This document shows, in pieces, positions 1-64,000 of a DNA stretch of 64,000 bases. A program made the translations under genes and the position numbers. A model generated the notes under the pieces. It made no database searches. It saw only the letters and a list, made by a program, of their open reading frames with translations, and had not been told where the DNA came from. Position 1 is the first letter of the stretch; every line of letters starts with the position of its first letter. Source of the DNA: Sacculina carcini (taxonomy: Eukaryota; Arthropoda; Thecostraca; Sacculinidae); NCBI GenBank assembly GCA_916048095.2, contig OU696571.1, positions 3,892,501 through 3,956,500 on the forward strand. Reading direction: 5' to 3'.

Positions 1-1905
1 GAAACTTGTAGGGTCTGTTATGAAATTGCATTTGTTGTTTGAATAGTCTCTTGCTGTCATATTCTGAGTTCGCATTGATTTAATACGTCTTATTGGGTCC
101 TATATTTACTTAAATGCTTATTCTGGTGTCATATTTTCGTTGCACTGTAAGTTGTTTGGACCAATTCCATTGTTTGTTGTGTTTTGTTGTGGGAATGGTT
201 TTGATAGCTGTTTGGTTTGTTAATTCCGCAGGTGATTGATTAAACTGATGAGCGCACGTTTATTTTCTGCTGCCTGTTGTTTTCGGCAATCTTTTAGCTT
301 TCTCTTGTGTGCTTGTTCTGGTGTTGATGTTTCTGTATATTGTGTGTGTATACGTGTTTGCTACATTGGATTCATTCTATATATTCTTGCCGTTGATTAT
401 TTTTGCTCGCATATGTGGTTATATGCGCTAAACGAAATATATTATTGCTTGATTGGTCTTGTGGCTTTGTTGCTTAGTACACGAGTTAAACTGTTTTCCC
501 TGGTGGTGGGCATTATGTTGGTCAAACGGTGACGTGATTGGTACGAGTGCCAAGAGAGTATTTCTGTGCTGGCCGTGACTGCGAAAACCCGTGTGGCGGC
601 CGGACCTGTGGTGTGCCAGCCGGAGCCGTGAGGCTTTGCCCCCGCAAAATTACACGCGAACATAGCCTTCTCTACTGATGTGTTTAAATGCGTATGGTCA
701 ACAATCTATATATGGTCAATATGTGGATAAAGTAGGCTACGCACACTAAAAACTATTGAAGTTCCTTTAATTTAAAATCACTACTCTGGGGGATGTGAGG
801 GTATATTTACAAACATCGCTGCCCTCTTCAATAATCAAACATCAGATTCTCCACTGGGCGTCCAAGTTCAAACTGCATGGTTAGTATAACACGTGTTCAG
901 CATCAACCAATCTTATTCTACTCAGATTCGTGTTGAACACAATGAGTGTGTGTGTGTGTGTGTGTGTATGCTCGAATTCCGTTCATTAGAAGCAGGTCAC
1001 AGCGAGCAGCGTGGCAGCTATGAGACCCCGCCTCTGAGCGGATAATACTCTCCATGGTGAAGGGGGACCTGTAGTCATTGTGGACATGGTCATATGCATT
1101 CCACTCTGCTAGCCCCGTGGCAAAAAAAATTTGATTTAGTAAGAAATGCTGATGCTTTGATTGTAAGGCGAGCTGTAAATCAGCCATGCATTGTCAGAAA
1201 ACAGTCACTCAAGAGACACTTCGACAGTCAACAATAAATGTTAACAAATGACCCCTATGTGAATGCGCTTGTACACCTACACACATTTAAAACGTGTGTA
1301 GGTAGCTTCGATTGGTACAGTCACCAATTGATAAATGCTCACGTGTAGAAAAACAAACAACCGATCAACGATTTTATTCGGTTTAATTGCCAAACAAAAC
1401 TCGTAATAAGTCAGAAATACAGGGCTGATAACATAAGAGATGAAAAGGAGGAAAAACGAAAACAGATGGAGCATGAAATGAACACATGTGGAGAACATGC
1501 TCAAAACGAAATTCCCAAGACACTCATGTTTGGGGCCTACAATACGAATAAACCACAAACACAGTAATGCAAGGTTCCTCAAAAGTTATATTCCTAAGAA
1601 ATTTCTCACTAAAAATAACATTGTACACAAACACAAATATCACTTAGATAATAGCTCAACATCTGCAGCTATTTTCCTGAACAAAGACCATTCCCACAAC
1701 AAAACAACAATGGAATTGGTCCTTACAGCTCCCACTGCAACGAAAATAAGACACCAAAATAAGACACCAGAATAAGCGTTCAAGTAAATAAAGGCCCCAA
1801 TAAGACTTATTAAATCAATGTGAAGTCAGAATATGACAGCAAGAAACTATCCAAACAACAAATGCAATTTCATAACAGATAATATCAGACCCTACAAGTT
1901 TCAGT
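1..1905. repeat. Element with long terminal inverted repeats, left end cut by window start
   Basis: Bases 1 to about 212 match the reverse complement of about 1,678-1,905 with short indels (roughly 80 percent by eye). Shared blocks include the reverse complement of AGACCCTACAAGTTTC and the stretch around GGACCAATTCCATTGTT. The arms flank about 1.45 kb with no convincing ORF; the open frames inside are short, cysteine-rich or made of low-complexity sequence. This looks like a decayed foldback or TIR element without a transposase. No target duplication can be checked because the left arm starts at or before base 1. Confidence 0.55.
945..967. repeat. (TG)n microsatellite
   Basis: A pure GT/TG dinucleotide run of about 11 units. 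Short ORFs reading Thr-His or Cys-Val repeats over this and the other TG tracts are artefacts. Confidence 0.95.
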
Positions 1906-2256
1906 GAAGGAATAAATATTCGGTGAAGGCATTGAATGCCTTAAACGCGTGGTAAGCGTCGCTGTCGCATCTTGGGCCAGGTCGCATCTTGGGTCGTCAC
2001 ACCGGCAAATTGCGCCCAAATCAAATGTCGTCGACCGAAAAACGCCAAGGCTGCCAGGCTGTCGTGGTCATCTGGCAACCGAGCCTATCATTCAGCCAGC
2101 ACCGATATTGCCGTTAATCTTTGGCAATGGCGTTTGGATCGGCGCACACTTGTCCCCACGGACCAATGAACCTCAACGCGCTAAAACATGCGTCATAAAT
2201 GCACCAAAACATTGTGTATTGACTGTTGACTGTATGTACGCGTGTATGTGTGTGTA

Positions 2257-2306
<50 letters not shown>

Positions 2307-2435
2307 CACTGTCGCTTAGGCTCAAAGCTGACATGACAGAAGGTGATTTTCTAACATATTCTATCATGTAATACAGCCACATTTGCACCGAGAAGGATAA
2401 TCCAGGAATTAGCTTGCGTAAAACACTGTCTATAC
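1906..2435. other. Unassigned stretch with a (TG)n tract
   Basis: Bases 1,920-2,170 are locally GC-richer and contain an imperfect short direct repeat (GTCGCATCTTGGG, twice near 1,964 and 1,981), but no domain is recognisable in the overlapping short frames. A long TG-rich microsatellite occupies about 2,241-2,306. Confidence 0.6.
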
Positions 2436-2699
2436 CAGTGGTTCTTAACCTGTGTGGGGAATTTCCCAATGGTGGGAATGGAAAAGTTGTCAAGTGGTAA
2501 GCTAAAGGTCGGACAGAACAGGACAACTATGTGTGTTTTTATCAATTCAAATTCGCATATTTTTGTTTCTAATGACCTCTTGACACATTTGCTTTCATGT
2601 AACAACTGATTTGATTGAATTTATCAGCGCCGTTGCGGAAAATGAAGAGATAACTCATTAAGATGTGGACAATCAGAGAGAAAAGGTTGAGAACCACTT
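2436..2699. mobile_element. Short hAT-type non-autonomous element (MITE)
   Basis: The left end starts CAGTGGTTCTTAACCTGTG and the right end is AGGTTGAGAACCACT, which is the inverted form of the same hAT-like terminal repeat. The interval is about 264 bp and has no coding capacity. The flanking 8-mers do not match well, so the copy is probably old. CAGTGGTTCT ends are typical of many hAT superfamily elements. Confidence 0.6.
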
Positions 2700-2828
2700 A
2701 TCTTGGAGATTATGACACAATTCGTGGCATTGTTCTGTGTTGTAGTACACTAAGCGCAATCATGTCAATAGTTTTGCCTTTTTTCAACAGCAATATGCTC
2801 AAGAGTACATGTTTATACGTATGCGACG

Positions 2829-3537
2829 TTGTGTGTGTGTGTGTGTGTGTGTCACACAAACAAAATATATTTACAAACGCGTACGCATATTCACAGCACT
2901 ACAATGCAATGGAGGCGGCGTTGTCACGAAGCCTAATTCATTGCCGAGGCCGTCTCTCGCGGCTCCCCTGAACTATCGCTCATTCTTGCGCACAGGAGCT
3001 TGATGAAGTCCTCCAGGAGCGCTCCCATCAAGCCGGTAGTTTCGATAGCCATCGTGTGTGTGTATGTGTGTGTATGTGTGTGTCTTCACAAACACTACAC
3101 TGACTGCACGGCAAACACACAAGGCTCGCTGCATATTCGCTGCACCTACAGCACTGCACCTCAGTTTTTTGTGTGCAGAACCCGTAAACACGTGTGACGC
3201 CCAGGAACTCAGGATTACCGAGCCAGCGACACAAACAAGTATGCGTGCGTCACAAACACAAGTCTCAAACAGTGCGTCGAATCCACCCAGCGTTTTGTAC
3301 TCGTGTGTGTGTGTGTGTTTGTGTGGGTGTATGAGTGTGTGTTTGTGTGGGTGCGTGTGTGTATGTGTGTATGCGTGCATAAGTGTGTATGAGTATGTGT
3401 GTGTATGTGTGTATGAGTATGTGTGTGTATGAGCATGTGTGTGTGTGAATATGTGGGTGTATGGGTATGTGTGTGTGTAAATGAGTGAATATGTGTGTAT
3501 GTATGTGTGTGTGTGTGCGTGTGTGCGTGTGTGTATA
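2829..3537. repeat. Cluster of TG-rich microsatellites
   Basis: Dinucleotide tracts lie at about 2,829-2,852 and 3,055-3,084, and a 235-bp degenerate TG array with interspersed TATG and TGGG variants at about 3,302-3,537. Many overlapping reading frames stay open only because TG repeats lack stops. The intervening sequence has no recognisable gene. Confidence 0.9.
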
Positions 3538-3539
3538 TG

Positions 3540-4685
3540 ATCAGGGTTCAGTCTGCAATGACAGGTTAAAATGGCATACAAATAGTATGCAGGCTAATGT
3601 ATATGTACAATGCTAATGCAAAATGATGCACACACCGGCTCTATTGCAGGGGTTTTAACCGGGGTTGTGTTCGAACCCCAAGCTCGCACCCTTACGAGGT
3701 GAAAGCTTGGTTCCCAAGGGCTGCAAATATTTCAAGATTCCAAAGAGTCAATAATTCCAAAGATTTCAAATATTTAATTAGTTGACCCAATATTGTTTGC
3801 ATAGTATAGACATTATAGTATACGTTTAATGCACAAATGAACGCGTATATGTTAGTCAGAGAGCTATGTCGATGTTATATTGTGTATATGTCTATATTAT
3901 TATGTGTATGAGCGCGTGCACACGCAGGATGTCTAGCACCACACACGGACACAATGTTCACACATCTTTCAGATACATGTATATCTAGTTTGTGTTGACA
4001 ATGCATGAACATATGCTGCATTGCACAACTTCAGAACTATTTTGTCCTGATAGTATAAAATAACTTTCAAAAAGTTCAAAATTTGTTTTAAACAGAAATA
4101 ATTGCTCTGCGAAATTGCGCTAACAACAAGAAGTTGCAAAAAGTTGCATATATAAGTTTTTAGTGCTTACCTCAGATCAATAAAATATTCATGTTTGGGC
4201 TTCTTAGGATGAATACAGTCTATGTTGATATAGTTGCATTTGCAACAAAAGGGCAACCTAATTATTACATACGATGTGTTGAATAAAACCTGAGGTTTTG
4301 ATGTGAGTTTCATATCATATCAAAAGGTATTTTCTTTTTTGGCCTATTAAATTAATAAAACAATTAGCTTAATTGTTCTGTTTACTATCCGATCTTGCTT
4401 GGCTTGATAGACTTAATGTATTAAACAGCAGATTAATAACTTATTTAGCTCCAAAAATCCCACCGCTGTACAATGACTATTCAACTCTACAACAGGCTTG
4501 CATATTACTTTATTTAAACGACTTGTAATAATAAATACAAGGCGTTGCAGATTTTTGTGTTTGTGTGTATATGTGTGTGTGTTTATATTTCTGCGTATGA
4601 CCTGACATATTATTTGGGTATAGTCTGCTGTTGCTTGCTATTTGAATGTCTATGTGATTTATATTTTCACTGTGTCACTATATAC
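3540..4685. other. No gene recognised; AT-rich
   Basis: About 1.1 kb of AT-rich sequence with no ORF of interest. A small hairpin-forming stretch near 3,655-3,690 (GGGGTT...AACCCC) superficially resembles a tRNA T-arm, but no complete cloverleaf is visible. Confidence 0.6.
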
Positions 4686-5136
4686 CAGGGGTCACCAAAC
4701 TACGGCCCGCGGGCCGAATCCGGCCCGCGACGTCAGTTCACCAGGCCCGTCGACGTTGAACTGACGTCCTTCCTCGGCTCGTGGTAGCTTCGCCTACGCT
4801 CTGACGTCACCATGGTTTCCAAGGCTACACACACACAAACACGCATCTTTCCCACCCCTAGATGAGTCCGGCTGTCAACACAGGTCCGACGCTCCAGTAA
4901 TATTTACTTATTTTTGCCTGTCATCCATTTTATAGGTATGTAACAAGGATTTCTTTGTTTGACAGTGATAGGTAAGTGGACTACAAGTGTAATTAGAGGA
5001 CATAAAGTAACAAACATAGTATAATAATGCTATAGAAGCCTCGTGTTATTCACCTCACCTTATTATGTGATATATTATATTACTAAATGTACCTATAAGC
5101 TTTATATGTACCTTTGGTGAGCCGTAGCTTCACCAG

Positions 5137-5184
5137 TGCACAGTGTGGCAAATTGTTCACAATGCATTTTTGCCACACTGTGCA
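5137..5184. repeat. Hairpin in hAT 5' region
   Basis: Inverted arms TGCACAGTGTGGCAAA (5,137-5,152) and its complement (about 5,169-5,184) flank a loop of roughly 16 nt. Subterminal hairpins are common in hAT elements, but a function here is only inferred. Confidence 0.7.
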
Positions 5185-5290
5185 GTGACCCCTGAATCTT
5201 CTGCTTTACATATGTTTCAATAGGGTATCAATTTTGTTTCTAATTCAATTTTTTTTTCATTTTCAAATCCCGTTTTCGTCACCCTTCATT

Positions 5291-6770
5291 ATGCCTTCTA
5301 AGGAAAGAAAAGTGGACGCCGAGTGTCGCGTTATCAATGAAGAATGGGGACTAAAGTACTTCTTTGTGGAAACAAAGGACCAGAAAGCTAGTTGTGTGAT
5401 ATGTAGCGAAAGTGCTGCCGTTTTGAATGAGTACAATATTAGGCGTCACTATGAAACAAACCATCTATCAACATATTCAAAGTTTTCTGGAAAGTTACGC
5501 TCTGAGAAATATGAGTCCATGAAACGTGGCTTAGAAACTCAAAGAAACGTCTTCACGAGAAAGTTTGCTAAAAATTAATCTGTCACTCGTACAAGTTACA
5601 AAATAGTGCATAAGATGGCAGTCCGAGGAAAACCGTTTACTGATGGCAACTTCGTCAGAGCGTGTATGATGTGGGCAGCAAATGAATTGTGTCATGAGAA
5701 AGCCGATTTGTTTGGAAGTATTAGCCTTTCGACAAGTTCAGTTGTGCGGAGAACAGAAGAACTTGGAGAGAACATAGAGCTACAGATACGTGAGAAAGCT
5801 AGGAACTTCTTGTGGTATTCTCTGGCGCTGTATGAGTCCACTGATATCTCGAGTACGTCACAACTTCTCGTGTTCATTCGTGGTGTCAATTTGGACTTTC
5901 AGATAACAGAAGAGTTGGCATCCGTTTGCAGCATGCAAGGAAGAGCAACTGGAAAATACATTTTCATGGAAGTGCAGAAGACTTTGCAAGACTATAACCT
6001 TCAGTGGAATCAGCTTCGAGGTGCTGCAGTTGATGGAGGTAAAAACATGGCTGGAGGGAGGAAGGGTCTGGTGAGGCAGATCAGGACTCAGTTGGAAGAT
6101 CTTCAAATTCCAGGCGCTCTGTTCATACACTGCACCATACATCAGCAAGCACTCTGTGGGAAAGCCTTAGATATTTCTTGTGTACTGAAACCAGTCGTAT
6201 CTTCTGTGAACTTCATTCGGGGACATGCACTCAATCACCGTCAGTTCCAGGCTTTTCTTGAAGAAATTCATCCAGATTTCTGTGACTTGCCTTATTACAC
6301 AGCAGTGAGATGGCTCAGCTGTGGTAAAGTCATGTTTTGTTTTTACAAGCTCCGAAACGAAACAGATGTTTTTCTCACTAAAAAAGATAGAGCCGATCCA
6401 CAGCTGTCAGATCCTATCTGGCTGTCAAAGTTCTCTTTTTTGGTCGACATCACATCCCACATGAATGAACTGAACTTGAAATTTCAGGGAAAGGATATCC
6501 TCATCTGTGATATCTACAGAATCATCAAAGGATTTAGGAGAAAGCTGTCATTGTTTTAAGCACCACTGGAAGGAAAAAACGTTTTCTCATTTCAACTCAT
6601 ATTCACCGTTTCAGAGAGTTTTGCGCTTCAATCGCTGAAGATGTCAACCTCGATTTTCCAAAAAAGATTATTCGTGACTTGAAGAAGCATTTTTTGGAGA
6701 GATTTTCAGATCTCGACAGAACTGAGAGTGACATTCTTCTGTTGCAGAATCCGTTTAATCCAAATATTGG
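5291..6770 (+). pseudogene. hAT transposase (GTF2IRD2/ZBED-like), broken
   Basis: The N-terminus, starting MPSKERK at 5,291, carries a zinc-finger-like CVIC...HYETNH motif. One in-frame TAA (5,576-5,578) separates it from the 317-residue second part (5,606-6,559), which is in the same frame. That part holds family landmarks: AAVDGGKNMAG (the usual TDGAPSM region with the catalytic Asp), HCTIHQQALCGK and RWLSCGKVMFCF. After 6,559 the reading shifts frame; from 6,610 another frame shows the hAT C-terminal pattern (DFPKKIIRDLKKHF...LLQNPFN). The dimerisation domain beyond NPFN is missing. Related sequences have been domesticated in vertebrates, but a stop, at least one frameshift and a truncation make this a dead copy. 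Confidence 0.85.
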
Positions 6771-6803
6771 CCAAGCGTATATAGTATATACGCTTGGTCA
6801 ATA
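6765..6803. repeat. Short palindrome
   Basis: CCAAGCGTATATA (6,771-6,783) and its exact complement (6,785-6,797) surround a single G; the flanking five bases pair with mismatch. It lies exactly where hAT transposase similarity ends, so it may mark the deletion junction. Confidence 0.8.
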
Positions 6804-8937
6804 TTTTGATGGGTGTTTTTTCATGTAAAACGCAGTAGGAAAGCAATCTTTTATATAATCGTTCGGCTAATTGATTGTCGATGTACGTAACGATTGGTAG
6901 TTTTTTGTTGCTCGTAAACAAATAACAACAAGTAATTGCAGTAGATATATTTAATAATCAAATATAAATTATCAATTATATATCGTCAAATTGGCAAGTA
7001 GTTGTAACAATCAAGAATTTGCACAGCACGAAGAAAGCAAAGATTGAAGCAAAATAGACAAAATACACTATCTAGTAAGGGAATACTTAGGTGGGTAAAT
7101 AGTTGGCTGATAATAACGCAAATTATCGATAATTTTGACAAAAATATGTTAGAGACAGTTGCACGATTTTCATCGCGTAGCACGGTCAGGTCAGACAGTT
7201 CATGCGCCGAGTTCAGCCCATAAGTTGTTCAAGAAAACCCTTGATTTGGCTCGCGATATTTTCGGTGGTTATTTGGATTGAAGACAAAACCCTGTAAAAA
7301 AAACTAATTATAGACGCGGCATAAGCATGGGATAACTTGGCCAGCGTAACCACCGTAGTGGAACCAAGGATTGAATTCTCAATACGTTGTTTGAATTGAA
7401 TTTTTTTATTCAGACATTTTGAATTCTTCAATTCAGGCTTGATTTGTCATTAGCTCATGTACATAGGCTCATGTGTACATGTGTATATAGGCCGTATAAG
7501 CGTTCGTTCGCTCAATTATATAGATCAGCCCCGAGTGAAACAATGATTCGCTCTTTGCTAATCCTAAGCTTTTCCCGAATTGCATACAGCCACAACACCG
7601 TTCAGTGTACAGTGTTGATACGTATCCCACAGTGTACAGTGCACAGTGACTTTACGTGTAGAATCGTGCCACAAACGGGAGCAGAACCACTACCAAGTAA
7701 TGAGTACCATTATTTGCACCAGATATTAGCACTGGTACCGGCTACCCACACCAGTACCACTAACAGACACCAGAAACGAAACTGCGCTTACAGGCGTTAT
7801 GGTGTCACGTTTGTTGCATCGTGAGTGGAATGCCATTTCACTTGTGTCTACATCTTATTGTAAGTTAGCTTATTTTAGCTCTGTTTATGGCTAAGAGAAG
7901 AAGTTTGCATATTTTTCCACCTGGCGATGCGTGTGCACCTGTTAATCGGGTCGTACCGGCACTACCGTTATCTACACTCTGCCCACCTTTATATCGCCCC
8001 TGGCCGTCACAATGGCCGCCCGGTTGTATTACTTTTTATTCTCGCAACTAGAGGCTCATGCGGTGTAATTTCAACTAATACGCATATTAAATACAGTTCT
8101 GCCTGGACATTAGCTGCACGTTGCATTATGCAGTACAGTCAGCGGTATTCGTTGTTAATTTGTCGATAGAATTGGTATAGTATGCACGATTTATGCACGA
8201 TAATACGTATGTTCTACTGTAAATACGTTTTTCCATCATAGTTGATGGGTGCTGGCGCAATCGTGTATCAAAGCGCTACAGCGTAATCTACTGTTCTCTT
8301 AAGTGTTCTCGATTCTCGAATCAAATCCAGTCGCTTATATCTCGATTAATTGCTATCTGGAGAAAATGGATGACGGATGTGGTCAACTCACAGATTGTCA
8401 CATGCATCAGGTATCCAAGTGACAATACTTAAACATTGACCCAACAACAAGTGTTGCCCAAAAGGATGCATCAAACGCATCAACGGCCGAAAAACTGATA
8501 ATAGCTAATCGTATGCCTCCATTTCTGGCATTTTGTCTAACAATACTATACTAACAACTAATACTATAGTAATAACGTTATAATACTAATACCAATTTAA
8601 TACTGGGCTAATGTATGATTCCTACGGTCAATGTCAGTCAATTTATTTACAATTTTTTACATTTACTCAATCATGGCATGAGATTTGTGTATTTTTGATT
8701 TGCATTTATCTTCGTGTTTCACCGTGTTTCATTGACTGGGGGCGGCATATGGTCTGACAGGCCGGTGCCACCAATTATCATCATCAATATTGGGCTAATT
8801 ACAGTGATATGTTCATAACTTCATAGACAAAAGAGCAAACAAGATATATCATTCATGGAATACGTACAAACAGAGTTTGTATAATACAGAATGTAGACAA
8901 AACAAGCTACCTGCCATAATTTCAGGCCTAAAATACT
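6804..8937. other. No gene recognised
   Basis: About 2.1 kb of unique-looking, mostly AT-rich sequence. Several short frames exist on both strands but none shows a domain or biased codon use. Near 7,600-7,650 the short motif CAGTGTACAGTG recurs a few times. Nothing here matches another part of the window. Confidence 0.6.
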
Positions 8938-8993
8938 AAGTTTCTAGTAGTTTCTAGTTTCTAGTTTCTAGTAAGTTTCTAGTAGTTTCTAGG
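8938..8993. repeat. Short tandem repeat of TTTCTAG
   Basis: About seven degenerate copies of a 7-10-bp unit, GTTTCTAGT(A), follow one another. This is a minisatellite with no associated gene. Confidence 0.85.
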
Positions 8994-9443
8994 TACAATA
9001 AGCCTACGCAAATTTTTTGCTTTTCTCTGGTGGTATTTTTAATATATTCTGCTTGTTCCACATACACAGCATGTTGAAAAAATCCGTCCTTTCCGTCCTT
9101 TTGTAGTTACATAGTAATGTCTTCATTTACGCATTTAATCAAACTATTGCACATATCTGTCCTTGATCAACATTGGTATAATTCATACGATAATGAAACT
9201 TGTTCTTCTGGGTAAATATATCTTTCTCAGACAAAATGTAAGCAATTTCAAACTAATACAGAATTATGAACTCATACTTTCAAAACTCAGACAGAATTTC
9301 GAAATAGCTCTAATCATTAAGCCCACCATAGCAAAGATGGATTAGATTTTTAGATTTAAATATGGTCTCAACGGCCGGGATCTACCGTATTCTGCATAAA
9401 TTTACTCAACAGTGGTTGGTGCTGTTTATCCGTAGTGAAGTGG

Positions 9444-9698
9444 TTACTTAAGAAATAAGCTTGGCTCAGTAGTCGGCTCAGTGGTATCCACCGTGGTTTC
9501 GGTTGTTGAGCTCGGTTTTGTTTCAGATGAAGTGCTAGTAGCAGCTTGCTGGGTGTTGTCGGGCTTTGGAGTGGCAGAAGGAGATATCTCGTCGTCGATG
9601 AGCGTTTCAGGTGCGCTCTCCGCAATCGATATGTCGCCAGACGCCCAGGATGCACCATCGTCTTCATACGCAATTGAAGCGCTCATGCAGAGAGCCAT
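9444..9698 (-). CDS. Possible secreted Thr/Ser/Pro-rich protein or exon
   Basis: The minus frame from ATG at 9,698 to the stop at 9,444 encodes 84 residues. It starts with a short hydrophobic segment (MALCMSASIA). Extending in frame upstream gives AGLQLLLSMALCMSASIA, which looks like the hydrophobic core of a signal peptide whose start codon may lie in an upstream exon; TTCAG at the minus-strand position before CTCCTTCTG could be a splice acceptor. The rest is acidic, then rich in Thr, Ser, Pro and Glu (TTETTVDTTEPTTEP), as in mucin-like secreted tails. It is not repeated elsewhere in the window and resembles no mobile-element protein. No homolog is recognised, no polyadenylation signal is obvious, and it could be fortuitous. 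Confidence 0.35.
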   Translation of the reverse strand: MALCMSASIAYEDDGASWASGDISIAESAPETLIDDEISPSATPKPDNTQQAATSTSSETKPSSTTETTVDTTEPTTEPSLFLK

Positions 9699-9931
9699 AC
9701 TCAGAAGGAGCTGAAGGCCAGCAATTGTAGTGTTAATATAAAAAACTGGTTGAAAATTGCAGTGATTCGATGTATTTATTCATATAGAATTAATTATCGA
9801 GAATTGTGATACAGTTAGGCAGTTTTTGTGGAAAATCGACATGAAAATACCAGTAAGACGCTCCAAAAACATTTAGTTTGCAACAAACAGTTATCTAAAA
9901 TGTAATGGTGTTGCCAGGTTTTTTCCAGTGG

Positions 9932-10107
9932 GAGAGCCGAGAGGGAAAATATGGAAGATGCGGCAGCTAGGCGAAACATGAGGAACTACCCTCCAAATAT
10001 TCATGGTCAAGATATTTTTTTGAGAGAGCGGGGCTTAGGGTTAGTGGACATAGTTTTAGGGCCTTCAGCCTCTATCAGACTCCTTCCCCTTGGCACTGCC
10101 ACCGCTA
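9932..10107. mobile_element. Diverged copy of the CAGTGGCGGCGCCA-type MITE
   Basis: The segment begins CAGTGGGAGAGCCGAG. It contains GGCGAAACATGAGGAACTAC, close to GGCGAAACATGAAGAGCTATAC inside the better-preserved copy at 18,490-18,787, and ends with GCCTTCAGCCTC...TTGGCACTGCCACC, which parallels that copy's right end. It is heavily diverged and has no coding capacity. Confidence 0.5.
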
Positions 10108-10510
10108 ACAAGTTATAAAAATTGGCTAAAAAATTACATAGCAAGTTGGGTATTGCATATGAAATTGTATTACATTAAATGGTTTGCTCCCTATCACTGC
10201 ACCAAAACAACTAAACGTCGCATCCATTTTTTCACTTGATTATTATACGCAAGTTTTTGTAGGCATCAGTTTTGTTCTACTGCCTCACGCTTGGCCAATA
10301 GGAGATACGCTAGTACGAAAAGTAGTTGGTTACTTACAAATTGGTACTTCATTGCGTCAACGATCAAGTTTTCAAGACGGGTTCTTGTGAAGCGGGTTGT
10401 AGGTCGTTGTCAGTTCACGTGCGATCAAACAGCACTGACGGCAAACGGCTGCTTTTATAGGCAGTTTTTGCGGCGTTGAAAAAATCGCCCCCTCCCCCGT
10501 CATCCCACCA
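10108..10510. other. No gene recognised
   Basis: About 400 bp with only short overlapping frames and no recognisable motif. Near 10,515 another fragment of the MITE terminus (CAGTGGCGATGCCAG) appears before the composite repeat begins. Confidence 0.55.
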
Positions 10511-11389
10511 AGGCAGTGGCGATGCCAGAAGTGAGGACGTGGGGGGGCTGAAGTCAGGCAAAATTGTGCCAAGCCTCTCCTGAGCCACTCATAAATGCCG
10601 ACCATGAACGTTTGGTGTGTAGTTGCTCATGTTTGACCAAACCCTCGCATCTTCAAGCAATAACACTATTTTATCGAAAATCGCACTGGAAATCAAAGCA
10701 AGCAATGCAATGAAAAATAACATTATTCATTTGCAATATTTACGCATATGGTTTGATGAAAAATAGCGGATGTTTAATCCTAATGACGCATCTGAGATAA
10801 GACATGATGACGTTGGGATATTCTCCGCTCTGGAAAACTAAATAGGAAATTTTATGGTACGTATGATCGAATGGCACCAAGATAGGCCAGGCGAGAACGT
10901 GCAGGAGTGCCCAGAACGCAGCCACGAGCTTGACCTAGGTCTGCCTCTGTCAGAGCCGCCGCTAATCCCTGCCCACGTGGTCAACACTTGCAAGTTGCAG
11001 CGTGCATTGACGCATCGACGTCAACGCCCATGTGCAGCGGCTAGCGCTGCAGCGTCGGCCCTTGCACAGGCGGTGCAAGAACGAATACGATGGGTATATA
11101 GAAGAAAAGGCGCTGGTAAGAATGTCGGCTGGTGGTTCTTGTACTAATGTCAAGAGAAGGCCGTGGATCGCGGTCATTAAGCCTGTGGTGTAGTGCGAGC
11201 GTGTATTAGCAATATGTGTGTGTGTGTTTGTGTGTCACTTGAGTTTCTATTCAGTTAACTGGTATGTCTGTGTGCAGCATCAAGCCAGGCTTGTCCTGTT
11301 GGGTCAACTTGTAATGTTAAGCAAGCTGGTATGTATGTCTGTGTGTGTGCTTGTTTATGTATGACCGAGGTTATTTAAGGTGGCACAAT

Positions 11390-11593
11390 GTTGATATACT
11401 CGCCATTTCCTTGATAGTGGTACTCCAATATTCACGAATTCCAAGTATATTCTTATCAAAAACCACAGCAACAACAACAACCTCACACACACATAATATA
11501 TATCAACCACACAACACAATACGCCGCATACGGTCAAATACGAAAGTTGCCAGTCTACCAAACGGGATTTCGCTAAATGATTTCTATCCAACA
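11390..11593 (-). repeat. Copia 3' LTR
   Basis: On the minus strand the LTR starts TGTTGGATAG and ends TATCAAC. It is preceded on that strand by the purine-rich AGTGGGAG tract (about 11,594-11,601), the likely plus-strand primer. Confidence 0.93.
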
Positions 11594-11678
11594 CTCCCAC
11601 TAAAACATGAAACGAAATATCAACTGAACCAAACAATACAATACAGTAAATACAATGAAAGGGATATTGATCAGACTG

Positions 11679-14600
11679 CTACCTCGAACAGGTGTGATCT
11701 TGGTTATCCATCAGTGAACGACACACCTCCTTCAATTTGGACCTGTTTACACATTTAGTAAAAACATCAGCCAAATTACTTCCTGAGGGAACATATCGAA
11801 CATCGACGTGACCACTTTCCACTTCAGATCTAATGAAGTGATACTTGATGTCAATATGCTTCGATCTCTGATGAAGTACCCTATTGCTAGCCAATGCTAT
11901 AGCACCCTGATTGTCACAGTACATCGTCGTATGATCTATACAATCTAGACCCATGGCTTGGATAAGTTGCTTCAAAAACTTTGTCTCTTTTATTGCCTCG
12001 GTAAGGGCCATATATTCAGATTCACAGGACGATAGAGCAACAGTAGGCTGTTTGCGGGACTTCCACGATATCGGGGAGCTTTCAGAGTTCATCCGGAAAC
12101 AATATCCTGTGATACTTCTACGATCAGCCAAACTTCCCCAATCAGCATCACAGAAACCAACAAGTTCCATATTTACAGAGTGACGATAAATTAATTGTAC
12201 TTTTGTAGTGTTCTTAATATAACGCATCACTTGTTTGGCAATATTCATGTGTGTCATAGTTGGTTTGTTCAGGTATTGCGATAATCTGGTGACTATATAA
12301 CTCAAATCGGGTCGTGTTCCTGTCATTAAATACAAAAAACTACCGACAATTTCCCTATACAATGTTTCATCTGTGGATTCATCATCACAATCACACTTAC
12401 TCAATGAACCCTCATCACAGGGTGTCGACCTAGGCTTACATTCCTCCATTCCAAACCTCTTAAGTAATTGGTTAGCATATACCTCCTGATCTACACTTAT
12501 CACACCATCATTACGGGTAAACCGCATTCCCAGGAATGAGGAAATTTCACCCAAGTCTTTCATTTTGAAACGTCTACTTAATTGTTCTCGAACATCAGAC
12601 ACACTCGACTCCGAATTTGAAGCTATGATAATATCGTCTACCCATACGATAAGTACAGTGGTACTCTCAGAATTTTGCCGTTTATAAACACATGTATCAA
12701 TGTCAGATCTTTGGTATCCTAATTGTGTTAGAAAACAGTGCAATAGGTTATTCCAATTCCTGCCACTTTGTTTTAGGCCATATATTGAGCGTTTTAGTTT
12801 ATACACTAACTTTTCGTCATGAGTACCGGTGACAGTGAATCCCTCAGGCTGTTCCACATATATCTCGAAATCTATTGGTGCATTCAGATATGCTGTACAA
12901 ACATCCATCTGATGAATTTTCCAGTTTTGTTTTATAGCAATCTGCATTAACAACCTAATAGATGTGATTTTAGCGGTAGGCGAATAAGTCTGAGCATAAT
13001 CTATTCCCAATTTTTGTGAGAACCCTTTAGCATCATAACGAGCTTTGTATTGAACATCGTCTCCTTGTTTTAAAGCGTATACCCATCGTCCTCCCACTGA
13101 ATGTTTTCCATTGGGTAAGGGAACGAGATCGTACGTGTCATTTTCCTGAAGGGCTTTCATCTCTTTCTGCATTGCCGTCATCCAATTGTGTGAATCGCGT
13201 GAATTCATAGCTTCCTGGTATGTACGGGGAGCACCCAACTGATAACAATGATGTATGAAATTGTTAGCTACATCTGACTCATCTACATCACAAACATAGT
13301 CATCAAGATAATTTGGTCTACGTCGATTTCTCCTTGGATATCTTCCCTGTTGAGACACCGATACATCAGTTGGCACATTCGTTTCTACTCCCACTTGATC
13401 ACCATTTGATACACTGCTCGACGTTTCACGTATAACTGCCTCGGGCGATATGTCATCAGCGGAGTCATTTGTCTCTACTCCCACTGGGTGACTGCTTGTA
13501 ACACGATCTGGAATTTCACATACCGCTGCGTCAGGTACCATGTACTGTTCACTCTCGTCCGATTCGCAGCCAACACTATCATTGCTGCTTATTTCAGCGA
13601 CAGGTGTAGTATCCATAGCAAATTTCACCAACCTCACCTTCTTCACGTTACCAGAGATCGGAAAATATACCAAATATGCAGGACTGTTTCTATCGTACCC
13701 AATGAATACCCCTTTTTCACTTCGGGCATCCAACTTCTTTTTGTTTTGAACATAGGCATGACAAGTTGCACCAAATGTTTGCATTTTACTCAAATTCGGT
13801 CTATTGCCAGTGAAAATCTCGAACGGTGTTTTACCCAGTCGGGAAACATAACATCTATTACGAATGTACGCCGATGTTATGACAGCATAAGTCCACAGCT
13901 CCTTGGGTAGTTTTGCCTCAAGAAGCAAACACCTAGCCATTTCAAATATGGTTCGCCAGGTCCTCTCAGCTGTACCATTTTGGTGCGGGGAATTTGGAGC
14001 AGACATCTCATGTTTGATACTATGTTTATTCAATATTGCTTGAAAATAATGGGATGTGTACTCAGTACCTTGATCTGTCCTGAGTCTTCCAATACGTCCA
14101 TATACACTGACATCAGCAATGAATTTCTCAAGAGCTTGGGTGGCATCATCTTTCCTTCTCAAGAAATATACACTTATTAATCCCGAAAAATCGTCGACAA
14201 AATTTATTGCATATTTATATCCCTCTTTAGCGACAGGATCTACTACACCAGTTAAATCACTGTGTACAAGATCAAGCATACCAATAGCACGAGCGTCGGG
14301 TTCCCTATTTCGAAATTGAACCATCTTCCCTTCAGTACATACTTCACAATCGAAAGGGCTTTTGTCAATTATAGTCATACCGGACACCACCTTTTCTAAT
14401 TTACACAAATCGTTTATATTGCAGTGACCCAAAGTTCGGTGCCATGAATTTAATGTGCGTTTGACACCATCATTACTACTAAAACTACACAAATAGTAAA
14501 GTTTACCCTTCTTTCGTATATCAAACTTCGTTCCACATGGTGCATATAAACAACCACAATTACCAGAAAAAACGACTTTACTACCCTTCTCAGCAGCAGC

Positions 14601-15707
14601 CTGAACAGAAAAAATATCCTGATCAAACGAAGGAACATGCAACACATTCTCTAGCAATACACTTCTAGTACTGCCTTCCGAATCACAAATCAAGACACGG
14701 GCAGTTCCTCGCTGCTTAACAACACCGCTAACTCTACTACCATCAGCTAGCTCAATACAGTGCTGTGATGCATCAAAATTATTATCAAAAGAAACAAACC
14801 TAGAAACATCCTTAACAATATGCGTGGTAGCACCGCAATCAACTAGCATGGTTTTGGCAAAATGAGTAACAAAAACATCACTACTAACTTTAAATACAAA
14901 ATCATCTGTAAAAGTACTCACAGTTTTCACATGATTCTGCTTTCTGCAAAATCTGGTATCATGTGTGCTATTTTTGCACACTGTACACCATCTACGTCGC
15001 TTCTGAGTACAGTTCCTCCGGATATGTCCTCGTCCACCGCAGCCGTAACAGACCACCTGAGATCTGTCATCCACAGAGGCCGATTCCACATGAGGGGTCA
15101 TATCTGTCATTTTTAAAACACTGTTCTCTTCAGGTTGTCTCAGTCGATTCGTTTCCTCGAAACTTCTCAGTGCCACCTTGAATTCTGTAAAAGTAGCAGG
15201 TTTTTCTTTTTGTGTAAACACCGCCGAAAATGTCTGGTACTCCGATGTTAATCCCTTTAACACCATAGCCGTTAAAAGGCTGTCACTTATTATTTCTCCA
15301 GCATTCTTGAGAGAAGTAGCGGCGTTCTCCGCCCTGATCACATAATCAGTTATATCTTCGCTCGCACACTTCCTCAGCGACGTAAGTTCCGTATAAAGCG
15401 TTATTATCCTCGGTGTACGATTTGACAAATAGTGCTCCCTGAGAATCTTCAATGCCTTATCACCGTCATCTCTGGCATCTCTCATGATCAACGATATGCT
15501 TTTGTCATCCAGATATTGGATAAGCTCTGCAAAGACCATAGCTTTGTCTTCAGCAGAGACTGCTTGTCCTTCTGCTGGCATAATTACGTGGTAGAGCTTC
15601 TGAATTCGCATGTATCCCAAGAATTTTATCTCCCATAATTCGTACTTTTCTTCATCACCATCAAATATAAAGCGTCTGGGCCCAAAACCCGTTGATATAC
15701 TCGCCAT
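11679..15707 (-). CDS. Copia gag-pol polyprotein
   Basis: One frame of 1,342 residues from MASISTGFGPRR encodes, in order: the copia gag (UBN2-like) region; zinc knuckle CYGCGGRGHIRRNC (about residues 219-232); protease LVDCGATTHIV (DCG near 287); integrase with WHRTLGH...CEVC zinc site (from about 420), HSD, LRTDQG and NGTAERTWR acidic residues; reverse transcriptase including QMDVCTAYLN and WVDDIIIAS (about 1,021); and RNase H with FCDADWGS and YCDNQGA. The frame stays open 28 codons further upstream to 15,791, but MASIS is the plausible start because it begins the usual gag sequence. That start codon is inside the 5' LTR, and the primer-binding site is translated as part of TGFGPR. No stop or frameshift is seen. 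Confidence 0.95.
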   Translation of the reverse strand: MASISTGFGPRRFIFDGDEEKYELWEIKFLGYMRIQKLYHVIMPAEGQAVSAEDKAMVFAELIQYLDDKSISLIMRDARDDGDKALKILREHYLSNRTPRIITLYTELTSLRKCASEDITDYVIRAENAATSLKNAGEIISDSLLTAMVLKGLTSEYQTFSAVFTQKEKPATFTEFKVALRSFEETNRLRQPEENSVLKMTDMTPHVESASVDDRSQVVCYGCGGRGHIRRNCTQKRRRWCTVCKNSTHDTRFCRKQNHVKTVSTFTDDFVFKVSSDVFVTHFAKTMLVDCGATTHIVKDVSRFVSFDNNFDASQHCIELADGSRVSGVVKQRGTARVLICDSEGSTRSVLLENVLHVPSFDQDIFSVQAAAEKGSKVVFSGNCGCLYAPCGTKFDIRKKGKLYYLCSFSSNDGVKRTLNSWHRTLGHCNINDLCKLEKVVSGMTIIDKSPFDCEVCTEGKMVQFRNREPDARAIGMLDLVHSDLTGVVDPVAKEGYKYAINFVDDFSGLISVYFLRRKDDATQALEKFIADVSVYGRIGRLRTDQGTEYTSHYFQAILNKHSIKHEMSAPNSPHQNGTAERTWRTIFEMARCLLLEAKLPKELWTYAVITSAYIRNRCYVSRLGKTPFEIFTGNRPNLSKMQTFGATCHAYVQNKKKLDARSEKGVFIGYDRNSPAYLVYFPISGNVKKVRLVKFAMDTTPVAEISSNDSVGCESDESEQYMVPDAAVCEIPDRVTSSHPVGVETNDSADDISPEAVIRETSSSVSNGDQVGVETNVPTDVSVSQQGRYPRRNRRRPNYLDDYVCDVDESDVANNFIHHCYQLGAPRTYQEAMNSRDSHNWMTAMQKEMKALQENDTYDLVPLPNGKHSVGGRWVYALKQGDDVQYKARYDAKGFSQKLGIDYAQTYSPTAKITSIRLLMQIAIKQNWKIHQMDVCTAYLNAPIDFEIYVEQPEGFTVTGTHDEKLVYKLKRSIYGLKQSGRNWNNLLHCFLTQLGYQRSDIDTCVYKRQNSESTTVLIVWVDDIIIASNSESSVSDVREQLSRRFKMKDLGEISSFLGMRFTRNDGVISVDQEVYANQLLKRFGMEECKPRSTPCDEGSLSKCDCDDESTDETLYREIVGSFLYLMTGTRPDLSYIVTRLSQYLNKPTMTHMNIAKQVMRYIKNTTKVQLIYRHSVNMELVGFCDADWGSLADRRSITGYCFRMNSESSPISWKSRKQPTVALSSCESEYMALTEAIKETKFLKQLIQAMGLDCIDHTTMYCDNQGAIALASNRVLHQRSKHIDIKYHFIRSEVESGHVDVRYVPSGSNLADVFTKCVNRSKLKEVCRSLMDNQDHTCSR
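15676..15690 (-). promoter_or_regulatory. Copia primer-binding site (tRNA-iMet anticodon arm)
   Basis: Directly after the 5' LTR the minus strand reads GGGTTTTGGGCCCAG. This complements the eukaryotic initiator tRNA-Met anticodon arm CUGGGCCCAUAACCC with one mismatch. Known copia elements prime from an internal tRNA-iMet cleavage product, so the match fits the family. Confidence 0.85.
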
Positions 15708-15894
15708 TTCCTTGATAGTGGTACTCCAATATTCACGAATTCCAAGTATATTCTTATCAAAAACCACAGCAACAACAACAACCTCACACACACATAATAT
15801 ATATCAACCACACAACACAATACGCCGCATACGGTCAAATACGAAAGTTGCCAGTCTACCAAACGGGATTTCGCTAAATGTTTTCTATCCAACA
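15691..15894 (-). repeat. Copia 5' LTR
   Basis: It is identical to the 3' LTR except for one base (T for A) ten bases from the outer end region. It includes the ATG of gag at 15,705-15,707. Confidence 0.93.
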
Positions 15895-16195
15895 GCAATA
15901 TCCGTGTTCAGGTCATTCTGTTGGTATTGCGCGCTGGTTTCATCAATACATCTCTGCCGTGTCATTTCAGCAATTTAATGTGGCATAGCACACCACAAGC
16001 CCATGATTTAATCCAAAACTATGCTGTCTGTTTTTGTGGTGTGATTGTGAGCGAGAGAGAGTGTGTGTGAGCGCGTTGGAGTGTGTTGATGTCACTGTGC
16101 GTGTGTGACGGTGTCGGTGGTGTGGTGTTGCGGTTGAATTGTGTTGTGGTTGGATTGCAGTGTGGCGTTAAATTTTTCGTATCTTTTTTACTACA

Positions 16196-16207
16196 AGCTA
16201 TTTCGGC
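16196..16207 (+). promoter_or_regulatory. Putative primer site AGCTATTTCGGC
   Basis: It sits immediately downstream of an LTR ending ACTACA and is identical to the sites at 45,860, 16,346 (minus) and 24,316 (minus). It is complementary to the first 12 nt of animal tRNA-Phe as remembered. A priming role is inferred. Confidence 0.5.
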
Positions 16208-16334
16208 CCGCGACCACCACTGAACCACGTCTTCTGTGCCGTCATATTCGGGAATTATCCGCACGTCGAAGTGCTGCAATTCATGACGAGGCGCTGAAGT
16301 TTTGTCAGTATGCATAATCGATGCAGGATTAAAA

Positions 16335-16346
16335 GCCGAAATAGCT
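16335..16346 (-). promoter_or_regulatory. Putative primer site AGCTATTTCGGC
   Basis: On the minus strand it directly follows an LTR ending GTTACA and precedes the gag fragment LQAISAFNPAS..., in which the site itself is translated as QAIS. Confidence 0.5.
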
Positions 16347-16630
16347 TGTAACAAAACTGAAGAGACTAAAATATATTACAGACAGGCGCGCGTGGGCATC
16401 ACTGCCCCACGCGCGCCTACAAGACGTCACACCACCATCGCACCACGAACAAGACTCTAGCTCACACCGTCACACACGGGAGCACAAACGGACACACACA
16501 CACGCACAGACCTCACGCACACCGCCACAACCAATCAGCGGCGAGCCGGTCAATCGATCGCCGCCGCGGGACATGCACACTTCATGAAACGCATACATAC
16601 AAACACATCACCAAACAACGCAAACGCGAA

Positions 16631-16667
<37 letters not shown>

Positions 16668-17089
16668 TACAGTTTTCCAGGGCCGTCTCAATTGTCAGCG
16701 CTATTTCAGGGTGAATAAATTTAGTCTGTAAAGGCTTTATTCATCCAAAAGAACTAGCCTCATTTTAGTATTAATTCTATCAATGCTGATACAAATATAT
16801 GCAACTGTTTGATGAAAAACGTAAATCAACACGTAAATGATATGAAAGGACTGATTTTTCAGCATTGTATGTAGAACAAATTGAGCATTAGGAAAATACC
16901 ACCGGAGAAAGGCTCAAAATTTGGGTGGGCTAATTGAACCGTGCTCCTAAAAACTTAGTATTTCAGGCCTGAAAAGTGGAGTGGGCTTACTTGAGTAAAG
17001 GTTAAAGGTTAACGATTGAAAGTCTAAGTGGCAGTTGATACACGGAAACAGTCAAAGCTTATGAACACACAGGTGTGACCCGTGCAGCT

Positions 17090-17320
17090 CGCTGCCACCG
17101 CAGAACCGACCCTATCCACGCTATGGCGCCACAAGAACTAAAGACGTATTAGAGGGTCATCTTCCCAGAATGCCTGACACAACACATGACTGATATCTGG
17201 TACCCATTTACTGCTGGGTGGACAGGCACTGTTGGATTATAGGGTTTGCCAAGTGAAATTGTCCTCCGCCGGGATTTGAACAACGAACCTGCTACTTGTG
17301 ACTAGGATATGATTCGGCTT
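17090..17320 (-). repeat. tRNA-derived SINE-like copy
   Basis: On the minus strand a B-box-like GTTGTTCAAATCCC (17,271-17,284) is followed by CGGCGGAGGA and then by a body including AAATGGGTACCAGATATCAG, a layout and wording common in animal tRNA-derived SINEs. A second copy is at 55,555-55,795. Both lie inside the composite repeat, so they were duplicated with it. The A box is not clear. Confidence 0.55.
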
Positions 17321-17679
17321 GATCTATACTTTGAAGAACAAGAAAAGTCCAATTAAATGATATAATGTACTGCGCACAGACATTCATATAATGCTAGAAC
17401 AGTGTCATTATATGACGTAACAAAAACTCGCATAAAAATGCATATTATATTGAAACTTGGTCATAAAACACTATATAATACATTATTAAAAATGAATATT
17501 AAATATTTGTATTGACACATGCAAGCTCATTGTGTATATGCAATACGAGACAGTAAAAATCAGGCGCAATGTCATACACCTGCATGATATAAATATACCA
17601 TGATATGCCTGCAAACTTCCAGTTGGTTTCAGGTGCGGTTTCAGTATTATCTACGTTTTCACTTGCAAAACTAAACTTG

Positions 17680-17985
17680 CCATTCACTTGATGATTAACC
17701 TAGCGTGACAAGCTCAAATCACAGAATATCGAAAACATGTTTTCAACTTCTCATTGTACATATTAAGCCCAATTATATATACATATGTCCAGGCGATGGA
17801 GATTTTTACAGAGGGTCTCTTCGTCGGAGCTTATGTGGAGCTGATGTTTTCTCCGCTGGTTTTCAACGTTGTTGGACTTCAGTAGTCAGGAAACGGCAGA
17901 TGTCTGGCACGAAAAAAAAACATTTTTAGATAGATTAATTGAGTGGAAACAATCAGCATGACAGAGTTTGAATATCTTTTATATT
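17680..17985 (+). mobile_element. 3' UTR fragment of L2/CR1-like LINE
   Basis: It matches 31,850-32,142, 50,340-50,645 and 62,565-62,865, all of which lie just downstream of reverse transcriptase fragments. A typical core is CCAGGCGATGG...GGCACGAAAAAAAACATTTTTAG (core about 17,790-17,935). Here the coding part and most of the downstream minisatellite are absent. Confidence 0.75.
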
Positions 17986-19017
17986 TATTATATTTTGGTA
18001 TTTTTATTGTATTTCTGCGTGCAACGGTATTTTTTCCTACTTTATGCTTTTTTGTTTATGTGTCCATGCATATTTTTGTTTGTCTATAATAAATTAAAAT
18101 GCGCTATACAAATTATGCTATACAAATTATGCAAATCATGCTGGTGTTGTTGTTGCGTTATAGAATCTCCCAAGTGCCAAGTCTGTTTATTATAATATGA
18201 TTCTTCTTCTGGATATTATTATTTATATTATTATTGTGAGTATATCGAGTAGAAATTTGGATTAAACTATGGTCTTGTAGCGAACGCAAATACGGTAGGA
18301 ACACTAGCCGTGTATCATCGCCACAACTCTTGACAAGCGAATGATCCGGCACTGGTTGAGCTTACACACGCGCACACACAAGCACGTGCGCTAAACTGTC
18401 GGTCATTGACCCCACCGGTCACGCGAGGTGACAATACTGCTTGCGCCAGGCGCGTGTTGCTTACAGGCTTAATGACCATGATCTGTGGACGGTGGCGGCG
18501 CCAGGATTTTTCTAATGGGGGGCTGAGGGGCGGGGAGGCTAAGAAAAAAGTTGTGGGTGCTTGGCGAAACATGAAGAGCTATACTCGAACGCTGACTACA
18601 TAATATTATAATAAGAGACTGGGGCACACTGATTCATTCCTCGAACTTGAACCAAAATTACAGGACTTCATTTACAGTGGTAAGAAATCCTAATGTACAT
18701 GATTATTATTTGTGGCGGGCCTTAGGGGGGCTTGGCATATTTTTGGAGGCTCCAGCCTCCCCAAGCCCCGCATTGGCGCCGCCACTGTCTGTGGTACTAG
18801 CTATATCCAGTGGGTCTGATAAGCACGCATAATCGACTGAGTAGCTGACACCAGAACTTTATGTGACTTTTTGTGTTCGTCGTCTGTCCTAAAATCCTAA
18901 TAAATCATGCTTTGATACAATATTTACAATAATTTTTATTATTGATATTGATAATACAATATGTGTTCTTGATCTATTTTTGTATTAATTGGTATATATT
19001 CTGTTTATATATTTGTA
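17986..19017. repeat. Block repeated at 51.4-52.4 and 63.64-64.0 kb
   Basis: Sequence from TTTTTATTGTATTTCTGCGTGCAACG onward (from about 18,000) matches 51,412-52,430 closely and, with a deletion, 63,660-64,000. It includes the MITE at 18,490-18,787 and a (TTA)-rich stretch. At 19,018 the match stops because a Helentron-like element begins. No gene is seen. Confidence 0.8.
18490..18787. mobile_element. MITE with CAGTGGCGGCGCCA ends and 8-bp TSD
   Basis: The left end is C(G/A)GTGGCGGCGCCAGG and the right end TTGGCGCCGCCACTG, inverted repeats of about 14 bp. The flanks are TCTGTGGA (18,482-18,489) and TCTGTGGT (18,788-18,795), an 8-bp target duplication with one change. It is 298 bp and non-coding. 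The 8-bp duplication fits hAT or P superfamilies; I cannot assign which. Confidence 0.8.
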
Positions 19018-22000
19018 CTAGCATTAAAACCCGCCCGTTGTGCGGCACAATTCATAAAAATATTGCAAATTAAAAATAAATATTGAAAACTCATGAAAAC
19101 CTTAATCAATTAAAAGGTCTGAATTTCATTGTTTTTCATTTTATTTTGACAAAATATTTTCACTCAACCCGCCTCATATTTAAACCCGCCCGACGTGAGG
19201 AATAATTCAGAACTCGAACACCATCCGTTCTGGTTCTTGAAGTCAAATCCATTAGTTTTGTATATGAAGTCATTCTACACGGTGAAATTAAACGTTATAT
19301 TGCTGACCGCGGGACATTTTTATTTTATAAAAATGAGCCATCCCTTCGTTTGCGTTTGAAGCCCCTGGTCTATACCATTGAATCCGCGCAATTATGTCAC
19401 CTCATATTCAAGCATACATACACAGACAGACAGATAATTTCTTCTTTATGTATAGATATACCATTGAACCTGCGCAATTATGTCACCTCATATTCAAGCA
19501 TACATACACAGACAGACAGATAATTTCTTCTTTATGTATACACTAGCATTAAAACCCGCCCGTTGTGCGGAGGAATTCATAAAATGGAATTAATATTCAT
19601 AATAATTCATATTCATAAAAATATTCCAAATTAAAAAAGAAAATGAAAACTCATCAGTGTCTTACTCAATAGGAAAGTCCAAGTGTGAATAGTGAATAGT
19701 GTGAATAGTGTGTAAGTGTGAAGTGTGTCCCTCAACCCGCCTCATATAATAACCAACCCATTGTGCGGAATAATTCAGAACACAAACACGTAACAAAGAA
19801 TGAAAATCCTAGCATGTAAACCCGCCCGTCGTGCGAAACAGTTCATACTATTAAATTTGTATTCAATTCATGAGAGAAAAGGAATATGAATTAAAAAAGA
19901 GTTGATTAAACCCATACAAAAGTCTAAATTTCTATATTTTCATATTTATTTTCACAAAATAGTTTGCCTAAACCGCCTCATATTTATACATGCCCGTCGT
20001 GCTGAATAATTCAGAACTCAGACACGAAACAATGAAAAATGACTACACTTTTTCATCATAATGTTTCCAAAATATTTTAATAACTTAATATCACCGTCTA
20101 GCATTGAAACCCGCCAGTTGTGCGGAGCAATTCATAAGATGAAATTCATATTTAATTCATAAACATATTGCAAATTAAAAAAGAAAACAGATAAACTCAT
20201 TAAAATCTCACTCAATTGAAAAGTCTAAATTCAATTATATTTTTTGACAACATATTTTCCTTCAGCCCGTCTCATATTTAAACCCGCCCGTCGTGCTGAA
20301 CAATTTATAAAATAAAATGCATATTCAATCCATAAAATAAAATGCATATTCAATCCATAAAATAAACGGAATACAAATTAAAAAGCAAAACATTTAACAT
20401 TTTCCCTCGAACAGCCTCATATTTAAACCCGCCCGTCGTGCGGAACAATTAAGCCCCAACACCAATGGTTCTTTATATATAAACCAACTGATGACAACTA
20501 ACTAACTAATATTCAAATGGTTCTTTATTATATAATAATGGTTTTTTATTTAATGGTTCTATATGGTACAATATTTCAGTAGTTTACTTTGTTCCCAGTG
20601 GCATTTTACCCGCCCGTCGTGCGGAACAATTAAGCCCCTGATCTATACCATTGAACCCGCGCAATTATGTCACCTCATATTCAAGCATACACACACAGAC
20701 AGACAAATAATTTCTTCTTTATGTATATATATACCATTGAACCTGCGCAATTATGTCACCTCATATTCAAGCATACATACACAGACAGACAGATAATTTC
20801 TTCTTTATGTATATATATGACATTAATACCCGCCCGTTGTGCGGAGCAATTCATACAATCAAGCAAATCATGAACCATTTGAAAAAATGAACTAAAAACA
20901 CTCTTTTTTTTTAAAATTAGTGCAAATTGAAAAAGAAAAGCAAACCCATAGGAAAGTTTTAGCCAATATAAAAGTCGAAATGTGAAATTTATGTTTCAAT
21001 TTAGAAAACATGTTTTTCCACAACCCACCTTTTATTTAAAGCTGCCCGTCGTGCGGAATAATTCAGAACTCAAACACGAAACAAACACAAAGAAAATGGA
21101 TGAAAAACGACCAAGAGAAAAAGTCAAATTTGTAAATTCTTGTTTTAATTATTGACGATGTTTTTCCCTCAACACTGCTCAAATTCACACCCGTCCTTCG
21201 TGTGTAGTAATTCAGAAGTGTAACACTATCAAAACAATGAAACTTTCTGTCATCTCTATAATTCCAGATTTATGCGTCCGTTTAAACAGCATATTCATAT
21301 AGTTGGCATTGCATGGTATTACAACCCATATCCTTATGCAGCTTAAGCTTATGCAGCTTGAAATTGAACCAATTAAATTATACAGTAAAATTCAGTAGTT
21401 TACTTTGTTCCCAGTAGCATTTTACCCGCCCGTCGTGCGGAACGTTATTGAGGACAATAAAGCCTTTATATTCAGTATAGTGTAGCATTAATTAAACTGT
21501 ACCCAATAAAACCACACCATGCATGCTTGGAGCTAATATGATGCATTCTTAATTGTGATTGGGCTTCAGTGAAATTTAATCGGTGTATATTCCTCAGTAA
21601 TCGCAAGTGCGCATAATAGCTGTCAAATTGGTAATATGTGCTTTTGACTTTACACCGCCGTAACTTCCTTCAGATACACTTTGGAAAATTAAAAATTATA
21701 CCGTATTGTAGAAAACAAAATTTCTAGCACGATGGTATAATTAATTTTAATGTATGACAAACAGTTCCTGAGAAATGGGTAGAAAAATGAATGAATTTTA
21801 GTCACCCGGTGTTCAAGTGTAATTTTGGATGTATTTGAGAAATTTGCCAATTTTACACGTTTTTTGTATCATTTGTGGGTATAAATTATACATTTTCTTG
21901 TAGAACACAAAATTTTCTACACAGTAGTATATTCCTGTGTAATCGCAAGTGCGCATAATAGCTGTCAAATTGGCAATATGTCCATTTGACTTTACACCGC

Positions 22001-22959
22001 CGTAACTTCCTTCAGATACACTTTGGAAAATTAAGAATTATACCGTATTGTAGAAAACAAACTTTCCAGCACAATGGTATAATTTATTTTTATGTGTAAC
22101 AAACAGTTCTTGAGAAATAGGTAGAAAAATGAATTCATTTTAGTCGCACGGTGTTCAAGTGTAATTTTGGATGTATTTGAGAATTTTTCCAATTTTACAC
22201 GTTTTTTGTATCATTTGTGGGTATAAATTATAGCGTTTCTTGTAGAACACAAAATTTTCTACACAATAGTATAATTTTTATAACTGTAACTCTGCTGGTT
22301 TAAGAGGAATAGATAGCGGAATATTGACCAAAATATTCGCGTTTTTCAGTGCCTTTTTGACTTTGTCATTTTGACTTCACACCGCCGTAACTTTTTCTTA
22401 ATACGCTTTGGAAAATTAAAATTTATACCGTGCTGTAGAAAATAAAATTCCCAGCATGATGGTAATATTTATTTAGATGTGTGATGTTTAGTTGCTGAGA
22501 AATAGAGAAAAAAGTACAAAAAATCGGACGCGTCGAGCTTAAATATAATTTTGAATGTAGACTGGAATTTTGTCATTTTTACATATTTTATATTTAATTT
22601 TTGGATATTAATTATAACCTATCGCGTAGAACAGAATATTCTCTACACAGTGGTATAATCTGTTTGGCTGTACAATTTCTGGTTTATGAGGAGTAGATGT
22701 AGGAATATTGACCAACATTTTCGCATTTTTCAGGGTTCATTTTGTCTCTTCACCGCAATAACTTTTTTGGGTTTTATTTTTAAAATTTTAAATTTATCCT
22801 ATCGTGTAGACAAGAAAATTTCCAGCGTAATGGTATAAATTGTTGGCGGGTACATTAAGTGGTTACCGAGTAGCAGCTTGCTGAAAATGTGACCAAGGAG
22901 GGTGGGACAGATAAACACACAGACAGACAGACAGACAGAGGATCTCTTTTATATATATA
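19018..22959 (+). mobile_element. Helentron/Helitron-like non-autonomous array element A
   Basis: The element starts CTAGCATTAAAACCCGCCCG and ends GAGGATCTCTTTTATATATA after a (GACA)n run. The first 2.4 kb holds about 14 copies of a GC-rich 16-mer (CCCGCCCGTCGTGCGG and variants) set in AT-rich DNA. An 86-bp subrepeat containing ACCATTGAACC..GCAATTATGTC lies at about 19,372, 19,458, 20,646 and 20,732. The remaining 1.4 kb (from about 21,540) is a tandem of roughly 340-bp units containing ACACCGCCGTAACTT and TACACAGTGGTATAAT-like words. No Rep/helicase coding is seen. Terminal microsatellite plus AT-rich end resembles Helentron-associated elements; classification is tentative. Confidence 0.55.
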
Positions 22960-22988
22960 AAAGAAATAGGTAACTTGAGTAACTTAAG

Positions 22989-24304
22989 TTAGTAAATTTG
23001 CTCGCAAAGAAATAGGTTACCTATTTCTTTGCGAGCAAAAACCAGCGTCTTTCTTACGCCTGGGTGACGAGAATCGTGATGAGAATTCTTAATCAGTTGA
23101 CTTCTGTCTATGCCAGCCGCACAAACCGGTGCGTCACGTAATTCATCATTAGCATGCCATTTATCATCGGTGAGACCCAGCGCAGTGTGAGTGGGCATCC
23201 GTGTGCCCTGTGTCACAGAATCGTACACACATGGATTGAATGTGATATGACCGTCGGCAGATATACACAGGCCCTTCAAAGACGTAATTGCATTCATTCC
23301 CAAAATGAAATCAAACCCCAGTGGCCTTGTCTGTGAGACAACGACTCCATGGCTCGGCACAAAATCACCACCAACACTGAGTGTCACTGTGCCCGTGCCC
23401 AAGGTCAAGAATATCTCACCGCTCATGGTGACGACGCTCACCTTTTTGCGCGCCCATTTGCTGCAGCAGGACACATGTGCTATGCTTTGACTGCAGCCTG
23501 TGTCGACGAGCACACGTCGCTCAACACCGTCGATGGTCACATTCACCATCGGTAGCGCCATGGCTAGTTTTGTCTCGGAGGGGAGTCCGGCGCTGACGAC
23601 GCCTCTCCGCTGTCGTTTCCCGACTTGCCATGACTGCCTCGGCCGTTTTGCTTGTTGTGCTTGTCGTGATCTGTTGCGGTTGCGGTTGGATGGACAATGG
23701 CGCTGGATATGACCAATGCCTCCACAACAGAAACACTTGATTTCTCGCTGTGCTGTATGAGTTGCTGTTGGTCCACTGGCGGCCAGACACACTTCGTTGT
23801 GCTGGTTCTCTTGGAGCAGTATGCGAGCCCTAGCTGTCAGCTGTGGCAGATCCAGCGACTCAAGTCGAGAATTCGCACGTAACGTTCTGCAGGCAAGCCC
23901 GAGACAAATGCACACCGGAGAGCCATGTCAGGTACTCCACCAAACGCTGAAGCCAATCTCTTGAGATCGGCCAGGTATACATCGGGCGTCTCGTTGGGGT
24001 GTAGAGTGCGGGCATGAAACCGCTCGTAGGCTGTGTACGGATCAATTCCAAATGCCGCTTGCAGGGCCGACTTCACTTTCTGCACGCATTTTCTGTCAGA
24101 GATCGGTAGCTGCTGGTACACAGCAAAAGCACCGCCGGCCAAACGCAGAGCAATGACGGTTGTCACGTCAGTCACGCCTCGAAGCTCACACACGAGTTCC
24201 AATCTGTCAACCACTCTGTCATATTCTGCGCGTCCGATCCACTGAACTCCGGAATTAGACGCACGTCCATGCTGGTCCCTTGTTCATCACCGTGCACCGA
24301 CATG
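22989..24304 (-). pseudogene. Gypsy-like gag-protease-integrase remnant
   Basis: On the minus strand the gag start region (MSVHGDEQ...DVRLIPEF) runs from about 24,303. A frameshift near 24,200 leads into the core frame CELRGVTDVTTV...FGIDPYTAYERF (to about 23,880). A second frameshift leads into the frame ending at 22,989. That frame has zinc knuckle CFCCGGIGHIQRHC, protease LVDTGCSQSI and LGFDFILGM, then jumps directly to an integrase-type HDSRHPGVRKTLVFARKE. Reverse transcriptase and RNase H are missing although the frame is continuous, so an internal deletion has joined protease to the integrase N-terminus. The order and wording match the intact element at 45.3-50.2 kb. Its 5' LTR lies at 24,317-24,770. 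Confidence 0.85.
22997..23039. repeat. Perfect 43-bp palindrome at element junction
   Basis: A 21-bp arm (22,997-23,017) and its exact complement (23,019-23,039) flank a single T; the core reads AAATAGGTTACCTATTT. It lies where the gag-integrase remnant stops and 40 bp from the end of element A, whose last bases (AAAGAAATAGGTAAC) share the arm sequence. A fold-back repair origin is plausible. Confidence 0.9.
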
Positions 24305-24316
24305 GCCGAAATAGCT
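24305..24316 (-). promoter_or_regulatory. Putative primer site AGCTATTTCGGC
   Basis: On the minus strand it directly follows an LTR ending AACTACA and directly precedes the ATG of the gag remnant. It is identical to the other sites of this type in the window. Confidence 0.5.
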
Positions 24317-24770
24317 TGTAGTTGTATTGCAGAACAAATGATGGACGATGAAATATATAAAACACAATCGCACAATATCACACCGAGTAAATACACGCAA
24401 CACTCATTATTCACACCACCGTACACTGTAACTCAACGCTTCCGCGCACCGTTCACACTCACATCATGAACGCTCGATCTCGACTCCCCATGAAACTCAA
24501 CGCGTCATCGAACCCCCTTTACACTGCCCATACTTCCCCCAGTTACATCGCCACCAAGACAGTACAGGATAGACGCACACGCGCACACATACACACCCAC
24601 ACATACACATGACTGCACACACACATACACGGCGTCTGCCAACGTGACCAGTGCTGCGCGTGTATACAGACACACAGACATACAAACGTTGAATGTCATG
24701 TAAGCAAACGTTCAATATATCGGAACATCTCGCGCATCGCTCTCTCTGGCGCCTCGGATGAACACTGTGA
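24317..24770 (-). repeat. 5' LTR (partial) of the gag-integrase remnant
   Basis: The LTR end TGTAGTTGTATTGC (plus-strand view) borders the primer site. The segment contains CA-rich tracts (about 24,570-24,630) as in other LTRs here. Its outer end is lost at about 24,771, where an inverted Helentron-like segment begins. Confidence 0.6.
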
Positions 24771-25591
24771 AATTACATTTATTTTATGGATTGAATATGC
24801 ATTTTATTTTATGGATTGAATATGCATTTTATTTTATAAATTGTTCAGCACGACGAGCGGGTTTAAATATGAGACGGGCTGAAGGAAAATATGTTGTCAA
24901 AAATATAATTCAATTTAGACCTTTCAATTGAGTAAGATTTTAATGAGTATATCTGTTTTCTTTTTTAATTTGCAATATGTTTATGAATTAAATATGAATT
25001 TCATCTTATGAATTGCTCCGCTCAACTGGCGGGTTTCAATGCTAGACGGTGATATTAAGTTATTAAAATATTTTGGAAACATTATGATGAAAAAGTGTAG
25101 TCATTTTTCATTGTTTCGTGTCTGAGTTCTGAATTATTCAGCACGACGGGCATGTATAAATATGAGGCGGTTTAGGCAAACTATTTTGTGAAAATAAATA
25201 TGAAAATATAGAAATTTAAACTTTTGCATGGGTTTTCTCCACTCATTTTTAATTCATATTCCTTTTCTCTCATGAATTGAATACAAATTTAATAGTATGA
25301 ACTGTTTCGCACGACGGGCGGGTTTACATGCTAGAATTTTCATTGTTTGTTACGTGTTTGTGTTCTGAATTATTCCGCACAATGGGTTGGTTTATATATG
25401 AGGCGGGTTGAGGGAAAATATTATGTCAAAATAAAAAATAAAAAATCACACTTGGACTTTTCTATTGAGTAAGACACTGATGAGTTTTCATTTTCTTTTT
25501 TAATTTGGAATATTTTTATGAATATGAAATATTATGAATATTAATTCCATTTTATGAATTCCTCCGTACAACGGGCGGCTTTTAATGCTAG
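24771..25591 (-). mobile_element. Inverted copy of part of Helentron-like element A
   Basis: The reverse complement of this interval follows 19,549-20,375 almost base for base, starting CTAGCATTAAAAGCCGCCCG and passing through the same order of GC-rich 16-mers. This includes the twice-repeated ATGCATATTCAATCCATAAA unit. It is a head fragment in opposite orientation, about 5 kb away. Confidence 0.8.
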
Positions 25592-26345
25592 TCTATATAT
25601 ATAAAAGAGATCCTCTGTGTGTCTGTGTGTCTATGTGTGTGTCCCATCCTCCTTGGTCGATTTTCTATGAACTGGTTCTTGGCCATGACTAGGCGTACCG
25701 CTAAAAATGTATACCATCATGTTGAAAATTATCTTGTCTACACTTTAAACTAAATTTTAAATTTCAAAAATGAAACCAAAAAAAGTTATAGCGGTGAAAA
25801 GACAAAATGCACCCTGAAAAATGCGAAAATTTTGGTCAATTTTCTGAAGAATACTCTTCCTAAACCAACAACGGTAAAACTATACAAATTATACCACTGT
25901 GTAGAAAATTTCCTGTTCTACTCAACAAATTATAATATAAACCCAAAAATTAAATATAATACATGTAAAATGGAAAAAATTCAATCTACATTCAAGATAT
26001 TTTTTTAACTCCACGCGTCCGATTTTCTATACTTTTTTCTCTATTTCTCAAAAACTAATTATCACACATCTAAATAAATAATACCATCATGCTGAAAATT
26101 TTGTTTTTCTACAACACGGTATAAATTTTAATTTTCCAAAGTGTATTAAAAAAAAGTTACGGCGGTGTGAAGTGTAAATGACAAAGTCAAAAAGGCAAAA
26201 TTAGCACACTAAAACGTGAATATTTTGGTCAATATTCAACTATCCATTCCTCATACACCAGCAGTAGTACAGATATAAACATTGTACTATTGTGTGGATA
26301 ATTTTGTGTTCGTATTCAAATGCCACAATTTTGTGTTTGTGTTCA
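25592..26345 (-). mobile_element. Helentron-like tail fragment
   Basis: It begins TCTATATATATAAAAGAGAT then CCTCTGTGTGTC, the inverse of the end of element A, and continues with the ~340-bp tail units (TTACGGCGGTGTGAAG words). It is truncated at about 26,345 where CAAATGCCACAATTTTG, a short direct repeat, occurs twice. Confidence 0.6.
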
Positions 26346-26368
26346 AATGCCACAATTTTGTTTAATTT

Positions 26369-28070
26369 AGTGTTCGCGTACCACCTGGAAGATCCTCGCG
26401 TACCACCAGTGGTACGCGGTACTACAGGCTAGGAACCACCGGTTTAGGGAAAGTATTTGTCAAATGCCTTTTTCAAACAAATCTGCTTGAAAGGTGAGCT
26501 CTTCGGCTCTAAGGCATGCTCACAATACTGCATATCATACAATTAAGACAAGATGACAAATAATACGATGCTGGGACACAAGTGATGTGGCCGATTTTAT
26601 TGGAGAAAAATTATCAATTGAACAAATTTGACAGGCCGCTAGGATAATACTGTTGAATTGTTCTTACTGGCTCTGCGAAAGGTTTTGATACGCTTTGAAG
26701 TCATGCAATCGGTGCTATACATAACTTGAAGAAATATGTACTTACGTCAATTTTCTTTACGCTGATATTTTCAGGCCTTCCAGCAAATGCTGACAGATAA
26801 CGCCTTGCTTGGATATTTTTCAGAACAACATTATCTTTGCCATGACATCTTCCATTAGAACAAGCGCTCTTAACCGGCACTGTTCGCACCCCTTGTTGGT
26901 GGGAACCTCAAGTTGAAGCGAATATTCTTGTTTTGAATTTGCTTTATATTCTTCCTGAAACACTTAGGACGACATTCAAGACAAATCTAAGCTGTATGAG
27001 TGGATAATCAATGAGGAAATTATTTCGTCGTCTGTAATTGTATACTTTTCATACAGCTATCGAGAATCGAGGAGGTGCGAAAACTGATTGCTGGCTTGAA
27101 AACGGTGCGAACAGTGACAAACGTTATGAATGACGGCCATATAAGGACGCTTACGTTTTATCGTTTGCTTTCTGATAGATCCTGTAGGTTTGTACGGTGT
27201 CGGTGTTGTTTTGCTGTTTGATATTGATATTTTGTGTTGCTGAGCAGTTTTGCTGTTGCTGGTTGCTGTGTCCAAGATGAAAGTTGGAGCGACACGATCC
27301 ACACAACCACTGAAAATGCACGACCATGATTGTTCGGCCAGAATAATAACGTGAAACACCTCCCGGAAGCCACATCCTCTCCCGAATACCCCCTCTCCTG
27401 AGCCCCACCATAACCCCCCTGAACACCACATCTCCTGAACCACTCATAAATGCCGACTATGAACTTTTTGCGTGTAGTTGCTCATGTTAGACCAGACCCT
27501 TGCATCTTCAAGCAATAACACTAATTTATCGAAAATCGCACTGGAAATCAAAGCAAGCAATGCAATGAGAAGTAACAATATTCCTTTACAATATTTGCGC
27601 ATATGGTTTGATGAAAAATGATGTTTAATCATGATGATCATGGTTTCATGCTTAATCCTAATGACGCATCTAGGATAAGACATGGTGACGTTGGGATATT
27701 CTCCGTTTTGGAAAATATATTGAGAAATTGTATGGTATGTATGATCGAATGGCACCAAGATAGGCCAGGCGAGAACGTGCAGGAGTGCCCAGAACGCAGC
27801 CAGGAGCTTGACCTAGGTCTGCCTCTGTTAGAGCCGCCGCTAATCCCTGCTCACGTGGTCAACACGTGCAAGTTGCAGCGTGCATTGACGCATCGACGTC
27901 AACGCCCATGTGCAGCGGCTAGCGCTGCACCGTCGGCCCTTGCACAGGCGGTGCAAGAACGAAGACGATGGGTATATAGAGGAAAAGGCGCTGGTGAGAA
28001 TGTCGCCTGGTGGTTCTTGTACTAATGTCAAGAGAAGGCCGTAGATGGCGGTCATTAAGCCCATGATTTA
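26369..28070. repeat. Composite repeat block, copy 2
   Basis: It starts inside the right part of the hAT MITE seen intact at 52,866-53,205 (GTTCGCGTACCACCTGG) and runs collinear with about 53,130-54,785. The minus frame at 27,057-27,443 and the plus frame MVCMIEWHQDR... (27,738-28,025) recur in the other copies. I do not recognise either as a gene. The right end overlaps the 27,786-32,142 segmental duplication. Confidence 0.75.
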
Positions 28071-28189
28071 ATCAAAAGTTATGCTGTCTGCTTTCCAGCG
28101 CCGGCTCAGAACCAGGCGAGAACGTGCAGGAGTGCCCAGAACGCAGCCAGGAGCTTGACCTAGGTCTGCCTCTGTCACAGCCACCGCTA

Positions 28190-28870
28190 ATCCCTGCCAG
28201 CCTGCCAGGCTGCTCGCCAGGCTGCAATATCCGATTTCCGAATTACTCGAAGGCCAAGTACTTGTCTGTACCAAACGCCTGATACAGTGCGTCCCTCGTG
28301 CTCTGCTCACTGTGTCGCTGTTCTGGTGACAACTGGGACCACACACCAAATGCCCCGCCTGCCAGCCGTGTGGGAACAACTGACATCATGCAAATGTTAT
28401 TAAGCTCGCATATCATTTTCGCGCGCGTCCGCCACTACACTACGTTCCCACTACCGTCGAATTCAGGCACAAGACGAACATCAAGGCCGACTGTTTCCAT
28501 CATTGGTGAACTCGCGGGGAATCTTTCCTCTCGCGTCGTGCTCATGCTGCGTGCAACGAGCGATAACGCGGCCGGTTAGCTTGTAACAAAACGAAACAGG
28601 TGTATATTAAGCCGCAGCAGCAGATGAGACGAACGAAAAATGATATAATGATATAACACAACGTAAAACTAACCCAACGCACAACAACTTCTCACACCAC
28701 GCTAACACTCACACACAACTGTCCCAACACACACCACCAGGACAACTGCCCGTTCTCACTGACACAGACACACACGCACACACACCCTTGGAGTTGACAG
28801 TTGACAGTTGTCGAGTGAGCATTGTTTGCACGTGCCTGTGAGATCAAGTGAACACTGTGTGCATTATCAA
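28190..28870 (-). pseudogene. LTR and gag remnant of gypsy-like element
   Basis: Minus-strand pieces read GLDVRLVPEFDGSG and, further in, RLAGGAFGVWSQLSPEQRHS...KYLAFEQFRNRILQPGE, parallel to the gag at 23.9-24.2 kb. The LTR end TGTAACAAAACGAAAC starts at 28,582, and the primer site is degenerate (GCCGGTTAGCT at 28,571-28,581). The LTR continues to roughly 28,780-28,860, where the LINE 5' region begins. The gag is fragmentary with several frame breaks. Confidence 0.7.
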
Positions 28871-28871
28871 A

Positions 28872-29785
28872 ATGGAGCCTGAAGTATTGAAAGTCATGCT
28901 TGAAACACAAATGAATGCCTTTTGAGAGGCGACAAATGTGAAGGTAGAGAATATGAAGTCGAGGACGGACTTTCTCGAAAGGACAGTGGAAGAACTGAGA
29001 AAAAGCTTGGAACTTTCTCAAGCTGAACTTCATGAATTGAAATCTGAAGTGAAAACACTCAAAATTAAAGATGAACCATCCCGGAAAGACATGAACTTTC
29101 TCAAGACAGACAACAAAAAGCTTCAAATGAGGGCAAACTACCAGGAGGATTACAGCAGACGCAAAAATTTGTGTTTACCGGGGTGAAAGAGGCCGTCAAC
29201 GAAACATGGGAGCAAACTGCTTCCACAGTATCTGAAATAGTACAAGGAAAACTGCAGTTGCCGGCATGTGAGATCAACGAAGTACGCCGAATAGGTGCGA
29301 TCAACTCGGCTCGAGGACGGAACATAATTGTCTGCTTCAACAAGTTCAGCGACAGAGAAGCTGTCATGAGAAATGCTCGGAAACTCAAGGGAAGTGGAAT
29401 ATTTGTGAATGAGGATTTGTGCGCCGCTTCAAATGCCATCAAACAAGCACAAATTCATCAGATGAAACAAGCTCGTTCAGAGGGAAAAATTGCTTTCTTC
29501 AGACAAACTCGTCTCATCATTAAAGAAAGGAGAGACATGCTTTCTTCTGGTGCCCAGCATGCAAGAAACCTGGACGCGCCAGTGCACATTGACTCCCAGT
29601 TTCGCCCTTGTGACTCTGGAATGCTGATGTCGGCCGATAAAATTGACACGGCTTCATTGGATGGTGGTGCTGCAGCTGACTATGCGGGAGGCGCGGTTGC
29701 TGAAGTGAGATCTGCTGATGCAACTTCCGCAGGCTCAAGTGTCAGCGCTGCTCAAAGGAGAGGCAAGGAGCGGAAGAGGAGGTGA
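28872..29785 (+). pseudogene. LINE ORF1 (coiled coil / RNA-binding), broken
   Basis: The frame starts MEPEVLKVMLETQ and has a heptad-rich coiled coil (ERTVEELRKSLELSQAELH) followed by an L1-ORF1-like RRM region (NIIVCFNKFSDREAVMRNA) and a basic C-terminus. A TGA at 28,923-28,925 replaces the CGA present in the second copy, a CpG-type change, and a T is missing near 29,176 relative to that copy. ORF1 proteins of this type bind LINE RNA. Confidence 0.85.
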
Positions 29786-29816
29786 TCGCTTCACCATATA
29801 CGCCTGTCACATTGTT

Positions 29817-30947
29817 ATGCCTGTCTCATCTATGATGTCCAGTCTATCACTTAGTGGTATAACTGCAAACGAATCACATTGTAATTACATGCCATTTGCT
29901 TCAACTGACGACGACTCACTACAGAAAGAATTATCAACAGATAAGTTACACAAAACATTGAATTACACGTATAAAGTACCGCCAACTAACTCTAATCAAT
30001 CCAATTTTGACATATTTGATAATGATGTGGAATTAAACGCATTCTATAAGCCTTCATATTCCAGAGATAGTCATCATGCAGAATATGTGGAACCTAAATA
30101 TTTAGCTTCTATCAAACTCGATGGATTCACGCTGTGTAATTTGAACATCAAGTCTGCTTCCAAAAATCTACAGAATTTCATCGATACAATTGTACACAAC
30201 GGCTCAAACATTAATGTCATTGGGTTAACTGAGACACGCATGGAACCGCACTTGACACTTCTTTATGAGTTGCCTGGTTATCACATGTACAATAATCGTA
30301 GAAACGTGCACGGCGGTGGAGTGGCCCTGTATGTGTCCAACAATCATCCATCGAATTGTGTAACTCATCTCACAATCTCGGAAAATTTCATGGAAACGAT
30401 TGCTGCTAAAGTGGCTATCGACCAAAAAACAGACATTTTTCTATGTGTTTACAGACCACCCAGTGGGTGTAGGGAACAACTTATTGATGCCATGAACGAT
30501 CTACTACATGAAATTTTCTCAGATAAAAAGTTGGACGGAGTATGCGTGTTCGGGGATTTAAACCTGAACCTATCGCGGAGCAACGATAAACATGTAGCTG
30601 AATTTACTAACTTAATGTATTCATACTCTTGTTCACCGATGGTGGACCTACCGACTAGAATAACTGATACCTCGGCTACGATCCTAGACCACGTGTGGTC
30701 AACACTGCTTGAAGAAAACATATGTAATTACATAATCACAACAGATATAACAGACCACTATCCTACACTGTCACACTTTCAGCTACCAGTTCTTCCTGCT
30801 ACGCCTGTTCCTATATTGACTAGACTCTTCATACCGGAACATTTAGAGTGTTTCAGGAATCAGCTGGAAAACATCAATTGGGAATTTGTATATGATGTTA
30901 CGTGTCCTAACACCGCTTATAACATGTTTCACCAAAAAAAATTCTGA
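29817..30947 (+). pseudogene. LINE ORF2 endonuclease part, truncated
   Basis: From ATG 29,817 the frame encodes an apurinic-type endonuclease. LNIKSASKNL, IGLTETRM (catalytic Glu), VYRPPSG, GDLNLNL (Asp/Asn pair) and TTDITDHYPTL (the terminal Asp-His) are in the expected order. It ends at a frameshift-induced stop at 30,945-30,947. Downstream, pieces of the RT palm appear in shifting frames, with the longest at 31,436-31,789 (TGIDEIPAKLL...FRANYSTETAVMQFLD). The central RT motif is absent. Confidence 0.85.
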
Positions 30948-32142
30948 ATTATTCCAAATAAATTTTCCGATCGTGAGAAAAAATCCACATAGGAAAAAAA
31001 CTTGACTCCCTATCTTACACCGGCATTGAAACGAGGAGAATCTATCAAGGAAAAACACCGCTTAGAATCGCTCTCAAAAATGGTCTATCACATACGGCAA
31101 CGTTTATAAACGCTACAGAAATAAGTTGACATCAGTGCTGCGACATGCAAAAAATTTGTACTACAAAAATGTTTTGTCTGATAGTCAAGGCGACTCCAAA
31201 AAGCATTGGAAAGTTATCAATTCATTGCTGGGAAAGACTCATGACAAAACTCGTATCGACATAAGTCTTGATCCTCCGTGTGACAATGTTCCAGTCATTT
31301 AATAATCACTTCATAGGTGAAAATACTGCTAAATGCATGAATGAAGATTTCAAAAAGTACCTGCCGGAACCACCATCGTTCTCAATGTATTTGGCGCCAA
31401 CAAGCACAGCGGAAGTGAGATAAGTATTAAAAACATTGAAATCAAATGCTACTGGAATTGACGAGATACCTGCCAAGCTTTTGTGTAATGTTGCCGAATT
31501 CATATCAGAGCCTCTAACGTACATCATCAATAACTGTCTCACTAAAGGTATATTTCCTGAACAGCTCAAAACAGCCAAAGTCATCCCAATCCATAAAAGT
31601 GGCAACCAAACCTGTATGAGAAATTTTATACCTATCTCTATCTTACCGGCATTCAATAAGGTGTTTGAGAAAAAGATATGTAACCGACTAGTGGAATTTT
31701 TGGAAAAAAATGATTTCATCACCGATTATCGACATGGATTTAGAGCGAATTACTCGACTGAAACTGCTGTCATGCAATTTTTGGACTAGGTCTACACCAG
31801 TTTAGAGAAGAAAACGAACAGATCAATGAAGTTTTCAATTCCTTGATGATCATTCACTTGATGATCAACCTAGCGAGACAATCTCAAATCACAGTATAAC
31901 GAAAACATGTTTTCAACTTCTCATTGTACATATTAAGTCCAATTATATATACATATGTCCAGGCGATGGAAATTTTTACAGAGGGCCTCTTCGTCGGAGC
32001 TTATGTGGAGCTGATGTTTTATCTGCTGGTTTTCAACGTTGTTGGACTTCAGTAGTCAGGAAACGGCAGATGTCTGGCACGAAAAAAACATTTTTAGATC
32101 GATTAATTGAGTGGAAACAATCAGCAGACAGAGTTTGAACAT

Positions 32143-35100
32143 AGCGGTGAAAAGACAAAATGAACCCTGAAAAATGCGAAACTTTTGGTCAATTTTCTGA
32201 AGACTACTCCTCCTAAAACAGCAATGGTACAACTATGAAAATTATACCACTGTGTAGAAAATTTTCTCTTCTACTCAACAAATTATAATTTATACCGAAA
32301 AATTAAATATAAGACATATTAAATGGAAAACAATCAACTTACATTCAAAATTATATTTAAACTCCACGCGTCCGATTTTCTATACTATTTCTCTATTTCT
32401 CAAAAACTAATAATCACACATCTAAATAAATAATACCATCATGCTGGGAATTTTGTTTTCTACAGCACGGTATAATTTTTAATTTTCCAAAGTGTATTAA
32501 AAAATGTTACGGCGGTGTGAAGTCAAAATGACAAAGTCAAAAATGCAAAATTAGCACTGAAAAACGCGAATATTTTGGTCAATATTTCCCTATCTATTCC
32601 TCATAAACCAGCAGAGTTACAGCTATAAAAATTATACTATTGTGTAGTGAAGTTTGTGTTCTACAAGAAATATTCTAATTTATACCCACAAATGATACCA
32701 AAAACGTAAAATTGGAAAAATTCTCAAATACATCCAAAATTACACTTGAACACCGGGCGACTAAAATTAATTCATTTTTCTACTATTTCTCAGTAACTAT
32801 TTGTTACACATAAAAATAAATTATACCATTGTGCTGGAAATTTTGTTTTCTACAATACGGTATAATTTGTAATTTTACAAAGTATATCTGAAGTAAGTTA
32901 CGGCGGTGTAAATTCAAAAAGACATATTGCCAATTTGTCAGCTATTTTGCGCACTTGCGATTACACAGGAATATACTACTGTGTAGATAATTTTGTGTTC
33001 TACAAGATAAGTTATAATTTATACCCACAAAAGATACAAAAAACGTGTAAAATTGGCAAAATTCTCAAATACATCCAAAATTACACTCGAACACCGGGCG
33101 ACTAAAATTAATTTATTTTTCTACTATTTATCAGTAACTATTTGTTATACATAAAAATAAATTATACCATCGTGCTAGAAATTTTGTTTTCTACAATACG
33201 GTATAATTTTTAATTTTCCAAAGTGTATCTAAAGGAAGTTACGGCGATGTAAAGTCAAAATGTCATGTTGCCAATTTGACAGCTATTATGCGCACTTGCG
33301 ATTACACATGAATATACACTGATTTAATTTCACTGAAGTCCAATCACAATTTAGGCACTTGCGATTACACAGGAATATACTACTGTGTAGAGAATTTTGT
33401 GTTCTACAATATAAGCTATAATTTATACCCACAAATGGTACAAAAAACGTGTAAAATTGGCAAAATTCTCAAATACATCCAAAATTACACTTGAACACCG
33501 GGCGACTAAAATTAATTCATTTTTCTACTATTTCTCAGTAACTATTTGTTATACATAAAAATAAATTATACCATCGTGCTAGAAATCTTGTTTTCTACCA
33601 TACGGTATAATTTGTAATTTTCCAAAGGGTGTCTGAAGGAAGTTACGGCGGTGTAAAGTCAAAAGGACATATTGCCAATTTGACAGCTATTATGCGCACT
33701 TGCGATTACACAGGAATATACACCGATTAAATTTCACTGAAGCCCAATTACAATTAAGAATGCATCATATTATCTCCAAGCATGGATGGTGTGGTTTTTT
33801 TGCGTACAGTTCAATTAATGCTACACTATACTGAATAGAAAGTCTTTATTGTCCTCAATATTTACACATCAAATGTTCCGCACGACGGGCGGGTAAAATG
33901 CTACTTGGAACAAAGTAAGCTACTGAACTTTACTGTGTAATTTAATTGGTTTAATTTCAAGTTGCATACGCTTGAGTTGCATAAGGATACGGGTTGTAAT
34001 ATCATGCAATGCCAAGTATATGCATATGCTGTTTTAGAGGAAGCATTAATCTGGAATTATAGAGATGTTTCATTGTTTTGATAGTGTTACACGTCTGAAT
34101 TACTACACACGAAGGACGGGTGTGAATTTGAGTAGTGTTGAGGGAAAAACATCGTCAATAATTAAAACAAGAATTTACAAATTTGACCTTTCTATTGGTC
34201 GTTTTTCATCAATTTTATTTGTGTTTGTTTCGTGCTTGAGTTCTGAATTATTCCGCACGACGGGCAGCTTTAAATATGAGGCGGGTTGTGGAAAAACATG
34301 TTTCCTAAATTGAAACATAAATTTCACATTTAGACTATTATATTAGCTATAACTTTCCTGTGGGTTTGTTTTTCTTTTTCAATTTGCACTAATTCTTTTA
34401 TGAATTGAATATTTATTATATTCTATGAACTGTTCCGCACGACGGGCGAATTAAATGTATCTATAAAGAGTGGGTTTAAATGATAGCGAGGTATATGATA
34501 TTTTGCTAGCAGTAAATATTCTAGCGATAAAAGTAGAATAGCTCTTAAGCAAATGAATTTGGAGAATGATGTGAGCATTTAAATATATTTTGCGATCTGA
34601 TGATATATGTATTAGGAATAATACGTAGCAGAATATAGGTTGCATAATATAATATCGGCTGTAATATCAAGGGCTGTAATATCGGTGTAATCCAAAAAAT
34701 AACAACTGTATGAATATGATGCATTAGTGGAAGCATTAACCGGGAATTATGAGATAATATGATAATGGTGTATAATTATATCGCATTATGCAACAAATGT
34801 GAATTTAGCTGCCTTACAGTTTGGTTCCGATACTATATTGGCGGGTTGAGAGATAAGTATTTGTGGGCCGCGTGTTTGGGACCCCTGGGGTAGATAATCT
34901 CAGTCTTCTGATTACAAATTATGATCGCATCAGTATATTTTGTGATCACAAACTAATAAGTTGAATCACCTCAGACTAGGCTGAGTGCGGTCAATATTGG
35001 ATGGTTGGGTTGGGTTGGGTAGGTTTGACTCAGGTTATATTGGGTTTTAATGATAGCGGAAAATATATAAATTTTAGCAATAAATATTATAGCGGTAAAA

Positions 35101-36956
35101 GTAAAATAGTACTTAAGCAAATGATATTGGGGAATGATGTTAAGTAATAAATATAGTTTGGAAATATTCTTATGAAAAGATTTCATCATCTTTCATTGTT
35201 TGTTTCGTGTTTGTGTTCTGAATTATACCACACGACGGGCAGATTTATATATCAGGCGGGTTGAGGGATAATATTTGTCAAAATAAGAACAAAAATATTC
35301 ACATTTAGACTTTTCTATTGGTTAAGATATTTATAGGTTACATTTTTTGGTTTTCAATTTGTATTCAATATATTTTATGGATTTGATATGAATTTTATTG
35401 TATGAATTGTTCCGCACGACGGGCGGGTTTAAAAAAAGTGTTTTTAGTTCATTTTTTCAAATGGTTCATTTTAAAAAATGTAATTTTTTTTTAAATAAAA
35501 ATGCTCCGCGGTCAGCAACTATAGACAATAGAACGTTCAATTTCCCCTGTTTAATTAATCCATACACAAAACCAATGGATTTGACTTCAAATATGAATTT
35601 TATTGTATGAATTGTTCCGCACGAGGGGCGGGTTTAAAAAAAGTGTTTCCATTTTTGAGTTCATTCTTTTGAAATGGTTCATTTAAAAAAAGGTATTTTT
35701 TTTTATAAAAATGCTCCGCGGGCAGCAACTATAGACAATAGAACGTTCAATTTACCCTGTAGAATTAATCCATACACAAAACCAATGGATTTGACTTCAA
35801 GATGCAGAACGGATCGTGTTCGAGTTCTGAATTATTCAGCACGACGGGCGGGTTTAAAAATGACTCAGGCGGACTGAGGGGAAATATTGTGTCGAAATAA
35901 AAATAATTAAACTTATAATTTTCAATTGATTAATATTTTTATGAGTGTACCCTATTTCATTTTTATTTTTCCATATTTTTTATGAATTGAATATGAATTT
36001 CATGTTATGAATTGCTCCGCACAACTGGCGGGTTTTAATGCTATATATATACATAAAGAAGAAATTATCTGTCTGTCTGTGTATGTATTCTTGAATATGA
36101 GGTGACATAATTGCTCTGGCTCATGGTTCGCTGGTTCAATTATCAGGGGCTTCAAACGCAAACGAAGCGATGGCTCATTTTTATGAAATAAAAATGTCCC
36201 GCGGGCAGCAATAAAACGTTCAATTTCACCGTATAGAATGAATTCATATACAAAACTAATGGATTTGACTTCAAGAACCAGAACGGATGGTGTTCGAGTT
36301 CTGAATTTTTCCTCACGTCGGGCGGGTTTAAATATGAGGCGGGTTGAGTGAAAATATTTTGTCAAAATAAAATTAAAAATAATGAAATTTAGACTTTTTA
36401 ATTGATTAAGGTCTTCATGAGTTTGCCTTATTTATTTTTAATTTGCAATATTTTTATGAATTGTTCCGCACAACGGGCGGGTTTTAATGCGGTTTTAATG
36501 CTATATATATACATAAAGAAGAAATTATCTGTCTGTCTGTGTATGTTTGCTTGAATATGAGGTGACATAATTGCGCTGGTTCATGGTTCGCTGGTTCAAT
36601 GATCAGGGGCTTCAAACGCAAACGAAGCGATGGCTCATTTTTATGAAATAAAAATGTCCCGCGGGCAGCAATAAAACGTTCAATTTCACCGTGTAGAATG
36701 AATTCATATACAAAACTAATGGATTTGACTTCAAGAACCAGAACGGATGGTGTTCGAGTTCTGAATTATTCCGCACGTCGGCCGGGTTTAAATATGAGGC
36801 GGGCTGAGTGAAAATATTTTGTCAAAATGTAAATTAAAAATAATGAAATTTAGACTTTTTAATTGATTAAGGTTTTTATGAGTTTGCCTTATTTATTTTT
36901 AATTTGCAATATTTTTATGAATTCTTCCGCACAACGGGCGGGTTTTAATGCTAGTA
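32143..36956 (-). mobile_element. Helentron-like array element D
   Basis: In reverse orientation the element has its head at 36,956 (TACTAGCATTAAAACCCGCC on the minus strand) and about ten GC-rich 16-mers down to about 33,875. The tail consists of tandem units of 310-360 bp with boundaries near 32,640, 32,965 and 33,360, each ending GCGCACTTGCGATTACACA. A 460-bp internal duplication lies at 36,041-36,500 and 36,501 onward. The outer tail is missing at 32,143. An embedded hAT terminus lies at 34,862-34,887. No transposase or helicase frame is seen. Confidence 0.55.
34862..34887 (-). mobile_element. Isolated hAT terminus
   Basis: On the minus strand it reads CAGGGGTCCCAAACACGCGG then CCCACA, close to the left terminus of the hAT element at 4,686. 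No partner terminus is evident within the surrounding repeat. Confidence 0.45.
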
Positions 36957-37006
36957 TATATATATTTCGCATAAAGAAGTTGCACTCACGCACCCGGTTA
37001 TGTTAT

Positions 37007-37247
37007 ATGATGAAAAAAGTATACTTCATCGGGCACAATTATTTATGTATTAGTACGACGTTTCGCCTCAACAAGGCTTTATCAAGTACTGTTTTATAAA
37101 ATACATCAAAAAGACGAGCCAAGAACACAACATATTTAGTAGATATAAGTGAATATATTCAGTACTTGATAAAGCCTTGTTGAGGCGAAACGTCGTACTA
37201 ATACATAAATAATTGTGCCCGATGAAGTATATTTTTTTCATCATATA
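37007..37247. repeat. Long palindrome with hammerhead-like motif in each arm
   Basis: Arms 37,007-37,090 and about 37,161-37,247 are reverse complements with one mismatch seen, separated by about 70 bp. Each arm contains TTGATAAAG, a GCC...GGC hairpin and GAAACGTC in order, bracketed by AGTAC and GTACT. This resembles the CTGATGA...GAAAC core of the minimal hammerhead ribozymes known from Penelope-like elements. Two core positions differ from the consensus, so self-cleavage is doubtful. The palindrome sits between two head-to-head Helentron-like elements. Confidence 0.8.
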
Positions 37248-37249
37248 TA

Positions 37250-38024
37250 TATATATATATATACCCGCCCGTCGTGCGGAACAATTCATAAAGTAAAATT
37301 CATATTCAATCCATAAAAGAGAATGAAGAAAAATTGAAAAGCAAAAAATTAACCTGTAAATATGTTTACCAATAGAAAAGTCTAAATGTTGACATTTTCA
37401 TTATAATTTTGACAAAATAGTATTCCTCAACCCGTCTCATATTTAAACCTACACTTCGTGCGGAAAAATTCAGAACACGTAACAAACAATGAAAATTCCA
37501 GCATATGAACCCGCCTGTCGCGCGGAATAATTCATAATTTGAAATTTGTGTATAATTCATAAGAGAAAAGGAATATGAATTAAAAAAGTAAGCTCATAAC
37601 AAGTATAAATTTCTATATTTATATATTTATTTGTTTATTATTTATAATTTATATTATAATTTATTACATTTATAATGTGTTTAGTAGAACAGAAAATTTT
37701 CTACACAGTGGTATAATTCTTATAGTTTTACCATTGCTGGTTTAGGAGGAGTAGTTTTCAGAAAATTGACCAAAATTTTCGAATTTTTCAGGGTTCATTT
37801 TGTCTTTTCACCGCTATAACTTTTTTTAATTTTATTTTTGAAATTTAAAATTTACTCTAAACTGTAGACAAGAAAATTTCCAACGTGACGGTATATATTG
37901 TTAGCGGGTACGTCATATCATGGTTGAGCAGCAGCTCATTGAAAATGGACCAAGGAGGGTGGGACACACAAACAGACACACACACAGACACACAGAGGAT
38001 CTCTTTTATATATATAGATATATC
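37250..38024 (+). mobile_element. Short Helentron-like element E
   Basis: It begins after an (AT)n run with ACCCGCCCGTCGTGCGGAAC, carries three or four GC-rich 16-mer modules and then one tail unit. It ends GGATCTCTTTTATATATATA preceded by a CACACAGACACACAGA tract. At about 770 bp it is the smallest head-plus-tail copy in the window. Confidence 0.55.
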
Positions 38025-38215
38025 CAGGCGATGAAAATTTTTACAGAGGGCCTCTTCGTCGGAGCTTATGTGGAGCTGATGTTTTCTCCGCTGGTTTTCA
38101 ACGTTGTTGGACTTCAGTAGTGAGGAAACGGCAGATGTCTGGCACGAAAAAAAACATTTTTAGATCGATTAATTGAGTGGAAGCAATCAGCATGACAGAG
38201 TTTGAACATCTCTTA
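38025..38215 (+). mobile_element. LINE 3' UTR fragment
   Basis: From ATCCAGGCGATG to GAGTTTGAACATCTC it matches the 3' UTR shared by the L2/CR1-like copies at 31.9, 50.4 and 62.6 kb. Confidence 0.7.
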
Positions 38216-38289
38216 TATTTATTTTATCCAATTTGGCCCGAAGGGCCTAATTGATGGTATTTTTTTGCCCTATACTGATTGCAAATTTT

Positions 38290-38545
38290 CTAAATGTCTG
38301 TTTGTATTCTATCTCCTCCTAAACCACTGGACCGATTTTGATGAAACTTGGCCCCTAGGGGTAAAATGGATGCGCAATGGTCATAGGCTAGGTTTTGTTG
38401 ACCTCCGAGGTCATTTTCAAGGTCATTGAGGTCATTAGTGTCTGTTTACCCTATCTCCTCCTAAACCACTGGAACGATTTTGATGAAACATGGTCCCTAG
38501 GGGTAAAATGGATGCAAGAAGGTCATAGGCTAGGTTTTGTTGCAT
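38290..38545. repeat. Two ~140-bp tandem units
   Basis: CTCCTCCTAAACCACTGGAC and then CGATTTTGATGAAAC... repeats at about 38,313 and 38,455 with an AGGGGTAAAATGGATGC core and GGTCATAGGCTAGGTTTTGT. Such CGATTTTGATGAAAC units occur in animal interspersed repeats. No coding is seen. Confidence 0.75.
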
Positions 38546-39248
38546 ATAAACATATAAACCAGCATATAAACCCGATAATAATAAAAACGTTATTCTGTCT
38601 GTGTGTGTGTGCACAAACGAGTTTTTCACATTTTGGGGATTTTATGCCACGGGTTTGAGGAAGACTGCTCAACAGAATTGACAGTTTTTTTATATCCACA
38701 GATTGAAAATTTTTGTCTTCTACAAGATGATATATTTTTCAAATATGTAGCGGTAATATTCCAAAAGATATAACCACTTATTCAAGACCATTTCATTTCC
38801 ACCGACGACTGATAGATTCAACACAGCGATCAATGGAGACAATGGCGGATCCAAGAATTTTGCAGGGGGCTTAGCCTCCTTGAAAAACGTTTTTAAAAAT
38901 GTCCTTCACATGCAATTTTTTCCAATAATTTTGATATATCTTCTAAAAAAAACTTTGTAACAAGCCATTATAAAATATTTAGCCCCACTATAAATATTTA
39001 CTTCATCCGCCTATGATTTCCCGCTGCTGCGAAATCAACATCAGAGTTTATGTGCAAAGCGCATGACGTATTCGCTATGGCGCTAGCGTTCAGGACAAAA
39101 TCTAGCTAAAAATCTAAAATATAAACATTCATATTTAGACTTTTCTATTGGTTAATAGTTGTTATGGGTTTACTTTTTTCTATATATATTTGTATTTGTT
39201 TTCTTTTATGAATTCAATATTAATTCACTCTCATTTTTCCCAGGTGAG
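38546..39248. other. No gene recognised
   Basis: AT-rich sequence. Near 38,842 AATGGCGGATCCAAGAATTT followed by GGGGGCTTAGCCTCCTTG resembles the left end of the CAGTGGCGGCGCCA MITE. The 8-bp CAGGTGAG at 39,241-39,248 is the left target duplication of the RTE-like element. Confidence 0.6.
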
Positions 39249-42096
39249 GTGACTTGGTGCCGATCTGCGTATCCACATAATCGCGGTGCAGGAACACCGG
39301 CGGTTCTTACCAGCAACACAACCCAATTCGGGCAATGTTTTCACTTCCGTGCACGTATCAGCCGGATGGACTTTTTGGTTCGCGTCCGCTTCACAGGCAG
39401 GCGTCGGCGGTGTTGGTTTCCTACTATCACCGACAGCATCACAGGCGTTGTTAAAGTTCGAAGCTCTACACGAGAGAATCGCCGCGGCTACCTTTCAACT
39501 CGCCAAAAACCGCCTTCATGTCGCCTCTGTTTACATGCCAACTGCGTGTGCCAATGACCTTACAACTACAATGGAATGTCTGGACGTTCTGTCATCGTAC
39601 TTAGAAACCCGACCACGACGCGACGTCTCATGTCTGGCCGGAGATTTTAACGCAGACTTGTCAAATTGTGTGCGTACGCTCCATGGCTACCCACAATACA
39701 ACTCAGAACACACAAAAGCTGTCGACACTTTTGCTGTTAGCAGTGAACTTACTCCGGTCAACGGCTATATGCGGCTTAAGCGAAGTCACTTGCCAACATT
39801 TTTCGGCCCACGTCAACGCAAGGCACGCTTAGACTACATTTTCATCGGTGATAGATACCGCCGCATAATGGGCCGTGTGCGTGTAATCCGACCCAAATGT
39901 GTGATCTCCGACCATGCTTTGATTGTTTGCACATTGAAGACACAGCTGTGGCGCCGGCACCAGCGGCCCAGTCCGATCGCAAGACCTGACTGGAGCGGTC
40001 TGTGGAAGTGCGGCACGCGGGGAAGGTTTGTTGCGACTGTGAACAATCGCATTGTCAGGAATGGTGGCGACTTCGGTGATTTGACTGCAGCATTCCGTTT
40101 CGCGGCCGACTGTACGATTCCAAAGCAGCGTAGAGGTCGACGATCGTCACTCTGGAACAACCCAGAAATCGCTGCCCTCCGGCGAGCAGCTCTGACGCAT
40201 AATAGCGATGAGCAGTTACTGAAAGTCAACCGACTGTTGCAAGCACACACACTGCATAAAGAAAACACAGTGCGCCGCATGGCGGAGCAAATCATGCTTC
40301 ATCTCGAGGCAGGCAGAAGTGCCTCCATGTGGCAGATGATCAACGATCTTAGCGGCAGAAAACGAGCGGCTCCGAGCATCACGTCAGCCGAGAGCATCGA
40401 CGAACGCATAAATTCGACAATGCGTCACTTTTCGGAGCTTTTGAACCGACAGACTCAATCCGAAGAGTTACAGCAGCCTGCTTCACTACCAGATATGCCT
40501 GTCATGTCACATCACGAAGTATCGCTCTGCGAGCTGACTTCGGCTGTCAATTCTGCGGCGTGCGGTAAATCAGCAGGGTCCGACGGCATCCCAGTGGACG
40601 TTTGGAAAGTCGACGAGCTGACGCATCTGCTGCTGCCCTTTGTGAACAGCGTTGTAAACTACGCATGCCCACCAGAAGAATGGCTCAGTTCAGTAATAAT
40701 AACCATTCCGAAGAAATCTGGCAACATGGAGCTGCATAACCTCCGAGGAATCTCGCTGATGCCATCTGCCACCAAACTCTATAATCGAGTGATGTTAAAT
40801 CGTTTACGCGAGCATATCGACAGCAATATTCTACCCGCACAGTCTGGTTTTCGTCCCAACAGAGGCACAACAGAACAAATTATCTGTCTCAAAATGTGCA
40901 TGGAGGACGCCACTGTGAGGAAAAAGTCGTTATGTGCGATTGCATTAGATTTCCAAAAAGCATTCGATAGCATCAACCGTTTTGCAATGAAACAGGTGCT
41001 CCAGTTTTACTGCCGCAACAGTGCCCTGGTCGACAGCATAATGTGTTTGTATAATGGATCAACCGCCACTGTGCGCACAGCGCTCGGCGAGACAGCACCG
41101 TTTAACACCACTTCTGGGGTGTTACAGGGCGATACATTGGCGCCCTATCTTTTCGTGTTATGCATTGACTACGTGCTCAGGAGCAGCCTGACCGAGAAAG
41201 ACGGTTTCACAGTGCGTCGGCGCCTCTCATCACGACACCCAATGGTCAAGATCACGACGCTGGCATACGCTGACGATGTTGTAATTCTTGCCGACACTCC
41301 CGCCGCTGCTCAGCGCCAGATGCACCGCTTCGAGCGCGCAGCTGTTTCTGTCGGCCTGACTCTGAACGAGAAAAAATGCACGGTCTCGCTTATTGGATGC
41401 AGTGTATCAGGTAGCCCTGTTGTACACACAAGCTCGGGTGCGTCACTGTCGACAGTCTCCGAGTGTCGCTACCTGGGCAGTGATGTTCCCAACAGCAAGA
41501 GTGCATTCCACCACAGACGTCAGCTGGCGTGGGTTGCAGCTCGAAAGTTAAGTGCAGCGTGGAGATCTGTCATTTCAACGGCCTGCAAAGTGAAGCTTTT
41601 TCGCGCGTGTGTACAGACCGTACTGTTTTACGGCGGTGAAAGCTGGTCGCTGACGAAAACTCTGGAGGCAGAACTCAACGCCGGACAGCGGGCACTGTTG
41701 AGGTATTGTATTAATGTGCGCTACCCACAAACTATCTCCAGTGCAGCCCTGTACGCCACCAGCAAGTTGTCCGCCGCCAGTGTTTTGTTGCGTCGGAGGC
41801 GACTCCAGTTGCTTGGGCATGTACTGCGCCGACCCGAGTCGCCGATGCCAATCGTTTTTGTCAACGCACCAACAGAACCCCTGCGCAGAGGCAGAGCCAG
41901 TCGCCAAACCCTGCGTCAAGTGCTGGACGACGACCTCACAGAGATAGGCATCACGACAGCAGAGGCGGCGACTCAGGCCAAAGACAGTGTCCGGTGGGCC
42001 AACCTCCTGAAAACGCTGTAACACAGCTGATCTGATTGTTGCTACGGGCGAGATGTGTGCCTTTTTTGCATATGTCACTCTTCGCATCATCATCAT
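39249..42096 (+). mobile_element. RTE-like non-LTR retrotransposon, 5'-truncated
   Basis: A 2.85-kb insertion is bounded by CAGGTGAG at 39,241-39,248 and 42,097-42,104 and ends in a short (ATC)n tail (42,084-42,096). The 5' end is truncated inside the endonuclease, as is usual for LINE insertions, but the remaining ORF has no stop, implying youth. The 3' UTR is only about 75 bp, in keeping with RTE-type elements. Confidence 0.88.
39253..42021 (+). CDS. Endonuclease-reverse transcriptase (RTE-like), N-terminally truncated
   Basis: The open frame has no ATG at its beginning. It starts within the endonuclease (IIAVQEHRR, catalytic Glu) and continues with AGDFNADL (Asp about residue 120 counting from 39,286), LDYIFIG and ISDHALI (Asp-His 209-210). 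The reverse transcriptase follows with SAGSDGIPVDVW, LRGISLMPSATKLYNR, LPAQSGFRPNRGTTEQI, IALDFQKAFDSI, SGVLQGDTLAPYLF and LAYADDVVILAD (YADD about 661-664). The C-terminal region (RRRRLQLLGHVLRRPESP) is typical of RTE/Jockey-type proteins. It acts by nicking target DNA and copying its own RNA there. Without the N-terminus this copy should be inactive. Confidence 0.92.
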   Translation, partial: LGADLRIHIIAVQEHRRFLPATQPNSGNVFTSVHVSAGWTFWFASASQAGVGGVGFLLSPTASQALLKFEALHERIAAATFQLAKNRLHVASVYMPTACANDLTTTMECLDVLSSYLETRPRRDVSCLAGDFNADLSNCVRTLHGYPQYNSEHTKAVDTFAVSSELTPVNGYMRLKRSHLPTFFGPRQRKARLDYIFIGDRYRRIMGRVRVIRPKCVISDHALIVCTLKTQLWRRHQRPSPIARPDWSGLWKCGTRGRFVATVNNRIVRNGGDFGDLTAAFRFAADCTIPKQRRGRRSSLWNNPEIAALRRAALTHNSDEQLLKVNRLLQAHTLHKENTVRRMAEQIMLHLEAGRSASMWQMINDLSGRKRAAPSITSAESIDERINSTMRHFSELLNRQTQSEELQQPASLPDMPVMSHHEVSLCELTSAVNSAACGKSAGSDGIPVDVWKVDELTHLLLPFVNSVVNYACPPEEWLSSVIITIPKKSGNMELHNLRGISLMPSATKLYNRVMLNRLREHIDSNILPAQSGFRPNRGTTEQIICLKMCMEDATVRKKSLCAIALDFQKAFDSINRFAMKQVLQFYCRNSALVDSIMCLYNGSTATVRTALGETAPFNTTSGVLQGDTLAPYLFVLCIDYVLRSSLTEKDGFTVRRRLSSRHPMVKITTLAYADDVVILADTPAAAQRQMHRFERAAVSVGLTLNEKKCTVSLIGCSVSGSPVVHTSSGASLSTVSECRYLGSDVPNSKSAFHHRRQLAWVAARKLSAAWRSVISTACKVKLFRACVQTVLFYGGESWSLTKTLEAELNAGQRALLRYCINVRYPQTISSAALYATSKLSAASVLLRRRRLQLLGHVLRRPESPMPIVFVNAPTEPLRRGRASRQTLRQVLDDDLTEIGITTAEAATQAKDSVRWANLLKTL

Positions 42097-42104
42097 CAGG
42101 TGAG

Positions 42105-42432
42105 AATACTGCAACTCGTATTACTTTGGTGCTCCTCGTTCTCATCTCTTAATCCTTCAGCGTGTGATCAACCAGTCTTGTCGATTTTTCTTTCATCCTA
42201 CCTTTTCTCGTCACACGTCACACCTACTTTTTCAACTCCACTGACTTCCTATCATCCCACGAATTCATTTTTGCCTTTGCTGTCTCATTTACAAGCTCCT
42301 GCATAATCCTCACCATCCTTCTTATCTTGCTAATCTTCTGTCTACCACTGACTCATACTCTTCCCGCCGCCTTCTTCCTCTCGCTTGTCCTCGCGCATCT
42401 AACAAATCTTCCTGGTCCTCTAAATCGTTCTT
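42105..42432. other. Pyrimidine-rich stretch, no gene
   Basis: Strongly C/T-rich on the plus strand with many CTTC and TCTC words. It ends at an LTR boundary at 42,433. Confidence 0.6.
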
Positions 42433-42660
42433 TGTAGTAGAAAAAATATGAAAAATTCAACGCCACACTGCAATCCAACCACGACACAATTCAACCGCAA
42501 TACCACACCACCGACACCATCACACACTCACCGACACAGCTATACGCACTCGCTAACACACTCTCGCACGCAATATACAATTCAACCATACACGATCACA
42601 CATAGACACACTAACACGTTCACGCACTCACAATTTTTCGCACACACTCTCTCTCTGCAC
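42433..42660 (-). repeat. LTR fragment (minus orientation)
   Basis: The first 100 bp (from TGTAGTAGAAAAAATATG) match the reverse complement of 16,100-16,195, the plus-strand LTR of the double-LTR insertion, at about 90 percent. Here the LTR end ACTACA is followed (minus strand) by AAGAACG and not by the primer site, so it is a 3' or solo LTR. Its outer end is not resolved; CA-rich sequence continues to about 42,660. Confidence 0.65.
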
Positions 42661-43217
42661 ACGATCACACTACATTCTTATTTTACGCTCCTCGCTTGTA
42701 TAATTGTCTTCCCTCTCATATCACCCGCACCTCTACATTTTGGTCATTCCACCGTCGGCTTCGCCTTTACCTTTTTGACATTTCATTTTATCCCGTCTCA
42801 CTATCTCTCTCTCTCTCTCCTTTCGCCTCTCTGTGATATTGCTTCAACTATTTCTCCGTGTCATGATTGTTTCAATTCTCCTCGTTGTCTTATTTTTCCA
42901 TGTCTTGAGCACAGCTGCTGCTTCCTTTTCTTTTTTCTATTGTGAAGTTTCTCTGTAGAATTTAATTCTCTGTCGACTTTATTGTTTGAATATACCACTT
43001 GATTTTTGGAACTGTGCTCTTTGTGCCTGTGCCTGCTATTTACCCATTTTGGTTGATTTGTGACTTCCCTCTTTTTTATCTGCTCATTTCTCCCCTAATC
43101 TTTACAATTGTTGTTTTAGCACAATTGATGTTTTCCGTTTTTCGCGTTTGTGTTTTACCGGCGCTATAGCAAATACACGTTGTTGTCGTCCTTGTTGTTG
43201 TAGCTTTGTCCTCACAA
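42661..43217. other. No gene recognised
   Basis: T/C-rich sequence with a (TC)n stretch near 42,800. It may include more of the LTR or its flank, but nothing specific can be supported. Confidence 0.5.
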
Positions 43218-45117
43218 GCTGGTCAATTCGGAATATGACTTTGCTCACAGCACATCGGAGATCATGCCCTGGTGCTATTGTTCATGACCCCGAAAGTGTT
43301 CGCGTACCACCTGGAAGGTCCTCGCGTACCACCTTGTACTACAGGTTGGAACCACCGGTTTAGGGGAATTATCTGTCAAATGCCTTGTTCAAACAAATCT
43401 GCTTGAAAGGTGAGCTCTTCGGCTCTAACGCATGTTCACAATACTGCATATCATACAATCAAGACAAGATGACAATAAATCTGATGCTGGGACACAAGTG
43501 ATGTGGCCGATTTTATTGGACAAGAATTATCAATTTAACAAATTTGACAGGCCGCTGGGATAATACTGTTGAATTGTTTTTACTGGCTCTGCGAAAAGTT
43601 TTGATGCGCTTTGAAGTCATGCAATCGGTGCTATACATGTATAACTTGAAGAAATATGTATTTACATAAATTTTCTTTACTCTGATATTTCAGGCCTTCC
43701 AGCAAATGCTGACAGATAACGCTTTGCTTGGATTTTCTTTTCAGAACAACATTATCCTTGCCATGAGATCTTCCATTAGAACAAGCGCTCTTAATCGGCA
43801 ATGTTCGAACCCCTTGTTGGTGCGAACCTTATGTTGAAGCGAAGATTCTTGTTTTGTATCTGCTTTATATTCTTCCTGAAACACTTAGGACGACATTCAA
43901 GACACATTTAGGCTGTACGAGCGAATATTCAATAAGGAAATTCTTACGTCGTCTGTATTTGTATACTTTTCATACAGCTATCGAGAATCGAGGAGGTGCG
44001 AAAACTGATTGCTGGCTTGAAAACGGTGCGAACAGTCACAAACGTTATGAATGACGGCCATATAAAGATGCTTACGTTTTATCGTTTGCTTTCTGATAGA
44101 TCCTGTAGGTTTGTACGGTGTCGGTGTAGCTTTGCTGTTTGACATTGATATTTTGTGTTGCTGAGCAGTTTTGCAGTTGCTGGTTGATATGTCCAAGATG
44201 AAAGTTGGAGCAACACGATCCACACAACCACTGAAAATGCACGACCATGATTGTTCGGCCAGAATAACAACGTGAAACACCTCCCGAAAGCCACCTCCTC
44301 TCCCGAATACCACCTCTCCTGAGCCCCACCAACACCTGCCGAACACCACATCTGAGCCACTCATAAACACCGACTATGAATGTTTGGCGTGTAGTTGCTC
44401 ATGTTTGGCCAAACCCTCGCATTTTCAAGCAATAACACTAATTAATCGAAAATCGCACTGGAAATCAAAGCAAGCAATGCAATGACAAGTAACAATATTC
44501 ATTTGCAATATTTGCGCATATGGTTTGATGACAAATAGCGGATGTTTAATCCTAATGACGCATCTAAGATAAGACATGACGACGCTGGGACATTTGTCCG
44601 CTTTGGAAAGCAAAATATGAAATTGTATGGTATGTAAGATCGAATGGCACTAAGATAGGCCAGGTGAGAACGTGCAGGAGTGCCCAGAACGCAGCCAGGA
44701 GCTTGACCTAGGTCTGCCTCTGTCACAGTCGTCGCTAATCCCTGCCCACGTGGTCAACACTTGCAAGTTGCAGCGTGCATTGACGCATCGACGTCAACGC
44801 CCATGTGCAGCGGCTAGCGCTGCAGCGTCGGCCCTTGCACAGGCGGTGCAAGAACGAAGACGATGTGTATATAGAGGAAAAGGCGCTGGTAAGAATGTCG
44901 GCTGGTGGTTCTTGTACTAATGTCAAGAGAAGGCCGTAGATCGCGGATATTAAGCCTGTGGTGTAGTGCGAGCGTGTGTTAGCAATATGTGTGTGTGTGT
45001 GTGTGTTTGTGTGTCACTTGAGTTTTTATTCAGTTAACTGGTATGTCTGTGTGCAGTCTGTGTGTGTGTGTCTGTGTCTGGTTGTCCTGTTGGGTCAACT
45101 TGTTATGTTAAGCAAGC
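43218..45117. repeat. Composite repeat block, copy 3
   Basis: Collinear with 53,050-54,940. It includes the right part of the hAT MITE (to about 43,361, GGAACCACCG followed by GTTTAGGG), the minus frame at 43,978-44,370, the plus frame 44,672-44,920 (MQECPERSQELDL) and a (TG)n tract near 44,985-45,080. It is interrupted at about 45,118 by the LINE fragment. Confidence 0.75.
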
Positions 45118-45286
45118 TGAACTAGAACTAGAGGCGTTCCACAGGGATCAGTTCTAGGTCCAGTTCTCTTTCTAATATATGTTAATGATATTGTAAATGC
45201 TAGTTCGGAAATCAAGTATACAATGTATGCTGATGACACCAACCTATTCCTTTCTGATAAGGACTTGAATGCTCTACATACCAAAG

Positions 45287-45859
45287 TGTAGTGTGAAGTG
45301 GAGATGCTTGCGCATTAAGGCATTTGTATCAGCTGACTGTTTGCGGTGTAGTGTGTTGAGGCGTGGCTTATAGCCTGCGCGTGCGGGTAGCCTGCGTGTG
45401 CGTGTGTGCGAGCGTGCATGTATGCTTGTGTGTGAACTTGCAGGCATTGATGACGTATTGGCGTATTGTTTTCCGATTGGTTGATTATTGGATGAATGTA
45501 CAAACGATCGCCTGCACCGGGCGATTCTCAACGCGTGAACTGGAGAGTGAATGTTGGGCAGTGTGTGTGAAGCGTGCGGCGGTGCTGCGTTGTGTTGAAA
45601 TGGGATTTACGTCGGTAGAGGTGGTTTATTGAGTGGTTCGTTCACTCACGGGTTATTGTTACCCGGTGGTTTATTGAGTCGTTTGTTCACTCACGGGCTA
45701 CTGTTATCTTTTGTTATTATCTAAGTATTTATATTCGTTCACTCATTCCGAGTTTATTCGAGACTGTAATTACACGTTTCCTAATTTCTGGTTGTCGATC
45801 TACCGAGACATGACGGAGAACGAAGCAACAATGACGGTTGCGGGGAATGCGGAACTACA
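45287..45859 (+). repeat. 5' LTR with gag start codon inside
   Basis: A TATTTATA box at about 45,725 would put transcription start near 45,755, so the gag ATG at 45,810 would fall in R/U5. A 40-bp duplication (GGTTTATTGAGT..GTTCACTCACGGG) occurs near 45,622-45,700. Confidence 0.93.
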
Positions 45860-46592
45860 AGCTATTTCGGCGACAAGTAATGTGGCTTTCGACCTGAGGC
45901 TGGTACCGGAGTATGACGGCAAAAAGGACCCCACAGAATGGCTCAGCAAAGTTCGGAAAATGTGTCGACTCCGAGGCGTGCGCGATGTGGCCCAAGTTGT
46001 TGGGATGAGAGTTACAGGTGATGCATATGCTGTCGTGGACTGCCTCCCCGATGTGGAACAGCTGGACCTTGAAAAAGTGGAGCAAGCTCTTCAGACCGCG
46101 TTTGGCATGGATACTTTCGGAGAGTACGACGCTTTTGTGGGGCGAAGATTGAGCGAAGGTGAGTGTGTTGATGTGTTGCTGTCCGACCTGCGCAGATTGG
46201 GAGCCAGGTGCAATATAACCGACCCAGTCTCAATAAAATGTGCTTTCGTCTCAGCAATCCCACAGACGGTGCGACATGTCCTCAGGGCGAACGCCAAACT
46301 CGACGCTATGACGCTGACCGAAGTGGTGGACAGGACAAGGGTGATTTTGTCAGAAGAGACCCACACCGTTAACACTGGACTGGCTGCTCGTTCGACAACG
46401 CGTGATCACAACCAGCAGATAAAACCCTTCAAGTGTTTCTTGTGTAACCAAGCCGGGCATTCCGCGCGTTATTGCTCTCGCCGAAAAAATGGCCCTGGAA
46501 AAGGGAGAACTGGGCCCACGTGTTTCAAGTGTGGTGAAATCGGGCATATCTGTTCACGCTGTCCGGAAAACGGCCAAGGAGGAGAGACTTAG
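45810..46592 (+). CDS. gag: Gag of gypsy-like element
   Basis: 260 residues from MTENEATMTVAGNAELQ. The first 16-17 codons are LTR sequence, and the next (QAISA) are the putative primer site. The core (VPEYDGKKDPTEWLSK...CRLRGVRDV...FGMDTFGEYDAF) resembles the gag remnants at 16.3, 23.9 and 28.4 kb. Two CCHC zinc knuckles, CFLCNQAGHSARYC and CFKCGEIGHICSRC, close the protein and should bind genomic RNA. An upstream in-frame start at 45,711 would also lie in the LTR, but the downstream ATG follows the likely transcription start. The pol frame overlaps the gag end by about 55 nt. Confidence 0.9.
   Translation: MTENEATMTVAGNAELQAISATSNVAFDLRLVPEYDGKKDPTEWLSKVRKMCRLRGVRDVAQVVGMRVTGDAYAVVDCLPDVEQLDLEKVEQALQTAFGMDTFGEYDAFVGRRLSEGECVDVLLSDLRRLGARCNITDPVSIKCAFVSAIPQTVRHVLRANAKLDAMTLTEVVDRTRVILSEETHTVNTGLAARSTTRDHNQQIKPFKCFLCNQAGHSARYCSRRKNGPGKGRTGPTCFKCGEIGHICSRCPENGQGGET
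45860..45871 (+). promoter_or_regulatory. Putative primer-binding site AGCTATTTCGGC
   Basis: It begins at the first base after the 5' LTR. It is not complementary to a tRNA 3' CCA end (no TGG). It is the reverse complement of GCCGAAATAGCT, the 5' end of animal tRNA-Phe as remembered. The 12 bases, and not the flanks, are conserved in the related copies at 16.2, 16.3 and 24.3 kb. Confidence 0.55.
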
Positions 46593-49500
46593 GTGCCAGT
46601 CTCTTCTCCTCTACCAAAACGGCGCCGATGGTCACCACTCGTGTGTTGGTCAACGACGTTCAGTGCCTTGCGTTAGTTGACACTGGATGTACTAGGAGTA
46701 TTATATCGGAGTTGTTGTGCAGAGGGCTGGCGGAATTTCATGGTGAGTCGCTGTTGACTATTAGCGGAGCTCAGATGTTATGTCAGGGTAGTTGGCCAGC
46801 GCAGATCGCGGTGGATGGAGGCAAGGCATTCGAGCTCAGCGTACTGGTGGTGAAGCACCGGCGAGCCGGTTTTGATTTCATTCTCGGACTTGACGGTATT
46901 GTGGCAATGGGTGGTATGATGCTGGACTCGAGGCGGAAACTGACGTGGGGAGTAGAATATGCACTTGCTCCGCGGGAACTGTGTGCTGCGGCAGCAGCGA
47001 ATGGGAAAGGTGTGGGTAGTGGATGTGAGCTTGAGGGCAAAGACTTCGTGGCATATTTCGATGCAAATAAAAACTCGTGGAGAGTGAAGTGGAAGTGGTC
47101 GCAACGTCCGAGTGTGCTGACGAACCGGACGGCCGAATATGCGATTGCTCCACATGCCCGTGATGAGTACCGGTCAGAGCTACAATCTTGGATTGACGCC
47201 GAATGGCTCGTTGAATACGATGAACGCGCTCATGGGCCAGTAAGAGGACTCATCCCACTCATGGCAGTCAGCCAAAAGAATAAATCCAAAGTCAGGCCGG
47301 TGATGGACTTTCGCCAATTAAATCAATTCGTGGAAATACATACGGCGGATGCTGACCTCTGCCATCACAAACTCAGAGAGTGGAGGAGGCGAGGCAACCG
47401 TATAGCCTTGTTGGATCTGACGCGCGCCTATCTCCAGGTTGAAGTCGAGCCTGCACTCTGGTGTTACCAAACAGTAATAATATCTAACAAGCGATATTGT
47501 CTGACTCGGTTGGGGTTCGGGCTAAGTGCGGCTCCTATCATAATGAAAGAGATCGTCAACTTCGTGTGTAAGCAAGATCCAAATGTCGACAGAGCAGCTT
47601 CATCGTACATTGACGACATTCTTGTCGATGAGTCTGTGTTGAGCGCAGATGAAGTGAGCAAGCATCTCTCCAGATATGGGCTGACCTGTGAAACCGCAGT
47701 GCGGGCCGACCCCTCATGTCGTGTACTGGGTCTGAGCGTTCGGCGACAGCAAAACGGATTGGCGTGGAGCAGGGATAATCCTATACCACCAATTAATGGG
47801 CCAATGACTCGCAGGTCGGTGTTTTCGTGGTGCGGCCGTCTGGTTGCTCATCTACCGGTGGCTGGATGGTTAAGACCTGCCGCTTCCTGGATGAAGCGGT
47901 GTGTGAATTCTGTGACTCAAGGATGGGATGATGTCGTTGATGACCGGTCTGTGGAGAACAAAATTTCAAATGTCATTAACAGACTCACGAATGAAGATCC
48001 AGCGCGGGGAGTATGGCGGGTGACCGGAGAAGAGGTAACTGTGTGGACTGATGCCAGCGCGATGACTCTCGGAGTGGTTTTGGAGACTAAGGACTCGGGA
48101 GTAATCGAAGACGCATGCTGGCTTCGTCGACATGAAGTCACTCATATCAACATGGCCGAGCTGGACGCTGCCATCAGAGGTATCAACATGGCCGTTTCGT
48201 GGGGTATGAAGGTGATAGACCTCTGCACGGATTCTGCAACTGTTCACCATTGGATTGGTGATGCACTGAGCGGTCGTGCCAGGCTCCGGACAAAAGCGCA
48301 TGGTGAAATGCTGATACGACGGAGAGTGTGCTTCATCAAACAGATGGTGGATGAACTCGGATTACGGGTGAAGGTGCGGCTGGTTCGATCCGCCGAAAAT
48401 TTGGCAGATGCTCTCACGCGTGTGCCAACCAGTTGGCTTGGCAGCGAATCAACAGCTGTAGGTGCGGCAGCTGCGGCTACAGCAGTCCGTGGCTCAGTCG
48501 CCGAGGATATTCCAAACATTCATGAGCGAGCAGGGCATCCAGGAATACGTCGAACATTATTTTTTGCCAAACGTGACCTCGCTAGACCTGTGAAGCGATC
48601 GGATGTACGCAATGTGGCTCGTCGTTGTGATGTATGCAACGCTATCGATCCGGCACCGGTCAAATGGCGACACGGCGCGCTGAGCGTTGCTGATATCTGG
48701 AGTCGCCTGGCCATTGACGTTACTCATTACGACAATCAGTCGTACCTGACTGTCGTTGACTGTGGCCCTTCGCGGCTTAGCGTGTGGAGACAACTGCGCG
48801 CGGCCGACAGTTATCAGGTCATACAGCACTTGGAGAGGATATTTTTTGAGAGAGGTGCACCAGCTGAACTACTTTGCGACAACGACACAGTTTTCAGAAG
48901 TCGGTCGTTTGCGGCGCTTACAGCACAGTGGGGCATCAAGCTACGTTTCAGAGCGGCGTATGCTGCAAGTGGGAATGCGATTGTTGAGCGCAATCATAGG
49001 ACCGTGAAAGTCATTGCTGCTAGAAAGGGTTGCGGCATCACTGAGGCTGTTCATTTATATAACGTCACGCCTCGCGACGGAGAGACTGGAGACAGTGCAC
49101 CAGCCAATTGTGTCTACAACTATAGAGTACGAGACTACGCGAGACCTCGGGTTAACCAGCCAAGAGAAGGAGAGATTTCCGGTAGTGGGCGGTCTAGATT
49201 CACGACTGGTGACGCAGTATGGGTTCGTCAGCGTGGGACCAGATGCACCGAGCGGTCGGCACAAGGAGTGGTAAGTGGTACTGTGTCTGAGCAGGTGGTC
49301 GAGGTTGACGGTGTGCCGCGTCATGTCCGAGATCTTCGACGCAGGAACGAGCGGAATGGTGTGGAAACCGAGCCAACCGACGGTATGTCATCAACCAACG
49401 ACTCTCCGCTGTGGGTCGGTGGTCCCGTGTCCCACTCCACTTCCAATGCAGATGTGTCCGGACGAGCTTCATCGTCAGTACAGGAGCGAGTCGACGCTGT

Positions 49501-49654
49501 TGGAGTTCATGATGATGCAGCACGTCCAGAAGTTGATGCTGATAGACGGGAACCGACGACCGTGCCAGCCGAAGACGTTCGAAAAGGCGCGCGGGTACGG
49601 CGACCACCTCCCCGGTGTTTATGTTGTGATCTTGGAGATCAGGGTGGGGTGTAG
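46538..49654 (+). CDS. pol: Pol polyprotein of gypsy-like element
   Basis: The frame opens at 46,538 (after TGA 46,535-46,537), in the -1 frame relative to gag; its first ATG is at 46,628, giving 1,008 residues. Counting from that ATG: protease LVDTGCTRSI (DTG 18-20); RT with VRPVMDFRQLN, LLDLTRAYLQVEV and YIDDI (327-330); RNase H with WTDAS (D475), MAELDAA (E511) and CTDSATV (D535). The integrase has zinc motif HERAGHPG...CDVC and catalytic D697, D751 and E787 (35 residues between the last two). The C-terminal tail is rich in Arg/Ser/Glu. All catalytic residues are present and there are no stops. The stop codon lies in the first bases of the 3' LTR. Translation probably needs a -1 shift within the overlap 46,538-46,592. 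Confidence 0.93.
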   Translation, partial: NRAYLFTLSGKRPRRRDLGASLFSSTKTAPMVTTRVLVNDVQCLALVDTGCTRSIISELLCRGLAEFHGESLLTISGAQMLCQGSWPAQIAVDGGKAFELSVLVVKHRRAGFDFILGLDGIVAMGGMMLDSRRKLTWGVEYALAPRELCAAAAANGKGVGSGCELEGKDFVAYFDANKNSWRVKWKWSQRPSVLTNRTAEYAIAPHARDEYRSELQSWIDAEWLVEYDERAHGPVRGLIPLMAVSQKNKSKVRPVMDFRQLNQFVEIHTADADLCHHKLREWRRRGNRIALLDLTRAYLQVEVEPALWCYQTVIISNKRYCLTRLGFGLSAAPIIMKEIVNFVCKQDPNVDRAASSYIDDILVDESVLSADEVSKHLSRYGLTCETAVRADPSCRVLGLSVRRQQNGLAWSRDNPIPPINGPMTRRSVFSWCGRLVAHLPVAGWLRPAASWMKRCVNSVTQGWDDVVDDRSVENKISNVINRLTNEDPARGVWRVTGEEVTVWTDASAMTLGVVLETKDSGVIEDACWLRRHEVTHINMAELDAAIRGINMAVSWGMKVIDLCTDSATVHHWIGDALSGRARLRTKAHGEMLIRRRVCFIKQMVDELGLRVKVRLVRSAENLADALTRVPTSWLGSESTAVGAAAAATAVRGSVAEDIPNIHERAGHPGIRRTLFFAKRDLARPVKRSDVRNVARRCDVCNAIDPAPVKWRHGALSVADIWSRLAIDVTHYDNQSYLTVVDCGPSRLSVWRQLRAADSYQVIQHLERIFFERGAPAELLCDNDTVFRSRSFAALTAQWGIKLRFRAAYAASGNAIVERNHRTVKVIAARKGCGITEAVHLYNVTPRDGETGDSAPANCVYNYRVRDYARPRVNQPREGEISGSGRSRFTTGDAVWVRQRGTRCTERSAQGVVSGTVSEQVVEVDGVPRHVRDLRRRNERNGVETEPTDGMSSTNDSPLWVGGPVSHSTSNADVSGRASSSVQERVDAVGVHDDAARPEVDADRREPTTVPAEDVRKGARVRRPPPRCLCCDLGDQGGV

Positions 49655-50222
49655 TGTGAAGTGGAGATGCTTGCGCATTAAGGCATTTGTATCAGCTGAC
49701 TGTTTGCGGTGCAGTGAGTTGAGGCGTGGCTTATAGCCTGCGCGTGCGGGTAGCCTGCGTGTGCGTGTGTGCGAGCGTGCATGTATGCTTGTGTGTGAAC
49801 TTGCAGGCATTGATGACGTATTGGCGTATTGTTTTCTGATTGGTTGATTATTGGATGAATGTACGAACGATCGCCTGCACCGGGCGATTCTCAACGCGTG
49901 AACTGGAGAGTGAATGTTGGGCAGTGTGTGTGAAGCGTGCGGCGGTGTTGCGTTGTGTTGAAATGGGATTTACGGCGGTAGCGGTGGTTTATTGAGTGGT
50001 TCGTTCACTCACGGGTTATTGTTACCCGGTGGTTTATTGAGTCGTTTGTTCACTCACGGGTTACTGTTATCTTTTGTTATTATCTAAGTATTTATATTCG
50101 TTCACTCATTCCGAGTTTATTCGAGATTGTAATTACACGTTTTCTAATTTCTGGTTGTCGATCTACCGAGACATGACGGAGAACGAAGCAACAATGACGG
50201 TTGCGGGGAATGCGGAACTACA
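49650..50222 (+). repeat. 3' LTR
   Basis: It matches the 5' LTR with about 10 substitutions and no indels seen. It carries its own copy of the gag ATG (50,170 region), so translation from it would run into the flanking LINE sequence up to 50,346. Confidence 0.93.
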
Positions 50223-50754
50223 CAAAGTAACAGTGGAATTGATAAAAGTAAACTCTTGGATATGTGCAAACGACCTGAATCTGAACACGACCAAAACGAA
50301 ATGCATTTTATTTACGAACAGATCAATGAAGTTTTCAATTCCATGATGATCATTCACTTGATGATCAACCTAGCGAGACAATCTCAAATCACAGTATAAC
50401 GAAAACATGTTTTCAACTTCTCATTGTACATATTAAGTCCAATTATATATACATATGTCCAGGCGATGGAAATTTTTACAGAGGGCCTCTTCGTCGGAGC
50501 TTATGTGGAGCTGATGTTTTATCTGCTGGTTTTCAACGTTGTTGGACGTCAGTAGTCAGGAAACGGCAGATGTCTGGCACGAAAAAAAACATTTTTAGAT
50601 CGATTAATTGAGTGGAAACAATCAGCATGACAGAGTTTGAACATCTGCTTATTTTTTCTTATTTTCTATTTATTTATATTTATTCTTATTTTACTCTCTA
50701 TTTATTACTATTTATTATTGGTTGTTGTTATTTATTAAATTATACTTTTACTCA

Positions 50755-51020
50755 GTGCTGGCTGTTGTTGTTTATTGAATCATATTTATTGTTGTTGTTG
50801 TCTATTGAATCATATTTATTGTTGTTGCTGTTTATTGAATCATATTTATTGTTGTTGTTGCTTATTGAATCATATTTATTGTTGTTGTTGTTTATTGAAT
50901 CATATTTATTGTTGTTGCTGTTTATTGAATCATATTTATTGTTGTTGTTGTTTATTGAATCATATTTATTGGTGTTGTTGTATATTGAATCATATTTATT
51001 TGTGTTGTTGTTACTTATTG
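50755..51020 (+). repeat. 30-bp minisatellite in LINE 3' UTR
   Basis: About eight or nine units of CATATTTATTGTTGTTGTTG followed by TNTATTGAAT. Because the period is a multiple of three, frames stay open and encode a repeated Leu/Tyr-rich 10-mer; this is not a gene. The same array occurs at 62,985-63,230. Confidence 0.92.
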
Positions 51021-51404
51021 AATCATATTTATATTTATTGTTGGATGTTTCTTATTGAATCATATTTATTGTTCTTGATTGTTATTTATTACTTATTTAT
51101 TAATATTTATTCTTATTTATTGATGGCTGTTATTTACTGAATCACATATTTATTATTTATTGAGGAACGTGGGCGGAGTGACATTATGGATTGTTATCGG
51201 ATGATGGCTTATTATTTATTGTTATATATTTATTATTTTCTTTCCAACTCTCTTTCTAGACTTTTTTCTCTTCGAACTTTCTTTCTCTCTTAATCCTTTG
51301 GGCGCTTCCGGTACATGGGGCCACCTTAGGGTGGTAATAGTGCTTGCACTCTTCCCATGCTACTGGATTTGCCTGTAATTAATAATAATTATAATAATAA
51401 TATC

Positions 51405-52580
51405 TTCTATTTTTATTGTATTTCTGCGTGCAACGAGATTTTTTCCTACTTTATGCTTTTTTGTTTATGTGTCCATGCATATTTTTGTTTGTCTATACTA
51501 AATTAAAATGCGCTATAAAAATCATGCTATACAAATTATGCAAATCATGCTGGTGTTGTTGTTGCGTTATACAATCTCTCAAGTGCCAAGTCTGTTTATT
51601 ATAATATGATTCTTTTTCTGGTTATTATCATTTATATTATTATTGTTAGTATATCGAGTAGAAATTTGGATTAAACTATGGTCTTGTAGCGAACGCAAAT
51701 ACGGTAGGAACACTAGCCGTGTATCATCGCCACAACTCTTGACAAGCGAATGATCCGGCACTGGTTGAGCTTACACACGCGCACACACAAGCACGTGCGC
51801 TAAACTGTCGGTCATTGACCCCACCGGTCACGCGCGGTGACAATACTGCTTGCGCCAGGCGCGTGATGCCTACAGGCTTAATGACCATGCTCTGTGGACG
51901 GTGGCGGCGCCAGGATTTTTCTAATGGGGGGCTGAGGTGGGGAGGCTAAGAAAAAAGTTGTGGGTGCTTGGCGAAACATGAAGAGCTACACTCGAACGCT
52001 GACTACATAATATTATAATAAGGGACTGGGGCACACTGATTCAGTCCTCGAACTTGAACCAAAATTACAGGACTTCATTTACAGTGGTAAGAAATCCTAA
52101 TGTACATGATTATTATTTGTGGAGGGCCTTAGGGGGGCTTGGCATATTTTTGGAGGCTCCAGCCTCCCCAAGCCCCGCCTTGGCGCCGCCACTGTCTGTG
52201 GTACTAGCTATATCCAGTGGGTCTGGTAAGCACGCATAATCGACTGAGTAGCTGACACCAGAACTTTTTGTGACTTTTTGTGTTCGTCGTCTGTAAAATT
52301 AACCTAATAAATCATGCTTTGATACAATATTTACAATAATTTTTATTATTGATATTGATAATACAATATGTGTTCTTGATCTATTTTTGTATTAATTGGT
52401 ATATATTCTGTTTATATATTTGTATATATAGTCGTATTTTTTTGTATATATTCTATTGTACGATCGTATATATTCCTTTTCAGTCTCGATATTTGACCAA
52501 AAGACTGATGTGAACGCAACCAACTGACTGGCAGTCTATGTAGCGTGTTTTTACGACCAGACAGTGCTGTGTCTGTGTCT
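51405..52580. repeat. Block homologous to 17,986-19,017, then unassigned
   Basis: Collinear with the 18-19 kb block, including the MITE (51,899-52,194), up to about 52,430. It then continues with AT-rich sequence absent there because of the Helentron-like insertion, so 52,415-52,430 shows the uninterrupted version of that site. Confidence 0.8.
51899..52194. mobile_element. MITE with CAGTGGCGGCGCCA ends, second copy
   Basis: 296 bp with the same ends and the same TCTGTGGA/TCTGTGGT flanks as the copy at 18,490. It was therefore copied as part of the block and did not insert independently. Confidence 0.8.
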
Positions 52581-52865
52581 GCGGCAATGGTATGTCTTTC
52601 AAAGAGAGGATGCACATATCTGGTGGCGTCTTATTCCCAGCCAGTCGTTCTGGTGTTACGTTCAAAAACTGTATTGCTCCGTCGAAAGGGTCGGCAAATC
52701 TGATGATGAAACTTTCGAGGAAACATGCCCTGGTCTTCATTGCACCTGGATGCAGCATGCATTCACGTGAGCCATTGCAGTTTGTCAATTAACAACAATT
52801 GACAATTAAGAATGAATAAAATTTGAAAAAAATCTCCCAATCAATCAGTTTTGGATTGTTTAGGG

Positions 52866-53205
52866 CAGTAGTTCCCAGCCTTATTGTGATCGATTACCAC
52901 TTGGAAGTCCCGTACAGTCGCCGCGTATCAACTGGTTACAGGGAAATACGGTTCGGTCAGTTATCACATTATTCACAATATTATCCAAGTAGAACACATG
53001 AATAAACTGGAAAAAACAACTCAACGCGAGGACTGTATCTGCTTCTTCTCCATCAGCTGATGAATTCGGAATATGACCTTGCTCATAACACATCGGAAAT
53101 CATGCCCTGGTTCTATTGTTCATCACCACGAAAGTGTTCGCGTACCATCTGGAAGGTCCTCGCGTACCACTAGTGGTACGCGGTACTACAGGCTGGGAAC
53201 CACCG
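52866..53205. mobile_element. Non-autonomous hAT element with perfect TSD
   Basis: The ends CAGTAGTTCCCAGCC and GGCTGGGAACCACCG are inverted repeats. The flanks GTTTAGGG (52,858-52,865 and 53,206-53,213) form a perfect 8-bp target duplication, diagnostic of hAT together with the ends. It is 340 bp and non-coding. Partial copies occur at 26,369-26,452, about 43,218-43,361 and 56,414 onward, within other copies of the block. Confidence 0.88.
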
Positions 53206-55554
53206 GTTTAGGGGAATTATTTGTCAAATGCCTTTTTAAACAAATCTGCTTGAAAGGTGAGCTCTTCGGCTCTAACGCATGTTCACAATACTGCATATCA
53301 TACAATTAAGACAAGATGACAAATATTCCGATGCTGGGACACAAGTGATGTGGCCGATTTTATTGAACAAAAATTCTCAATTGAACAAATTTGACAGGCC
53401 GCTGGGATAATACTGTTGAATTGTTCTTACTGGCTCTGCGAAAGGTTTTGATGCGCTTTAAAGTCATGCAATCGGTGCTATACATGTATAACTTGAAGAA
53501 ATATGAATTTACGTAAATTTTATTTACGCTGATATTTTCAGGCCTTCCAGCAAATGCTGACAGATAACGCTTTGCTTGGATTTTTTTTTCAGAACAACAT
53601 TATCTTTGCCATGAGATCTTCCATTAGAAGAAGCGCTCTTAACCGGCAATGTTCATACCCCTTGTTGGTGCGAACCTTAAGTTGAAGCGAATATTCTTGT
53701 TTTGTATTTGCTTTATATTCTTCATGAAACACTTAGGACGACATTCAAGACAAATTTAAGCTGTACGAGTGGATGATCAATGAGGAAATATTTTCGTCGT
53801 CTGTATTTGTATACTTTTCATACAGCTATCGAGAATCGAGGAGGTGCGAAAACTGATTGCTGGCTTGAAAACGGTGCGAACAGTGACAAACGTTATGAAC
53901 AACAGCCATATGCTTACGTTTTATCGTTTGCTTTCTGATAGATCCTGTAGGTTTGTACAGTGTCGGTGTTGCTTTGCTGTTTGACATTGATATTTTGTGT
54001 TGCTGAGCAGTTTTGCAGTTGCTGGCTGATGTGTCCAAGATGAAAGCTGGAGCGCCACGATCCACACAACCACTGAAAATGCACGACCATGATTGTTCGG
54101 CCAGAATAACAACGTGAAACACCTGCCGGAAGCCACCTCCTCTCCTGAACATCACCTCTCCTGAGCTCCACCACCACCTCCCGAACACCACCTCTCCTGA
54201 GCCACTCAAATTCCGACCATGAATGTTTGGCGTGTAGTTGCTCATGTTTGGCCAAACCCTCGCATTTTCAAGCAATAACACTAATTAATCGAAAATCGCA
54301 CTGGAAATCAAAGCAAGTAATGCAATGAAAAGTAACAATATTCATTTGCAATATTTGCGCATATGGCTTGATGAAAAATAGCGGATGTTTAATCCTAATG
54401 ACGCATCTAAGATAAGACATGACGGCGTTGGATAATCTCCGCTCTAGAAAACAAAATAGGAAATTGTATGGTATGTATGATCGAATGGCACCAAGATAGG
54501 TCAGGCGAGAACGTGCAGGAATGCACAGAACGCAGCCAGGAGCTTGACCTAGGTCTGCCTCTGTCAGAGCCGCCGCTAATCCCTGCTCACGTGGTCAACA
54601 CTTGCAAGTTGCAGCGTGCATTGACGCATCGACGTCAACGCCCATGTGCAGCGGCTAGCGCTGCACCATCGGCCCTTGCACAGGCGGTGCAAGAACGAAG
54701 ACGATGGGTATATAGAGGAAAAGGCGCTGGTAAGAATATCGGATGGTGGTCTTGTACTAATGTCAAGAGAAGGCCGTAGATCGCGGATATTAAGCCTGTG
54801 GTGTAGTGCGAGCGTGTGTTAGCAATATATGTGTGTGTGTGTGTTTGTGTGTCACTTGAGTTTCTATTCAGTTAACTGGTATGTCTGTGTGCAGCCTCAA
54901 GCCAGGCTTGTCCTGTTTGGTCAACTTGTAATGTTAAGCAAGCTGGTATGTATGTCTGTGTGTGTGCTTGTTTATGTATGACCCAGGTTATTTAAGGTGA
55001 CAAAATATCCGTGTTCAGGTCATTCTGTTGGTATTGTGCGCTCGCTTCATCAATACATATCTGCCGTGTCATTTCAGCAATTTATTGTGGCATAGGACAC
55101 GACAAGCCCATGATTTAATCCAAAATTATGATGTCTGTTTTCCAGGACCGGCTCAATTGTCAGCGCTATTTCAGGGTGAATAAATTTAGTCTGCAAAGGC
55201 TTTATTTATCCAAAAGAACTAGCCTCATTTTAGTATTAATTCTATCAATGCTGATACAAATATGTGCAACAGTTTGATGAAAAACGTAAATCAACACGTA
55301 AATGATATGAAAGGACTGATTTTTCAGCATTGTATGTAGAACAAATAGAGCATTAAAAAATTAAAACCGGAGAAAGGCTCAAAAGTTGGGTGGGCTAATT
55401 GAACCGTGCTTCTAAAAACCTAGTATTTGAGGCCTGAAAAGTGGGTGTGGGCTTACTTGAGTAAAAGTTAAAGGTTAACGATTGAAGGTCTAAGTGGCAG
55501 TTGCTACACGGGAAGCAGTCAAAGATTATGAACACACAGTTGTGTCCCGTGCAG

Positions 55555-55795
55555 CTCGCTGCCACCGCAGAACCGACCCTCTTCACGCTATGGCGCCACA
55601 AGGACGGAAGACGTATTAGATAGGGTCATCTTCCCAGAATGCATGACACAACACATGACTGATATCTGGTACCCATTTACTGCTGGGTGGACAGGTACTG
55701 TTGGATTATAGAGTTTGCCAAGTGAAATTCTCCTCCGCCGGGTTTTGAACCACGGACCTCCTAATTGTGAGTAGGATTTGATTCGGGTTGATCTT
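55555..55795 (-). repeat. tRNA-derived SINE-like copy
   Basis: On the minus strand GTGGTTCAAAACCC (55,740-55,753) resembles a B box, followed by CGGCGGAGGA and AAATGGGTACCAGATATCAG. It corresponds to 17,090-17,320. Confidence 0.55.
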
Positions 55796-56115
55796 TACTT
55801 TGAAGAACAAGGAAAGTTCGCTTAAATGATATAATGTACTGCGCACAGACATTCATATAATGCTAGAACAGTGTCATTATATGACGTAACAAAAACTCGC
55901 ACAAAAATGCATATTATATTGAAACTTTGTCATAAAACACTATAATACATTATTAAAAATGAATATTAAATATTTGTATTGACACATGCAAGTCCATTGT
56001 GTATATGCAATACGAGACAGTTAAAATCAGGCGCAATGTCATACAACTGCATGATATACATATACCATGATATGCCTGCATACTTCCAGCTGGTTTCAGG
56101 TGCGGTTTCAGTACG

Positions 56116-56763
56116 GCAGCAATGGTCTGCGGCAATGGTATATCTTTCAAGGAGAGGATGCACATATCTGGGGGCGTCTTATCCCCAGCCAGTCATTCCA
56201 GTGTTACGTTCAAAAACTGTATTGCTCCGTCGAAAGGGTCGGCAAATCTGATGATGAAACTTTCGAGGAAACATGCCCTGGTTTTCATTGCACCTGGATG
56301 CAGCATTCATTCACGTGAGCCATTGCAGTTTGTCAATTAACAGCAATTGACAATTAAGAATGAATAAAATTTGAAAAAAATCTCCCAATCAATCAGTTTT
56401 GGATTGTTTAGGGCAGTAGCTCCCAGCCTTATTGTGATCGAGTACCACTTGGAAGTCCCGTACAGTCGCCGCGTATCAACTGGTTACAGGGAAATACGGT
56501 TCGGTCAGTTATCACATTATTCACAATATTATCCAAGTAGAACACATGAATAAACTGAAAAAACAACTCAATGCGAGGACTGTATCTGCTTTGTCTCTTC
56601 GGTCTCCTGCTTTGACAATATCGTTTCTTAATCCTAATGACGCATCTAAGATAAGACATGACGACGTTAGGATATTCTCCGCTCTGGAAAACAAAATAAG
56701 AAATTGTATGGTATGTATGATCGAATGGCACCACGATAGGTCAGGCGAGAACGTGCAGGAGTG
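56116..56763. repeat. Composite repeat block, copy 5 (partial)
   Basis: It repeats the start of copy 4 (56,121 matches 52,585), including the left part of the hAT element from 56,414. Relative to copy 4 it has a deletion near 56,590-56,625 and resumes at CTTAATCCTAATGACGC. At 56,763 it is interrupted by an LTR insertion and resumes at 58,505. Confidence 0.75.
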
Positions 56764-58504
56764 CTGTGGCGTGTCATGCATATTTTATTCATTGTATAAA
56801 TGTGTGTATATTTAAGTGTGTATGCGTGCGCGTATGCGTTTATATGTATGTGCCGCACGTGTTTGTATGTTTGTGTGGCATGCCTTCTAGAGTGTTCGGT
56901 GTAGGTTAGGTGACGTGTGTCTGCGTACAACCAGCAAACACGTTTGTTGCATTTGTATACGTGTGCGTATGTGTCTCTATGTATGTGCCGCATGTGTCTG
57001 TATGTTTGTGTGGCATGCGTTCTAGAATATTCCATGTAGGTTAGGTGACGTGTGTGTGCGTGTTAGCTTGCGAAAATAGTTCAGCCAATCACAGTAGCCT
57101 ACGTGCTGGCGTGATCACATAGCTACCAATCGGGTGGTTACATTTGTCTTTTACTATTGCCTGGCCAATTGTGATCCAATGTTCATACGCGGTCGGGTCG
57201 ATGCACACGCACGGCCAAGTTTATTTAAGTCCCGTCGCCTCGGTGCGCGGGCAGTTGGACTGGGACTTTGGCAATAGCTTGACTGAGAGGGCTACTCTCT
57301 GTGTCTCGCTCGCCTTGTGTCAGCTTGACCCGAGCATCGTCCGACACATTGTGTTGTACAACGTGCTCGTTGCGATTGCCGCGCATTGGCCTAGAATATT
57401 ACCTGTATTACTTGTAACGGTGCAGTAGCTGTTTCAGTGGAGGACTCGCTACACCACTGTTACGGAATTCTGTGCCGCGGCCTTCGTGCCGAGGTTTTGC
57501 TGGTCTCCGGCCTTTGATATTTATTGCGCGATTATTATCTGTATTATTTGTAACGTTGCAGTAGCTGTTTCAGTGGAGGACTCGCTACACCGCTGTTACG
57601 GAATTCTGTGCCGCGGCCTTCGTGCCGAGGTTTTGCTCGTCTCCGGCCTTGTGATATTCTTTGTACTATTGTTACTGTGTATTTATAATATATCTGATGT
57701 GCTACACCGCTCTTTGTTATGTGCGCGCTCTGAACGAGCCTCGCGTAACAAGAAAAGCATTAATTCGAGCAATGGAGCATCGTTGATCTAGGTATTTACG
57801 TGACATATAGAGGCTACGTATAATATAGCGACACTTTCGTAAAGTAATTTTAATGTGGAGAGAGAAGCTGAGTGAAGCATCTATATATACACCAAGACTT
57901 TTAACGTGTGGCAGTATTATCAGTTGGTTCACTTGGATGGACCATAGAAGGGGTTTGCAATGGTGTTTATGCATAATTTCATGTAGTACGTTAATTGATT
58001 GATTAACACCCAAACACCTGAAGGCTATAATTCAAACAAACAAGAGACACCCGGACAAATTTGCACAGACGTTCCCGAGAACTCGAGCTAGGCAGCAAAG
58101 CTTGAGCGTAAGAGGAGTAACTGTGTGGAATGAAATAAAAAATGCACTAAACAAAGTAGGACATTGAAGACATTTAAAAAGAAATTCATTGAAGACATGA
58201 ATCAAGATATATCTAAATAAATCAGTGATGCTTCGACGTGTCGAGAGACGATCGACTGATTCAGCAGTTTGCCTATATTGGTTGTAATTATTTTCATCTT
58301 GTTACGATGCCACTGTCTTTTTTGTACGATGTCTCTATTCATTGTAAAGGGCCCACATGAAAAAAGCGCATGCTTATGTCGGTGCCTGTCGCAACGATAG
58401 TGATTCTATGCTGGTGACAAATACATGATATGATATTATAGGATTTTATTAATTTAATATAAATATTATTTTATGTGCCCGCTCTGAACGAGCTTCGCGT
58501 AACA
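56764..58504 (+). mobile_element. Solo LTR (about 1 kb) interrupted by a LINE fragment
   Basis: The insert begins TGTGGCGTGTC and ends CGCGTAACA, with GTGC on both sides (56,760-56,763 and 58,505-58,508). The uninterrupted sequence GCAGGAGTGCCCAGAACGC is present in other copies of the block. The LTR contains two internal duplications of about 135 bp: 56,844/56,980 (GTATGTGCCGCA...AGGTTAGGTGACGTGTG) and 57,397/57,532 (CAGTAGCTGTTTCAGTGGAG). A TATTTAAG box lies near 57,222. A LINE insertion (57,754-58,470) splits off its last 34 bp. Confidence 0.7.
57754..58470. mobile_element. LINE fragment with inverted 5' part
   Basis: 57,754-57,985 on the minus strand encodes RT C-terminal sequence (LPHVKSLGVYIDASLSFSLH). 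From about 58,020 on the plus strand follows the end of such a protein (LSVRGVTVWNEIKNALNK, with a frameshift) and a 3' UTR ending near ATACATGATATGATATT. The opposite orientation of the upstream part is the hallmark of twin-primed LINE insertion. Flanking copies of TATGTGC(G/C)CGCTCTGAAC plus downstream bases (57,720-57,753 and 58,471-58,504) would be a 34-bp target duplication. Confidence 0.7.
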
Positions 58505-58909
58505 GTGCCCAGAACGCAGCCAGGAGCTTGAACTAGGTCTGCCTCTGTCACAGCCGCCGCTAATCCCTGCTCACGTGGTCAACACTTGCAAGTTGCAGCG
58601 TGCATTGACGCATCGACGTCAACGCCCATGTGCAGCGGCTAGCGCTGCACCATCGGCCCTTGCACAGGCGGTGCAAGAACAAAGACGATGGGTATATAGA
58701 GGAAAACGCTCTGGTGAGAATGTCGGCTGGTGGTTCTTGTACTAATGTCAAGAGAAGGCCGTAGATGGCGGTCATTAAGCCCATGATTTAATAAAAAATT
58801 ATGCTGTCTGTTTTCCAGCGCCGGCTCAGAACCAGACGAGAACGTGCAGGAGTGCCCAGAACGCAGCCAGGAGCTTGACCTAGGTCTGCCTCTGTCACAG
58901 CCACCGCTA

Positions 58910-59590
58910 ATCCCTGCCAGGCTGCCAGGCTGCTCGCCAGGCTGCAATATCCGATTTCTGAATTGCTCGAAGGCCAAGTACTTGTCTGTACCAATCGCCT
59001 GATACACTGCGTCCCTCGTGCTCTGCTCACTGTGTCGCTGTTCTGGTGACAACTGGGACCACACACCAAATGCCCCGCCTGCCAGCCGTGTGGGAACAAC
59101 TGACATCATGCAAATGTTCTTAAGCTCGCATATCATTTTCGCGCGCGTCCGCCACTACACTACGTTCCCACTACCGTCGAATTCAGGCACAAGACGAACA
59201 TCAAGGCCGACTGTTTCCATCATTGGTGAACTCGCGGGGAATCTTTCCTCTCGCGTCGTGCTCATGCTGCGTGCAACGAGCGATAACGCGGCCGGTTAGC
59301 TTGGAACAAAACGAAACAGGTGTATATTAAGCCGCAGCAGCAGATGAGACGAACGAAAAATGATATAATGATATAACACAACGTACAACTAACCCAACGC
59401 ACAATAACCTCTCACACCACGCTAACACTCACACACAACTGTCCCAACACACACCACCAGGACAACTGCCCGTTCTCACTGACACAGACACACACGCACA
59501 CACACCCTTGGAGTTGACAGTTGACAGTTGTCGAGTGAGCATTGTTTGCACGTGCCTGTGAGATCAAGTGAACACTGTGTGCATTATCAA
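58910..59590 (-). pseudogene. LTR and gag remnant, second copy
   Basis: The minus frame 59,136 downward reads MICELKNIC...RLAGGAFGVWSQLSPEQRHS...YLAFEQFRNRILQPGE, a gag core fragment that then loses frame. The LTR end (TGGAACAAAACG at 59,302) is one base altered from the partner copy. Confidence 0.7.
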
Positions 59591-59591
59591 A

Positions 59592-60506
59592 ATGGAGCCT
59601 GAAGTATTGAAAGTCATGCTTGAAACACAAATGAATGCCTTTCGAGAGGCGACAAATGTGAAGGTAGAGAATATGAAGTCGAGGACGGACTTTCTCGAAA
59701 GGACAGTGGAAGAACTGAGAAAAAGCTTGGAATTTTCTCAAGCTGAACTTCATGAATTGAAATCTGAAGTGAAAACACTCAAAATTAAAGATGAACAATC
59801 CCGGAAAGACATGAATCTTCTCAAGACAGACAACGAAAAGCTTCAAATGAGGGCAAACTACCAGGAGGATTACAGCAGACGTAAAAATTTGTGTTTTACC
59901 GGGGTGAAAGAGGCCGTCAACGAAACATGGGAGCAAACTGCTTCCACAGTATCTGAAATAGTACAAGGAAAACTGCAGTTGCCGGCATGTGAGTTCAACG
60001 AAGTACGCCGAATAGGTGCGATCAACTCGGCTCGAGGACGGAACATAATTGTCCGCTTCAACAAGTTCAGCGACAGAGAAGCTGTCATGAGAAATGCTCG
60101 GAAACTCAAGGGAAGTGGAATATTTGTGAATGAGGATTTGTGCGCCGCTTCAAATGCCATCAAACAAGCACAAATTCATCAGATGAAACAAGCTCGTTCA
60201 GAGGGAAAAATTGCTTTCTTCAGACAAACTCGTCTCATCATTAAAGAAAGGAGAGACATGCTTTCCTCTGGTGCCCAGCATGCAAGAAACCTGGACGCGC
60301 CAGTGCACATTGACTCCCAGATTCGCCCTTGTGACTCTGGAATGCTGATGTCGGCCGATAAAATTGACACGGCTTCATTGGATGGTGGTGCTGCAGCTGA
60401 CTATGCGGGTGGCGTGGTTGCTGAAGTGAGATCTGCTGATGCAACTTCCGCAGGCTCAAGTGTCAGCGCTGCTCAAAGGAGAGGCAAGGAGTGGAAGAGG
60501 AGGTGA
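59592..60506 (+). CDS. LINE ORF1 protein (coiled coil / RNA-binding)
   Basis: 304 residues from MEPEVLKVMLETQ, uninterrupted. Residues about 25-100 form a coiled coil (ERTVEELRKSLEFSQAELHE), presumably for trimerisation. About 105-215 resemble the RRM/C-terminal domain of L1-type ORF1 (RRIGAINSARGRNIIVRF, FVNEDLCAASNA). The tail is Ala/Gly-rich then basic (RRGKEWKRR). An in-frame ATG 8 codons upstream (59,568) is possible, but MEPEV fits the partner copy. The start of ORF2 lies about 30 nt downstream of the stop. The element it belongs to is otherwise dead. Confidence 0.85.
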   Translation: MEPEVLKVMLETQMNAFREATNVKVENMKSRTDFLERTVEELRKSLEFSQAELHELKSEVKTLKIKDEQSRKDMNLLKTDNEKLQMRANYQEDYSRRKNLCFTGVKEAVNETWEQTASTVSEIVQGKLQLPACEFNEVRRIGAINSARGRNIIVRFNKFSDREAVMRNARKLKGSGIFVNEDLCAASNAIKQAQIHQMKQARSEGKIAFFRQTRLIIKERRDMLSSGAQHARNLDAPVHIDSQIRPCDSGMLMSADKIDTASLDGGAAADYAGGVVAEVRSADATSAGSSVSAAQRRGKEWKRR

Positions 60507-60537
60507 TCGCTTCACCATATACGCCTGTCACATTGTT

Positions 60538-61701
60538 ATGCCTGTCTCATCTATGATGTCCAGTCTATCACTTAGTGGTATAACTGCAAACGAATCACAT
60601 TGTAATTACATGCCATTTGCTTCCACTGACGACGACTCACTACAGAAAGAATTATCAATAGATAAGTTACACAAAACATTGAATTACACGTATAAAGTAC
60701 CGCCAACTAACTCTAATCAATCCAATTTTGACATATTTGATAATGATGTGGAATTAAACGCATTCTATAAGCCTTCATATTCCAGAGATAGTCATCATGC
60801 AGAATATGTGGAACCTAAATATTTAGCTTCTATCAAACTCGATCGATTCACGCTGTGTAATTTTAACATCAAGTCTGCTTCCAAAAATCTACAGAATTTC
60901 ATCGATACAATTGTACACAACTGCTCAAACATTAATGTCATTGGGTTAACTGAGACACGCATGGAACCGCACTTGACACTTCTTTATGAGTTGCCTGATT
61001 ATCACATGTACAATAATTGTAGAAACGTGCACGGCGGTGGAGTGGCCCTGTATGTGTCCAACAATCATCCATCGAATTGTGTAACTCATCTCACAATCTC
61101 GGAAAAGTTCATGGAAACGATTGCTGCTAAAGTGGCTATCGACCAAAAAACAGACATTTTTCTATGTGTTTACAGACCACCCAGTGGGTGTAGGGAACAA
61201 CTTATTGATGCCATGAACGATCTACTACATGAAATTTTCTCAGATAAAAAGTTGGACGGAGTATGCGTGTTCGGGGATTTAAGCCTGAACCTATCGCAGA
61301 GCAACGATAAACATGTAGCTGAATTTACTAACTTAATGTATTCATACTCTTGTTCACCGATGGTGGACCTACCGACTAGAATAACTGATACTTCGGCTAC
61401 GATCCTAGACCACGTGTGGTCAACACTGCTTGAAGAAAACATATGTAATTACATAATCACAACAGATATAACAGACCACTATCCTACACTGTCACACTTT
61501 CAGCTACCAGTTCTTCCTGCTACGCCTGTTCCTATATTGACTAGACTCTTCATACCGGAACATTTAGAGTGTTTCAGGAATCAGCTGGAAAACATCAATT
61601 GGGAATTTGTATATGATGTTGCGTGTCCTAACACCGCTTATAACATGTTTCACAAAAAAAATTCTGAATTATTCCAAATAAATTTTCCGATCGTGAGATA
61701 A
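60538..61701 (+). pseudogene. LINE ORF2 endonuclease part, second copy
   Basis: 387 residues with the same endonuclease landmarks as copy 1: IGLTETRM, VYRPPSG, GDLSLNL (Ser in place of the Asn present in copy 1) and TDITDHYPTL. It ends at TGA-type termination after FPIVR. RT fragments follow in other frames (62,156-62,524), with the same loss of the catalytic core as copy 1. Confidence 0.85.
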
Positions 61702-62524
61702 AATCCACATAGGAAAAAAACTTGACTCCCTATCTTACACCGGCATTGAAACGAGGAGAATCTATCAAGGAAAAACACCGCTTAGAATCGCTCTCAAAAA
61801 TGGTCTATCACATACGGCAACGTTTATAAACGCTACAGAAATAAGTTGACATCAGTGCTGCGACATGCAAAAAATTTGTACTACAAAAATGTTTTGTCTG
61901 ATAGTCAAGGCGACTCCAAAAAGCATTGGAAAGTTATCAATTCATTGATGGGAAGGACTCATGACAAAACTCGTGTCGACATAAGTCTTGATCCTCCGTG
62001 TGACAATGTTCCAGTCATTAAATAATCACTTCATAGGTGAAAATACTGCTAAATGCATGAATGAAGATTTCAAAAAGTACCTGCCGGAACCACCATCGTT
62101 CTCAATGTATTTGGCGCCAACAAGCACAGCGGAAGTGAGATAAGTATTAAAAACATTGAAATCAAATGCTACTGGAATTGACGACATACCTGCCAAGCTT
62201 TTATGTAATGTTGCCGAATTCATATCAGAGCCTCTAACGTACATCATCAATAACTGTCTCACTAAAGGTATATTTCCTGAACAGCTCAAAACAGCCAAAG
62301 TCATCCCAATCCATAAAAGTGGCAACCAAACCTGTATGAGAAATTTTATACCTATCTCTATCTTACCGGCATTCAATAAGGTGTTTGAGAAAATAATATG
62401 TAACCGACTAGTGGAATTTTGGAAAAAAATGATTTCATCACCGATTATCGACATGGATTTAGAGCGAATTACTCGACTGAAACTGCTGTCATGCAATTTT
62501 TGGACTAGGTCTACACCAGTTTAG

Positions 62525-63636
62525 AGAAGAAAACGAACAGATCAATGAAGTTTTCAATTCCTTGATGATCATTCACTTGATGATCAACCTAGCGAGACAA
62601 TCTCAAATCACAGTATAACGAAAACATGTTTTCAACTTCTCATTGTACATATTAAGTCCAATTATATATACATATGTCCAGGCGATGGAAATTTTTACAG
62701 AGGGCCTCTTCGTCGGAGCTTATGTGGAGCTGATGTTTTATCTGCTGGTTTTCAACGTTGTTGGACTTCAGTAGTCAGGAAACGGCAGATGTCTGGCACG
62801 AAAAAAACATTTTTAGATCGATTAATTGAGTGGAAACAATCAGCATGACAGAGTTTGAACATCTGCTTATTTTTTCTTATTTTCTATTTATTTAAATTTA
62901 TTCTTATTTTACTCTCTATTTATTACTATTTAATATTGGTTGTTGTTATTTATTAAATTATATTTTTACTCAGTGTTGGCTGTTGTTGCTTATTGAATCA
63001 TATTTATTGTTGTTGTTGTCTATTGAATCATATTTATTGTTGTTGCTGTTTATGGAATCATATTTATTGTTGTTGTTGTTTATTAGATCATATTTATTGT
63101 TGTTGTTGTTTATTGAATCATTTTTATTGTTGTTGCTGCTTATTGAATCATATTTATTGTTGTTGTTGTTTATTGAATCATATTTATTGGTGTTGTTGTA
63201 TATTGAATCATATTTATTTGTGTTGTTGTTACTTATTGAATCATATTTATATTTATTGTTGGATGTTTCTTATTGAATCATATTTATTGTTCTTGATTGT
63301 TACTTATTACTTATTTATTAATATTTATTCTTATTTATTGATGGCTGTTATTTACTGAGTCACATATTCATTGTTGATTGTTATTATTTATTGAGGAACG
63401 TGGGCGGAGTGACATTATGGATTGTTATCGGATGATGGCTCATTATTTATTGTTATTTATTTATTATTTTCTTTCCAACTCTCTTTCTAGACTTTTTTCT
63501 CTTCGAACTTTCTTTCTCTCTGAATCCTTTGGGCGCTTCCGGTACATGGGGCCACCTTAGGGTGGTAATAGTGCTTGCACTCTTCCCATGCTACTGGATT
63601 TGCCTGTAATTAATAATAATTATAATAATAATATCT
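62525..63636 (+). mobile_element. LINE 3' UTR with minisatellite and tail
   Basis: The 3' UTR core (62,565-62,865), the 30-bp minisatellite (62,985-63,230, Leu/Tyr frames), GAGGAACGTGGGCGGAGTGA, a TC-rich stretch and CATGGGGCCACCTTAGGG lead to the TAATAATAATTATAATAATA tail at about 63,610-63,636. It is collinear with 50,340-51,404. Confidence 0.85.
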
Positions 63637-63801
63637 TAAATTTTTATAATTTTTGTATTTGTATTGTATGTCTGCGTGCAACGAGATTTTTTCCTACTTT
63701 ATGTTTTTTTGTTTGGCACTGGTTGAGCTTACAAACGCGCACACACAAGCACGTGCGCTAAACTGTCGGTCATGATCTGTGCCATGGCCATGATCTGTGG
63801 A
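63637..63801. repeat. Start of block homologous to 18.0-18.5 kb, with a deletion
   Basis: TCTGCGTGCAACGAGATTTT and GGCACTGGTTGAGCTTACA match 51,421 and 51,757, but about 300 bp between them are missing here. Confidence 0.75.
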
Positions 63802-64000
63802 CAGTGGCGGCGCCAGGATTTTTCTAATGGTGGGCTGGGGGGGGGGGGGGGAGTCTAAGAAAAAAGTTGTGGGTGCTTGGCGAAACATGAAGGGCTATAC
63901 TCGAACGCTGACTACATAATATTATAATAAGGGACTGGGGCACACGTTCAGTCCTCGAACTTGAACCTAAATTACAGGACTTCATTTACAGTGGTAAGAA
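63802..64000. mobile_element. MITE with CAGTGGCGGCGCCA ends, third copy, cut by window end
   Basis: It starts ACAGTGGCGGCGCCAGG after TCTGTGGA and includes a long G run (63,836-63,851). The right end lies beyond the window. Confidence 0.75.

Follow-up and report, generated by a model that had tools for sequence, protein, structure and literature searches.

How can an LTR retrotransposon begin reverse transcription when the sequence next to its 5' LTR matches the 5' end, and not the 3' end, of a tRNA? The question is raised by the window analysed here, a stretch of 64,000 nucleotides of Sacculina carcini DNA, in which the initial annotation had noted an identical 12-mer after four LTR ends and had suggested that a 12-nt 5' fragment of tRNA-Phe may serve as primer. 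In the accessible text of a survey of plant LTR elements, three types of primer are distinguished, namely an entire tRNA, a half tRNA generated by a cut in the anticodon stem, and a self-primer (PMC6317226). On the basis of the sequence comparisons described below, we consider it probable (roughly three chances in four) that the 12-mer is the primer-binding site (PBS) of a diverse Ty3/gypsy-like group, the minus strand of which would be primed by the 5' 12 nt of a host tRNA. This would be tRNA-Phe in most cases, with tRNA-Ile(AAT) taking its place in some families.

An element of Ty3/gypsy type with a putative PBS at the LTR edge

Among the sites of the window, the one at 45860-45871 (plus strand; AGCTATTTCGGC, the complement of nt 1-12 of animal tRNA-Phe) is that for which the LTR edge is demonstrated by an LTR pair. 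It abuts a 5' LTR (TGTAGT...ACTACA, 45287-45859, plus strand) that blastn paired with a 3' LTR (49650-50222, plus strand) at 98.3% identity over 574 columns (45286-45859 versus 49649-50222), the limits of both being set from this pair and their edges; no 12-mer follows the 3' LTR. A polypurine-tract-like GGGTGGGG, recognised by inspection of the sequence, lies immediately before the 3' LTR (49642-49649, plus strand), and the CAAAG that precedes the 5' LTR (45282-45286, plus strand, edges read off the sequence) is repeated after the 3' LTR (50223-50227, plus strand) as a 5-bp target-site duplication.

The gag ORF (45810-46592, plus strand) starts at an ATG within the LTR, encodes a CCHC zinc knuckle, and is translated across the site as LQAISA. 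The pol frame (46538-49654, plus strand, open from stop to stop) encodes protease-like, RT (YIDD), DUF7047 and RNase H-like domains, as well as the zinc-binding domain and core of an integrase. Paired LTRs, short terminal inverted repeats and a 5-bp target duplication, all observed in this one element, are those of the Ty3/gypsy type, as is the order gag zinc knuckle, protease, RT, RNase H and integrase, which was obtained by Pfam on separate pieces, with protease matches under the curated cut-off and an RT match under it in one piece and barely over it in another. The window copy has the RT motif YIDD and an RNase H-like D-E-D-D pattern; the third motif of the RNase H domain (48068-48259) is of the TDS type, and the sole Pfam match of this domain was RVT_3, with none of the usual gypsy RNase H models. 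A strong DUF7047 match lies between RT and RNase H.

The Phe-type site is exact and recurs throughout the assembly

Three further Phe-type sites are present in the window, at 16196-16207 (plus strand, after an LTR-like end ...ACTACA and followed by inverted gag sequence of a neighbouring copy), 16335-16346 (minus strand, after ...TTACA) and 24305-24316 (minus strand, after ...ACTACA, with an ATG one base further on). The identity claimed for the four sites was borne out: all are exact, each is preceded by ACA, and the flanks differ on both sides. Two LTR-like ends, each with its site, point towards one another at 16097-16346, separated by 127 bases that correspond to the gag start of one of them, an arrangement that looks like a rearranged or self-integrated copy.

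Within the window alone, five matches with at most two mismatches were found against a mean of 3.34 in shuffled sequence, which is not above chance, and weight was therefore placed on exactness, LTR adjacency and recurrence across the genome. In the assembly (264,436,087 bases, 43 contigs), the 12-mer preceded by ACA (ACAAGCTATTTCGGC) occurs 924 times on the forward and 920 times on the reverse strand (1,844 in total), as opposed to none on either strand for the reversed pattern. When IMG/VR was scanned for ACAAGCTATTTCGGC, 33 stretches came up, and tblastn (E up to 1) matched none of them to the RT-RNase H region of the window element.

In the sampled loci, the Phe-type 12-mer adjoins many unrelated LTR ends. 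Single-linkage clustering of 122 sites kept from the fetched loci gave 30 clusters, after exclusion of L009-L038, L054-L056 and L058-L063, of sites with less than 100 nt of flank, and of sites with identical flanks. Representatives with LTR ends in ACA or ATA numbered 27 (21 Phe-type and 6 Ile-type, the latter described below), a rough number because the clusters chained in places. The Phe-type sites read came mostly from contig C1, and AGCTATTTCAGC is the site in three of the 21 rows, including two that had been fetched as variants. Outside the 12-mer and the LTR end, no column of the 21 Phe-type representatives exceeded 0.62 bits downstream or 0.28 bits upstream; since the 12-mer was selected for in the sampling, it is these flanks, and not the core, that are informative. 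The six Ile-type representatives are too small a set for column information to be judged.

Two local structures were seen among the Phe-type loci. In L128 and L145 (G000:C1:5463886 and 5468240), the LTR-site-gag junction recurs 4,354 bases apart, the second site reading AGCA, which looks like a tandem element array. In L001 (1490-1540), AAATAGCT after the site forms a small palindrome inside a local direct repeat of TCATTATATTTGCC.

A second site matches the 5' end of host tRNA-Ile(AAT)

A fifth site and its duplicate had been described in the initial annotation as degenerate. This description does not hold: at 28570-28581 (minus strand, after ...TTACA), the sequence reads AGCTAACCGGCC, and its complement, GGCCGGTTAGCT, is identical to nt 1-12 of the host tRNA-Ile(AAT). 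The duplicated copy lies at 59290-59301 (minus strand, after an LTR-like end ...TTCCA). Both copies are contained in a segmental duplication of about 4.4 kb (27784-32142 and 58504-62862, 98.6% identity). The 5' part of the host tRNA-Ile(AAT), GGCCGGTTAGCTC..., searched for as GGCCGGTTAGCTCNNNNGGNNAGAG, was found at 10 places in the assembly and at none in the control, and aragorn identified tRNA-Ile(aat) in each of the six loci fetched; some of these loci overlap, and the nine calls represent seven distinct places.

A search that fixed only ACTACAAGCTAV (ACTACAAGCTA plus 'not T') returned 78 matches compared with 95 in the reversed control; the total is thus not above this control, and only a recurring 7-mer is informative. 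Twenty-seven of the 78 continue with exactly ACCGGCC, against about 0.006 expected at uniform composition, and three more differ from it by one or two bases; the 27 copies are not independent, 18 sharing one continuation and six another. A further 21 of the 78 belong to one tandem satellite on contig C29, and the remainder are single sequences. This satellite (G000:C29:6845255-6846620), with a spacing of mostly 40 bp and 21 copies of ACTACAAGCTAGTGAAACAGGT, is unrelated to the sites. The candidate primers considered were host tRNAs with TAGCT at nt 8-12; versions corresponding to tRNA-Lys, tRNA-Thr(CGT) and tRNA-Ala(CGC) were absent among the 78 matches, the search pattern being one that the tRNA-Cys version is unable to match.

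The Ile-type site was present in 19 of the 20 regions fetched for it (L102 is without it), and these regions have four different leaders. Together with the window copies and L067, this makes about six Ile-type groups, in which the site recurs after LTR-like ends, the LTR edge being defined here by the comparison of L098 with L133 (see below) and by ends in ACTACA. These observations suggest a common rule, that the site is the complement of tRNA nt 1-12, verified in the assembly for tRNA-Ile and taken from other animals for tRNA-Phe. The tRNA-Ile case thus provides independent support for the proposal of priming by a 12-nt 5' tRNA-Phe fragment, at the level of what the sites would pair with.

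That the 12-mer is the exact complement of the start of animal tRNA-Phe, as given in the initial annotation, holds for the fly, according to published probes (PMC7038984, PMC6542536), and for human, according to a published primer (PMC10505166), both tRNAs starting with GCCGAAATAGCT in the accessible parts of these papers. No tRNA-Phe gene was found in the 264-Mb assembly with several patterns, looser patterns and one blast search. Aragorn, looking for tRNAs only, found none at the 15 places with GCCGAAATAGCTC or the 20 with GCCGAAATAGCT[AGT]A. As a general tRNA search scored 63 of 15,013 candidates, the tRNA set recovered from the assembly is incomplete; the host genome may also be only partly represented in these contigs, and the 5' end of the host tRNA-Phe is therefore assumed from fly and human, which is the main gap in the argument.

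Related loci with sites of different type

Several pairs of loci combine related sequence on one side of the junction with sites of different type. L098 (Ile-type) and L133 (Phe-type) have LTR ends identical at 128 of 130 nt, and are unrelated past the site (25 of 129); L103 and L161, as well as L099 and L110, have related downstream regions and differing site types. In L067 (1484-1514, reverse strand), an Ile-type site is followed by seven bases, TGTTATA, and then by a Phe-type site, a tandem arrangement that may have been left when elements using different primers recombined. We infer that these four patterns fit template switching together with copying of the primer.

A model for priming by the 5' end of a tRNA

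If the tRNA is indeed the primer, then, the LTR ending where the site begins in the standard scheme, the primer 3' end would be U12 of the tRNA, which would have to be cut between nt 12 and 13. We propose that the 5' end of the tRNA anneals to the element RNA and that the tRNA would then be nicked where the duplex stops, the simplest candidate for this cut being the RNase H of the element itself. This would be the geometry of Tf1, with a tRNA supplied in trans. Plus-strand synthesis would copy the 12-nt primer, so that the site would be rewritten in each round. Such copying would account for a site that is exact and sharply bounded at nt 1 of the tRNA, and a change from a Phe-type to an Ile-type site would be explained by the 3' TAGCT that both primers share. 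Some features count against the model: a primer of 12 nt is short, nt 1-12 of a tRNA normally lie hidden within the acceptor and D stems, and a few copies have an altered site (GCA or TCA, see below).

The full version of the model goes further, in that it would define a fourth class of primer, in which the mature 5' end of a host tRNA anneals and the element RNase H cuts after nt 12, as a trans version of Tf1, common to some twenty or more gypsy-like families of this genome and with exchange of tRNAs by primer copying. For this more specific proposal, we judge the odds to be even.

Alternative explanations

The alternative that survives best is a variant of the main reading, in which a ready-made cellular 5' tRNA fragment would be loaded and no enzyme of the element would cut the tRNA. 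Known 5' tRNA fragments are usually longer than 12 nt, which speaks against it, and their 3' ends would miss the LTR edge unless they were trimmed. Ty5 and copia are already primed from internal tRNA cuts, according to the accessible text of PMC5371799, which lends this variant some plausibility; on balance, we regard it as unlikely.

Alternatively, the primer could be another, non-tRNA RNA that ends in ...GCCGAAATAGCT or ...GGCCGGTTAGCT. The failure to find a tRNA-Phe gene in the assembly contigs would be in line with this, but two distinct 12-mers both match nt 1-12 of tRNAs, one of them a verified host tRNA, and such an RNA is very improbable as the source of both.

In self-priming of the Tf1 type, the element's own RNA would provide the pairing partner of the site, its 5' end lying within the LTR. 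The Tf1 site likewise adjoins the LTR. Primer length is also similar (11 nt in Tf1, from the accessible part of PMC7175516, and 12 here). However, at 65 sites with at least 600 nt upstream, a complement of the site was no more common than expected from shuffled primers (longest match, up to 700 nt), in a test in which some of the sites are chance ones and the upstream span was set without LTR lengths. The two long upstream matches that did occur belong to a single locus, in which two sites are inverted relative to each other. Within the window element's own LTR, the best 12-nt match to the primer has five mismatches. As the upstream complement is not above chance, self-priming of this type is not supported, and we consider it highly improbable.

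The initial annotation had offered a coding explanation, conservation of the site for the residues QAIS of gag, which can be widened to LQAIS(A) at the gag start. In its favour, all three window copies that are followed by gag have the site in the gag phase, translation from an ATG in the LTR runs through the site in the copy at 45860, and an upstream ATG in the QAIS phase is also found in L003, L041 and L045; the longest frames are in this phase in these three loci and in L064, L077 and L093. By contrast, the open frames of the L008/L052 family (350 and 341 aa) start at an ATG 15 nt past the start of the site, in a different phase, which is also that of the L085 family, and L087 uses the third phase. 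LTR ends in ...ATA (L064, L065 and L077) create a TAA in the QAIS phase at the junction, and the Ile-type site would encode QANRP. Furthermore, the pattern left open to synonymous change (TACARGCNATHTCNGC) has 735 and 725 matches (1,460; 0 and 5 in the reversed control), and among the 100 of these matches listed, 92 carry the exact 12-mer, six have GCA and two TCA. The GCA variant occurs in at least two families: three of the six cases were read, two in the family of the window element, of which one is located 4,354 bases beyond an exact site in an apparent tandem element, and one in another family. Given the differences in phase and the coordinated change to the 5' end of another tRNA, a coding constraint is rejected as a general cause, and we leave it only a marginal chance. 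Finally, insertion of the element beside tRNA genes was rejected, since the 12-mer borders the 5' LTR internally and is absent after the 3' LTR.

Comparison with known priming systems

Priming by the 5' 12 nt of a host tRNA would share features with several known systems. As in priming from a tRNA 3' end (Ty3, retroviruses and most gypsy elements), the putative primer is a host tRNA, the site lies right after the 5' LTR, and gag-pol is Ty3/gypsy-like; unlike in these elements, the site does not start with TGG or match the acceptor 3' end, and is complementary to the opposite end of the tRNA.

Elements of the copia/Ty5 kind (plant Bianca, Osser and others) are alike in that there is no TGG start and that an internally cut tRNA gives the 3' end of the primer, as it would here. 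Ty5 is primed from a cut in the anticodon loop and copia uses a half-tRNA (PMC5371799), the half-tRNA primer being initiator tRNA-Met, or tRNA-Ile in Bianca, cut in the anticodon loop or stem, as far as the accessible texts go (PMC5371799, PMC6317226). Here, in contrast, nt 12 and 13 would flank the cut, and the complementarity of the site is to nt 1-12 of tRNA-Phe or tRNA-Ile(AAT) rather than to the anticodon arm. Another LTR element of the window (11390-15894) has 204-bp LTRs that are 99.5% identical and a minus-strand open frame of 1374 codons. The ...TTTTGGGCCCAGACGC that follows its LTR resembles the site with which copia-type elements pair to the anticodon arm of initiator tRNA-Met, and the known half-tRNA mode may thus sit beside the proposed one in the window.

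Concerning Tf1/sushi elements (Tf1, Tj1 and Tcn1), the likeness would be that of a short duplex (11 versus 12 bp) formed by the site with an RNA 5' end, the rest of this RNA being cut off so that a 3' OH is freed. In Tf1, it is the first 11 nt of the RNA that pair, and the RNase H cut falls between nt 11 and 12 (PMC7175516), and a similar self-priming geometry is described for Tj1 (PMC4600332), both according to the accessible portions of these papers. The RNA of Tf1 is its own transcript, whereas the upstream regions studied here lack the complement and the matching 5' ends are those of host tRNAs.

Fungal GalEa elements have no PBS and conserve a hairpin site that is left unexplained in the accessible text of PMC5445492; they are similar in having a conserved non-standard motif at the PBS position for which there is no accepted priming model, but their motif is palindromic and no tRNA match is reported in that text, whereas the motif described here corresponds to a tRNA 5' end. 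Cryptococcus Tcn2-5 have been proposed to use novel priming, as mentioned in the part of PMC7175516 available to us. The mode proposed here is nearest to half-tRNA priming in its substrate and to Tf1 in its geometry, and matches none of these systems. A literature search that extended to the sequences of the two sites and of the start of tRNA-Phe, most subscription papers lying outside its scope, did not bring up a recognised mode of this kind; some of the papers that matched these sequences concerned tRNA probes or primers.

Implications

Use of tRNA nt 1-12 would, if true, add a fourth type of primer to the three listed in the accessible text of PMC6317226. PBS finders that scan tRNA 3' ends would label such elements primer-less. 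The proposed mode predicts strong-stop DNA that starts at the LTR edge and carries the RNA GCCGAAAUAGCU or GGCCGGUUAGCU. If confirmed, it would link tRNA 5' fragments to the replication of transposons, and the Phe-type and Ile-type families would represent a naturally occurring example in which one primer tRNA has been exchanged for another.
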